A DNA stretch of 46,013 bases, taken from contig JAJYAG010000033.1 in NCBI GenBank assembly GCA_021779665.1, positions 1 to 46,013 of the forward strand, read 5' to 3'. Numbering within the stretch: the first letter of the stretch is position 1; every line of letters starts with the position of its first letter. This document shows, one piece after another, positions 1 to 46,013 of this stretch. The notes below the pieces were generated by a model, which was given only the letters and a program-made list of their open reading frames with translations, did no database searches and was not told the DNA's origin. A program made the translations under genes and the position numbers. This stretch comes from Bacteroidota bacterium. GTDB taxonomy: Bacteria; Bacteroidota; Bacteroidia; Bacteroidales; JAAUTT01.

Positions 1-1197
1 AATATAAAAACCTTTCACGCCGTATTGTTCCATAATGTTTTTGCCTTTTCCGATGCGGTAGGCGCCAACAATGCATTCTTCAATGGTATCCCAGATAAAG
101 AGGTGATTATAGTAAATATCGTATTCGTCCAGGTCAACTTTCAGGTTGGTGCCTTCGCCAACTTCGCGGAAGGTAATTTCGCGCAAGCGGCCAAGTTCCA
201 TCATAATGTTAGGAATTTCGGACGAAGCGGCGCAATAAACTTTAAAATCCTGAAACTGAAAAAGCAGGGCGTTTTCTTCAATGGATCTGATCTCTTCAAC
301 AATTTTTTCCTTCGGAATGGCATCTATAATATCTTCGACCTTAACCGGTGTGGTAATTGCGTATCTGAAGAATTTTTTTACTTCAATGGGTGTTCCAAGG
401 GCATAGGTTTTAGCTCTGAGGAATCTGCCAAACCTCGAAATATCGGCAAACTCGTCCTGATCTTTCAAAGAAATAGCGTTATTGATTCGTACGTGAATGG
501 TTTTATTTTTTTTATTAAGCAGTTCCGAAGGTATTTTGGCCGTACGCAGTGTTGGATGAATTAACCCCAGAAAATGGAAAAATCTGCTGTTTGTACCATG
601 AAAGTAAATAGGAACAATGGGTACCCTCTGTTTTTTGATCAATCGTATAATACCATCGGGCCACTGTCTGTCCATTATTCCATTCGTATCCTGATAGAAG
701 GAAGATACCTCTCCTGCGGGAAAGATGACCAGGCAACCGCCGTTGTTCAAATGGGTAAGTGCATGCTTGGTTCCGGTAAGACTCGATTTCAGTTTTCCGT
801 CTTCCTCTTCAACAGACATGGGGAAGACAAACTCCTGGATTTGCTTAACGCCTTTCAGAATGTAATTGCCCATGATTTTGATATCAGGACGAATTTTATA
901 AAGAGCATGCAAAAGGATTAACCCTTCAAGGCCTCCATACGGATGGTTTGCTACAATAATTAACGGATCTTTCTTAGGGATACGGTCAAGTTCTTCCTTG
1001 TTTATATCGTACTTTATCTCCAGTTCTTCGGTAAGTGCTTCAACAAACTCGTAACCTGTTTTATCCGAGAATTTGGCATATAACTTATTAATGGTATTCA
1101 GTTTCAGTACAGACATTAGCAGCTTTGCTGCGCCCATTCCTACAACGCGGTTCAGGCGCGCAGCTTTCATGATGTCTTCGGTATCGATCAGTTTCAT
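1..1197 (-). CDS. PlsC-type/OlsB-type fused acyltransferase, 3' end beyond window
   Basis: The frame is open from an ATG at 1197 to base 1 (399 codons, no stop), so the C-terminus lies outside the window. Residues about 85-215 look like a PlsC-type lysophospholipid acyltransferase: an NHPYGG acceptor motif near residue 94 and an FPAGEVS motif near 180. After about residue 300 the protein becomes OlsB/GNAT-like, with a MELGRLREITFREVGEGT stretch near 350 and IWDTIEECIVGAYRIG after it. This order, O-acyltransferase then N-acyltransferase, fits the bifunctional enzymes that make acylated amino-acid lipids: ornithine lipids by OlsF, or glycine lipids by the separate Bacteroides GlsA and GlsB. The amino-acid substrate cannot be read from sequence. 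It is often labelled 'hemolysin' in databases. The start follows in-frame stops upstream. Confidence 0.82.
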   Translation of the reverse strand, partial: MKLIDTEDIMKAARLNRVVGMGAAKLLMSVLKLNTINKLYAKFSDKTGYEFVEALTEELEIKYDINKEELDRIPKKDPLIIVANHPYGGLEGLILLHALYKIRPDIKIMGNYILKGVKQIQEFVFPMSVEEEDGKLKSSLTGTKHALTHLNNGGCLVIFPAGEVSSFYQDTNGIMDRQWPDGIIRLIKKQRVPIVPIYFHGTNSRFFHFLGLIHPTLRTAKIPSELLNKKNKTIHVRINNAISLKDQDEFADISRFGRFLRAKTYALGTPIEVKKFFRYAITTPVKVEDIIDAIPKEKIVEEIRSIEENALLFQFQDFKVYCAASSEIPNIMMELGRLREITFREVGEGTNLKVDLDEYDIYYNHLFIWDTIEECIVGAYRIGKGKNIMEQYGVKGFYI

Positions 1198-1295
1198 AGA
1201 TCAAACATGTAATTAGGTAATAATGCGAATTGGTTTTCGGGCAAATGTTTATATTTCAAGTTTTTGAACCCAATAAACACTTAAAAGAGTTCTTT

Positions 1296-1303
1296 CAAAT
1301 ATA
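1296..1303 (-). promoter_or_regulatory. Candidate -7 box for the acyltransferase gene
   Basis: On the minus strand this reads TATATTTG, an exact match to the Bacteroidota -7 consensus TAnnTTTG, about 100 bases upstream of the ATG at 1197. The 166-base gap around it is AT-rich. No convincing TTG at -33 is visible, so the call rests on the -7 box alone. Confidence 0.35.
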
Positions 1304-1363
1304 AATTAATAATTCAGTTTAAGTATCTTATTTGGTTGGGTTAAACAAAAATTAACATTTTGT

Positions 1364-1993
1364 TTAGAAAAAACGCAGGAGTGCATCAACCAAAGCTACA
1401 ATCCCACAGACAAATACAATTACGCCCATAATCTTATTCATCCACCATAAATTTCTAAGCCTTATTCTTGTTCTGAAATGATTGATTCCGGCACTCAAAA
1501 TATACCACCAGAGCATAGAGCCGGTAAAAATACCTGTTATAGCTACAATTGTTCCCAGGTGACCTGTGGCCGAATCCAGAACTTTAAAGCCCGAAAACAT
1601 CGCCACAAAAGCAACAAAAACAGCAGGGTTCGATACTGTTACAACAAAAATTGAAATAAAATCTTCCAGGTATTTTCCTTTTTTATTGCGCTGATTACGC
1701 AGTTGAGCGGCCGGATTGGAATAGAAAATTTTGAAAGCAACTGCCACCACCAAAACCGAACCTATAATTTGCAGGGTAGTATGACGGGCTTCAATAAAGT
1801 CGATGATAATAGAAAGGCCAAATCCCGCAATGAGCGCATAGAAAAGATCGGCAGCAGCCGCTCCTAATCCCGAAGCGAGACCTGATTTGATTCCCCGGTT
1901 TATGGTCCTCTGAATGCACATGACACCAACCGGACCCAAAGGAGCAGAAACAAGCAAGCCCATTCCGATTCCTTTCAAAAATAATATTCCCAT
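1364..1993 (-). CDS. LysE/RhtB-family amino-acid exporter
   Basis: A 209-residue integral inner-membrane protein with about six hydrophobic segments, near residues 5-25, 38-62, 70-90, 112-135, 145-165 and 185-207. The N-terminal motif SAPLGPVGVMCIQRTINRG is the characteristic LysE/RhtB signature (usually PGP in the first loop), followed by the expected small-residue-rich second helix. Family members export amino acids such as lysine, arginine, homoserine or threonine, or other small solutes, using the proton gradient; substrate cannot be assigned here. Length is normal for the family. It lies 75 bases downstream of aspS on the same strand and could be read from the aspS transcript. No promoter of its own is obvious. 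Confidence 0.88.
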   Translation of the reverse strand: MGILFLKGIGMGLLVSAPLGPVGVMCIQRTINRGIKSGLASGLGAAAADLFYALIAGFGLSIIIDFIEARHTTLQIIGSVLVVAVAFKIFYSNPAAQLRNQRNKKGKYLEDFISIFVVTVSNPAVFVAFVAMFSGFKVLDSATGHLGTIVAITGIFTGSMLWWYILSAGINHFRTRIRLRNLWWMNKIMGVIVFVCGIVALVDALLRFF

Positions 1994-2068
1994 TCGTTAA
2001 ATATTCAACAGGTTTGAGTTGTGAAGGCTTGTTGCGAACCCTCAAAAGTTAGGCCATTGAACAATTGA

Positions 2069-3823
2069 TTATTCTTTCTTATCAACCCTGATACTTAATT
2101 CGGTTAACTGTTCATTCGAAATTATAGAAGGTGTATCCATCATCACATCGCGGCCTGCATTGTTTTTTGGGAATGCAATTACATCGCGTATGCTGTCGAG
2201 ACCTGCAAACATGGATGTTAACCTGTCGAATCCGAAGGCGATACCACCATGAGGAGGAGCTCCGTAAGTAAATGCGTTCATGAGGAACCCGAACTGATAC
2301 TCGGCCTGTTCTTTGGTAAAGCCTAATATGCGGAACATGATCTGTTGCAGTTGCTGATCGAAAATACGGATGGAACCACCGCCTAATTCAACGCCATTGA
2401 TAACACAGTCGTAAGCATTTGCTCTTACGCGGCCCGGATCGGACTCGAAAAACGGAACATCCTCGGGTTTGGGCGAAGTAAACGGATGATGCATGGCATA
2501 GAAACGCTGAGTTTCTTCGTCCCATTCAAACAGCGGGAAATCTACTACCCAAAGCGGAGCAAATTTATTTTTGTCGCGCAGGCCAAGTTTTGAACCCATT
2601 TCGAGACGGAGTTCGCTCAGCTGCGACAGTGTCTTCTTTTTCTTTCCGGCCATAATAAATAATAAATCGCCGGTTTTGGCACCAAAAACATCAGCAAGAG
2701 CTTTGAGGTCGTCGGGTGTGAAGAATTTATCAACCGAAGATTTTATAGTTCCGTCATTGTTCAGTTTTACGTAAATCAATCCCGTTGCGCCAATCTGCGG
2801 GCGTTTTACCCATTCGGTAAGTTCGTCGAGTTGTTTACGGGTATATTCGCTGCAACCTTCGGCGTTAATGCCTCCAACGTATTCTGCCTGATCGAAAATG
2901 CTGAAACCTTTACCTTTTACCATCCCGGTAAGTTCATGTATTTTCATGCCAAAACGGAGGTCGGGCTTGTCGTTGCCATAGCTGTTCATGGCTTCTTCGA
3001 AAGGCATACGCAGGAATGGCTTGTCGAATTCAACACCTTTAACGGTTTTGAAAAGATGTTTCACAAGTCCTTCGAAGGTATTGAGAATGTCTTCCTGTTC
3101 TACAAACGCCATTTCGCAGTCAATCTGAGTAAACTCAGGCTGACGGTCGGCACGGAGGTCTTCGTCGCGGAAGCACTTTACGATCTGAAAATAGCGGTCG
3201 AAACCGGCCACCATTAATAACTGCTTTAACTGCTGCGGCGACTGCGGCAATGCATAAAACTGTCCCTGGTTTAGACGCGATGGAACCACAAAGTCGCGGG
3301 CACCTTCGGGAGTAGATTTGATAAGAACCGGAGTTTCAACTTCGAGAAAGCTGAGACTGTCCAGATATTTACGGGTTTCCTGAGCCATTTTGTGTCGCAG
3401 CTCCAGATTCTGACGAACCGGGTTACGGCGCAGATCGAGATAACGGTAACGCATTCTCAGTTCGTCGCCACCATCAGTTTCATCTTCAATGGTAAAGGGA
3501 GGAGTAGCTGCCTTATTTAAAATAACCAGTTTATCTACAACTATTTCAATTTCGCCGGTAGCAATTTTAAGATTTTTGTTGCTGCGTTCAGTTACTGTTC
3601 CGGTAGCCTGAATCACAAATTCGCGGCCCAGTTTACGTGCTTCTTCACATAAAGCTTTGTTGCTGTCCATATTGAATACCAGCTGGGTTAATCCGTACCG
3701 GTCCCGGAGATCAATAAAAGTCATCCCTCCCAGATCGCGCGAACGTTGCATCCAGCCCGCAAGTGTAACTACCTGTCCTTTATTTTTAATGGATAATTCT
3801 CCGCAAGTATGTGTTCTGAACAT
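2069..3823 (-). CDS. aspS: Aspartate--tRNA ligase
   Basis: A 584-residue cytoplasmic enzyme that charges tRNA-Asp with aspartate using ATP. Residues about 1-105 are the OB-fold anticodon-binding domain ([11 protein letters not shown], then [20 protein letters not shown]). The class II catalytic core follows: motif 2 near 216-236 ([20 protein letters not shown]) and motif 3 near 525-540 ([16 protein letters not shown]). An insertion of about 120 residues between them, including [11 protein letters not shown], is the GAD domain typical of bacterial AspRS, and the total length fits that type. No Gln/Glu amidotransferase genes are near, so whether the enzyme is discriminating or not cannot be said from context. 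The start is the first ATG and gives the usual N-terminus. Confidence 0.98.
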
Positions 3824-3865
3824 TGTAACTGCTTTTTATTGTTTTGTACTAAACTGCTTAAGCTG

Positions 3866-3873
3866 CGAAGATA
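3866..3873 (-). promoter_or_regulatory. Candidate -7 box for aspS
   Basis: The minus strand reads TATCTTCG, one base from the Bacteroidota -7 consensus TAnnTTTG, 42 bases upstream of the aspS ATG. It is followed by a purine/pyrimidine-mixed leader of the expected length. The -33 region is T-rich but has no clear TTG. Confidence 0.4.
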
Positions 3874-4003
3874 GAAAGAAATTATAAAATGATTAAAAGA
3901 TTTTTCGTATCGGGAGGATGTTTATTTGTGGGGCAGGATTCGCCGATAAACCGTTGTAACATTCTGAACAGAATTCGTATAAGGAGTAACTAAAATTAGC
4001 TAA

Positions 4004-5023
4004 ATGAAGAAAGGGCCGGGTTTAGTTTTTGCGATGTTGCTTTTATGCGGGTGGTTTCAGAATCTCTTATCGCAGGAGAAAGTTTATTTCCCTTATTTTG
4101 AAATGATTAATGTGCCTGAAGCTGCCGGGATTCAGTTGTCAACCTCGAAACTTTTAAAGACCTATATCGAGGAAAATCATCAGGATTATTTGATTATCAT
4201 GCCAAAGCACGATGGTGAGAAGGTGTATCCTAAGGAGGATTTTCTGGAGTCGATCGAAAATGCAAAGCAGAACGGGGCAAAATACTTGTTGACCGGAGAA
4301 ATTAATAACATTGGTAAACTCGCTATCCTTTCCATGTCGCTGTTTGATGTTTCAAGTGGAAATAAAATATGGAGCGACCTGATCAAAGGTCTGCCGCTGG
4401 ACGATTACGATCCTGTTCTATCCAGGGTTGGTCGCAATTTCCGGACTACGGTAAAGGCCCGCGATGATGCCGACCTTTACGATGTAACTGCTTTTGAAGA
4501 ACAACGGGAAATGAAGCTTCTTAACTTTCAGTCGAATCATTTTGCAGGTATTGGGTTGGGTGGAAATTATCTTTTAAATGAGAGCCTGAATACCCGGGTC
4601 GATCTGAATTTTTACTATGATATTTCTTCGGTTATTTTACATATGGGGTTTGAATATTCAAGCAATACAATGTTTAATTTTCTTATCGATCCCGATTGGC
4701 GGACAAGTAATATGAGGAAAAACCGGACCGCAAACTTTGGTATGGGTGTTACCTTTCCTTTTACCAAAACAAAAAACGCTTTTTATGCCGGAACGGGCCT
4801 TGATTTTGGATTTATAAGGCAAAAGGGAGGGAGTCCTTCCATAGATGCCCGTGGATCCGGGCTAGGGTTTGCTGCCAATGTGGGATATCTTATAGGGCGA
4901 AATTCTACTTCAAATGTACGTTTTCAAACAGGAGTAAGCTTACCTGCCTACAGAACTGGCAATCGTTATATTCCCATTTTGAAATTTGGAATTATCTCAT
5001 CGTTTGCAAGTTCATCAAAGTAA
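4004..5023 (+). CDS. Exported protein: TolB-like N-terminal region plus predicted beta-barrel
   Basis: I do not recognise a named family over the full 339 residues. Residues 1-24 form a signal peptide (hydrophobic AMLLLCGWF, likely cleavage after LLSQ). Residues about 60-140, including AKYLLTGEINNIGKLAILSMSLFDV and the following GNKIWSD, resemble the TolB N-terminal/CsgG-like fold that occurs in envelope proteins (the motif 'GA.YLLTGEI..... L.LFDV.SG..IWSD'). From about residue 175 the sequence alternates short amphipathic strands with glycine-rich turns (GIGLGGNYLL, NFGMGVTFPF, AGTGLDFGF, LGFAANVGYLIG), as in a small outer-membrane barrel, and it ends in a hydrophobic strand. An AAGGAG-like site lies about 20 bases before the ATG. 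It precedes the sensor kinase gene by 56 bases on the same strand, so a shared transcript is possible. Confidence 0.6.
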   Translation: MKKGPGLVFAMLLLCGWFQNLLSQEKVYFPYFEMINVPEAAGIQLSTSKLLKTYIEENHQDYLIIMPKHDGEKVYPKEDFLESIENAKQNGAKYLLTGEINNIGKLAILSMSLFDVSSGNKIWSDLIKGLPLDDYDPVLSRVGRNFRTTVKARDDADLYDVTAFEEQREMKLLNFQSNHFAGIGLGGNYLLNESLNTRVDLNFYYDISSVILHMGFEYSSNTMFNFLIDPDWRTSNMRKNRTANFGMGVTFPFTKTKNAFYAGTGLDFGFIRQKGGSPSIDARGSGLGFAANVGYLIGRNSTSNVRFQTGVSLPAYRTGNRYIPILKFGIISSFASSSK

Positions 5024-5079
5024 TTGATACAGCAGGAGCGGACCCGAACGGGTTTTAAGTGAGATTGATATAGAGGAGA

Positions 5080-7650
5080 GTGAATGATAATATTTATAAA
5101 TTAGCCAAACTTTTGAAGTTCAAAATTACGATGCGCTGGCCTAACTTTAGGTTTTCCGAATTTACTTCCATAAAAGTAAAGGTTCTGGATAAGCTGTTAT
5201 TATATATGACAATTGGGGCATTGCCTTTATTAGTCACCAGTCTCCTTATTTTTTACAGTTCAGGGTGGAAGCCCTCGATGATACTTGATTCCGTTGGATT
5301 AATTTCAATCCCTGTAATCTATTTTTTCAGGAACAGAATAAGTTATAATTTCAAAAGTACATATCTGATAATTCTGGGATATTCAGCAGCAATAATGGTT
5401 TTGCTCGATTATAGTTTTTTTGGCACCGGTATTATTATTTTAAGCTCCATAACTTTAATCAGCACCTTGTTTTTTGGCAAGCGAATCGGATGGATTTTAA
5501 TGATACTGAATCTGTTCAGTATTGCATTCGTTGGGATTCTTTACCAATTCAATTATTTAACCTACAGTTTTGATTTTCAAAAATATATTCATTCTTCCTA
5601 TACATGGATTGATCATTCGGCTACTTTTCTGTTTTTTATAGGAATAGTAGTGATTGCTTCGGGTCAGATACACGAAGCACTTTTAAAGCTGATAAAACAG
5701 GCTAATCAGGATAAGGAAAAATTCGAAAAACTTTTCAATAATATCCAGGATGCGATATTAATATATACCGTAGACGGCAAAATTTTGGAAATGAATGAAT
5801 CTCTCGTCGACATGTACGGTGTGAAAAGGGAATCGGTATACGATATTAAAGTTTACGAATTCGGCATTGAAACCCATGAGGAATTTTTCCTTGAAAACAG
5901 CGTACCGGAGAATTTGAAATGGCAATACGAGGCCAAAGCAAAACGATTCGACAATCAGCAGGAATTCTTTGTGGAAGTGATGCTTTCGCCCATCGAACAT
6001 GATAACGAAAAGGCTATTCTGGCCAACATCAGGAATATAACTGAGCGGCGTGTTGCCGAAGAAGCTTTGAAGGAAAGCGAGGAAAAATACCGGAGCCTGA
6101 TAGAATCGTCACCAGCAGGGATTTTTATTATTCGCTCCGAAAGATTTATTTACGTTAATCCCGCTGGTACCAGAGTGTTGGGTTTTGATTCACCCGATGA
6201 GGTAGCCGGAAGAAATGTTTACAATTTTGTTGCCCCTGAATTTAAAAAAGTTGCGGAGAAAAGACTTGAAAGAGCTGCTGATAGTGATATTAACGAATCT
6301 CTTGAACTTAAACTCTATCGCAGAGACGGTTCGGAGCTTTGGGCCGAGGTTATTTCGCTTCCTTTTAAGTTCTATGGCTCGCATGCAGTGTTGGTGATGG
6401 GTTTCGACGTAACCAAACGCAAAAAAGTGGAAGAGTTGTTAATTCAGAAAAACACTGAAATTGAAAAGACAAACTTCGAATTTACCCTGTTGAATAAACA
6501 GCTCAAGATTGCCAAGGAAAAAGCTGAAGAGAGCGACAGGTTAAAGTCAGCATTTCTTTCCAATATGAGTCACGAGATCAGAACCCCGATGAATGCTATA
6601 CTGGGTTTTTCCGATCTTCTTATTAAGGCAACACTTACTGAAAAGAAAAAACTCGAATACATAGAGATTATTAACAGCAGTGGCAATCAATTGTTATCGC
6701 TTATTAATGACATTATCGATATCTCCAAAATTGAATCAAACCAGATTACCATTGATAGTTCTACTTTGCTAAATATTGGTGAGGTTTTCAAACATTTATC
6801 GGTAATTTTCGGAGCTAAAGCTAAAAGCCGCGACATACATCTGGAGTATCATATTGATTTAACTCCGTCGCAGTGCCTGGTGTATCTGGATGAAATACGA
6901 CTCAGGCAGATACTTGTGAATTTAATCGGGAATGCCCTTAAATTTACTCCCGGCGGATACATACGTTATGGTGTTTCGTTAGCAGATTCCGAACTGCTTT
7001 TTACTGTTGAAGACTCCGGAATAGGAATAGAACCGCAGTTGCAATCGGTCATTTTTGAGCGTTTCAGGCAGGCCGATGGTTCCACAACCCGCGATTACGG
7101 AGGAACAGGCTTAGGACTGGCTATATCAAAAGCTTTGGTCGAGTTGATGGACGGAAAAATATGGCTTAGTTCAATGCCGGGTAAAGGGACAACATTCTAT
7201 TTTACCCTTCCCTTTGCTACCAATAATGCTGTTTTACCAGCTGAAGAAGAAATTACCCTTATTGAAGATAGCGACCCGGACTGGCAAGGCAAGACTGTAC
7301 TTTTGGTTGAGGATGAAGAAGTAAATATTCTTTTTATTCAGGAGATATTGCAACCAACAGGAGTAAATCTGCTTGTTGCCCGCAATGCCTCTCAAACTTA
7401 TGAGAAGATCAAAGCCTCAGAGAAAATTGATATTGTGCTTTTGGATATCAAAATACCGGAGGTTGATGGTTACAAAATAATTAAAGTGCTAAAAAAGAAT
7501 CATCCGGGTTTGCCTGTAATTGCCCAAACGGCTTATGCCCTTGCTGAAGAACGAAAGAAGATACTGGATTCGGGATTCGACGATTATATTTCAAAACCAA
7601 TCAGCAAAAGCAGTTTGTTTGGAATTATAGCGAGGTACCTGGATAGGTGA
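5080..7650 (+). CDS. Hybrid sensor histidine kinase with two PAS domains and a receiver
   Basis: An 856-residue inner-membrane signalling protein. About six transmembrane helices lie in residues 39-195, without a large periplasmic domain. Two PAS domains follow (about 212-330 and 333-450). The HisKA dimerisation box has the phospho-acceptor His498 in MSHEIRTPMNAILGF. The ATPase domain has an N box near 615 (NLIGNALKFTPGG), a G1 box (VEDSGIGI), an F box (FERFRQAD) and a G2 box near 673 (GGTGLGLA). The C-terminal receiver (about 737-853) has the acidic pair near its start (VEDEE), phospho-acceptor Asp789 in LLDIKIPE, and a conserved Lys in ISKPIS. There is no output domain, so the signal must pass by phosphorelay to a protein outside the window. 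The start is a GTG at 5080 directly behind AGAGGAGA; an ATG at 5131 is the alternative. Confidence 0.93.
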   Translation: MNDNIYKLAKLLKFKITMRWPNFRFSEFTSIKVKVLDKLLLYMTIGALPLLVTSLLIFYSSGWKPSMILDSVGLISIPVIYFFRNRISYNFKSTYLIILGYSAAIMVLLDYSFFGTGIIILSSITLISTLFFGKRIGWILMILNLFSIAFVGILYQFNYLTYSFDFQKYIHSSYTWIDHSATFLFFIGIVVIASGQIHEALLKLIKQANQDKEKFEKLFNNIQDAILIYTVDGKILEMNESLVDMYGVKRESVYDIKVYEFGIETHEEFFLENSVPENLKWQYEAKAKRFDNQQEFFVEVMLSPIEHDNEKAILANIRNITERRVAEEALKESEEKYRSLIESSPAGIFIIRSERFIYVNPAGTRVLGFDSPDEVAGRNVYNFVAPEFKKVAEKRLERAADSDINESLELKLYRRDGSELWAEVISLPFKFYGSHAVLVMGFDVTKRKKVEELLIQKNTEIEKTNFEFTLLNKQLKIAKEKAEESDRLKSAFLSNMSHEIRTPMNAILGFSDLLIKATLTEKKKLEYIEIINSSGNQLLSLINDIIDISKIESNQITIDSSTLLNIGEVFKHLSVIFGAKAKSRDIHLEYHIDLTPSQCLVYLDEIRLRQILVNLIGNALKFTPGGYIRYGVSLADSELLFTVEDSGIGIEPQLQSVIFERFRQADGSTTRDYGGTGLGLAISKALVELMDGKIWLSSMPGKGTTFYFTLPFATNNAVLPAEEEITLIEDSDPDWQGKTVLLVEDEEVNILFIQEILQPTGVNLLVARNASQTYEKIKASEKIDIVLLDIKIPEVDGYKIIKVLKKNHPGLPVIAQTAYALAEERKKILDSGFDDYISKPISKSSLFGIIARYLDR

Positions 7651-7701
7651 GAAGAAACTAAATTTTCTTAACTTCCGCACTTTAAATCCTTGTTATTACT
7701 T

Positions 7702-8152
7702 ATGCTTACATTACAAAGAACAAATTCATCGGATCCCGATTTTATTTCGCTTGTTAAACAGCTCGACGAAGATTTGCTGCGACGCGATGGAAAAGATCAT
7801 GCTTTTTTCAAGCAGTTTAATAAAACCGATAATTTAAACCAAGGTGGTGGTTGCGCATTATGAAAATACTGTGGTTGGATGTGGTGCTATCAAACCTTTC
7901 AATGAGGATACTGCTGAGGTGAAACGTATGTTTGTGCTTCCCAACATGCGGGGCAGGGGGATTGCTGCTGAAATTCTTAAAGAATTGGAAAGATGGGCGA
8001 AAGAATTGGGTTATGCTAATACTATTTTAGAGACTGGCATTCGTCAGCCTGAAGCTATACGATTGTACGAAAAGAGTAATTATATAATAATTCCTAATTA
8101 CGGGCAGTATATTGGTGTGGAAACAAGTGTTTGTATGACAAAAAAATTATAA
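7702..8152 (+). pseudogene. Frameshifted GNAT-family N-acetyltransferase
   Basis: Two overlapping frames together make one GNAT protein of about 150 residues. The first, from ATG 7702, encodes the N-terminal helix region (SLVKQLDEDLLRRDGKDHAF) up to a TGA at 7861-7863. The second carries the rest from about 7838: VVVAHYENTVVGCGAIKPF, then the acetyl-CoA-binding loop in MFVLPNMRGRGIAAEILKEL (R/QxxGxG/A pattern), and LETGIRQPEAIRLYEKSNY. The shift of one base must lie between 7835 (a stop in the second frame) and 7863; the sequence there is ttaaaccaaggtggtgg, where one extra G or A would explain it. The downstream part alone, starting at GTG 7844, would lack the first strand and helices. It may be a decayed gene, a sequencing error, or less likely programmed frameshifting. 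Codon use beyond the shift is normal. Confidence 0.78.
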
Positions 8153-8189
8153 CGACGACAAGGGATGGTTAGTTCTAAGGAGTCTCTCA

Positions 8190-8233
8190 ATTGTCATTCC
8201 GGTTAACCTTAGGGTTAATACCGGAATGACAAT
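8190..8233. terminator. Long hairpin between convergent genes
   Basis: The arms attgtcattccggttaacc (8190-8208) and ggttaataccggaatgacaat's complement pair almost perfectly, with a two-base bulge and a four-base loop. It sits between the ends of the GNAT gene (plus) and the HU gene (minus), where a bidirectional terminator is expected. No long T-run follows on either side, so it may act with Rho or simply protect RNA ends. The GTCATTCC start recurs at 45495. Confidence 0.55.
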
Positions 8234-8248
8234 TATCGGATTTTCAAA

Positions 8249-8521
8249 TTAGTTCACGCTGTCGGCAAGTTCCTTACCAGGTTTGAACTTAACAGCTTTC
8301 TTTGCTGCAATTTGAATTGGCTTACCAGTTTGTGGGTTTTTGCCGGTACGGGCAGCTTTCTGAATAACTGAGAAAGAACCGAATCCAACTAATGAAATGT
8401 TTTCTCCTTTTTTCAGAGTAACACCAACTGTTTTTACAATTGCATCAAGGGCTTCCTTGGAATCTTTTTTGGACAGACCGCTTTCTGCGGCAATTGCATC
8501 AATTAATTCTTGTTTGTTCAT
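8249..8521 (-). CDS. HU-family DNA-binding protein
   Basis: A 90-residue nucleoid-associated protein that binds and bends DNA as a dimer. It has the HU hallmarks in order: MNKQELIDAIA at the N-terminus, the helical dimer region (SKKDSKEALDAIVKTV), GFGSFSV, then the DNA-binding arm (ARTGKNPQTGKPIQIAA) and the closing VKFKPGKEL. I chose the ATG at 8521, which gives the exact HU length; the frame is open 23 codons further upstream, but that extension (containing the candidate promoter) matches no HU protein. One base off the -7 consensus, TATCTTAG lies at 8573-8566. The gene stands alone, convergent with the GNAT gene. Confidence 0.96.
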   Translation of the reverse strand: MNKQELIDAIAAESGLSKKDSKEALDAIVKTVGVTLKKGENISLVGFGSFSVIQKAARTGKNPQTGKPIQIAAKKAVKFKPGKELADSVN

Positions 8522-8847
8522 AGAAAAAATAATTAGAGGTTTTAAAAAATGGTTTTTCCAGACATCTAAGATAACTTCTGAAATCCGCATTTGTTGCGAG
8601 TTTTTTACGAAATCAGCATAAAAATATTAACAATCTGTTCATAACGCCCGAGGCTTTGATGTTAACCTGTTGGTTTTCAAATATTTGTAAATAATCGTTT
8701 CAAAGCCTTGCCAATACTGACTTCTGCATTTTTTTTCAATTTAAATGGTGGTATAAACCTCACTTTTCAGAAAAATGTGTAATTTTTTATCAAATTTGAT
8801 ACTTAATCCGTTTTCAGTAATACTAAAACCAGCATAAAAACTCCGAT
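8522..8847. other. Divergent intergenic region of HU and PAS genes
   Basis: This 326-base AT-rich stretch holds no gene that I can support. It must carry the promoters of the minus-strand HU gene and the plus-strand PAS gene. The best HU candidate is TATCTTAG on the minus strand (8573-8566), 45 bases before the HU ATG. No exact TAnnTTTG is present for the PAS gene. GGCTTTGA (8652) and CAAAGCC (8700) form a loose inverted repeat of unknown meaning. Confidence 0.4.
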
Positions 8848-9333
8848 ATGGGCAAAGTTTTATCAAGTAATAACATCAGTTTCGATACATTAAAAGACAG
8901 TAACGATTTTTTGAAGTTTATTCTGAACGACATCACCAGTTGTGTTCTGCTTTTGGATAAGGATATGATGCTTTATGCCTTTAACGATCCGTTGAAGAAT
9001 ATTTTTTCCAACAGGCTTGATGAACACTTGCTTTACAAGCGGTGTGGCGAGGCTATTGGATGTGCTTTTACCGTTGAAGAAATGAAAGATTGCGGTAAAA
9101 CCTCCAAATGCACCACCTGTGAGTTGCGCGAATCGGCCCTTTTGGCTTATGTAAACCGCAAGAATGTTTATAAAGGTAAATTAGCACGTGAGTTCTATAA
9201 AACCGATTCCACCAAAGTGCTTAAATACCTTCAGTTTTCTACAAGGGCCTTTTATTATAACCAGGAGTATTACCTCATTCTGATCATTAGCGACATTACA
9301 CCTTTAACTGAGTTACCCGACAGCTTCAAATAG
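8848..9333 (+). CDS. Stand-alone PAS-fold protein with a conserved-looking cysteine cluster
   Basis: A 161-residue soluble protein without signal peptide. Residues about 20-60 begin like a PAS domain (LKFILNDITSCVLLLDKDMMLYAFNDPLKNIF split over two strands), and the end (FSTRAFYYNQEYYLILIISDIT) matches the last PAS strands, where sensor proteins read 'v.DIT'. Inserted between is a cysteine-rich segment: CGEAIGC, then CGKTSKCTTCELRESAL, i.e. a C-x5-C...C-x5-C-x2-C arrangement. In PAS proteins of anaerobes similar clusters are seen and could bind Fe-S or zinc; that is inference. There is no kinase, cyclase or DNA-binding domain, so it is either a sensor that acts through a partner or a single-domain regulator. 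It ends just 7 bases from the convergent permease gene. Confidence 0.7.
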   Translation: MGKVLSSNNISFDTLKDSNDFLKFILNDITSCVLLLDKDMMLYAFNDPLKNIFSNRLDEHLLYKRCGEAIGCAFTVEEMKDCGKTSKCTTCELRESALLAYVNRKNVYKGKLAREFYKTDSTKVLKYLQFSTRAFYYNQEYYLILIISDITPLTELPDSFK

Positions 9334-9340
9334 GTGAAAG

Positions 9341-11674
9341 TTATTCGTAACGTAATGCTTCAACCGGATTCCGGTGTGCGGTACGATAGGCCTGCCAGCT
9401 AACTGTTGCAATAGTAATTATAGTAGCTGCCAAACATGCTGCCAATAAAATGTAAATGTCAATTTTGGTGTGGTATGCAAACTGGTTTAGCCAGATATTC
9501 ATTATATAAACTGCTAACGGTATTGCAATAACTCCTGAAAGTAGCACCCATTTTACAAATTCGCCCGACAAAAGTCTCAGTATGCTCATTTCGGATGCTC
9601 CAAGCACTTTTCGCACTCCTATTTCCTTGGTACGTTGCTCGGCCAGATAAGAGGCAAGCCCCAGTAAACCTATTGATGCAATAAAGATTGCCAGAATGGC
9701 CATGTACAGGAATAGCCTTGCCAGCTTTACTTCCGACTTGTACAGGCTATCGAACGATTCATCCAAAAACCGGTACTCAAAAATAAAATCGCCACTCATT
9801 TCATTCCAGACTTTCGAAATATGATCTGTAGCCTGCTTTGCTGACCCGCTGATAAGGATACTGGCACTTCTTGAATATTGAGGCATCCAGGCTATAACCA
9901 AGGGAGCAATTGGCGAGTGAAGTGAATTGTAATAGCAATCCTTGATCACTCCCAGAACTTCCATCTTTCTGTTGCCATCGCCAATGATCGATCCTACTGG
10001 ATTTTTCAACCCGAAATATTTAACTGCTTCTTCGTTAATAATTACTTTTTCCTGGTCAGTTGGATTTGAACGATCGAAATTTCGCCCCTGAACGATTTGC
10101 AGGTTCATAGTGCCGACAAACTCTGGTTCTGTTCCCAGGAATGTGAATTGTTTGCCTTCGTTATTGATCATTACCGACTCCTGCCAGCTTATGTTTCCGA
10201 AAGATTGAGTTGAAAACGCCACCGATTTGATATTGGCATCCGACATAAGTTTTTGCCTGAATGTCTCTCGGTTTTTCAGGAGCTGTTCGTTCATGCCGAA
10301 CACAAGTACGTGTTCCTTGTCAAATCCCAGATCTTTGTTTCTGAAATAATTCAATTGCTTGTAAACGGTAAGGGTTGCAATAATGAGGAAAATGGAAATG
10401 GAGAACTGAATGGTGATAAGCACGCGACGAAATACCAAGGCTCCTTTTCCGCTCGTTTTTTCCTTTTTCAGACTGCTTACAGGTTGAAGCCTGTTTAGAT
10501 AGAAAGCGGGGTAAAGTCCTGCGATGATGCCGATTAAAATAGGAAAAGGAATGGCAATGATCAGCAGCCAGAATGAGATTTCACTTCCGTAGGTAATTTC
10601 GCGGTTAATAAGATTGTTTGCAACAGGGCGCAACAATTCGATAAAAACAAGCGCCAGCTCTGTTGCGATAATGGTTATTATAACTGCTTCGCCCAAAAAT
10701 TGAAGGACAAGACTGCTTTTACCGGCACCCAAAACCTTGCGCACACCTATTTCCTTAGAACGGTTGCCCGCCCTTGCAGTTGTGAGATTGATAAAGTTGA
10801 CACACGCAATAATTACAATAAAAATCCCGATGGACATGAAGAAGGTGAGCATACTTTTATTCCCTTCGGGGTTATTGATGTTGTATTTTACCTGGGTAAA
10901 GTAAATATCCTTCAACGGTCGGAGCTGGAAAAAGGGTTTGCTGTCGACCCAGTTAGCCTTTCCGGTATAATATTGTATTATTTTTTTCTCCAGCAGTTTG
11001 GGATCGGTGTTGGGTTTTAGGCGGAAAAAAGTATGATAATTCCACTGGTTGTAATGGTTCAGAAAGCTTGAGTCGTTATAAATAAACTGTAATGTTGGGA
11101 AATATGCAATGGCATTGGTTTTTAGATGAAAGCGCGGAACATCTTTGATAATACCGGTAACAGTGAATGTGAATTTATTATTTATCTGCAACGACTGACC
11201 TAAAGGATTTTCGTTGCCAAACATTCTTTTGGCCTCCGATTGCGTAAGAATTACCGAAAACGGCACTTTTAATGCATTTTTTGGATTGACATGCACGAAC
11301 TCAAAAGTAAAAATGTCGAGCATGGCCGAGTCGGCATACAGCATTTTTTCCAGCTTGATAAGCTTATCGTCCTTTTTAACGGTAACCGAAGCTCCCTCAA
11401 ATCCCGATATTCTTGTGAAATCTTCTATCTCAGGAAAATTGGCAGCCAATTCAGGTCCGTATGCGGTTCCAAGTACTGCCCAATCTTCGGTTTCGAGCCT
11501 GAATATGTCTTTGTAATGTTTGTTAAACCTGTCGGTTTGGTATTCGTTGTTAACATAAAGAAGTATAAGCGCAAAAACCGTGATGCTTATGGTAAGTCCC
11601 AGAATGATAATGAGAGAATACCCTTTCTGGCGTCTTATATTTCGAAATGCGGTAAGTAAATAATTGCGAATCAT
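9341..11674 (-). CDS. MacB/FtsX-type ABC transporter permease (third of three)
   Basis: A 777-residue inner-membrane protein of the long, duplicated FtsX type. It has an N-terminal transmembrane helix (about 21-42), a first periplasmic MacB core domain (about 50-240), an FtsX helix bundle (about 280-400), another helix near 425, a second periplasmic domain (about 450-630) and a second FtsX bundle (about 655-770). Each bundle contains the RTKEIGVRKVLGA or RSKEIGVRKVLGA coupling motif that contacts the ATPase. It ends in VSWQAYRTAHRNPVEALRYE. There is no ATPase domain of its own, so it depends on the ATPase at 16648-17337. MacB-type systems use ATP to drive periplasmic work or export of lipids, peptides or drugs; no cargo can be assigned. 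It is the distal gene of the locus, 21 bases after its neighbour. Confidence 0.92.
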   Translation of the reverse strand: MIRNYLLTAFRNIRRQKGYSLIIILGLTISITVFALILLYVNNEYQTDRFNKHYKDIFRLETEDWAVLGTAYGPELAANFPEIEDFTRISGFEGASVTVKKDDKLIKLEKMLYADSAMLDIFTFEFVHVNPKNALKVPFSVILTQSEAKRMFGNENPLGQSLQINNKFTFTVTGIIKDVPRFHLKTNAIAYFPTLQFIYNDSSFLNHYNQWNYHTFFRLKPNTDPKLLEKKIIQYYTGKANWVDSKPFFQLRPLKDIYFTQVKYNINNPEGNKSMLTFFMSIGIFIVIIACVNFINLTTARAGNRSKEIGVRKVLGAGKSSLVLQFLGEAVIITIIATELALVFIELLRPVANNLINREITYGSEISFWLLIIAIPFPILIGIIAGLYPAFYLNRLQPVSSLKKEKTSGKGALVFRRVLITIQFSISIFLIIATLTVYKQLNYFRNKDLGFDKEHVLVFGMNEQLLKNRETFRQKLMSDANIKSVAFSTQSFGNISWQESVMINNEGKQFTFLGTEPEFVGTMNLQIVQGRNFDRSNPTDQEKVIINEEAVKYFGLKNPVGSIIGDGNRKMEVLGVIKDCYYNSLHSPIAPLVIAWMPQYSRSASILISGSAKQATDHISKVWNEMSGDFIFEYRFLDESFDSLYKSEVKLARLFLYMAILAIFIASIGLLGLASYLAEQRTKEIGVRKVLGASEMSILRLLSGEFVKWVLLSGVIAIPLAVYIMNIWLNQFAYHTKIDIYILLAACLAATIITIATVSWQAYRTAHRNPVEALRYE

Positions 11675-11695
11675 GGTAAAAAAGTATTTTGTCGT

Positions 11696-14086
11696 TTATT
11701 CGTATCTCAGAGCTTCAACCGGGTTGCGGCTTGCGGCCCGGTATGCCTGCCAGCTTACAGATATCAGGGCAATAGTAAGGGCCAGCATTCCGGCGGCAGC
11801 AAAAATCCACCAGCTAAGGCCGGTTTTATAGGCAAAGTTTTCGAGCCACTTGTGCATTACATACCAGCCAATTGGCGTGGCGATTGCAAAAGCGATGATG
11901 GTCCAGATAATAATTTCTTTCCACATCAGGTAAATCATTTGTACCAAAGTACCACCATTCACTTTTCTGATGCCAATTTCTTTTGTGCGAAGCAGACTGA
12001 TAAAATTCGACAGCCCGAAAAGTCCCATTGCCGCAATTAAAATCGCAATTATCGTAAAACTCAGGATAATTGACGATAATCTTGCTTCGGCCTCATACTG
12101 TTTCTCAATCTTCTCCTGTAATGTTACACATTCGAAGGTAACGTCGCCATTGATTTTATTCCATAACTGCTTAATTTTAGGAAGGGCTGCATTGTAATCT
12201 GTTTTTGTTTTGACGGCCATTTCGAAAAACGTTTGAGTGTTTATCACCATATAGGCAGGTGTTATTTTGCTGTGAAGGTCGTGAATGTGAAAATCTTTGA
12301 CGACTCCGATTACAGATCCGAAAGGCAGCTTGGTGCCGAGTGTTTCTGTAAGGCCGAGTTCGTCAATAGCTGCTTCGTTAATAATAACACCATCGGTTAC
12401 CTGACTCTCTTTGGAAAAGCTCCGACCTTCCCTAATAGTCAGGCCAAGGGTCTCCACAAAATCGTAGTCCACCAGTTGTGCCTCCAGAAATGCTGTTTTG
12501 GAAGGGTCGTCTTTTCTAGGTATTCCCATCGTCATGCGACTCGTGGATGGCGGTATAAACAAAGCTGCGGTTACCGATTTAACTTCGGCCAGCTTCTCGA
12601 GTTCTTCCCTGAAGGCTCGATAGTTTGTCTGAGCGCCAAAATCGTTTAAGCGAATAGTTAAAACATTTTGGGTGTTTATACCCGGTTTATAATTGGCGAC
12701 AAATTTCAACTGCTTTACTATGGTCGCCGAGCAGATAATAAGTGCAATAAATATGGTTACCTGGGCAATAACCAGTGTTTTCAGGAAAGTAGAGTGTACG
12801 CCTGAACGGGCGTTGCTTCCCCTTAAAATTACTATGGGGTTAAACTTATTGAGGTAAAAAGCGATGTAAAGCCCTGAAACAATGCCTACCAGCAATGTTA
12901 TGGACAGAACGCCGGCAATAAAAATCAGGTTCTGACTGTAGTGAACCACAAGGTTTTTGTCGAGCAACGAATTGAGAATAGGCAATAATAGCTCGGTGAA
13001 ACAAATGGCAAGTGGTAAGGCTATGATGGAGATGGTTACCGATTCGAGCATTACCTGTTGCAGGAGTTTGCCAAAGTCGGCGCCACTGGATTTTCTAATC
13101 GCGATTTCTTTGGAACGTTTTTCGGATTGGGCCAGCGATAAAATCAGGTAGTTGAAGCAGGCAATAATGAGTATCAGCAGCGCTGTAGCTGAAAAAATAT
13201 AGATATTGCTGAGTTTTCCGTGTGCCCAGTTATCGAAGGGAATGTGAGTTGAATGAAGGTAAATTTGGTCATAGCGTTGTAAGGTATAAGCTGAGCCGTC
13301 TTTTTGATTAATATGCTGTTTAAAGCTGTTGTTTATTTGTTCAATTAAGGCATTTGCGTCCGTTCCCGGATTAAGCTTAAGAAGTGTAGAGAAAAAATTA
13401 TGGTCCCATTGATCTTTCCATTCTTTTGGTTGCTCATTGTTACCATAGGTTATAAGCATTTTCATGAGATTCTTCTTACCAAAGTCGATGTTCCCTAAGA
13501 GGTTCAGCTTTACCGAAGAACTTTCGGGTAAATCCTCATAAACTGCGGAAACGCTTACCAGTTGTTCTTCACCTTTTATTGAAAGTAGCAGATTTTTACC
13601 TACCGCGGAAGTGTTACCGAAATATTTTTGAGCAATGGATTGTGAAATTGCGATGCTGTTAATATCCGTAAGCGCCTTATCTGCATTTCCTTCAATAAAA
13701 TTGAAAGTTAATATCTTGAAAATCGACTGGTCGGCAAATAAAAATCCGCCTTCTTCAATGAAAGTTGAACCTTGTTTTATTTTTATTTTCCCCAGGTCAA
13801 TCATTCGTGCGAAATCTGCAACTTCGGGAAACTCCTGTTTTGCTGCCGGACCAAAGAGGAAAGTAACATTGGATGATGTTGTTTTTCGTTCTCCTTCAAA
13901 AAGATTAACCCGGTACACGTTTTTCCGGTTCTTCTGGAATGAATCCATGCGGAGTTCGCCAATTACAAACAGCATTATAATAAAGCAACTTGCCAGCCCG
14001 AGCGACAGTCCGAAAATATTAATAAACGATGTTGCCTTGTTTCTGAAAAGGCTGCGGAGATATGAGATGAGGAAATTTTTAAGCAT
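11696..14086 (-). CDS. MacB/FtsX-type ABC transporter permease (second of three)
   Basis: A 796-residue paralogue of the flanking permeases with the same plan: N-terminal helix (about 20-42), MacB-like periplasmic core, FtsX bundle after the RSKEIAIRKSSGAD motif (about residue 330), a second periplasmic domain and a second bundle after RTKEIGIRKVNGG. It ends VSWQAYRAASRNPVEALRYE. The first coupling motif is degenerate (IRKSSGA rather than VRKVLGA), which could make the two halves unequal in how they contact the ATPase. It lies 47 bases from the next upstream permease gene and 21 bases from the downstream one, so cotranscription is likely. Substrate unknown. It might pair with either neighbour as a heterodimer, which is inference from the one-ATPase, three-permease layout. 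Confidence 0.92.
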   Translation of the reverse strand: MLKNFLISYLRSLFRNKATSFINIFGLSLGLASCFIIMLFVIGELRMDSFQKNRKNVYRVNLFEGERKTTSSNVTFLFGPAAKQEFPEVADFARMIDLGKIKIKQGSTFIEEGGFLFADQSIFKILTFNFIEGNADKALTDINSIAISQSIAQKYFGNTSAVGKNLLLSIKGEEQLVSVSAVYEDLPESSSVKLNLLGNIDFGKKNLMKMLITYGNNEQPKEWKDQWDHNFFSTLLKLNPGTDANALIEQINNSFKQHINQKDGSAYTLQRYDQIYLHSTHIPFDNWAHGKLSNIYIFSATALLILIIACFNYLILSLAQSEKRSKEIAIRKSSGADFGKLLQQVMLESVTISIIALPLAICFTELLLPILNSLLDKNLVVHYSQNLIFIAGVLSITLLVGIVSGLYIAFYLNKFNPIVILRGSNARSGVHSTFLKTLVIAQVTIFIALIICSATIVKQLKFVANYKPGINTQNVLTIRLNDFGAQTNYRAFREELEKLAEVKSVTAALFIPPSTSRMTMGIPRKDDPSKTAFLEAQLVDYDFVETLGLTIREGRSFSKESQVTDGVIINEAAIDELGLTETLGTKLPFGSVIGVVKDFHIHDLHSKITPAYMVINTQTFFEMAVKTKTDYNAALPKIKQLWNKINGDVTFECVTLQEKIEKQYEAEARLSSIILSFTIIAILIAAMGLFGLSNFISLLRTKEIGIRKVNGGTLVQMIYLMWKEIIIWTIIAFAIATPIGWYVMHKWLENFAYKTGLSWWIFAAAGMLALTIALISVSWQAYRAASRNPVEALRYE

Positions 14087-14133
14087 AAGTTTGAAATTTA
14101 ATAGATTTTGTCCCTAATGCGCTAATTTTAAAA

Positions 14134-16500
14134 TTATTCGTACCGAAGTGCTTCTACAGGATTTGTTACCGCAGCTTTTATTGTATGGAAGCTGGTGACA
14201 ACAAGAGAGATCACGAGAATTATCAAGGTTCCTGCTATGAATTCCCAGGGTTTCATCCCGGCTTTGTAAGCGGCTGGCAAGGCATTGGTAAACACAAAAT
14301 AAGCGGCAGGACTGGCAAAGACAGATGCAAAAAGTACCAGCAGAATGTATTCCCTGATGAGAATAAAGAATATGTCGAAAGCCGTTCCCCCGTGTACTTT
14401 CCTGATGCCGATTTCTTTGGTGCGGCGTTTGGTACTGAATGAAACCAACCCCAGCAGACCAATGACGGCCAGGAGTATATTAAGCAACGAGAAAAATGTA
14501 AAGGTGTTGCTGATGGAGTTGTAGGTTTTCAGGTTGTTGTTGTCCTTCAAATGTTCGGTATACACCTTAATCTCGAAAGCGTCGGTAGGGAAGAAGCTTT
14601 CCAGTTCTGTTTTCAGAATACTTTTTGCTTCGCTTAGTTTTCCAGGAGCCACACGGAATGTGTAATTCCAGTTGCCGGCAGTGGTATCGTCTTTAAGTTC
14701 GATCATGCAGGGCGCTATTTTATTATGCACCGAATACAGATGGTAATCCTTCATCACGCCCACAACTTCGTATTTGCCATCGTTTATTTTTTTGCCGATG
14801 GGATTGTCCCAGCCAAACTGTTTCCAGGCAGTTTCGTTTATAAGGCAGCGCTTTCCAAGGTCGCCGGGATAATCTCTCGAAAAATCACGGCCTTGAATAA
14901 CCTGTATCCCCAGGGTTTTGACATAATCGTAGCTTACCCAGTTGCGGCGAACGTCAACTTTTTCATCTGCCTGCGAACCTTCCCAGTTTATAATCGATCC
15001 GTCGCTTCCGTTAAAGGGTATATTCTCCGAAATTGTCATGTCGGTTATTTCCGGATGCTGAAGCACCTTATTGCGGAGGGCTTCGAAACTTCGCTTTTCG
15101 TCGGAGCGGATATCGGTGAACAGCAGATTCTCTTTATTGAACCCCAGGTTTTTGTTCATCATAAACTTCACCTGGCGACTCATGGCTATGGAGCTTACAA
15201 TTAAAAAGATGGATATTCCGAACTGGAACGATACCAGCACTTTCTTTAATCCGACTTTGTCTTTTTTGCCTTTGAAAATGTTAGACCGGAAAAGGTCTAC
15301 CGCTTTGTACGACGACATTACCAATGCCGGATATATTCCCGAAACCAAACCGATAATCACAGCCCACATGATCATTTTTAAAGTAAAAGGCCAATTACCG
15401 GCATACGATATTTCGAGTTGCGTACCTATGGCCTGGTTAAAGTAAGGTAGTCCCAGCTCGGCAAAAAAGAAGGCGAAGTTAACAGCTACCAGAGCTACAA
15501 GCGACGATTCTCTTAGATACTGAAAAACAAGCTGCGCTTTTGAACTTCCGCAGACTTTCCGTACGGCAATTTCTTTGGCCCTTATGGCTGAATTGGCAAT
15601 GGTGAGATTGATGTAGTTGATGGAGGTAAGCAGCAAAATAAAAACAGCAATCAACCCGTACATAAACATAGCGTTCATGTAATCGGTATTGTCCTCGGGC
15701 ATAAGGTAAATTTTGGATAACGGGTGAAGGAAAAGCTTTTGCTTTACAGCATCCTTCCTGTTTTCGTTGATGAGGTTTGCCAGTTTCTTATTGACCGTTT
15801 TAACATCAACGCCTGGTTTTAATAACCCATACACCCTGAAAGAGTACGAACCCCAGTTGCTTAAAACATCGGGCCAGTTGCGGATGACCGGATACGAATT
15901 GAAAGGAATAAGATAAGTTGGACGAAAATGTGAGTTTTTGGGAAAGTCCTTAAATGTTGCTGTAACCTTCAGGTTGAATTTCTTCTCGAGCATCAGGGTT
16001 TTACCAACTGCATTTTCGCCGGGAAACAACTTTTGGGCCAGTTCCTGCGAAAGAGCTATGGTAAAAGGATCTTTTAAAGCATCATTTTTATTTCCCTGGA
16101 TAAAATCGAAAGTAAAAACATCGAAAACTGAAGGCTCCACATAATAGCCGTCTTCTTCACGAAAGGAGATGTTTTCTTTCGCTGAAAGGAATTCACCCCA
16201 ACCTTCGCGTACCAGAGCCACTTTTTCGAATTCAGGATAGTTGGCATCCAGGTAACCTGCCACTGCCGGAGGAACCTGCGTCCAGACATTCTCACGGTCG
16301 GCCAGCAACAGCCGGGTTTGAACCCTGTAGATGCGGTCGTAGTTTTTGTGATGTGTATCCCAGTTAAACTCGTAGTTGATGTAAAGGCTGATGAGAATGA
16401 ATGCCGTAAACCCCACAGCAAGTCCCAACACGTTTATCAGGGAATAAATCTTATGCTTGAGGATATTACGGATGGCTATTTTGTAGAAATTGAGGAACAT
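14134..16500 (-). CDS. MacB/FtsX-type ABC transporter permease (first of three)
   Basis: A 788-residue permease with an N-terminal helix (about 20-42), a periplasmic MacB-core domain, an FtsX bundle after the coupling motif RAKEIAVRKVCGSSKAQL (near 310), a helix near 430, a second periplasmic domain and the final FtsX bundle after RTKEIGIRKVHGGT. The C-terminal tail diverges from its paralogues (VVTSFHTIKAAVTNPVEALRYE, broken here across the helix) but keeps NPVEALRYE. It is the most upstream intact permease, 13 bases downstream of the 25-codon permease remnant and 148 bases from the ATPase gene. The shared tails show that the permeases arose by tandem duplication. Confidence 0.92.
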   Translation of the reverse strand: MFLNFYKIAIRNILKHKIYSLINVLGLAVGFTAFILISLYINYEFNWDTHHKNYDRIYRVQTRLLLADRENVWTQVPPAVAGYLDANYPEFEKVALVREGWGEFLSAKENISFREEDGYYVEPSVFDVFTFDFIQGNKNDALKDPFTIALSQELAQKLFPGENAVGKTLMLEKKFNLKVTATFKDFPKNSHFRPTYLIPFNSYPVIRNWPDVLSNWGSYSFRVYGLLKPGVDVKTVNKKLANLINENRKDAVKQKLFLHPLSKIYLMPEDNTDYMNAMFMYGLIAVFILLLTSINYINLTIANSAIRAKEIAVRKVCGSSKAQLVFQYLRESSLVALVAVNFAFFFAELGLPYFNQAIGTQLEISYAGNWPFTLKMIMWAVIIGLVSGIYPALVMSSYKAVDLFRSNIFKGKKDKVGLKKVLVSFQFGISIFLIVSSIAMSRQVKFMMNKNLGFNKENLLFTDIRSDEKRSFEALRNKVLQHPEITDMTISENIPFNGSDGSIINWEGSQADEKVDVRRNWVSYDYVKTLGIQVIQGRDFSRDYPGDLGKRCLINETAWKQFGWDNPIGKKINDGKYEVVGVMKDYHLYSVHNKIAPCMIELKDDTTAGNWNYTFRVAPGKLSEAKSILKTELESFFPTDAFEIKVYTEHLKDNNNLKTYNSISNTFTFFSLLNILLAVIGLLGLVSFSTKRRTKEIGIRKVHGGTAFDIFFILIREYILLVLFASVFASPAAYFVFTNALPAAYKAGMKPWEFIAGTLIILVISLVVTSFHTIKAAVTNPVEALRYE

Positions 16501-16512
16501 AACGTTGTTTTT

Positions 16513-16590
16513 TTATTCGTATCGAAGTGCTTCAACCGGGTTCTTAACAGAGGCTCTGTAAGCCTGCCAGCTTACTGTTACCCTGTTCAT
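16513..16590 (-). pseudogene. C-terminal remnant of a fourth FtsX permease
   Basis: Read on the minus strand this encodes MNRVTVSWQAYRASVKNP followed by VEALRYE and a TAA stop. That is the C-terminal tail of the neighbouring permeases (compare VSWQAYRAASRNPVEALRYE), but nothing upstream encodes the other 760 or so residues. The fragment starts by chance with an ATG and is bounded on its upstream side by heptameric repeats. It is best explained as what is left after a deletion removed the body of a permease gene that once followed the ATPase gene. Confidence 0.85.
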
Positions 16591-16599
16591 GGCTGTTGT

Positions 16600-16634
16600 C
16601 TATCGACTATCGACTATCGACTATCGACCATCGA
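16600..16634. repeat. Heptamer tandem repeat (CTATCGA)n
   Basis: Four perfect CTATCGA units (16600-16627) and one CCATCGA unit. It abuts the broken end of the permease remnant and lies between it and the ATPase stop codon. The same heptamer phase recurs at 21381-21408. Confidence 0.9.
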
Positions 16635-16647
16635 CCACCATCTAATT

Positions 16648-17337
16648 TTACCCCCTTCTCAGATTCTCGGCTACCACATGGCCGTCGAATAACTGAACGA
16701 TACGGTGGGCACGTTCGGCATGGGCAGGGGAGTGGGTTACCATTATAATGGTTGCACCGTCGTTGTTGAGTTCGGAGAGAAGGTTCATCACTTCTTCGCC
16801 GTTGGCTGAGTCGAGGTTACCGGTTGGCTCATCTGCCATGATCAGCTTTGGATTTGATACCACTGCACGGGCTATAGCTACACGTTGCTGCTGACCACCC
16901 GAGAGCTGCTGCGGAAAGTGCTTGCTGCGGTGTCCTATTTTCATGCGTTCGAGCACCGTTTCAACCATTTTGCGGCGCTGTGCCGACGATACTTTCAGGT
17001 AAAGCAGTGGCAATTCCACATTTTCGAAAACGGTAAGCTCGTCGATCAGGTTAAAACTCTGGAAAACAAAACCGATATTGCCTTTGCGGAGATTGGTACG
17101 TTGCTTTTCCTTAAAGTCAGAAACATCAATTCCATCGAAAAAATATTTGCCGCCGGAGGGATTATCGAGTAAACCCAGAATGTTGAGCAAGGTTGACTTG
17201 CCGCAACCTGATGGGCCCATAATGGCCAGAAATTCACTTTTCTGTACTTCCAGATTCACTTTATTCAAGGCGGTTGTTTCAACTTCGTCGGTGCGGAAAA
17301 TTTTTGTCAGTTGTTCGATTTTGATCATAATTTTCAT
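16648..17337 (-). CDS. ABC transporter ATP-binding protein (MacB/LolD type)
   Basis: A 229-residue cytoplasmic ATPase that powers the permeases downstream. Walker A is GPSGCGKST (41-49), the Q loop is VFQSFNLIDE (about 91-100), the ABC signature is LSGGQQQRV (145-153), Walker B is LIMADE (165-170) with the D loop GNLDS, and the H-loop His lies in MVTHSPAHA. The family match is to the LolD/MacB/FtsE group (TALNKVNLEV, NILGLLDNPSGG). Either Met1 (17337) or Met4 (17328) could start it; Met4 gives the usual MIKIEQL N-terminus. It is the first gene of the locus, directly behind a candidate sigma-54 promoter. No membrane-fusion protein or TolC homologue is present in the window. Confidence 0.96.
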   Translation of the reverse strand: MKIMIKIEQLTKIFRTDEVETTALNKVNLEVQKSEFLAIMGPSGCGKSTLLNILGLLDNPSGGKYFFDGIDVSDFKEKQRTNLRKGNIGFVFQSFNLIDELTVFENVELPLLYLKVSSAQRRKMVETVLERMKIGHRSKHFPQQLSGGQQQRVAIARAVVSNPKLIMADEPTGNLDSANGEEVMNLLSELNNDGATIIMVTHSPAHAERAHRIVQLFDGHVVAENLRRG

Positions 17338-17361
17338 TTTTTAATGTTGCTGGAGGTATAA

Positions 17362-17378
17362 TGCCAGAAATTGTGCCA
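17362..17378 (-). promoter_or_regulatory. Sigma-54-like -24/-12 element upstream of the ABC ATPase gene
   Basis: The minus strand reads TGGCACAATTTCTGGCA, close to the sigma-54 form TGGCACG-N4-TTGC. The -24 part is perfect (TGGCAC), but GG-to-GC spacing is 11 rather than 10 unless the -12 GC is read as GG. It ends 25 bases before the ATPase start. Two tandem palindromes lie at the usual enhancer distance upstream (17432-17468). Confidence 0.4.
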
Positions 17379-17431
17379 TGCATTTAATGGTTTGATAGTC
17401 AATAGTTAGTTATTTTGTTTAGGTTTGAATT

Positions 17432-17468
17432 TGTTGGAATTTCCGACAGTGTGTTGGTTATTCCAACA
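17432..17468. promoter_or_regulatory. Two tandem 17-bp palindromes, possible activator sites
   Basis: TGTTGGAATTTCCGACA (17432-17448) and TGTTGGTTATTCCAACA (17452-17468) share the form TGTyGGAA-n-TTCCrACA and lie 20 bases apart centre to centre, about two helical turns. The outer ends also form a perfect ten-base inverted repeat (TTGTTGGAAT / ATTCCAACAA). Position, about 90 and 110 bases upstream of a start site driven by the sigma-54-like element, suits enhancer-binding protein dimers. The regulator is not in the window. Confidence 0.5.
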
Positions 17469-17537
17469 AGTGCGTTCGCAAGGTAAAAGTCTATACCGAT
17501 TTAAGCATCTCCCGACTGGATTTAAAATATCGACGAC

Positions 17538-17723
17538 CCGAATGAAAGTTGCTCCTCCCGGAATGATAATTTCCTGAACCGGAATGAAGGTTGACCCTCC
17601 CTAAATGGATTTCCCGGCGACCTGACAGGGTTTTTGACCGGCCTAAGTGACTTTCACGCCAACCTAAGTGACTTTCTCCCGGCCTAAGTGACTTTTACCC
17701 GACCTAAATGCGGCTTTCGTGCA
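17538..17723. repeat. Array of nine 21-bp degenerate tandem repeats
   Basis: Units begin at 17538, 17559, 17580, 17601, 17622, 17643, 17664, 17684 and 17704, a step of 21 bases (20 for the last two). Each starts C-[TG]-[AG]-A-[AG]-T-G-A, and continues T-rich then C-rich; the three around 17643-17703 are nearly identical (CTAAGTGACTTT). A weaker unit may precede the array at 17517. The units are contiguous with no unique spacers, so this is not CRISPR. The array fills the middle of the divergent control region between the ABC locus and the UspA gene. Confidence 0.85.
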
Positions 17724-17789
17724 GATCAAAAGTGTGAAAAGTATAATTCTTTGATAAAGTTATGTAATAACGTTTCGGAGCAGGATGCC

Positions 17790-17797
17790 GACCTTTG
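17790..17797 (+). promoter_or_regulatory. Candidate -7 box for the uspA-pks operon
   Basis: GACCTTTG differs by one base from TAnnTTTG and lies 22 bases before the ATG at 17820. A -33 TTG is not evident. If active, it would drive the UspA gene and possibly the downstream biosynthetic genes. Confidence 0.3.
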
Positions 17798-17819
17798 CAT
17801 TTACTCAAATAACAAGCAT

Positions 17820-18350
17820 ATGGACGACAGAACAATTCGCGCCGGAGTGAGATTTGCCTCTCCAAAAATACGTACCGTATTGATAGCGCTCGACTATGAG
17901 CCCTCGGCTCAGAAAGTTGCCGAAACAGGTTATACGCTTGCCAGCGGAATTGCGGCCGAAGTGGTTCTGATGCATGTTATTGCCGATCATGTTTATTATA
18001 CCATGCCCGAATATTCCCCTGTGATGGGTTTTACTGGTTTCAGCAGCACCGATATTATGGAGCAGGTTGGTGTGGAGGAGCTTAGAATTGCATCGGCTGA
18101 TTATCTGAATATCACCAAACACCATCTGGGCGATGATTTTATAAGAACTCTCGTAGTTGAGGGAGATACTGCTGAAGGTATTTTAAAAGCGGCCAAAGAT
18201 CTTGATGCAGGTTTAATAGTCATGGGATCGCACAGCAGGCGGGGAATAGATAAAGTGCTGATGGGTAATATTGCCGAAGATGTGCTCAAAAAATCGACCA
18301 TACCGGTTCTTGTCATTCCGACAAAAGAGCTGGAGAGAGAGGATTCCTGA
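17820..18350 (+). CDS. Universal stress protein, UspA family
   Basis: A 176-residue cytoplasmic protein with one Usp fold. The first strand is KIRTVLIALDYEPSA (about 16-30), and the nucleotide-binding pattern G-x2-G-x9-G-S/T appears in changed form as MGSHSRRGIDKVLMGNIAEDV near 135-155, followed by the strand IPVLVIP. That pattern suggests an ATP-binding type, since the spacing and glycines hold. I chose the ATG at 17820; an in-frame start at 17688 would add 44 residues encoded inside the 21-bp repeat array, which is unlike Usp proteins. It is followed after two bases by a small membrane-protein gene and then by the UbiA gene, so it is probably the first gene of that transcript. Confidence 0.93.
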   Translation: MDDRTIRAGVRFASPKIRTVLIALDYEPSAQKVAETGYTLASGIAAEVVLMHVIADHVYYTMPEYSPVMGFTGFSSTDIMEQVGVEELRIASADYLNITKHHLGDDFIRTLVVEGDTAEGILKAAKDLDAGLIVMGSHSRRGIDKVLMGNIAEDVLKKSTIPVLVIPTKELEREDS

Positions 18351-18352
18351 TT

Positions 18353-18535
18353 ATGAATCTTAAAAGGATTTTCGGAGCCGTACTTACCATTCTCGGAACT
18401 GCCGGCCTCATTTACGTAGCCATAATTTACGTTAATTCTCCAGGAGGGGCGAATAACCTTAAAATATTGCTGGTGTATGGATTGCTAAGTCTTATCTTTT
18501 TTGTTTCAGGAATTTCGCTTATTCGTAATACGTAG
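18353..18535 (+). CDS. Small membrane protein with two transmembrane helices
   Basis: A 60-residue protein of unknown function. Hydrophobic helices span about residues 5-27 (FGAVLTILGTAGLIYVAIIY) and 38-57 (ILLVYGLLSLIFFVSGISLI), separated by a short polar loop with SPGGANN. The start lies two bases after the UspA stop and the stop lies 23 bases before the UbiA start, which argues for a real gene in an operon. A positive MNLKR start predicts that the N-terminus is cytoplasmic, with both ends inside. I recognise no family beyond small Bacteroidota membrane proteins of this kind. Confidence 0.75.
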   Translation: MNLKRIFGAVLTILGTAGLIYVAIIYVNSPGGANNLKILLVYGLLSLIFFVSGISLIRNT

Positions 18536-18558
18536 ATCTATAAAGAGGCAACTTTTTC

Positions 18559-19449
18559 ATGAAAATTAACCCATGGCCGGATAAAAACACTTGGATGCAT
18601 CTTCGCTTTCCTTTTTCTTTTTTTCTGTTGCCTGTTTTTATGTTTGCTCTGAGTGCCGCTCAAAATGTCCATTGGCTAAATGTCATTCTTGCTTTTATCA
18701 TTCTCCATTTGCTTGTTTTTCCATCCAGTAACGGGTATAACAGTTTTAACGACCATGATACGGGCAGTATCGGAGGACTGAAAAATCCACCTCCTGTTTC
18801 AGTAAAACTGTATTATACAACCTTGTTTATGGATGTGCTTGCGGTATCGGCGGGTTTGCTTATTTCTCCTGCTTTTTGTGTGTTGGTTTTACTTTTTGTT
18901 TTAGTATCCAGGGCTTACAGTTACCGCCCCATACGCATCAAGAGGTTTCCGGTCCTGAGCTTTATTATTGTATCTTCTTTTCAGGGCGGACTGGTTTTTC
19001 TGATGTCGACGGTAGCAATTCATGACTATATTCCGGCCCTTACTCCGGAGTTGTTCCTGGGCATGGCCATTTCAACCTTATTTATAGGCAGTATTTATCC
19101 GCTCACTCAGATCTATCAGCACCAATCCGATAAAAACGATGGTGTTATCAGCCTGAGTTATAAACTGGGATATAAAGGTACGTTTATTTTTTCGGCTATA
19201 CTTTTTCTAACTGCTTCAGCTTTGGTTTACCAGTTCTATTACAATCTTCGCACACCGCGGTTTTTTCATCTGTTTATGATGGTTACTTTTCCTGTGGTTA
19301 TCTGGTTTGTATACTGGTTTATCAAAGTGCTCCGCAGCAGTCAGCAGGCGAATTACCGCAATACAATGTTTATGAATCTTGTGACGGCCATCTGCATGAA
19401 TCTTTTTTTCCTGTTTTTAATTGTGAATCGTTATGGGAACTGGTACTGA
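18559..19449 (+). CDS. UbiA-family prenyltransferase-like membrane protein
   Basis: A 296-residue integral membrane protein with about eight or nine helices. The first aspartate-rich site is NGYNSFNDHDTGSIGG (58-73, Asp65 and Asp67), the next loop has YSYRPIRIKR (about 115-125), and the second aspartate site is QSDKNDG (Asp191, Asp194). These positions match the two Mg-diphosphate binding sites of UbiA enzymes, which join a prenyl chain to an aromatic or other acceptor. The first motif departs from the common NDxxDxxxD, reading NDxDxGSIGG, so the donor may be unusual. Its last 17 bases overlap the PKS gene start, indicating translational coupling. No prenyl-diphosphate synthase is in the window. 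Function as the prenyl-transfer step of the polyketide pathway is inference from context. Confidence 0.85.
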   Translation: MKINPWPDKNTWMHLRFPFSFFLLPVFMFALSAAQNVHWLNVILAFIILHLLVFPSSNGYNSFNDHDTGSIGGLKNPPPVSVKLYYTTLFMDVLAVSAGLLISPAFCVLVLLFVLVSRAYSYRPIRIKRFPVLSFIIVSSFQGGLVFLMSTVAIHDYIPALTPELFLGMAISTLFIGSIYPLTQIYQHQSDKNDGVISLSYKLGYKGTFIFSAILFLTASALVYQFYYNLRTPRFFHLFMMVTFPVVIWFVYWFIKVLRSSQQANYRNTMFMNLVTAICMNLFFLFLIVNRYGNWY

Positions 19450-20554
19450 AAACAGGAGCAAAATAATTGCAGTAGGAACAGCAGTGCCTGATTATGGCTC
19501 GCGGCAGGAAACTATTCTTGCATTCATGCAGCATGCCTACAACGAGCCTGTAGCGTCGCGTAAACTGAATATGCTTTTTATGCAAAGTGGCATAAGAACC
19601 CGGTATTCCGTGGTCCCCGACTTCCTGAATCATGGCAACGAAGTGCTTTTTAAAAGTGAAGAAGCAAAGCCCGATATCGGGAAGCGAACTTTTGAATTCA
19701 AGCAGCATGCCATAACTCTGGCCGTGGGCGCCATTGAGCAAGCCTGCCATAAAGTAAACCGCAGCATAAAAAAGATGGGAGTTACCCACCTGATTACTGT
19801 CACCTGTACCGGCTTGCATGCCCCCGGACTGGATGCCGGACTAATAGAGGCTCTGGATCTTCCACCCGATATTTTTCATACTTCGCTCAATTTCCTGGGC
19901 TGCAATGCTGCTTTTCCGGCCCTTAAAATTGCCGATTCCATAGTGAAGTCCGATCCCGGCGCACGCGTTCTTGTGGTGTGCGTGGAACTTTGTACGCTTC
20001 ATTTTCAGCCAAAAAATAACTCGGATAATTTACTCTCCAACACCATATTTGGCGATGGGGCAGCTGCTGTGTTGATGGTTTCGGAAAATACTCCTGAGTT
20101 TGAAAATTGCAGTGGCCTCGTTGTCCGTAATTTTTATTCGTCGCTGCTGCTCAACGGCAAGGATCTGATGGGATGGAATCTTACCCCGCTCAACTTCGAG
20201 ATGATTTTAAATGCCGGTCTGCCTCGCTTTCTTGGCGATGAGTTGAATTTGCTGAAAGAAAAGATTGCCTCAGCATTTAAGATTCGTTTCAGCGAAGTTA
20301 ACCACTGGGCAGTGCATCCCGGAGGAAAAAGGGTGCTCGATGAAGTAAAACAGCAGCTTCAGTTTGAGAATGGAGAACTGGAGCATTCGTACCATGTGCT
20401 TCAGAATTACGGTAATATGTCGTCGCCGACGGTTTTATTTGTATTGGCTGAAATATTGAACAACAGCATTAAACAGAACGACACTGTTTTATGCATGGGC
20501 TTTGGTCCGGGCATAAGTGTAGATACAGCTTTACTGCAATATGCGAAATTTTAG
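19433..20554 (+). CDS. Type III polyketide synthase
   Basis: A 373-residue homodimeric condensing enzyme of the chalcone/stilbene synthase family, which extends an acyl-CoA starter with malonyl-CoA and cyclises the product to a pyrone, resorcinol or phloroglucinol. The triad is complete: Cys157 in NFLGCNAAF, His295 in HWAVHPGGKR, Asn328 in NYGNMSSPT; the C-H-N spacing is nearly that of plant chalcone synthase. The C-terminal GFGPG loop is present (MGFGPGISVDT). Length is normal. Overlap with the UbiA gene at its start (17 bases) and with the methyltransferase gene at its end (14 bases) supports an operon. Bacterial relatives that make alkylresorcinols or alkylpyrones use long acyl starters; the starter here cannot be read from sequence. 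Confidence 0.96.
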   Translation: MGTGTENRSKIIAVGTAVPDYGSRQETILAFMQHAYNEPVASRKLNMLFMQSGIRTRYSVVPDFLNHGNEVLFKSEEAKPDIGKRTFEFKQHAITLAVGAIEQACHKVNRSIKKMGVTHLITVTCTGLHAPGLDAGLIEALDLPPDIFHTSLNFLGCNAAFPALKIADSIVKSDPGARVLVVCVELCTLHFQPKNNSDNLLSNTIFGDGAAAVLMVSENTPEFENCSGLVVRNFYSSLLLNGKDLMGWNLTPLNFEMILNAGLPRFLGDELNLLKEKIASAFKIRFSEVNHWAVHPGGKRVLDEVKQQLQFENGELEHSYHVLQNYGNMSSPTVLFVLAEILNNSIKQNDTVLCMGFGPGISVDTALLQYAKF

Positions 20555-21236
20555 CCAACGGGCCAATCTGCCCGAAATGATGGACGATCCGCAGGTTGAC
20601 AGCAAACTTTTAAAAAAGAACCTCGGGGAGCTGGATATTCTCAACCGTTATCTTGGAGGACATGCTGCATCACTTCAGGGAATTAAATTGCTGGTTGAAA
20701 AGCAAAAGCTCTATACCATTGTTGATCTGGGATGTGGTAGTGGTGATACGCTGAGATATCTTGCAAGATGGGCCCGCAGGAAAAAGGTTAAAATAAAGTT
20801 CATTGGTGTTGATACCAATGAGCATGCTATTCAATATTTAAGGGAAAAATGTATCGGGTATCCCGAAATTACAGGGGTTGTTAAGGATTATGAAACTTTT
20901 CTGAAAACATCGCCCGAAGCCGATATTTATTTGTGTTCCCTGTTCTGTCATCATCTGGATAATCATCAACTGGTGGAGTTGTTCAGAGCATTGAAAAAGG
21001 CACGGGTTGGGTTTGTGATTAACGATTTAAGACGTTCCAAACTTGCTTATTATTGTTCCTGGCTGTTTACCAGGCTCTTTAATGGCACGGTGTTGTCGAA
21101 AAACGATGGACCTGTTTCGGTTTTAAGGGCTTTTAAAAAGGAAGAGTTAGAGCATCTGTTATGGGAAGCAGGCTGTAACCATGTAAACATAAAAAAGCGG
21201 TGGCTCTTTCGTTTTTTGGTGGTGGTGTGGAGTTAA
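20541..21236 (+). CDS. SAM-dependent methyltransferase
   Basis: A 231-residue soluble class I methyltransferase. Motif I is VDLGCGSGDTLRYLARW (about 60-76), the acidic end of strand 2 is FIGVDTNEHA (about 93-102), and a motif near 130-140 reads YLCSLFCHHLDNHQLVELF, as in UbiE/ubiquinone-type enzymes. The N-terminal helix LNRYLGGHAASLQGI resembles the substrate-lid region of small-molecule O-methyltransferases. It overlaps the PKS gene by 14 bases and so probably methylates the polyketide or its hydroxylated product. The position and O- versus C-methylation cannot be read. It is followed by a 184-base gap with repeats, the only sizeable gap in the cluster. Confidence 0.88.
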   Translation: MRNFSQRANLPEMMDDPQVDSKLLKKNLGELDILNRYLGGHAASLQGIKLLVEKQKLYTIVDLGCGSGDTLRYLARWARRKKVKIKFIGVDTNEHAIQYLREKCIGYPEITGVVKDYETFLKTSPEADIYLCSLFCHHLDNHQLVELFRALKKARVGFVINDLRRSKLAYYCSWLFTRLFNGTVLSKNDGPVSVLRAFKKEELEHLLWEAGCNHVNIKKRWLFRFLVVVWS

Positions 21237-21244
21237 GGGGATAG

Positions 21245-21279
21245 TTTCAGATTTCGGGTTGTAGTTTGCAGGTTTCGGG
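21245..21279. repeat. Second heptamer array (TTTCGGG type)
   Basis: TTTCAGA-TTTCGGG-TTGTAGT-TTGCAGG-TTTCGGG read in seven-base phase, directly after the methyltransferase stop. The units are degenerate but keep the phase, and two TTTCGGG units are identical. It belongs to the same class of seven-base repeat as the CTATCGA arrays but with a different unit. Confidence 0.55.
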
Positions 21280-21291
21280 CGGGGAGCTAGA

Positions 21292-21308
21292 CTTAGCGTC
21301 TCGCTAAG
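21292..21308. terminator. Small perfect hairpin in the methyltransferase-hydroxylase gap
   Basis: CTTAGCG-TCT-CGCTAAG forms a seven-pair stem with a three-base loop. No T-run follows, so it is more likely a repeat or RNA structure than a strong terminator. It lies within the biosynthetic operon, where it might lower expression of the downstream genes. Confidence 0.4.
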
Positions 21309-21380
21309 CCTTACGATACTACCGAATATCGACTTGTATTTACATAGGCTGTAGTCTGCCGACTGGCATTTTCTGTATTT

Positions 21381-21408
21381 ACTATCGACTATGGACCATG
21401 GACTATCG
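21381..21408. repeat. Heptamer tandem repeat (ACTATCG family)
   Basis: Four units: ACTATCG, ACTATGG, ACCATGG, ACTATCG. Same unit and strand sense as 16600-16634. It ends 12 bases before the hydroxylase ATG. Confidence 0.85.
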
Positions 21409-21420
21409 ACTTATTAACAT

Positions 21421-23046
21421 ATGAAATCATATTCAGTGACTGATCCTAAATTTGATACCGATGTTTTAATCAACGGCGCCGGACCTGCCGGTTTAATGAC
21501 GGCTTGCCTGCTGGCGATGCACAAAGTTTCCTTTCGAATTATCGACAAAAAAACTGAGCGTGAAAACTATTCCGGGGCGATGATTATTCATTCCCGGACA
21601 ATGGAAGCATTTCACCAGATGGGGATTTCAAGGCGATTTTTAAAAGAAGGCGTTATTGCCCGAAGCATTAATTTTCAGTTTAACAGGAATAAACATCTGT
21701 CGATGCATGTTGCCGATTTTGGGAATAGCTGGAGTTTATTTCCTTATATGTTAATGATTGAGCAATGGAAGACAGAAAGGATTCTACGCGATTTTCTTGC
21801 GGAGTTCGGTAAGGAAGTGGAAGACAATACTATGTTATTGAGTTTTCGGCAGAAAAAAGGAATTGTTACTTCCGTACTCCGAAGCCCGTTGGGTGCCGGC
21901 GAATTATTAACCAGCCGTTACCTTATCGGAGCAGGAGGAATAAGCAGTTTGGTGAGGCGGCAGCTTCAAATTCCTTTTTACGGCCACACACATAAGGAAC
22001 TGCTTTTTGTAAGCGATTCACAGGCCGATTTACCTCACATGCCTGCTGAATTGTTTTTCTCTTTTTCAAAGGACCATACGCTTGGCTTTTTCCCTTTACC
22101 AAATAACCGGTGGCGTATCGACGGTGTAATTCCTGACCTGGAAAATGCCGGCCGGAAAATTGATTTTGAGTATATAAGTAATTATTTGAGCAACAAGAAT
22201 CTGAATTTAAACATGCATAATGCGTCCTGGTTCTCAGTTTTTCGGTCACATTCGCGCATTGCTCCGGTATTTAAGCATCATCATTGTTTTTTGGTAGGCG
22301 ATGCTGCCCATATCTCTACGCCTGTAGGTGCCCAGGGTATGAACACCGGTCTGCAGGATGCCTTTAATCTGGCCTGGAAGCTGGCTTTTTATCTGAAAGG
22401 TATGGCCCGTGCTAAAATTCTGGAGACATACCAGGAGGAACGCATGCCTGTGGCTCAAAGAATGGTAAGTGTTACCGATCAGGTTTACAGTTTGATTACT
22501 ACAAGAAAGAAATATATGGAGTTGCTCCGGTTATATGCAATGCCGGTATTTTTGAGCTTTATTTTATTTCTGGTAAACAGGTTCAAAGGGTTAAGAAAAT
22601 TTCTGTTTCTTCATATTTCGGGAGTGGGGGTTTCGTACCGAAAAAGCTCCATTTCAGCATATTTCCCTGTTTCTTTTTTAGACAGAGCTCCATTGCCCGG
22701 CGACCGGCTGCCTTGTATTCAGTACTTTACAGGAACCCAGATTTTTAATTTTCAGGAAAAGATAAGCTACACCTCTTATAATCTTTTGATTTTAGGAGTT
22801 CGGGAATTGCCTGATAAATTCAAGAGTATGGCTGAGAAATACAACGGACTGATCAAAATTATTGTAATACCTGCCGACCCTGGTGCCGAAGATGTTTACA
22901 GGCAAATGGTGATGAGACATTATGCATGCTATCTGGTCAGGCCCGATATGCATATAGCCTGGAGAAGTGATTACCTTGATATCCGCGGGCTCGAACGCTA
23001 TCTTCAACGTATTCTGATAAAGGAACATGAACTTCAGGAAGCTTGA
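21421..23046 (+). CDS. FAD-dependent aromatic hydroxylase/monooxygenase
   Basis: A 541-residue flavoprotein of the PheA/TfdB/UbiH-type class A group, which hydroxylates an aromatic ring with NAD(P)H and oxygen. The Rossmann FAD site is INGAGPAGLMTACLL (about 17-31), the second FAD motif is GDAAHISTPVGAQGMNTGLQ (about 293-312, Asp294), and the helix after it is typical (DAFNLAWKLAFYL). Residues after about 420 form a C-terminal thioredoxin-like extension as in phenol-hydroxylase relatives (PLPGDRLP). In the cluster it most probably oxidises the type III PKS product towards a hydroquinone or quinone, as SrsC does in Streptomyces; that role is inference. A preceding heptamer repeat separates it from the methyltransferase gene, but it overlaps the next gene by 20 bases. 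It requires oxygen, which is notable in this phylum. Confidence 0.9.
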   Translation: MKSYSVTDPKFDTDVLINGAGPAGLMTACLLAMHKVSFRIIDKKTERENYSGAMIIHSRTMEAFHQMGISRRFLKEGVIARSINFQFNRNKHLSMHVADFGNSWSLFPYMLMIEQWKTERILRDFLAEFGKEVEDNTMLLSFRQKKGIVTSVLRSPLGAGELLTSRYLIGAGGISSLVRRQLQIPFYGHTHKELLFVSDSQADLPHMPAELFFSFSKDHTLGFFPLPNNRWRIDGVIPDLENAGRKIDFEYISNYLSNKNLNLNMHNASWFSVFRSHSRIAPVFKHHHCFLVGDAAHISTPVGAQGMNTGLQDAFNLAWKLAFYLKGMARAKILETYQEERMPVAQRMVSVTDQVYSLITTRKKYMELLRLYAMPVFLSFILFLVNRFKGLRKFLFLHISGVGVSYRKSSISAYFPVSFLDRAPLPGDRLPCIQYFTGTQIFNFQEKISYTSYNLLILGVRELPDKFKSMAEKYNGLIKIIVIPADPGAEDVYRQMVMRHYACYLVRPDMHIAWRSDYLDIRGLERYLQRILIKEHELQEA

Positions 23047-23809
23047 ACTGGAGGATCAGCCATGGTTTCCAAAAGCAGTTAAGGATGGAATGACCGATTA
23101 CCTGAGATTCTTGTTTCATACTTTCGATTTGTACCACCCCGTAGTTCCAATGCTTTATGCAGCTTTGCAAAAATGCAATTCCATGCGGGTTGTCGATCTT
23201 TGTTCCGGCAGTGGAGGTTTTATTGAAAGAATAAACGAAACATTTCAAAAGAAAAATCAAAATTCCTCTGTAAGTTTTGTTCTTACTGATATTGTTCCCC
23301 GTATTAAAACCTGGCAATATCTGTCACAGCATACCACAAACCTTTCTTATGCAGCCGATCCGGTTGATGCAACCAATGTTCCCCTGCAGCTGAAAGGATT
23401 CCGGACCATTTTTTCAGGTATCCATCACTTCGATCCTGCCGGTGTGCAAAAAATATTGAGCAACGCTACCAAAGCAGGAGAGGGCATCGCAATTTTCGAT
23501 GGTGGCGATAAGAATGTCTGGATGGTACTGTTAATATTGGTAATTCACCCGTTAGCCGTTTTAGTGCTCACACCCTTTATAGCTCCTTTTCGCTGGTCGC
23601 GGATTTTCTTTACATATCTGGTTCCGCTTATTCCTGCAGGGGCTGTATGGGATGGTATTATTTCAATACGCAATCTTTATAACTCTGATCAGTTAATGAA
23701 TTTTGCTGCGAAGGTTGACTTTCAGAATTATATCTGGAAATGGGGTAAAGTAAGAAACAGGTTCGGCCTGGGGATTACTTTTTTGATTGGAATTCCTGAT
23801 AAAGTGTGA
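23027..23809 (+). CDS. Methyltransferase-like protein with membrane helices
   Basis: A 260-residue protein. Residues about 40-140 look like a class I SAM-binding fold: motif I VVDLCSGSGGFIERIN (about 54-69), an acidic residue after strand 2 (FVLTDIVPR), and a motif near 125-135 (TIFSGIHHFD). After about residue 165 there are two strongly hydrophobic stretches (MVLLILVIHPLAVLVLTPFI and FFTYLVPLIPAGAVWDGI), probably anchoring it to the inner membrane. This arrangement is unusual for a methyltransferase and would suit a lipid-borne substrate. It overlaps the hydroxylase gene by 20 bases and is the last gene of the cluster. Methyl transfer is likely but not proved; the residues that would hold SAM are only partly canonical. 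Confidence 0.7.
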   Translation: MNFRKLELEDQPWFPKAVKDGMTDYLRFLFHTFDLYHPVVPMLYAALQKCNSMRVVDLCSGSGGFIERINETFQKKNQNSSVSFVLTDIVPRIKTWQYLSQHTTNLSYAADPVDATNVPLQLKGFRTIFSGIHHFDPAGVQKILSNATKAGEGIAIFDGGDKNVWMVLLILVIHPLAVLVLTPFIAPFRWSRIFFTYLVPLIPAGAVWDGIISIRNLYNSDQLMNFAAKVDFQNYIWKWGKVRNRFGLGITFLIGIPDKV

Positions 23810-23894
23810 ATTCTGCAACAATTTCCTCTAGTTGTATAAACCATTAAGTCTCAAACTGTCGGATCTTTGTAGTTAGCACCAGTGTTTGAGAGTT

Positions 23895-26216
23895 ATGGCC
23901 AGGCGAAGATTGAAAAAAGCATTGATTATTACCGCAGTTGTTATTGTTACACTGGTGGTTCTTCTTGTGGTTGTAGCATCGCCTGTGGCCAAATATATGG
24001 TGGAGAAATATGATGAAAAATTTACCGGCAGACAAATTGAGGTGGGATGGGTTTATCTGAACCCACTTACGGGATACCTGCATATCTCGAAGCTTAGGGT
24101 TTTTGAAAAGAATAAACGTAATATTTTTTTCTCAGCAGGAGGTGTCACCGTAAATGTGACACTTCGGAAATTACTCTCTAAAACTTACGAGATCAGCCGT
24201 TTTAAGCTCGATACGCCCAAAGCCCGTATAATTCAGGATGGTGACAAATTCAACTTTGACGATATCCTGGAAAAATTTGCAAGCGCCGATACAGCGCCAA
24301 AAACCGACACATCCACTGTGCGCTTCAGCATTAAAAATGTGAGAATTCGAAACGGTGAATTTCATTATATTGAAAAACGGGCACCCATCAATTACTTTAT
24401 TAAACAGGTAAATTTCGATAGCAAAGGTAAAACGTGGGACGTGGATACTGTCAGCGGTAAATATTCTTTTCTGTCGGGGCCGGGCAGCGGCAGCATAAAG
24501 GGCAACTTCACCTTCAATGTAAAAACTCAGGATTACCGATCGGGATTAATTGTGGATAAGTTCGACCTGAAGATTGTGGAGCAGTATATGCGCGAAATGG
24601 CGAACTATGGTCAGTTAAGGGCTACGCTCGACGCCAACCTTCAAAGTTCGGGAAACCTGAACGATTCCATGAGCATGTCGAGTAAAGGACGGTTAGCTAT
24701 TAATAATCTTCACTTTGGCAAAGATGATAATGAAGATTACTTCTCGTTTCAAAAGCTTGTTATTAAAATTCAGGAAATGAATCTCCAGAAGGGAGTTCGC
24801 GCATTCGACACGATAATGCTTGTAAAACCTGCCATGAAATACGAGCGTTACGACCATCTCGACAATATTCAGCGTATGTTTGGTGAGAAAGGAGAAAAAA
24901 TTGATTCGGTTAAAGCTCAGCCGAAAAAATTTAATCTGGTACTGGAACTTGCCGATTACATTAAAATGTTGTCGAAAACGTTTAAAAATGATTACTTCAA
25001 AATCAACCGCTTTGCCATTGAAGATGCAAATATAGGTTTCAGCGACTTTTCGCTTACCGAGAAATTTTCCATGGCTTTTAATCCTTTCACCATCACAGCC
25101 GATTCTATTGATAAAAAGAACGCAAAAATTACAATTAAAGCCCATTCCCAAATTCAGCCATATGGGAAATTCAACGCCAGCCTGAGTGTTAATCCCAAGA
25201 ATACGGGTTATTTCGACTTATCCTATAAAATGCAGGATATCCCGGCGACACTGTTTAATCCTTATCTTATAAGTTACACGTCTTTTCCGCTCGACAGAGG
25301 AACCATCGAGTTTCATGGAAAATGGAATGTGGACAATTCTGTTATTAAAAGCGAAAATCATTTTATTGTGTTAGATCCGCGGGTTTCGAAAAAAATAAGG
25401 AAAAAGGATAATAAATGGATTCCCATGCCGCTGATCATGTCGTTTGTCAGAGAACGTGGAAATGTGATCGATTATGAAATTCCGATAAAAGGAAATCTGA
25501 AGGATCCCAATTTCAAGGTGGCCGATGTTTTTAACGACCTGTTGAAGAATATTTTCCTGAAACCACCTTCTTCTCCCTATATTTTCGAGGTTCGCAACAC
25601 CGAGAACAAGGTCGAAAAATCGTTGGCCATCAAATGGGTGATGCGTACCGCAAAGCTTTTACCCAATCAGGAGAAGTTTATCGAACAAATGGCCGATTTT
25701 CTGAAGGACAATCCTGAGGCAACACTTACCATCAATCCTATGGTCTACACCACGAAAGAAAAGGAGCATATTTTGCTATATGAGGCAAAGCGAAAATATT
25801 ACTTAGAGAAAAATAACATAACTAAACTTGATGAAAAGGACTCTCTTGAGGTGGAAAAAATGTCGGTAAAGGATTCTGCTTTTGTGCGTTTTCTGAATGC
25901 ATATGTTAAAGATTCGTCGTTATTTACAATTCAGGAAAAATGCAGAGTGTATCTTGGTAACCGCCTGGTTCAGGGAAAATATGCTGATTTGCTTCAGCAG
26001 CGCGAAAAGACTTTTCTGAAATATTTCAAGGAAAACGAAACCGACAATCAGATTAAAATACTGGCTGCCGATAACACCGTTCCGTTCAACGGTTTCTCGT
26101 ACTACAAGATTTCCTATAAAGGAGATATTCCGGATAAATTGTTGGAGGCATACCAGAAAATGGAAGAGTTCAACGACGCAAGCCCCCGGAAACGTTACAA
26201 ACAATGGCGGGAGTAA
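23895..26216 (+). CDS. DUF748 / AsmA-like envelope protein
   Basis: A 773-residue protein with one N-terminal transmembrane helix (about 12-34, ALIITAVVIVTLVVLLVVV) and a long periplasmic part. The pattern after the helix (NPLTGYLHISKLRVFEKN, then TLRKLLSKTYEISRFKLDTP) matches the DUF748 family, relatives of AsmA and TamB that form elongated beta-rich structures thought to move or organise lipids between membranes. The last 230 residues change character, with helices and a region like the OmpA C-terminal fold (LLPNQEKFIEQMADFLKDNP). I chose the ATG at 23895 because an upstream TTG would add only three residues. It is 85 bases after the biosynthetic operon, so it may or may not share that transcript. 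Confidence 0.85.
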   Translation: MARRRLKKALIITAVVIVTLVVLLVVVASPVAKYMVEKYDEKFTGRQIEVGWVYLNPLTGYLHISKLRVFEKNKRNIFFSAGGVTVNVTLRKLLSKTYEISRFKLDTPKARIIQDGDKFNFDDILEKFASADTAPKTDTSTVRFSIKNVRIRNGEFHYIEKRAPINYFIKQVNFDSKGKTWDVDTVSGKYSFLSGPGSGSIKGNFTFNVKTQDYRSGLIVDKFDLKIVEQYMREMANYGQLRATLDANLQSSGNLNDSMSMSSKGRLAINNLHFGKDDNEDYFSFQKLVIKIQEMNLQKGVRAFDTIMLVKPAMKYERYDHLDNIQRMFGEKGEKIDSVKAQPKKFNLVLELADYIKMLSKTFKNDYFKINRFAIEDANIGFSDFSLTEKFSMAFNPFTITADSIDKKNAKITIKAHSQIQPYGKFNASLSVNPKNTGYFDLSYKMQDIPATLFNPYLISYTSFPLDRGTIEFHGKWNVDNSVIKSENHFIVLDPRVSKKIRKKDNKWIPMPLIMSFVRERGNVIDYEIPIKGNLKDPNFKVADVFNDLLKNIFLKPPSSPYIFEVRNTENKVEKSLAIKWVMRTAKLLPNQEKFIEQMADFLKDNPEATLTINPMVYTTKEKEHILLYEAKRKYYLEKNNITKLDEKDSLEVEKMSVKDSAFVRFLNAYVKDSSLFTIQEKCRVYLGNRLVQGKYADLLQQREKTFLKYFKENETDNQIKILAADNTVPFNGFSYYKISYKGDIPDKLLEAYQKMEEFNDASPRKRYKQWRE

Positions 26217-26244
26217 CTTATAACAGGACTTAAAATTCAAAACT

Positions 26245-26544
26245 ATGAAGTCATATATCGAAAAAATCAAAGAAATTCAGGACGAACTAAAATGGGACCC
26301 TGAACTGTTCGAATCGGAAATACATATAGAAATTAAGGATGACATTGTTACACTCACGGGCAATGTTGAAAATGAGAAAAAAAGAAGAACTGCCGAAAGG
26401 GTTGTGAGTAAAGTGGATGGAATAAAATCGGTTGTAAATAACTTACAGGTGAAGCAGCTTCAGCACGAGCATACAGCTCCTCCCGAAGTCCCCAGTCCTA
26501 ATTCGGGCGATCCGGATATGACTCTGAAAGTGTCGGGAGCATAA
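26245..26544 (+). CDS. BON-domain protein
   Basis: A 99-residue protein with a single BON domain (about 5-70): WDPELFESEIHIEIKDDIVT then LTGNVENEKKRRTAERVV and GIKSVVNNLQV, the usual helix-strand-strand-helix-strand order with the conserved glycine (TLTGNV). There is no signal peptide, so it appears cytoplasmic here, unlike the OsmY-type periplasmic relatives. BON proteins bind phospholipid or hydrophobic partners and are often stress-linked. The C-terminus is proline-rich and low in structure. It lies 28 bases after the DUF748 gene and is probably cotranscribed. Confidence 0.9.
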   Translation: MKSYIEKIKEIQDELKWDPELFESEIHIEIKDDIVTLTGNVENEKKRRTAERVVSKVDGIKSVVNNLQVKQLQHEHTAPPEVPSPNSGDPDMTLKVSGA

Positions 26545-26603
26545 CAATTGAATAATGAAACTTTATAGTGAAATTTTGTAACAGCATTCTTTCACAGTCG
26601 TGC

Positions 26604-26611
26604 TAATTTTG
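26604..26611 (+). promoter_or_regulatory. Candidate -7 box for a small RNA
   Basis: TAATTTTG matches TAnnTTTG exactly. A TTG at 26576-26578 lies 25 bases upstream, a little further than the usual spacing. The start site it predicts falls at the head of the hairpin at 26616. Confidence 0.45.
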
Positions 26612-26615
26612 TTGT

Positions 26616-26706
26616 GTAATCACGAAGTGGATTACGTTAGGTGCAAGAAAGATTTCAATTAGTTGAGTTAATAAGAGCCATGATCGCAAGTTGTGGCTCT
26701 TTTTTA
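26616..26706 (+). ncRNA. Candidate small RNA or attenuator leader
   Basis: A predicted transcript of about 90 bases. It begins with a strong hairpin, GTAATCAC-GAA-GTG(G)ATTAC (26616-26635, one bulged G), continues through about 37 unstructured bases, and ends in an intrinsic terminator at 26673-26706. It contains no convincing reading frame. It could be an independent small RNA, or the leader of the lipoprotein gene starting at 26782, with the terminator acting as an attenuator. Confidence 0.35.
26673..26706 (+). terminator. Intrinsic terminator
   Basis: AAGAGCCA (26673-26680) pairs with TGGCTCTT (26694-26701) across a 13-base loop, followed by TTTTT. This is the clearest rho-independent terminator in the window. 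It lies 130 bases after the BON gene and 76 bases before the lipoprotein ATG. Confidence 0.8.
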
Positions 26707-26781
26707 TGGTTTCTTTTAAACATGAATGCCAGAGCGGTTGTTATTTCTTGTTGTACTTTTATTCCGTTAAATAAACCCGGT

Positions 26782-27258
26782 ATGAAACACATTATTTTTT
26801 TACTGGCAGTTATTGTTGTTGCCTGTAACTCTCAACCTTCCAAACAGGTAAGCGATTCTTCCGCTTCCGATTCAAATGCAACTGAATTGGTGGAAAAAGG
26901 ACAGGTTGAAAAAAATAATTTTTGCAATGAACTCGCTGAAGAAATTCTGAAGTCATCGCCCCGGTATAAAAAGCTCACCGAGGGATTAACGCAGGCAGTG
27001 AAACGAAATGGAGGGTCTTCGGTAAGTATTACCATGGAGAAAAGTCCCGATGCTTCAGGAAACAACCTGCAAGAACATTCGGCCAGTTACGAAATGCAGC
27101 TTACCGAGAATTATCCCGATCGGCAGGTAAGTATCGCCCGTTTTGTTTTCGATCCGGCCAAAACCCAGCTTTACGAGTACGACATAATTGCCGATTCTTT
27201 GAAATCCATTCCATTTGACCAGGCATTACTCAATAATGCGCAGGATTACTGTAAGTGA
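26782..27258 (+). CDS. Lipoprotein of unknown function
   Basis: A 158-residue protein. Residues 1-15 form an SPII signal peptide with the lipobox VVAC (MKHIIFLLAVIVVACNS), followed by a serine-rich linker. The mature part has a helix near 50-75 and strands (SVSITMEKSPD, HSASYEMQLTENY, VSIARFVFDP) suggesting a small beta-rich fold; I recognise no family. The frame is open upstream to 26641, but that stretch covers the terminator hairpin and lacks a signal peptide, so ATG 26782 is the better start. It stands between the candidate small RNA and a hairpin at 27287, possibly as a single-gene unit. Confidence 0.75.
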   Translation: MKHIIFLLAVIVVACNSQPSKQVSDSSASDSNATELVEKGQVEKNNFCNELAEEILKSSPRYKKLTEGLTQAVKRNGGSSVSITMEKSPDASGNNLQEHSASYEMQLTENYPDRQVSIARFVFDPAKTQLYEYDIIADSLKSIPFDQALLNNAQDYCK

Positions 27259-27286
27259 AAGTCCGTTACTATTATCATTATTAGTG

Positions 27287-27310
27287 AACAGAATTGATTG
27301 CTATTCTGTT
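27287..27310 (+). terminator. Hairpin after the lipoprotein gene
   Basis: AACAGAAT and ATTCTGTT pair perfectly (eight pairs, eight-base loop), 28 bases after the stop codon. The tail is only partly T-rich (TATCTATTTG), so termination is likely weak. The tail also overlaps a near -7 box (one mismatch) that could serve the next gene. Confidence 0.45.
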
Positions 27311-27333
27311 ATCTATTTGTAAACTGAAATATC

Positions 27334-27519
27334 ATGGACAACAGATCTTTTCACCAGGATTGGCATTCAATCCGGATTAAACTTATTCGTAAATTTCCAC
27401 AGTTAACAATGTCCGATCTTCACGACCGGGGAGGCAGCGAATCGGATTTCATTCATATGGTTGCTCATAAACTCAAAAAAACAAATCAGGAAGTAAGAGA
27501 TATTATTTCGAAACTCTGA
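27334..27519 (+). CDS. CsbD-like small stress protein
   Basis: A 61-residue hydrophilic protein without signal peptide. The pattern W-x2-I-(R/K)-x-K-L then PQLTMSDL and a C-terminal helix ending EVRDIISKL resembles CsbD-family proteins, which run 'W..ikgK...kw..LtddDl', though the central glycine-rich part is short. CsbD proteins accumulate under general stress; their activity is unknown. The neighbouring BON and UspA genes are also stress-type families. Family membership is a moderate-confidence call from a short sequence. Confidence 0.7.
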   Translation: MDNRSFHQDWHSIRIKLIRKFPQLTMSDLHDRGGSESDFIHMVAHKLKKTNQEVRDIISKL

Positions 27520-27550
27520 TTTACTATTGACTTATGCCTTAAATTCAGTT

Positions 27551-27570
27551 ATTTTAGGAAATCCTAAAAT
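27551..27570. promoter_or_regulatory. Perfect palindrome before the amidase start
   Basis: ATTTTAGGA-AA-TCCTAAAAT has nine-base arms and lies seven bases before the amidase ATG. As DNA it could be an operator; as RNA it would form a hairpin that hides the AGGAAA-like ribosome site inside it. Confidence 0.45.
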
Positions 27571-27577
27571 ATTGCCT

Positions 27578-29191
27578 ATGGAACGCCGGAAATTCCTTTT
27601 ATCATCCCTTATTGGAGGAGCAGCTGTATCAGTACCCTTTATCAATGCATGTAAGCCAGCTCCGCCAAAGGAAACCAGTCAGGTAACCTCCTACGAGTCA
27701 GACCTGGATGAAGTTACCATTACCCAGATGCAGGAATGGCTGAAATCGGGTAAATACACTTCCGAAAGCATTGTTAATACTTATCTGGAGCGCATTCAAA
27801 ACATTGATAAAAGCGGCCCGGCGCTTAACAGTATCATCGAAATCAATCCCGATGCAGCGGCAATTGCCCGAAAACTCGACGAGGAACGAAAATCGGGTAA
27901 GGTTCGGGGACCTTTACACGGAATTCCAATAGTAATAAAGGATAATATAGACACTTCCGATAAAATGGCCACAACGGCCGGTTCGCTGGCTTTAGCAAAA
28001 AATACAGCTCAGAATGATGCCTTTATTGTTAAGCAACTTCGTGAAGCCGGTGCTATCATTCTGGCAAAGACCAATCTCAGCGAGTGGGCAAATTTCCGGT
28101 CGAACCGTTCTTCAAGTGGTTGGAGTGGCAGGGGAGGACAAACGCGAAATCCTTATATGATCAACCGGAACCCTTGTGGTTCAAGTTCGGGTACAGGAGT
28201 GGCCGTTTCAGCTAACCTTTGTGTGGCAGGTATTGGCACCGAAACGGATGGATCAGTTGTATGTCCTTCCTCAACGAATGGGTTGGTAGGTATTAAGCCT
28301 ACAGTGGGGCTATGCAGCCGGTCAGGAATAATTCCTATTTCGCAGTCGCAGGATACTGCAGGCCCAATGGCCCGTACAGTAACCGACGCTGCCATTTTGC
28401 TGGGAATACTTACGGGTACTGACAATAACGATCCCGCAACCATTGAGTCGGAAGGAAAGGTATTTGCCGATTACACCAAATACCTAGTAAACGAAGGCCT
28501 CAAAGGTGTGAGAATTGGAGTTTCCCGAAACTTTTTTGGATTTCATGAAAAGGTTGATGCTTTGATGGAAAAGGCAATAGCTGAATTGAAGGAGCTGGGA
28601 GCCAATGTTATTGATCCTGCAAATATTGAGTTTGTGAAGGAATGTGGCGAAGCCGAATTTCAGGTACTTTTATATGAGTTTAAGGACGGGGTAAATAAAT
28701 ATTTTGCCGGAATGAAGCCGGAAGTTGGAGTTAAAACTCTGGAAGATCTTATTAATTTCAATAATGATCATGCCGACGAAGAGTTAAGGTACTTTGGACA
28801 GGAAACCCTGATTGAAGCAAATAAAAAAGGTCCGTTAACAGATGCGAAATATCTTCAGGCACTGGCAAGTACAAGAAAATATTCGCGCGAGTTGGGTATC
28901 GATTCCACAATGCGTCGTCGCAGTCTCGATATTATTATTGCCCCTACCGGTGGACCGGCCTGGGTGACAGATTTCATTAATGGCGACCGCTACCTGGGAG
29001 GTAGTTCAACTCCGGCAGCATGTTCCGGCTATCCCAATATTACTGTTCCTGCTGGCTTTATAGAAGGGCTGCCTGTTGGTATTTCCTTTATCGGGAAAGC
29101 CTGGAGTGAGCCTTTGTTACTTAAAGTAGCTTATTCTTATGAACAGGCCACTAAACACAGAAAAACTCCGGGTTTTGCTGCAGGATTTTAG
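27578..29191 (+). CDS. Exported amidase (amidase-signature family)
   Basis: A 537-residue hydrolase of C-N bonds. The N-terminus MERRKFLLSSLIGGAAV carries a twin-arginine-type signal and ends in an INAC lipobox (Cys about 24), so the protein is probably an exported, lipid-anchored enzyme. The Ser-cisSer-Lys triad is visible: Lys121 in IVIKDNID, cis-Ser in CGSSSGTG (202-204), and nucleophile Ser226 in GTETDGSVVCP. The rest of the fold matches (SGIIPISQSQDTAGPMARTV; PNITVPAGF). Relatives include GatA, but the signal sequence and lone position exclude a role in tRNA amidation. Substrate unknown; peptide or aryl amides are possible. I chose ATG 27578 because the upstream frame lacks a signal peptide. 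Confidence 0.9.
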   Translation: MERRKFLLSSLIGGAAVSVPFINACKPAPPKETSQVTSYESDLDEVTITQMQEWLKSGKYTSESIVNTYLERIQNIDKSGPALNSIIEINPDAAAIARKLDEERKSGKVRGPLHGIPIVIKDNIDTSDKMATTAGSLALAKNTAQNDAFIVKQLREAGAIILAKTNLSEWANFRSNRSSSGWSGRGGQTRNPYMINRNPCGSSSGTGVAVSANLCVAGIGTETDGSVVCPSSTNGLVGIKPTVGLCSRSGIIPISQSQDTAGPMARTVTDAAILLGILTGTDNNDPATIESEGKVFADYTKYLVNEGLKGVRIGVSRNFFGFHEKVDALMEKAIAELKELGANVIDPANIEFVKECGEAEFQVLLYEFKDGVNKYFAGMKPEVGVKTLEDLINFNNDHADEELRYFGQETLIEANKKGPLTDAKYLQALASTRKYSRELGIDSTMRRRSLDIIIAPTGGPAWVTDFINGDRYLGGSSTPAACSGYPNITVPAGFIEGLPVGISFIGKAWSEPLLLKVAYSYEQATKHRKTPGFAAGF

Positions 29192-29312
29192 CAGGTTTAT
29201 CAAAACTTTTTGGTAAAGGTCCAAAAACCTTGCTTTAAATTGAAGAGAAAGCCTATTTTTATAGCATAAATTAATGGTTCATTGTTTAAGTAGTATACCT
29301 AATCCTTTTTTT

Positions 29313-29843
29313 ATGAAGCTCAAAATTTACCCCTTTGTTAAATCTTTTTTGGTTATAGCTCTGTTCGCTCTGGCTTTTTCATCGTGCAAGAAGGACGATC
29401 CGGATCCTGATTATGCTGGAACCTGGGTTACAATAGGTACTTTAAGCGATGGAACTTCATCTATGGAGATGAAAGAACTGATAATATTATCGGGTGGAAA
29501 GTTCGAACAAATAGTTCAGATAAAAAACACAACTACAAATCAGTGGGTAAACTACATTGGGTTTAAAGGTACTTTCACTGTAAGCCAGAAGAAACTTAGT
29601 ATTAAAATTACCGAAGCAGGTATGTCGGCCATGAGTCCAATTACCCAGCTTCCTACCGGCCAGATTGAATACATCAAATCTACTGATGCCTTATTCACTG
29701 AATTTCTTCAGGCATTCGAAACACCCGAAACATTCGAAATGGAATATGAAGTAAATGGGAATGAAATAACCTTTAAATCAGATTATAATAACGATCAGGA
29801 TTATAGCGACGCTGGCGAAACAAGAACCTATACCAGACAATAG
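29313..29843 (+). CDS. Lipoprotein with a lipocalin-like domain
   Basis: A 176-residue protein with an SPII signal (lipobox FSSC) followed by KKDDPDPDYAGTWV, the acidic linker and GTW motif common in Bacteroidota lipocalin-like surface or periplasmic lipoproteins. Alternating strands follow (ELIILSGGKFEQIVQI, GTFTVSQKKLSIKI, ITFKSDYNN). It ends TRTYTRQ-like, in a strand. ATG 29313 places the signal correctly; a start at 29274 would add 13 non-signal residues. Ligand and role unknown. An intrinsic terminator follows at 29917. Confidence 0.78.
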   Translation: MKLKIYPFVKSFLVIALFALAFSSCKKDDPDPDYAGTWVTIGTLSDGTSSMEMKELIILSGGKFEQIVQIKNTTTNQWVNYIGFKGTFTVSQKKLSIKITEAGMSAMSPITQLPTGQIEYIKSTDALFTEFLQAFETPETFEMEYEVNGNEITFKSDYNNDQDYSDAGETRTYTRQ

Positions 29844-29861
29844 TCTATATAATAGTCACCT

Positions 29862-29903
29862 GGCTGTTGGCCGTCGTCCGAAGTCAGTCGACTGTGGACA
29901 TCC
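29862..29903. repeat. Degenerate heptamer-type repeat
   Basis: The stretch GTCGTCC-GAAGTCA-GTCGACT-GTGGACA-type sequence keeps GTCGACT and GTGGAC words like those in the arrays at 16600 and 21381, but the seven-base phase is only partly preserved. It is listed as a weak third copy. Confidence 0.3.
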
Positions 29904-29916
29904 TAAAAATAAATCA

Positions 29917-29949
29917 GCCCTGACAAATTACTTTGCCAGGGCCTTTTTA
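29917..29949. terminator. Bidirectional intrinsic terminator
   Basis: GCCCTG (29917-29922) pairs with CAGGGC (29937-29942), followed on the plus strand by CTTTTTAT. On the minus strand the hairpin is followed by TGATTTATTTTTA. It lies between the convergent lipoprotein and macroglobulin-like genes. Confidence 0.75.
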
Positions 29950-29991
29950 TTCAGCCTTTCAGCTGAACACACATGTAGTAGTTAGTGTATC

Positions 29992-32900
29992 TTAATTAAC
30001 TATTACATTCTTAATTTCATTTCTTCCGAAGAAAACAGGGAAATACATCAATTCGGCTTTGGCCGGATTAATTGTATAGTTACCGCCAAATCGGGGCAGA
30101 AGTTCAATTTCAGCCATGTAATTGCCAATTGGTAATGCGTTATAAAAAATGCAAACCTTATCTTTGAAATACTCCCTGTGAACCTCCCACATATTCTGCC
30201 GGCCTTTCTCTTCGTAAGTACAACCTGCCGGAATTGGAATTTCAAGCATTACATACGAAGCTCTCTTTATAACTTTAAATTCAACGAAAAGTTTAACAGG
30301 AGTGCCAGCTTTTAATGTGTTTGTATGATCCTCAAAGTAAGTATTTACCCTAAATCCTTTTGATGTTGCTGATGGTTTCGGATTCCACCATTTCTTAAAT
30401 AAAGTGATGTAAACAGGATAGTCGCCTTTCGTGTTCAGTTTCAAAGTGTCGCCACCTTTCAAAGTTTGGCGAAAAGGGAAACTATCGACTCTGGAAGAGC
30501 TTCGGTTAATATGGATGAAGGCAGATGGATCAGTCAACTTCTTTTTGTTTCCCAGCATGTCAGGCAAAATAGTTTCGATTATTTTTGCTGATTCATAAGT
30601 GTTTCGCCAATAACCACTTTTACGTTCCTCAAAGAAAAAGTTTCTTATTTTGGGCAAATAATCCAAATAAATGCTGTCGTTCCTGATAATACGATACATA
30701 GTCAGAGTTGCCAGGATATAACTCTGCGATATGTCAAAGCTGTCCGCATTCCAGTAATAATTGCCAAACATTGTTTCTTTCCTTTGCTTCAAAAGTGTAT
30801 CCAGTTCGATTTTATTTCCTGTTTTTTGTATGAGTTCCAGGGCTTCGAGTCTTGCGGCAAAATTCAAATTGTTCTTCTTCAAAATTGATTCCAAATCGAA
30901 TTTTATTTTGTTATCGGAATTAATCTGCAGTAAAATTTTCAGGGCTCTGATTTTATCTTCAGGCAAATAAACCGGGTATCGCGCCAAAAGATATTGCTGA
31001 ATGTTTTCCTTTGGAATCTTTACTGTGTAGCCTTCCTTTTCGGCCTGGAAGAGTGCTTCCAGAACATGCAGGCTAATCCATAACGATTCTTCAGAGCCTT
31101 TCCACCATCCCCAGAGATTCTCGAAATTCCCGGACGACTCAAGCCTGTTGATCAACTTTTTAATGCTGCTGTTATGTTCAAAACGGATATTCAGGTATTT
31201 GCTGATGGTTTTTTCGGCCAGCAGGCTTTTTAGTTTTGAGGCAGCCTGTTCGTTGCACAAATATCCATAACTGTGAACATGATATATCTCGTCGCGGATA
31301 ATATTGAGAGGATCTGCATCAAGAAACAGCGTTGCTTCGGTATAGTGAGGAGGAACTATGAATTCGAATGATGAGTCGTTCGCCATGGTTTTGAAAATTC
31401 CTTCAGTTTCCAGCGATCCTCTTTTCAGGATGGGTATGGTTCTTTTTTCTCCGTCTTTCATACCGTTCTCCGGAGCGACTTTATAGGTAATAGTAATGGA
31501 ATCTTTTGCTTCAGCTTTTACAGCAAGACTGTCGATGTGAGCATCTTTGAATGAGAAACTGTTTTCTTTTATTGAGTTATTCTCAATTTCGAATTGTGAA
31601 ACAGCCCTAAGCGTATCGTTTCCGTAATTGGTTACTTTTCCAATCACCACCGAGCTATCGCCCTCAGTTAAAAACCGTGGTACCGACAAACTGGCTGCAA
31701 CCGGTTTAAAAGCGTTTATTACCGATTGAAGCGCACCTCCTTTTTTGTGACCCATCGCAATGTAAAAGGTTTTCCAGGCTGTAATGTCGTCGGGGAATGT
31801 TACTTCGAAAGTCGCCTCACCATTTTTATCCGTAATTAGGGTTGGCTGCCAGAAAGCATTATCGGAGAAGTTAGAGCGGAGTGACGATGCATCGCTTAAG
31901 CCATTCATAAATCCGGTGTCGTGCATGGCTTTGTCGCTCAGCAATCCTTTGGATTCAACTAACTCTGGGGCTCTGCTTCCATAAATTGCTGAGGGATTAA
32001 TTCCTGACATCTTTCCGGATAACCCCCGTATCTGAATTGTACTTACCGATGCTGTGAGTTCACTTTTTTTCACGGTGCCATATCCTACAACTACAACCTC
32101 TTCTAAACATTGTATATCGGGTGTAAGGGTAGTGTTTATGATTCGCGATAAGCCCATGGGTACTCTTTCAGGAGCATAACCAACAAACGAAAATGCAAGG
32201 GCTCCCGAACCCGGCGGTACCTCAATCTGATAATATCCGTTCATATCCGAAACGGTTCCGGTTGTAGTTCCTTCAATAATTACATTTACTCCGGGAATAG
32301 GCTCGCCGGTCGTGTTATCTGTGATTATTCCTTCAATCACATTCTGTCCTTTAAGGGTGATGTTATTTTTTTGCAGGTAGGTTGAATTTACCCATTGCCA
32401 TCTTTCTTTATCCTCGTAATTGGTGTTGGAAGTCGTGCTGCTAACCATCTGAATGATTTGGTTTATCTGCCCCGAAACCGAATCGGGCGCTTTCCACTCA
32501 GAACGGATGCGGAAGTTATTCAGTCCGTTAACTGAAATGACCAGCGAATCGGCCTCCAGATATGCATTATTATTGTCAAGAATTACAGCTCTGTAGCATC
32601 CGGAATCTAATTGATGAAACAGATCCGAACTGCCGTATACCCTTATAAATGAAGGATTGTTGTAATTAAACAGAATGACATTTTTCGCGAAACTGCCTGA
32701 TGTTGTGGTATAATATAATTTCATGCGACCAAAACCGGGATTGGTATAGGAAGGATTGTTATAAATCCTCGATCTGGCTTGTTTTTGTGCCAGATCATAT
32801 TGCCATTTTTCTAACCATTTTTTCTCAGTAAGCAGTCCGTCGGCGAAGCTTACCCCTGGCGTCTGGTAACCGTAATAGCCATCCATTTCTTTGGACAACA

Positions 32901-35754
32901 GCGACTTCATTTTAACAACTCCTCTTTTGAACTGGTAGTGATAACCAGGTTCAAAATTTTCTTCAATGCTAAAATTACCAGGAACTTCAAACCTGTATTT
33001 TAATTGGTCCACCGGGCCAACTATTGTATAAGGTGAATACCGGTTCTCATTTTCGCCAACGGGGAATAACCGGCTTTCCTGGGTAAGATATGCATAAGGC
33101 TGATTGTTGTCTTTATCAATTACCATAAGGCTGTTCTTTACCCAGTAGAGTTCATTGTTGGTGAGATATTGTGGCTTTTTCGCAATTTTAACATATCTGT
33201 TACCAGTGTCGGGCGAGAAACTCATGATATATTTTTTGCCTTCTTCAATAAGCAGGTTGTTAGCTGCAATTTCAGCCCCGGGTATCCGTATCCGCAGGTC
33301 AACTTTTCCGGCAGGCACAGGAAAAACATATGGAATGTTTACGTTTGTCAGGTGCGAGTAAATCAGCCTGCTATTGACATATATGCAGTAAACCGGCACT
33401 ATGCTTCCGTTTTGAACAACATAAGGAGAGATAAATCCCATGGTTGAGTGTTCCATAGGAAAGGCATAGGTAAACATACCTTTTTCAGGAAACAGAAACT
33501 GGAAATAAGTGATGGAGTCGAGGTGCATTACGGAGTTCCACTTCTCCCAGTTTAACGGGACAGAGCTATTGCTGTAATTTATCTGATCCTGTCTCAGGAA
33601 AAATTCGTTAACCAGTTCTTTTTGCTTTTTCTTTTTTTCGAAATCCGGCAGCACCGGAAGTTCGGCCCTTGGCATTTTGGAGGTCATGGCATAAGCCAGA
33701 ACATCGGCTCCTTCAACGGGGTTCGACTTGTAGTCGGTTACTTTAAGTTTTATGGCAACCTTTTTACCAGGGTAAATATATTCGGGTTGATCGGAAGTAA
33801 TATTCAAAACAGAAGTCTTTAGCGGCACTTCGTAGTTTTCGGAAACCATACGGTTGTTCCACAGATAATGAATCGATAAATAGTAATTCTTTTCTGATTT
33901 ATTGGGAAGGGTAAAACTTCTCAGGTCGCCCGAACTGCGAAATACTTCACGGTTCAGATTATAAACAAAGCATGTCGCAGGTAAATTTCGCGGGTTGTTG
34001 ATCGTGAAATGAATAGAATCGTTATCTCTTTCGGTAAAACATTCTACAAGGGACGGTTCGTTGATTACCTCTGCAAAAGCTGTATTTTTCTCTGAGGATA
34101 TCTCGTACCGGGTAACAAAGGGACTGATCCTGCAGGAATAGGGGAGATCTGTATCAATTTGGGATATGATATCATTCGATTTTATGAATTTTATTGTTCC
34201 TTTCCCCGGAACCGCGATTCCGTTCCTGGTTCTCCCGAACCTCACCGAATCATCGATAAAGGTAATCTTAAGCAAGTCTTCGTTGAAGCAATACCGTAGC
34301 TTAAGATCTTTGGTAACATGTTCGTTTGATGAATTCAGGAAACTTACAATTACCTTGTAGGAAAAATTTGCATGAGGAAAAATGTTTTCCGGGAGCTCAA
34401 CAACGGTATTACCCGATGGATTGAGTGCGAGATCGTGCTTCCAGAGTGTATCGGGGATAAAAACCCGCTCGTCGTAAATTTGATCAATAATCTCGGGCAC
34501 AATAATTATTTTTGCCCGGGCATCAGCCAGTGTCAGCTTGTTTTCATCGGTGCCTTTCAGTATAAGCTGGTTATGTTCACCGGCATAATGGAGTTTTTTG
34601 GACGACCAAAGTTCGTAGGTGGTACTTTTCAGTTCATAATCTTCCAGTCGAAAATTACCGGACAAAGAATGCTTACCGGAGCTAAGGGTTAAAACATAGT
34701 TTTTATCGATGGGCAGATTCATGGTGTCGGCAAGGATAAATTGACCGCTGTAAATACCAGGTCTGGAGGGTTTAACTTTACCTAAATTGTATGTCTTCGA
34801 AAAATTAAAATCCCGGAGCCTAAGGTTTAATTCATTGTTAAGTGGTCTCTTTTTCCCGTCAATTATGTAGGCTTTCCACATTACTGTATCGCCGGGTTTA
34901 AACATGGTTTTGTTAAAGGCAACATAGCCATCGGTTTTTGATCGGGCTTCGAACTTGTTCACGATTTTTTCGATAAATCCTTCAGGCTGTCCCCACCATA
35001 GCGATTGAACGATATCGTAAAATGGTTGCGAAATAAAATAGATCCAGCCGCTTCTTCGCTGATGAACGGCAAGCCTGTAAATATCCAGCGGTAAATAAGC
35101 CGTGAGCACCACCGGTACGGCTACATATTTCAGAGGAGTCTGGTAAAATACTTTTCTGGAAGTTCTCTCCAGGCAGGAGTTGTTCTTTTTACGGGTGATA
35201 TAGTAAAAGCTGCTGATTCCTTTGTGATTAACCGTGAGGAAGCCTTTTACATTGGCATGTTTTAACCGGTAGGTACTTGTGCTGTAATCGTATTTCAGCT
35301 TTTTATTGCCAATCCTGACTATTGCATCAGTTGTTGTAAGGCCTTTTTCATCAGTTATATACGCAACAAAGTCACTGCTGTTGTTCATTATTTTCACATC
35401 CACATTGCTTTGCGATGCCAGTTTAAATTTCACCTGGTTACCTTCTGCATGCACATAGAGATAATGTCCGTATTCGAGTTTTTTCCTGTAAATACTGTCA
35501 GTTGGAAAAGAATCGATACGTGTGTGAAAAAACGACTGATTAATTCTAGACAGGTTGCTTTTGTAAATTTTACGGGCTTCGGTCTCAGTTAACCGGTAAA
35601 TGAATGTGTAATAACTTGTTTTTCTTGAAGTGCGGATATCCTGAGCCGATAAGTTAAAACTTGTCCAAACCGACAGTAATACCATCAGGAACCGTACAAT
35701 GGAACGGTTATTAAACAATTTCCGGTAATTGCGGGTTAATAGATGTAATTTCAT
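29992..35754 (-). CDS. Alpha-2-macroglobulin-like protein with an embedded SusC-type segment
   Basis: A 1920-residue exported protein with an SPI signal (cleavage after LSAQ near 38). Order of parts: N-terminal beta domains; an MG2-like domain near 275-320 (DGYVAFNKTMFKPGDTVMWK); further MG domains; at about 1137-1225 a carboxypeptidase-regulatory-like domain (VIEGIITDNTTGEPIPGVNV, FSFVGYAP) running into EEVVVVGYGTVKKSELTASV, the sequence that in SusC receptors links this domain to the TonB box and plug; then the central A2M domain near 1300-1338 (GEATFEVTFPDDITAWKTFYI); a thioester motif CNEQ at Cys1500; an alpha-helical toroid; and a C-terminal receptor-binding-like domain. A2M proteins trap proteases or brace the envelope. 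There is no pbpC neighbour, which usually accompanies bacterial A2M. Confidence 0.9.
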   Translation of the reverse strand: MKLHLLTRNYRKLFNNRSIVRFLMVLLSVWTSFNLSAQDIRTSRKTSYYTFIYRLTETEARKIYKSNLSRINQSFFHTRIDSFPTDSIYRKKLEYGHYLYVHAEGNQVKFKLASQSNVDVKIMNNSSDFVAYITDEKGLTTTDAIVRIGNKKLKYDYSTSTYRLKHANVKGFLTVNHKGISSFYYITRKKNNSCLERTSRKVFYQTPLKYVAVPVVLTAYLPLDIYRLAVHQRRSGWIYFISQPFYDIVQSLWWGQPEGFIEKIVNKFEARSKTDGYVAFNKTMFKPGDTVMWKAYIIDGKKRPLNNELNLRLRDFNFSKTYNLGKVKPSRPGIYSGQFILADTMNLPIDKNYVLTLSSGKHSLSGNFRLEDYELKSTTYELWSSKKLHYAGEHNQLILKGTDENKLTLADARAKIIIVPEIIDQIYDERVFIPDTLWKHDLALNPSGNTVVELPENIFPHANFSYKVIVSFLNSSNEHVTKDLKLRYCFNEDLLKITFIDDSVRFGRTRNGIAVPGKGTIKFIKSNDIISQIDTDLPYSCRISPFVTRYEISSEKNTAFAEVINEPSLVECFTERDNDSIHFTINNPRNLPATCFVYNLNREVFRSSGDLRSFTLPNKSEKNYYLSIHYLWNNRMVSENYEVPLKTSVLNITSDQPEYIYPGKKVAIKLKVTDYKSNPVEGADVLAYAMTSKMPRAELPVLPDFEKKKKQKELVNEFFLRQDQINYSNSSVPLNWEKWNSVMHLDSITYFQFLFPEKGMFTYAFPMEHSTMGFISPYVVQNGSIVPVYCIYVNSRLIYSHLTNVNIPYVFPVPAGKVDLRIRIPGAEIAANNLLIEEGKKYIMSFSPDTGNRYVKIAKKPQYLTNNELYWVKNSLMVIDKDNNQPYAYLTQESRLFPVGENENRYSPYTIVGPVDQLKYRFEVPGNFSIEENFEPGYHYQFKRGVVKMKSLLSKEMDGYYGYQTPGVSFADGLLTEKKWLEKWQYDLAQKQARSRIYNNPSYTNPGFGRMKLYYTTTSGSFAKNVILFNYNNPSFIRVYGSSDLFHQLDSGCYRAVILDNNNAYLEADSLVISVNGLNNFRIRSEWKAPDSVSGQINQIIQMVSSTTSNTNYEDKERWQWVNSTYLQKNNITLKGQNVIEGIITDNTTGEPIPGVNVIIEGTTTGTVSDMNGYYQIEVPPGSGALAFSFVGYAPERVPMGLSRIINTTLTPDIQCLEEVVVVGYGTVKKSELTASVSTIQIRGLSGKMSGINPSAIYGSRAPELVESKGLLSDKAMHDTGFMNGLSDASSLRSNFSDNAFWQPTLITDKNGEATFEVTFPDDITAWKTFYIAMGHKKGGALQSVINAFKPVAASLSVPRFLTEGDSSVVIGKVTNYGNDTLRAVSQFEIENNSIKENSFSFKDAHIDSLAVKAEAKDSITITYKVAPENGMKDGEKRTIPILKRGSLETEGIFKTMANDSSFEFIVPPHYTEATLFLDADPLNIIRDEIYHVHSYGYLCNEQAASKLKSLLAEKTISKYLNIRFEHNSSIKKLINRLESSGNFENLWGWWKGSEESLWISLHVLEALFQAEKEGYTVKIPKENIQQYLLARYPVYLPEDKIRALKILLQINSDNKIKFDLESILKKNNLNFAARLEALELIQKTGNKIELDTLLKQRKETMFGNYYWNADSFDISQSYILATLTMYRIIRNDSIYLDYLPKIRNFFFEERKSGYWRNTYESAKIIETILPDMLGNKKKLTDPSAFIHINRSSSRVDSFPFRQTLKGGDTLKLNTKGDYPVYITLFKKWWNPKPSATSKGFRVNTYFEDHTNTLKAGTPVKLFVEFKVIKRASYVMLEIPIPAGCTYEEKGRQNMWEVHREYFKDKVCIFYNALPIGNYMAEIELLPRFGGNYTINPAKAELMYFPVFFGRNEIKNVIVN

Positions 35755-36004
35755 AACTATGGGAGTTATTTGGTTTTGTTGATAGATGAACGAAAAATGG
35801 CACCCCCCTAAAGATTCTGATTTTTTGTTCGAAATTTCAGGTAAATGCGGGTTATCTTTATTCGTTTTATTTTTCAGATATTTGCATTAAATAATTGTAC
35901 AGATTAATTTGGTAAAAGGCTGATTTTTATAAAATAAATTCCCTGTCGGTATCGTTATATTTCGTTTGTAATTGTTTAATAATAAGGTCATTTTTTTAAT
36001 GCTT
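35755..36004. other. Divergent promoter region
   Basis: 250 AT-rich bases between the macroglobulin-like gene and the TPR lipoprotein gene. No exact TAnnTTTG is seen; TATCTTTA (about 35873), GATATTTG (about 35878) and TATATTTC (35956) are one base off on the plus strand. A run of six C on the plus strand (35804-35809) is unexplained. No coding signal. Confidence 0.4.
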
Positions 36005-36511
36005 ATGAAGCGATCTTTATTCATTTTGTTTTCACTTTTAGTATTGGGCTGTCAACGAAATACCTACATCAGCAAGGAGGAAAACGATAGTTTGTTTAAG
36101 CCCATGATTCAGGAAGAAATTGTTTATGTTTCGAAGAATATCGAGGGCTTAAGAAATGATAAAGGCAAAGAGTGGTACGATATGGACAGCATCTTCTTTC
36201 ATCATTGGTTAAATGGCGCTAACCAGGAGCTTGAAGGTAATTATAAAAAAGCCATCGAATATTATTTGAAAGCCTTGAATACAAAGCGTTATGAGATTTC
36301 TTCGTACGAAGTAAAACTTTCGCTCGGACGGGCATATATCCAGACAGGCGAAAAGGAAAAGGCCCGTAAGATATTAACCGAATTTAAGCAGGAAGCTAAA
36401 AAGGACCTCTCCGGAGAGGATATTGAATGGGGACTCACCGAAGAAGCCAAAGAAGCCCTATCACGCGACGTGGAAGATTGTGATTATTTGTTGAGTATGT
36501 TAAATGAATAG
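36005..36511 (+). CDS. TPR-containing lipoprotein
   Basis: A 168-residue protein with an SPII signal (MKRSLFILFSLLVLGCQRN, lipobox VLGC). The mature part carries two or three helical repeats of the TPR type: WLNGANQELEGNYKKAIEYY followed by LKALNT, then EVKLSLGRAYIQTGEKEKAR and KILTEF. TPR lipoproteins serve as scaffolds in envelope complexes. An ATG two codons earlier (35999) is an alternative start; both keep the signal. It is divergent from the macroglobulin-like gene and convergent with the DUF3857 genes, with 4 bases to the next gene end. Partner unknown. Confidence 0.82.
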   Translation: MKRSLFILFSLLVLGCQRNTYISKEENDSLFKPMIQEEIVYVSKNIEGLRNDKGKEWYDMDSIFFHHWLNGANQELEGNYKKAIEYYLKALNTKRYEISSYEVKLSLGRAYIQTGEKEKARKILTEFKQEAKKDLSGEDIEWGLTEEAKEALSRDVEDCDYLLSMLNE

Positions 36512-36515
36512 GTAA

Positions 36516-38417
36516 TTATTCTTTCTTTAAAACCACGAGTTGCCTCTCAGTTGAAGCCAGAGGGTTGAAAAAGTCTATACAGCCTTCGTAATCCTCGCGG
36601 GTGAATTTCTTTTCCATAAACTCAAACTTCCTGGTCACAATCAGTTTATCCTGTACCATATTAAAATCATAACTAAAGTTCCCGAATTGAGATTGATGTT
36701 TTAAAGGAGCCGGAATAAACTCTGGTTTATATCCGAAAGGAAGATTGAATGTAACCGTATCTAAAAAGGTTTGCGAATATGCGATCATGAAGTCCATTTT
36801 TTCTTTCTTTGGCATGTACGCCGACGGCTCGAACAGATAAGGGTTAAAAACAATGCGTTTCGGTGTTTTCGAAACATAATCGCGCACCGTCAGTTCACAA
36901 TTTATTGCCAATGAAGGATAACTTCTGGTATCTTCTTTAAAGGAAAGGTTTTTAACAGAGAAATTGGGACTTGCAAAAATTGAATTCAGGTACTGTTCCT
37001 TGGTTTCTTTGTCCGATATCATAACAGCTTTCGGCAATTCGTAGGAAGCGCCTTTATATTTAATTGTCCCTTTAACAGTGGCATTTCCAATAAAATCGAT
37101 ATTAACATTGAAATTTGAAAGAATGGTATTGTTTATTGATTTGTAGTTTGGGGTTTTAACCAGTTTTCCTCCGTTTTCGGTAAGTAAAAGAACATGTTTA
37201 TTTCCATTGGAACTTCCCAGGTAATTAAAAGGGAAGCTCTGATTTGTGCATTCGAGCCATACTGTGTCCTGGTTCAATGGAACACAAAGAATTACATGGT
37301 CAAACTGATCGCTTGGAAATGAGGCAATGATGTCATCTTTTTCCGAGGATATATAGGTCACATACGAAGGAATATTTACACTTTTAAGCATTGCCTTCAT
37401 GTAGTTCGACAGAGCTTTACAGTCGCCAAACCCTTTCTTCTCAACAAAAGATGCTTCAAGCGTCTGAAATCCTCCGATTCCAAGTTGAATACTTACATAC
37501 CTGGTGTTTTTCTGCAGATATTGATAAATAATTCTGATGATTTCTTTTTTATCCGTGGTACTTCCAATTAATTGTTTAAGTTTTGCCTGGAGTTCAGGCG
37601 AAATATTGTCCCTGTCCTTGTTGAGTTCGTAAAAGAACTTCCCGATTGATCCCCAATCTTTCATGCTTCCGTTCATGCCGTTCATTGTGAATTCATCCGG
37701 TGCAACATGAAGTGTTGGTTTTTTGCTTTGAAAGGAAATCATCAGCAGATCTTCAATTTTTTTTGCTGGTATATTTTCTTCCTGCCAGGTATATACTGTC
37801 CTGTCTTCTAATGTAAAAGTATCGCAGGGATGTGTCAGATCTTTCTCATATACTTTGAATCCAATACCTTTTTTTATTGAAATCTGTGCTCCCGATTGTT
37901 CTACTGCTACATCATCATCATTTTGAAACTGCCAGCTTTCAAAAATGTATCTTTCTTTATTTGTTTGCTCATATTCAATTTCAATTGTATACGGATATTT
38001 GCGAACAGGAAAAGTGATGGCCCAGAATCTGTTATCAGTTGCCAGGTTGTCAAAGCTTCCGCTTGCATCTATTATGCTGGGACGGGCGTTTGATACAAGT
38101 TCGCCATTACTGTCATAAACATTTGCCTTAATGTTTGATATTTTTATATATGCATCATAACTGATTGAATGAAATCTGAATCGTGATGCTTTTTCGTTAA
38201 GAATTGTAATTGCCTGTTTCACATGCGATTTTGATTCGCTAATCTTATCTATTGTCTGAATCATCTGATCTGTCCTGACCACCGCATTTGCGTCCAATAG
38301 CAATGCCTTCGGGATATTGCTTACAGCATAGGTGGGTGTTGGATTGCCAGCCTTCATGTTCGAAAAATTTATAACTGTAAGCAGTAAAATCAGGTTTTTG
38401 GTATATTTAAGTTTCAT
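36516..38417 (-). CDS. DUF3857 transglutaminase-like protein, apparently active
   Basis: A 633-residue exported protein with an N-terminal signal segment (LILLLTVINFSNMKA). Residues about 70-230 are the beta-rich DUF3857 domain. A transglutaminase-like core follows: Cys333 in KGFGDCKALSNYMKAML, His374 in FDHVILCV and, in the place of the third triad residue, Glu389 in WLECTN (Asp in most relatives). The C-terminal 180 residues are beta-rich (DUF2569/transglutaminase-tail type). Such enzymes may cross-link or cleave isopeptide or cell-wall bonds; the substrate is unknown. It lies 11 bases downstream of a paralogue that has lost the catalytic residues, and both are preceded by the IPT/Kelch gene, forming one likely transcript. 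Confidence 0.88.
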   Translation of the reverse strand: MKLKYTKNLILLLTVINFSNMKAGNPTPTYAVSNIPKALLLDANAVVRTDQMIQTIDKISESKSHVKQAITILNEKASRFRFHSISYDAYIKISNIKANVYDSNGELVSNARPSIIDASGSFDNLATDNRFWAITFPVRKYPYTIEIEYEQTNKERYIFESWQFQNDDDVAVEQSGAQISIKKGIGFKVYEKDLTHPCDTFTLEDRTVYTWQEENIPAKKIEDLLMISFQSKKPTLHVAPDEFTMNGMNGSMKDWGSIGKFFYELNKDRDNISPELQAKLKQLIGSTTDKKEIIRIIYQYLQKNTRYVSIQLGIGGFQTLEASFVEKKGFGDCKALSNYMKAMLKSVNIPSYVTYISSEKDDIIASFPSDQFDHVILCVPLNQDTVWLECTNQSFPFNYLGSSNGNKHVLLLTENGGKLVKTPNYKSINNTILSNFNVNIDFIGNATVKGTIKYKGASYELPKAVMISDKETKEQYLNSIFASPNFSVKNLSFKEDTRSYPSLAINCELTVRDYVSKTPKRIVFNPYLFEPSAYMPKKEKMDFMIAYSQTFLDTVTFNLPFGYKPEFIPAPLKHQSQFGNFSYDFNMVQDKLIVTRKFEFMEKKFTREDYEGCIDFFNPLASTERQLVVLKKE

Positions 38418-38428
38418 GGCTCTCGTGT

Positions 38429-40390
38429 TTATTGAATATTAGCAACAGCATTGTCTTTCTTCTTCAGGATAATAAGATCGGATTGCTTTTTAATAAACTT
38501 ATTATAGAATTCCTTTACTGCTTCATAATTATCGACCTCAAAGTGAGTTTCTTTTCGTGCAAAGCGGTATTTAAGTGAGATAGAACCATCGTCGCTACTG
38601 GCACTATAATTAAAAACGGCACCGTTTTTTTCAAGTTTAAGGTTAAGTTCCGATGGAATTTCCTCAACAGTATAATGTTGGGGAATCTGGATGGTGAGTG
38701 TGTAAACTTCATTTTCGGGGCTTTCAAAATCAATAGGGTATTTTCTAACCGAGGCCAGGAAGGGATTCTCTGTCCTCGCAAAAAAAAGTACAGGATTAAT
38801 AATGGATAGTTCCGGTGTGGTTTGAACAGCACCCTTTATTTTAACCTTATAACTTATAATAATCGATCGGCCAATGCTATCTAGGTTCTGAAACGCAAAG
38901 TCGGAGTATTCGTTATTTCCGTTGCTGTTTTTCAGGTAAGCTATATAGCCCTCTTTGCCTAGTACCTGTATCTTTTTTCGGATGATATAGGCGCTGTAAC
39001 TTCCATAATATCGCTGAACATTGCATAAAAGCTCATTATTGTCGTTCAGCTCAGCATTAACCGATACCTGATCGAACTGCTGCTCATTATTGTAAAGCGA
39101 AATCCATTTCGACATGCGGGGGTGGATTGTTCTGCCTTGTCCGTTAAGGCATTCGGGAGGAAGTTCGTTAAAAGGCCTGAATTCATTGGTTGCATCCATC
39201 AGGAATTCTTTTTCGTCCACCTTGGCATATGCAATTACATAATTAAATTTCGATACAATTGCAAAGTATGGGTTCAGCGATCCATTCTCACGGGTTGATA
39301 ATACTACAGGACAGGAGGTAATTCCGGCTTTCTGGAGCATTGCCACAAACAGAAGGTTTACATCGGCTACCGATCCGCTCTGGTTTTTCAGTACGGTTTT
39401 GAAGCTGGTATTTCGTGAAAAGATACCCATAGCCTCATTCCATTTAACGTTTTGGGTAATATATTTATGAATGGCCTTAATCTTTGTTATATTATCAGGA
39501 AGTCCGGAGGTAATGGATTGTACAAGATTTTCGAGAAAGGCAGACTTATTTAGGATTCCACCAAAGTTTTCGTCATCCAGAAGCTTTTGAGATAATTTCT
39601 CATAGGTGGGCGTTATCGATTCGTACACTCCCGGCAAGTCAAGCCCGTCCAGTTCGAATTCAACCCTGGAGAGCAGCTCGGCTTCGGATGCCATATAAAT
39701 TTCAGGTTCAAAGGCAGGAACATTGCCGGCTGTCCATTTGCAGTTAAGTTCCTGGGTCGAAATGGAACCAATAATCATCGATTTTTCGGTCCGGTTAAAG
39801 TTAACCTTTATATTGCCGTAGTGTCCATCAACTTTATACCTGAAAACGCCTGGGAAAATTGCACTGAATTCGCTGTAGGCAACAGGAATGCTGTGTTGGA
39901 AGTTCCATGGGTAAAGGGAATAAACATTGCCCAGGGTTATTGTGTAAGAGCATTCAATCACTGAGCCTACTTTAACATTCGGGAAAGCAAATGAAAGCAC
40001 ATAATAATTACCTGTTTTTTCCTTAAAAATATCCTTTTTATTGAGAGGTGATTCAACAATTTTGCCATCTTCCAGGTTAAATGTCGACGCTTTAAACTTT
40101 GTAAAAGTAGAGCGGTCACCTGCGTCAATCTTGAAACTTGCGTAATCCAGACCATCGGGTTTAAGAATTTTAATCCTGAAATGGCGTTCAACGTTCACTT
40201 TATAATCCTCCCCAATAATAAGTTTGGCGCTTCCCCAGTCGAAGAGATAAACAGCGGCAGCATCTTCATCCTGCGGGTAAGAGGTCATTTCCATATCGCT
40301 CCTCGGCGCAGTGCCAAAAGGGTAGGGGGACTGGGCGGAGAGGGAGAGGGTGAAAAGCATAAAAAGAAGCGAAATAAAGAAGGTTTTCAT
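38429..40390 (-). CDS. DUF3857 transglutaminase-like protein, catalytic residues lost
   Basis: A 653-residue exported paralogue of the downstream protein, with a signal peptide (FISLLFMLFTLSLSAQS). The DUF3857 domain (about 40-240) is followed by the transglutaminase-like fold, but the triad is broken: the Cys position is Val341 (NQSGSVADVNLLFVAML against FGDCKALSNYMKAML) and the His position is Tyr384 (FNYVIAYA against FDHVILCV), while the Asp is kept (FLMDATNE). The domain therefore cannot act by the usual mechanism and probably binds a partner or substrate. The rest of the fold, including the tail (LEKNGAVFNYSASSDDGSIS), is intact. It lies 7 bases from the upstream IPT/Kelch gene and 11 from its paralogue. 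Confidence 0.88.
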   Translation of the reverse strand: MKTFFISLLFMLFTLSLSAQSPYPFGTAPRSDMEMTSYPQDEDAAAVYLFDWGSAKLIIGEDYKVNVERHFRIKILKPDGLDYASFKIDAGDRSTFTKFKASTFNLEDGKIVESPLNKKDIFKEKTGNYYVLSFAFPNVKVGSVIECSYTITLGNVYSLYPWNFQHSIPVAYSEFSAIFPGVFRYKVDGHYGNIKVNFNRTEKSMIIGSISTQELNCKWTAGNVPAFEPEIYMASEAELLSRVEFELDGLDLPGVYESITPTYEKLSQKLLDDENFGGILNKSAFLENLVQSITSGLPDNITKIKAIHKYITQNVKWNEAMGIFSRNTSFKTVLKNQSGSVADVNLLFVAMLQKAGITSCPVVLSTRENGSLNPYFAIVSKFNYVIAYAKVDEKEFLMDATNEFRPFNELPPECLNGQGRTIHPRMSKWISLYNNEQQFDQVSVNAELNDNNELLCNVQRYYGSYSAYIIRKKIQVLGKEGYIAYLKNSNGNNEYSDFAFQNLDSIGRSIIISYKVKIKGAVQTTPELSIINPVLFFARTENPFLASVRKYPIDFESPENEVYTLTIQIPQHYTVEEIPSELNLKLEKNGAVFNYSASSDDGSISLKYRFARKETHFEVDNYEAVKEFYNKFIKKQSDLIILKKKDNAVANIQ

Positions 40391-40397
40391 CAGGCAA

Positions 40398-42956
40398 TTA
40401 TTTTAGGTATGAAGGGTCGAATTCCACTAGAGTCAAATGGTTAGGATTATCAAAAACTGTATGCATTACGATATATGCCATATTTCCGATTACATATGAA
40501 TGTTGGATAAATTGGTATTTTTCAGGAAAATTAAAAAGATACGACCATTTCTTTTGAATTAAATCGAACTCCCAACATTCATCATGAAATCTCCCCAATT
40601 GGAAATACATTTTATTGTTTTGAAAATAAAAAGGTTGAGGTGTGCTATACTGATCGCTTGTTGCTGGAGTAGTACAGATATTCTCCAGGGAATTAACTGA
40701 CGGATCAAATTTCCAAATATTGAACTTATTAAATATATATATGAAATTCCCAACTCTGAATGTGTGTATACTAACATTACGATCTATACCAATACTTTTT
40801 ATCAAAGTCCACTTTTTTGAACTTATATCATACTCCCAAATTTCATTATATGTAGTATATGAGTAAGTACTGCTATTATATGAAGAACCACCTATTAGGT
40901 AGCCTTTTCCGTTATATGAAAATCCTTTTGCATCAGCTCGTCCTTGTCCGGGGAAGTCGTTTAAAGTAGTATATGTTCTTGTAGCAGGATCAAATTCGAA
41001 AAACGATTTCAAATAAACATAATAAGGAGAAATAGGTCCATTATTTATATTGTACCCGGTGCAAATAAAAATTTTACTTCCACCTGAGAAGGTAGCAGGA
41101 GTGTTAATTTTAGGAAAAACATTATCGATCTGAATTGGTGCTGCTGAATTGTGATCATAGTAATAATCTGTGTTACCTAACCCGGATCTTAAACTTATAA
41201 AAAAATTCTGGGTATCATCATTCTCATAAAAACTCCAGTTGCCGCCACTGAATGTAATATTTCTAAAGTCTTTATTCAGTTTAACCGGGGCATCCCATTG
41301 GATGCAATTACTAAGAATTGCCGGGTTGGAACCAGGAGTGGATAATACAACAGAATAATTTCCTCTAAAAGAAGCTGGCATTTTGCATTGAAAAATTGTG
41401 CTCGTAACTTTTGATGCTCCTGAAAACTGAATGCCTGACTCCTGCAATGATACATTGGTCGCACTGGGATGGAAGTATTTCCCCTTAATGGTTATTAATG
41501 GATTTTTATAATCTGTCGGTCCAATTACTTCTTGTATTACGGGATCCGGTATTTTATATTCAAGGTTTTCAGGGTAGACATAATTATCACCTTCTAAAAA
41601 CAATTTTTTATAATAATATTGGTGATTTAAAGAGATCAGAACCTTTAAAGCAGAGCTGCTTACTGATATCACCTGGACATTTTCTGCTTTGTAAACAGTT
41701 TCTCCAAAGTATACCTTCCAATTTTTTATAACATCAAAATTCCGTCCTGTTATTATTAAAGTATCTCCCCATGATGCGTCCGAGAGACTTGTTACTTCAG
41801 GAATTCTATAATTAAATACATTTTCATAAGTAATAGAGAAAGAGCCGTCAGAGATTACTATCGGGAAATTACCTGATTTAGGGAGTAGAGGCATGGAGAC
41901 TGTTAAAGTTGTGTCGGTTTTTGATTTAACCGGAGCGTCAGTTCCGTTGATACTTACTTTTGCATACAGGGTCCTGATGTTATTGGTCTTTATTGTTACC
42001 TGCGTTCCGGTGGTTCCGGTTTCAGGTGTAATTGATTTTATATTTCCAGCAATGAAGTTGAATTTTTGTGAAGCTTTAAACCGAAAGCTGTTTATTTTTA
42101 AAGCTACATCTGAAACCGATGAATTCAGATTGTAGGGTACAACCGTTTCAGCTACTGTGTCCGAAAGACTTTTAAGTGTTGTAATAATATTATTGAAGAA
42201 AACGCCTTGAGCATATTTCAGGTTTTTACCTTTAATTTTAACAGTTGTATTCCACGAACCCGAAGTAGGCTCTATGGAAGTAACCTCAACATTCGGCACC
42301 AAAGTAAATGCCTGCTCGCCGGGATATAAAACATTCATAAATTTTATACCAATTTTACATTTTGCTGTATCAAGTTCAATAGGAACGATGGTTTTAATTT
42401 CTGTACTTGTACTGCTTACATTCATGCCGGTTTTATCTCCGAACATCACAAACATCTGATAAGTATTATTACTGAAATTTTTTCCATGGATCACAATGGT
42501 GTCACCCCAGCTTCCCGTGGCCGGAGTAATTGAAGTTATCTCAGGTTTATGGCTCCCCAGACTTACAAAATCCATCTCATTCCCAAATATTGTTAAAGTT
42601 GGAGTTTGGATAAACGCCTTGAAATAATACTTTTTCCCTTCGGCCATGGCTCTGCTTGCCGAAGCTTTAAATTCGCCTGTGTTTCGGGTGGTGCCAAGAG
42701 AAACTTTTTCAACATAAGTGGTCGATCCCGGATATTCTGTCCAAACAAACCCATAGTCCAATATCTCACAGTCCGCCGGAATATCTATAATCTCTCCTTT
42801 AAAAACAGCCCCGGTATCCGATATCATTTCAACAAACAAGGTTCTGACACGGGGAAACCCGGTATCACCTAATTCATGCTGTTTACAGCTAAAAAAAATA
42901 AATGAGAATGCAAATAATGCAGAAAAAACAGTTAAGCGGTTCAAGGTAGTTTTCAT
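40398..42956 (-). CDS. Surface lipoprotein with IPT/TIG and Kelch repeats
   Basis: An 852-residue lipoprotein (lipobox FFSC near 23-26 of MKTTLNRLTVFSALFAFSFI then FFSC). After a fibronectin-like region (about 35-130) come five IPT/TIG-like modules, recognised by repeats of 'P-x-(I/V)-x-S-(I)-x-P-x-(S/T)-G-x-W-G/N-D/T-T' with the KGKNF or HGKNF ending (SWGDTIVIHGKNF; SWNTTVKIKGKNL; TTGTQVTIKTNNI; SWGDTLIITGRNF; NPLITIKGKYF). The last 280 residues hold Kelch-type blades (WEYDISSKKWTLI; GKGYLIGG; WKFDPSVNSLE; WEFDLIQKKWSYL). This suggests a rigid stalk with a beta-propeller head for binding or for display; ligand unknown. ATG 42956 is chosen because the longer frame starts in AT-rich leader sequence. 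Confidence 0.85.
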   Translation of the reverse strand: MKTTLNRLTVFSALFAFSFIFFSCKQHELGDTGFPRVRTLFVEMISDTGAVFKGEIIDIPADCEILDYGFVWTEYPGSTTYVEKVSLGTTRNTGEFKASASRAMAEGKKYYFKAFIQTPTLTIFGNEMDFVSLGSHKPEITSITPATGSWGDTIVIHGKNFSNNTYQMFVMFGDKTGMNVSSTSTEIKTIVPIELDTAKCKIGIKFMNVLYPGEQAFTLVPNVEVTSIEPTSGSWNTTVKIKGKNLKYAQGVFFNNIITTLKSLSDTVAETVVPYNLNSSVSDVALKINSFRFKASQKFNFIAGNIKSITPETGTTGTQVTIKTNNIRTLYAKVSINGTDAPVKSKTDTTLTVSMPLLPKSGNFPIVISDGSFSITYENVFNYRIPEVTSLSDASWGDTLIITGRNFDVIKNWKVYFGETVYKAENVQVISVSSSALKVLISLNHQYYYKKLFLEGDNYVYPENLEYKIPDPVIQEVIGPTDYKNPLITIKGKYFHPSATNVSLQESGIQFSGASKVTSTIFQCKMPASFRGNYSVVLSTPGSNPAILSNCIQWDAPVKLNKDFRNITFSGGNWSFYENDDTQNFFISLRSGLGNTDYYYDHNSAAPIQIDNVFPKINTPATFSGGSKIFICTGYNINNGPISPYYVYLKSFFEFDPATRTYTTLNDFPGQGRADAKGFSYNGKGYLIGGSSYNSSTYSYTTYNEIWEYDISSKKWTLIKSIGIDRNVSIHTFRVGNFIYIFNKFNIWKFDPSVNSLENICTTPATSDQYSTPQPFYFQNNKMYFQLGRFHDECWEFDLIQKKWSYLFNFPEKYQFIQHSYVIGNMAYIVMHTVFDNPNHLTLVEFDPSYLK

Positions 42957-43078
42957 AAAAGTTAGCGTTGGTTTCCTAAAATGGTTAGTCGCCAGTGCGA
43001 ATATAATATTATTATCAAACCAAAAATTAAACTGCATAAAAAAGTGAATATGTTAAATGGTACTTTTAAGGCCTCTTT

Positions 43079-43086
43079 TATATTTG
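43079..43086 (+). promoter_or_regulatory. Candidate -7 box for the outer-membrane-type gene
   Basis: TATATTTG matches the Bacteroidota -7 consensus exactly and lies 43 bases before the ATG at 43130. The -33 region (about 43055) has no clear TTG. The opposite strand has TATATTCG at 43005-42998, one base off, for the divergent lipoprotein gene. Confidence 0.5.
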
Positions 43087-43129
43087 AAAAAAATTACTAT
43101 GTTTATTGCCAGTTTTATTAACCACACAC

Positions 43130-44398
43130 ATGAAAAAATTACTAACCAACCTGGCTTTCATCTTTGCTTGTACCACTGCAATGATAGCTCAGGCCGACTA
43201 CCGCAAGGGTTACATAGTTAAACTTAATGGCGATACGCTGTTCGGGTTCGTCAATTATCAAAAGGAAGCCGTTAACAATTCCACCTGTAATTTCAAGCGT
43301 TTCGATATTGCCTTTCCTGTAAACTATTCGCCTGAAAAGCTGAAGGCTTATGGTATTTTTGGCGGAAAGCAATATCTCTCGGCAAATATTCACGGTAAGC
43401 AGGTTTTTATTGAATACCTTGTTAAAGGGGAGATTAGTCTCATGTATCTTAACCGGAGCGGGGAGCATTTCTATATTTATTCTGAAAATACAAAGCTCGT
43501 TGAGCTTAAATCCGGGAAAACATTGGATCCCAATGATAATAAGTTGTACGATCGCTATAAAGATTTCCTGAGCGAAAAACTTAAGCCCGGAGATTATAAT
43601 GCACTTATTCAGGACTCAAAGCTTGACGTACGGTCGCTTGTTTACCTGATTAAGTCTTACAACGAAAAGTCTCAATATGCTTTCTTGGTCCCCGAAAGAC
43701 CAAAAGAGAAAAGTATGATAATGGATTACAATTTGTTAGGAACTAACAAGTTTCACATAGGTGTTATGGGAGGAACTTCGTTTTACAAATTTTCGGCAAC
43801 CGTTAAGGATAATTTATATTTTTATTTGTCTAATGCAGATTATAAATGGGATGCATCACCCGTAGGCGGAATTTTCGTGAAATGGAATGTTTCCAGGACC
43901 CGCCCGCAATGGTCGGTTCAAACTAACCTTATGTACCATGAAGTATCGTTATATGGCTTTTCAAAAGCCGTTAAACCTTCCAATAAGGATTTAATGCTTT
44001 ATGACGATGTTTTTGTTGATTTTAATGAGCTGAAAATCCAGTTCCTCGTAAATTATTCACTTCTGAAATCGAATTTTAATATTCTTCCTCATTTTGGCAT
44101 TGGTACATCTAAACGGTTTAGTCCGACTTTCTTAAGATTTTTTGAAGAGTTAAATACAACCAACAATGTTGTTAAAACGGCAGAATTCAGGGATATAAAA
44201 GTAAATAGCGGCGAATATGTGGCCATTGGTGGTGCTACTTTAGAATACAAATTATCGGATGCCCGCTCGGTCTTTATGAATCTGGATTGTGAATACGGAT
44301 CAACATTAATTGATGTTAAGGACCAGTCGTATTACAGGGATCTGGAGCTTAAACCCAGAGGTATTGCTGTAAATGTAACTCTTGGAATTACTTTGTAA
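43130..44398 (+). CDS. Outer-membrane-type protein of unknown function
   Basis: A 422-residue exported protein with signal peptide (NLAFIFACTTAMIAQA). The N-terminal mature part starts DYRKGYIVKLNGDTLFGFV, a Bacteroidota motif seen in exported proteins; a mixed region follows to about 215. From about 220 strands of membrane-barrel type appear (FHIGVMGGTSFYKFSA, LYFYLSNADYKWD, VGGIFVKWNVSRT, WSVQTNLMYHEVSLYGF) and the protein ends in VNVTLGITL, a C-terminal strand as in outer-membrane proteins. I recognise no family with a known role. ATG 43130 puts the signal at the N-terminus; an upstream ATG at 43106 would add 8 residues. Confidence 0.7.
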   Translation: MKKLLTNLAFIFACTTAMIAQADYRKGYIVKLNGDTLFGFVNYQKEAVNNSTCNFKRFDIAFPVNYSPEKLKAYGIFGGKQYLSANIHGKQVFIEYLVKGEISLMYLNRSGEHFYIYSENTKLVELKSGKTLDPNDNKLYDRYKDFLSEKLKPGDYNALIQDSKLDVRSLVYLIKSYNEKSQYAFLVPERPKEKSMIMDYNLLGTNKFHIGVMGGTSFYKFSATVKDNLYFYLSNADYKWDASPVGGIFVKWNVSRTRPQWSVQTNLMYHEVSLYGFSKAVKPSNKDLMLYDDVFVDFNELKIQFLVNYSLLKSNFNILPHFGIGTSKRFSPTFLRFFEELNTTNNVVKTAEFRDIKVNSGEYVAIGGATLEYKLSDARSVFMNLDCEYGSTLIDVKDQSYYRDLELKPRGIAVNVTLGITL

Positions 44399-44420
44399 TT
44401 GAAGAAGTTGAGAAGGTGAT

Positions 44421-44475
44421 TGAACGCAATCGAAATCGACGGTCTTAACATGGGGTTGTATCTCGATTGCGCTCA
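44421..44475. terminator. Hairpin between convergent genes
   Basis: CGCAATCGA (44425-44433) pairs with TCGATTGCG (44463-44471), with TGA/TCA and GAT/ATC extensions after small bulges. It lies between the convergent outer-membrane-type gene and metF. A T-rich tail is missing. The TTGCGCTCAGT-like ends resemble dispersed repeats of this phylum. Confidence 0.5.
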
Positions 44476-44505
44476 GTGGCCGAATATGCAAAAAAAGGGG
44501 TTTGA

Positions 44506-45369
44506 TTATCTCAGCAGTGTCTCAAAAATTTCCACCGTAGCCCTTGACTTGTTCAAGGTATAAAAGTGAATTCCGGGAGACCCCATAATCAGTAAATCGC
44601 GGCATTGTTGAATCGCGTAATCCATCCCAATCTGGTAAACTTTTGAGGGTTTATCCTTGTAACTTTCCATCATATCCAACAATGCCTGTGGCAGCGAACC
44701 TCCGCTCATATTCGTGAAGCGTTTTATTTGCTGATATGCGGTAATAGGTATAATGCCAGGTATAATGCGGCAATTAATTCCTTCGGCTTTAGCTTTGGCC
44801 ACAAAGTCAAAGTACTGGTTATTATTAAAGAAGAGTTGTGTTACCAGGAAATCGGCACCAGCATCTACTTTTTTCCTTAGGTTTATTATATCGTTACTGA
44901 TAGAATCAGCTTCGGGATGTTTCTCAGGGTAAGCGGCACTCCCAATACATATATCGAAGTTGGTCCTGGCAAAAGCAATGAGTTCGCTGGCATAAGAAAA
45001 TCCTTCAGGATGTGGCATAAAGGCCCCTTGTCCTTTAGGTGGGTCACCACGCAAAAGCATAGCGTTATCGAGGCCCAGCTCTTTTAACTTTTTAAGATCG
45101 TCTTCTATTTTACTTCGCGATGCGTTAACACAGGTGTAATGCGCCATGGTAGTCAGGCCGATCTTATTCTGAAGGTAATCCACAAGGGCAAATGTCCGCT
45201 CCTGGGTTGATCCGCCTGCTCCGTAAGTTACCGTGACAAAGGATGGATTGAGCTTTACAAGTTGGCCAACATTAAATCCAAAATCCACAGCCGAAATTTC
45301 ATCCTTCGGCGGGAAAAACTCAAACGAATAGGTTCTAGGTTGGGTTTTGAAGAGTTCTGTTATTTTCAT
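44506..45369 (-). CDS. metF: 5,10-methylenetetrahydrofolate reductase
   Basis: A 287-residue FAD enzyme that reduces methylene-THF to methyl-THF, feeding the methionine synthase next to it. The N-terminus SFEFFPPK (about 14-21) is the conserved start of the TIM barrel with the catalytic Glu; FVTVTYGAGGS (about 45-55) and LLRGDPP (about 105-111) are family signatures, and DAGADFLVTQLFF (about 170-182) lies near the flavin. Length is that of the bacterial single-domain enzyme. ATG 45369 is chosen (KITELF) over an earlier ATG that adds 8 residues. The gap to metH is 159 bases and holds a strong hairpin and a dispersed repeat, so read-through from metH may be limited. Confidence 0.97.
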   Translation of the reverse strand: MKITELFKTQPRTYSFEFFPPKDEISAVDFGFNVGQLVKLNPSFVTVTYGAGGSTQERTFALVDYLQNKIGLTTMAHYTCVNASRSKIEDDLKKLKELGLDNAMLLRGDPPKGQGAFMPHPEGFSYASELIAFARTNFDICIGSAAYPEKHPEADSISNDIINLRKKVDAGADFLVTQLFFNNNQYFDFVAKAKAEGINCRIIPGIIPITAYQQIKRFTNMSGGSLPQALLDMMESYKDKPSKVYQIGMDYAIQQCRDLLIMGSPGIHFYTLNKSRATVEIFETLLR

Positions 45370-45443
45370 GGCTGTTTGGTTACGGGTTGTCAATTAAATT
45401 CTCTCGCTTTGCTCGAAATGGCGGGCAGCTCTGAAAGAATAGG

Positions 45444-45479
45444 GGAAAAGGAGGGAGGCTTCGCCACCCTACTTTTTCC
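45444..45479. terminator. Imperfect hairpin in the metH-metF gap
   Basis: GGAAAAGGAGGGAGGC pairs with GCCACCCTACTTTTTCC with a TTC loop and a few mismatches. On the minus strand, in the direction of transcription, it ends in TTTTCCCC. It could end metH transcription or weaken metF expression. It might also be a dispersed repeat. Confidence 0.5.
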
Positions 45480-45494
45480 ACACCTATGTAAACT

Positions 45495-45520
45495 GTCATT
45501 CCTAACGGAGTGAGGAATCT
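45495..45520. repeat. Dispersed GTCATTCC palindromic repeat
   Basis: GTCATTCCTAACGGAGTGAG followed by GAATCT contains ATTCCT and AGGAAT around a nine-base loop. The same opening GTCATTCC occurs in the hairpin at 8190. Elements of this type are common between genes in Bacteroidota. Confidence 0.45.
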
Positions 45521-45528
45521 CATGATAA

Positions 45529-46013
45529 TTATTTATAATTAATGTTCGACGCCAGCAATCTCTCTACCTGCATCACCTCCATTCCTTTGCGGCGGGCGTA
45601 ATCTTCAACCTGATCGCGGCCTATCTTATCCACAAAGAAATATTTCGATTGCGGATGGGCAAAGATCAAGCCGCTTACCGATGCTGCCGGCAACATGGAG
45701 AAGCTGTCGGTGAGGGTTACCTCGGTTAGTTTTTCTGCCTGAAGCAGATCGAACAGGGTGCGCTTTTCGGAATGGTCGGGGCAGGCCGGATAGCCGTGTG
45801 CCGGACGGATGCCTACGTATTTTTCGAGGAACATATCGTCGAGCGACATATTTTCGTCGGGATTGTAGCCCCAGATTTCCTTACGTACTTTTTCGTGTAT
45901 CAGTTCAGTAAAAGCTTCTGCTAAACGGTCAGCGAGCGCTTTTACCGAAATAGCGTTGTAATCGTCGAATTTCTTTTCGAACATCTTTACAAGGTCGTTA
46001 GCGCCTAAGCAGA
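45529..46013 (-). CDS. metH: Methionine synthase (B12-dependent), C-terminal activation domain, 5' part outside window
   Basis: The frame is open to base 46013 and beyond and stops at 45529-45531, giving the last 160 residues or so of MetH. The visible part is the SAM-binding activation domain: [30 protein letters not shown], the SAM motif [15 protein letters not shown], and the C-terminal [20 protein letters not shown]. This domain reductively remethylates cob(II)alamin with SAM. The residue string CLGANDLVK before the first methionine of the visible part continues the family alignment (GLGADKL in others), so the internal ATG at 45984 is not a start. It is the upstream partner of metF. Confidence 0.96.

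Follow-up and report, generated by a model that had tools for sequence, protein, structure and literature searches.

What does a bacterium of the Bacteroidales make with an operon that joins a type III polyketide synthase (PKS) to a UbiA-family membrane protein? The operon lies in a window of 46,013 nucleotides, the whole stretch of DNA analysed (contig JAJYAG010000033.1, assembly GCA_021779665.1). Its five ORFs, all on the + strand, run in the order UbiA–type III PKS–MT1–FAD monooxygenase–MT2:

18559..19449, + strand: UbiA-family intramembrane protein, probable prenyltransferase (296 aa; motifs N61xxxD65xD67 and Q187xxxD191)
19433..20554, + strand: type III PKS (373 aa; Cys157/His295/Asn328 triad)
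20541..21236, + strand: MT1, class I SAM methyltransferase (231 aa; Methyltransf_25)
21237..21420, no strand: intergenic stretch between MT1 and the FAD gene, with TATCGAC-type repeats (184 bases)
21421..23046, + strand: probable class A flavin monooxygenase of the aromatic-hydroxylase type (541 aa; FAD_binding_3; DG fingerprint reads GAGG, residues 170–173)
23027..23809, + strand: MT2, class I methyltransferase-fold protein (260 aa; predicted model)

The initial annotation had described a five-gene cluster with overlaps of 17 (UbiA/PKS), 14 (PKS/MT1) and 20 bases (FAD monooxygenase/MT2), and the ORF coordinates, together with the Pfam and fold assignments, bear this out. The operon is not a chance arrangement, because other genomes, with related loci from Prolixibacteraceae, Chitinophagaceae, Dyadobacter and others, repeat the same genes in the same order. 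The FAD gene and MT1 do not overlap in this genome, being 184 bases apart; in seven named loci with the same FAD type they overlap or lie 2–33 bases apart, with ORF starts taken as the longest possible, so that overlaps in related loci may be overstated. A promoter scan returned 24 sites against 22.7 expected, and terminator-like sites numbered 16 against 9.7 expected. None of the five genes codes for an acyl-CoA ligase or a prenyl diphosphate synthase.

The PKS displays both chalcone/stilbene synthase domains above cut-off (Chal_sti_synt_N, 101.3 bits; Chal_sti_synt_C, 72.6 bits; cut-off 27), and its catalytic triad of C157, H295 and N328 is invariant in 7 sequences and in 85 relatives. The best solved relatives are Steely1 (2h84) and PKS18 (1ted), both of which accept acyl chains, with a plant biphenyl synthase close behind. 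The tunnel position of PKS18, given as Cys205 in a figure legend (PMC6274091), matches Cys187 of the operon enzyme, a residue invariant in 85/85. The same source, in the text available, attributes the choice between resorcinol and pyrone to ArsB Trp281 versus ArsC Gly284 (PMC6274091); W248 of the operon PKS is invariant in 85/85, but the pyrone synthase PKS11, aligned to the related locus L009, also features Trp in the matching MGW motif. DpgA was the best NCBIfam model, and assignment as a DpgA-type dihydroxyphenylacetyl-CoA synthase was rejected, its score falling far below the equivalog cut-off (181.6 versus 425 bits).

The first gene product belongs to the UbiA superfamily: it matches PF01040 at 63.2 bits (cut-off 34.2), and its predicted model (mean pLDDT 90.9) adopts the UbiA fold, with AfUbiA in a GPP- or DMAPP-bound structure as the best match (4tq4_A; Z 22.4, rmsd 3.6, 274 aligned) and ApUbiA (4od5) at Z 21.6. 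The predicted fold is thus common to these proteins, yet identity to them is only 13–15%. Canonical prenyltransferases of the superfamily feature two Asp-rich motifs, the second of which is DxxxD. The first is NxxxDxxxD, as given in the part of the source available (PMC4044012). The operon protein lacks this canonical pair, displaying instead NxxxDxD and QxxxD motifs, which recur in 75/75 UbiA sequences (hits of 220–360 aa out of 84, leaving out single-ORF sequences and fragments): N61, D65, D67 and D191 are invariant, Q187 is found in 75/75, and the +4 place of motif 1 is without a conserved Asp. A weak match to 4od4 (E 0.003) aligns the first Asp of its second motif with Q187, and an identical pattern was found in 12/12 further members, including unlinked and distant ones. 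Because the donor motifs deviate in this way from the canonical ones, it is uncertain that the protein transfers prenyl groups. The genome contains two further UbiA paralogues that retain the DxxxD spacing; a paralogue that we take by eye to be CtaB-like also deviates in motif 2, and therefore such a departure does not by itself exclude transfer.

MT1 matches seven Methyltransf models in Pfam and no other family, with Methyltransf_25 at 45 bits (cut-off 27); its nearest NCBIfam model, PRK06202, scores under cut-off. The claim of an aromatic-hydroxylase-type flavoprotein fits this operon, where FAD_binding_3 is matched at 232.4 bits (cut-off 22) and Rng_hyd_C at 27.2, just under 27.5, and where rifampin and polyketide monooxygenases are among the relatives in the PDB. 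It does not hold as a general feature: 64/80 named loci (the best 80 of 576) have a different family in this slot, geranylgeranyl-reductase-like in the two members scanned. Class A flavin monooxygenases are marked by GxGxxG, DG and GD fingerprints, of which the operon enzyme has the first and last, with GAGG where 13/13 relatives possessing that stretch read ADG. Thus, the FAD enzyme of this genome may be impaired, or the base concerned may be an assembly error.

MT2 has no Pfam match at E ≤ 0.001. A glycine-rich SAM motif and a predicted Rossmann-like fold (mean pLDDT 85.6) place it among the class I SAM methyltransferases, the nearest folds being the C-methyltransferase CouO (Z 17.9, rmsd 3.0, 207 aligned) and NovO (Z 17.3, rmsd 3.2, 211 aligned), with the next row of the search at Z 15.2. 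Residues D57, S60, G61, G63 and G64 are invariant in 8 rows. The membrane anchor earlier ascribed to it finds no support in the predicted model, which puts the hydrophobic helix of residues 164–184 within the methyltransferase fold. With a presence in 16/395 genomes of the phylum, 6 of them without this UbiA, MT2 is an accessory gene.

The initial annotation had proposed that these genes form one pathway, and had named as its test whether they travel with the PKS. Co-occurrence supports the proposal for the core: in the order, represented by 198 genomes, exactly the 7 that possess the PKS also have this UbiA, and 6 of them have MT1, the exception being G058; both are absent from the other 191. 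The hydroxylase and MT2 are not general companions. Across the phylum, all 60 UbiA-positive genomes of 395 possess the PKS, even where the two genes are unlinked. The chance figures of 2e-27 and 5e-13 assume independent genomes, an assumption that their relatedness breaks. The converse does not hold, with 102/162 PKS-positive genomes of the phylum lacking such a UbiA at E ≤ 1e-20; the wider PKS lineage therefore also works without it. The family f142 contains 11 PKS genomes without this UbiA and 34 with it, and in the two of its genomes inspected the UbiA gene does not adjoin the PKS. Among 26 genomes with a strong UbiA match (E ≤ 1e-70), the PKS is in tandem in 8, divergently adjacent in 12, and far away or on another contig in 6; that UbiA in this last group still occurs with a PKS indicates that the partnership outlasts linkage.

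Gene order was compared in the named loci, the best 80 of 576 confirmed, picked by PKS similarity. UbiA adjoins the PKS in 69 of these (66 tandem and 3 divergent) and forms one ORF with it in 6; the tandem count includes L070, with UbiA in another frame than the PKS, L033, with UbiA split over two ORFs, and L044, with UbiA cut by the contig edge. An adjacent UbiA is absent in the remaining 5/80, namely L027 (PKS at the contig edge), L039, L040, L058 and L088. MT1 follows the PKS in 76/80 of the same best 80 of 576. L027, whose contig is as long as that of G058, has no MT1 within 6.6 kb after its PKS, and a contig edge does not account for the absence of MT1 in G058. Pooled counts of relatives draw on 91–93 sources, some of which are probably one genome from two collections; the contigs of L006 and L027, for example, are equally long.

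Comparison with known systems changes the model suggested earlier, the srsABC operon of Streptomyces griseus. The srs operon carries a methyltransferase and a flavoprotein; SrsB is a membrane protein of the isoprenylcysteine-methyltransferase (ICMT) type, and to our knowledge the operon is without a UbiA gene. MT1, being class I, is not of the ICMT type, and the PKS group has its constant partner in UbiA; for these reasons we rejected srsABC as the closest logic. Judged by analogy, the closer precedent is the agq cluster of Actinoplanes missouriensis, where a type III PKS and a prenylation step occur together. In the portions of the sources available, the srs PKS is described as making alkylresorcinols that are oxidised to alkylquinones (PMC10896814). 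The alkylresorcinols made by the agq PKS are described as undergoing prenylation and hydroxylation (PMC10896814), with a membrane-bound, O-prenylating enzyme (PMC4044012), to give alkyl-O-dihydrogeranyl-methoxyhydroquinones (Awakawa 2011, as cited in PMC10896814 and PMC4044012). Likened by these descriptions, agq and the operon share a type III PKS and, as predicted for the operon, a membrane-bound prenyltransferase, hydroxylation and methylation, the last for agq by compound name, and the operon indeed brings together a type III PKS, a UbiA-family protein, a methyltransferase and a flavin monooxygenase. In contrast to agq, it belongs to another phylum, adds MT2 and has unusual UbiA motifs, with UbiA and PKS a single ORF in Dyadobacter.

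Partial parallels are found elsewhere. In the los region of Micromonospora endolithica, a run of four genes includes those for a UbiA protein, a methyltransferase and a type III PKS, UbiA being three genes from the PKS gene losA, but an acyl-CoA dehydrogenase replaces the monooxygenase; in the text available, the isolated alkylresorcinols (loseolamycins) are unprenylated, and a strain with the cloned region, in which losA alone had been given a strong promoter, made plain alkylresorcinols (PMC7587189). The cyanobacterial hid cluster for hierridin likewise combines a type III PKS, a methyltransferase and an oxidoreductase to yield O-methylated alkylresorcinols; by that source's partial account, however, only 1/47 hierridin-like clusters encodes a prenyltransferase (PMC8086630), a standing partner in the operon family. 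In plants, the cannabinoid pathway employs olivetol synthase, a type III PKS, and a UbiA-type prenyltransferase; its other tailoring differs, and the five genes of the operon include none of the olivetolic-acid-cyclase type. As described in the part of the source available, the PKS and a cyclase yield olivetolic acid, which is then prenylated with GPP (PMC8309193). Among the papers listed in an open library for Bacteroidota type III PKSs or for UbiA with type III PKSs, none describes a product of such a Bacteroidota cluster in its title or opening abstract, which is not proof of absence in print. What is new here is the spread in Bacteroidota, the NxxxDxD/QxxxD motifs of UbiA, the UbiA–PKS single ORF and the flavoprotein slot filled by two families.

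On balance, we favour the reading that the operon builds a bacterial meroterpenoid, namely a phenolic lipid of the alkylphenol or hydroquinone kind that is prenylated, methylated and oxidised; the prenylated, quinone-like product suggested at the outset thus stands as the likeliest class. The PKS would add malonyl units to an acyl thioester and close an alkylresorcinol-type phenol, to which its partner, the membrane UbiA, would attach an isoprenoid tail at a ring carbon or oxygen. MT1 would then methylate the phenol, probably by O-methylation, the flavoprotein would hydroxylate the ring towards a hydroquinone or quinone, and MT2 might add a second methyl, perhaps on a ring carbon. Gene content and order, co-occurrence and catalytic residues are observed and the folds of UbiA and MT2 predicted, whereas we infer the substrate, the starter, the prenyl donor, the sequence in which the enzymes act, the product and its residence in the membrane. 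The co-occurrence of UbiA and PKS, the single ORFs, the acyl-accepting PKS relatives, the agq precedent and the isoprenoid-type genes near the Dyadobacter loci speak for this reading; the PKS genomes and loci without UbiA, the altered donor motifs, the unprenylated loseolamycins, the GAGG of the FAD enzyme, the absence of MT1 in G058 and L027 and the absence of an acyl-CoA ligase and a prenyl diphosphate synthase from the five genes speak against it.

A different product, which we hold to be unlikely, is an isoprenoid quinone made as in plastoquinone or ubiquinone synthesis: the PKS would supply a small orsellinate- or dihydroxyphenylacetate-like head, to which UbiA would add a long polyprenyl chain before methylation and hydroxylation. 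The DpgA model hit of the PKS points this way, as do the weak likeness of UbiA to chlorophyll synthase and homogentisate phytyltransferase models, of MT1 to UbiE, and of the FAD enzyme to UbiH-type models, but all these NCBIfam scores are far below cut-off and the best solved PKS relatives are Steely1 and PKS18. Further, dpg clusters carry an enoyl-CoA-hydratase-type gene, and a scan of nine proteins around the operon turned up none; the genome also has another UbiA gene, presumably MenA-like, so that the ordinary quinone has an enzyme of its own.

The altered motifs raise the question of whether UbiA transfers a prenyl group at all. It might instead bind another substrate, for instance moving or reshaping the PKS product in the membrane, in which case the lipid would be methylated but unprenylated, an alkylphenol or alkylquinone like those of srs or the loseolamycins. 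The fixed Q187, the missing +4 Asp, the retention of this pattern in all 12 further members beside paralogues with DxxxD spacing, and the unprenylated loseolamycins despite a nearby UbiA gene (PMC7587189, in the text available) would fit; against this stand the invariant N61, D65, D67 and D191, the predicted match to donor-bound UbiA and the deviating CtaB-like paralogue, and we consider such a role improbable. More doubtful still is that the PKS, MT1 and flavoprotein alone form the pathway, with UbiA serving another that merely co-occurs. The 6/26 unlinked strong UbiA genes, the two f142 genomes and the 102/162 PKS genomes without UbiA could be read thus, but UbiA was never found without the PKS (60/60), and tandem loci are closely spaced or overlapping, to the point of one ORF in six genomes.

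Those six genomes are all Dyadobacter, Dyadobacter psychrophilus (L081) among them. A TTG codon is retained at the junction, so that either one chain of about 650 aa or two proteins may be made. We tentatively raise, as a less probable extension of the prenylated phenolic lipid, that UbiA and PKS act in Dyadobacter as a single chain in which the phenol passes from the PKS to the membrane prenyltransferase as a bacterial counterpart of cannabigerol building, that such undescribed meroterpenoid membrane lipids might extend across Bacteroidota, and that the Gln-motif UbiA proteins might be a dedicated subfamily and obligate partner of one PKS lineage. The single ORF would lend itself to the catalytic production of prenylated phenols and would allow a clear-cut test of whether a substrate is passed on into the membrane, and the Dyadobacter species are named and sequenced, hence testable now. 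Genes of the squalene/phytoene-synthase type and, as we take the PF01593 proteins to be, of the phytoene-desaturase type are found near all 8 Dyadobacter loci.

The five-gene operon of the window is real and widespread, with unusual features, and is of a general kind that is already known. Its components are:

18559-23809, + strand: five ORFs coding for a UbiA-family protein, a type III PKS, MT1, a class A flavin monooxygenase and MT2
MT1, + strand: class I methyltransferase, the first of the two methyltransferase-type proteins
MT2, + strand: methyltransferase-fold protein, the second of the two

The overlaps of 17, 14 and 20 bases between these ORFs, from which the initial annotation had argued for one pathway, were confirmed, along with one 184-base gap. 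The operon is flanked by a universal stress protein gene upstream and a DUF748/AsmA-like gene downstream; since their profiles match so few sources (three ORFs in two sources and one ORF in one source, respectively), we place both outside the system. The window's genome has a single type III PKS gene and four UbiA-family genes. Elsewhere in the window, a 1920-aa ORF lies on the - strand at 29992-35754.

Among the best 80 of 576 confirmed loci, picked by PKS similarity, the UbiA and PKS genes are tandem neighbors in 66 (including L070, assigned by hand), divergent in 3 and part of the same ORF in 6, with MT1 following the PKS in 76. A flavoprotein of a ~380-aa family is present in 64 of these 80 loci, 62 times at most 300 bases past MT1, and a long aromatic-hydroxylase-type flavoprotein, the type found in the window, occupies the same position in all 7 loci that have it; neither type was found in 9 of the 80, some of which are truncated by contig ends. 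The best NCBIfam model for two scanned members of the short family was TIGR02032 (geranylgeranyl reductase superfamily), with scores of 88 and 98 bits under a cut-off of 159, which leaves both a reductase and a hydroxylase possible for this family. In 3 of the 7 long-type loci (L012, L017 and L021), and also in three genomes of the order (L122-L124), MT2 comes after the long flavoprotein, as it does in the window.

A search of 198 genomes from the order recovered the PKS at E<1e-100 in 7 and the UbiA, at E<=1e-10, in exactly the same 7; MT1 was detected in 6 of these and in none of the remaining genomes. Thus, the expectation that UbiA and MT1 travel with the PKS is borne out in this order. 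Weaker type III PKS matches (E 1e-33 to 1e-40) occur in three further genomes, and within the window's genus 3 of 5 genomes have the PKS. The PKS genome with no MT1 match, G058, is in 800 contigs; at locus L027, whose contig has the same length as the G058 one, MT1 does not adjoin the PKS, as the 6.6 kb downstream lack it. MT2 is found in 5 of the 7 PKS genomes, the G080 version being a 76-residue piece with in-frame stops (L110; G080:C101:1789-2016), perhaps a decayed copy. An MT2 match of 27% identity is present in G157, a genome without the PKS.

In the 395-genome sample of the phylum, the PKS profile matched 162 genomes at E<=1e-50, and the UbiA profile matched 60 at E<=1e-20, every one of them among the 162. 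In the window's own class, the PKS at E<=1e-97 is always accompanied by the UbiA at E<=1e-70 (23 of 23 genomes). This UbiA threshold is reached in 26 genomes: the gene is in tandem with the PKS in 8 of them, adjacent but divergent in 12, and distant or on another contig in 6; the remaining 34 UbiA genomes all belong to family f142 (UbiA E 1e-38 to 1e-23). At E<=1e-20, this UbiA is absent from 102 of the 162 PKS genomes, including 11 of 45 from f142, and the wider PKS lineage is therefore not tied to it. MT2 is restricted to 16 of the 395 genomes, 6 of them without this UbiA, and it lies beside a PKS-distant UbiA in three f129 genomes (G271, G365 and G583). In G583 (L113:4133-6034), the MT2-like gene adjoins a UbiA ~574 kb from the PKS. 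Two loci from f142 genomes, L115 and L117, group the PKS, MT1 and flavoprotein with no adjacent UbiA; a MatE-family gene adjoins the group in L117.

The window's UbiA protein is predicted to adopt the UbiA fold, its model matching 4tq4_A (Z 22.4, rmsd 3.6, 274 aligned) and 4od5_A (Z 21.6, rmsd 3.0, 257 aligned). Its motifs are unusual: across 75 sequences, the first reads NxxxDxD, with the usual third Asp place not conserved, and the second reads QxxxD, with N61, D65, D67, Q187 and D191 invariant in all 75. Aligned by the family profile, Q187 falls opposite the leading Asp of the 4od4 DxxxD; the match is weak (E 0.003). The pattern is kept in 12 further members, including unlinked and distant ones. 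Two UbiA paralogues of the same genome retain the Asp spacing of motif 2, and a paralogue that we labeled CtaB-like by eye also departs in this motif.

In six Dyadobacter loci, the UbiA and PKS form a single 652-657-aa ORF:

around 8110-10089, in L064, L072, L077, L081, L087 and L090: UbiA-PKS single ORF

Each domain covers nearly all of its profile, and no linker separates the two. Where Dyadobacter keeps the genes unfused (L046 and L085), TTGA contains both the stop of UbiA and the start of the PKS; the six single-ORF loci have the two genes in the same reading frame and retain the TTG codon. A separate PKS may still be made from internal starts. Downstream of the PKS, all eight Dyadobacter loci carry a squalene/phytoene-synthase-family gene and one that we take to be phytoene-desaturase-like, and 6-7 of the eight have lycopene-cyclase-family and NUDIX genes. 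This hints that the neighbors supply an isoprenoid; they may also be a chance neighborhood within one genus.

By sequence, the solved structures that best match the PKS are those of Steely1 and PKS18, followed closely by plant biphenyl synthase. The invariant Cys187 of the family corresponds to Cys205, given as a tunnel position of PKS18 in a figure legend of PMC6274091, and another listed position is not matched (A209 to F191). An acyl starter would fit this sequence pattern, short of proof. The MT2 model (mean pLDDT 85.6, 8 sequences) matches class I methyltransferases, led by CouO (Z 17.9, rmsd 3.0, 207 aligned) and NovO (Z 17.3, rmsd 3.2, 211 aligned), about two Z units over the next match (15.2). 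CouO is a C-methyltransferase by its structure title, and both enzymes act on an aromatic ring, making ring C-methylation a reasonable guess for MT2.

By analogy, the best reading is a predicted pathway like that of the Actinoplanes missouriensis agq cluster, leading to a prenylated, methylated and oxidised alkylphenol. The initial annotation was right about the operon; the precedent it chose, the Streptomyces srsABC operon, is less close than agq, which is represented here by passages in citing papers (PMC10896814, PMC4044012). The los region of Micromonospora endolithica advises caution over prenylation: it too has a UbiA gene close to the gene for its type III PKS, losA, yet the isolated products were plain alkylresorcinols, and a strong promoter drove only losA in that study (PMC7587189).

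The window's copy has peculiarities of its own. The DG fingerprint of its flavin monooxygenase reads GAGG (21928-21939), against ADG in all 13 relatives covering that stretch, and short TATCGAC-type repeats occur at 16601-16635 and, in the gap between MT1 and the monooxygenase, at 21383-21403. Each of these may be a sign of decay, or of faulty assembly, in this genome. The repeats have 7 matches in the window, one of them more distant (30483), versus 0.08 expected.
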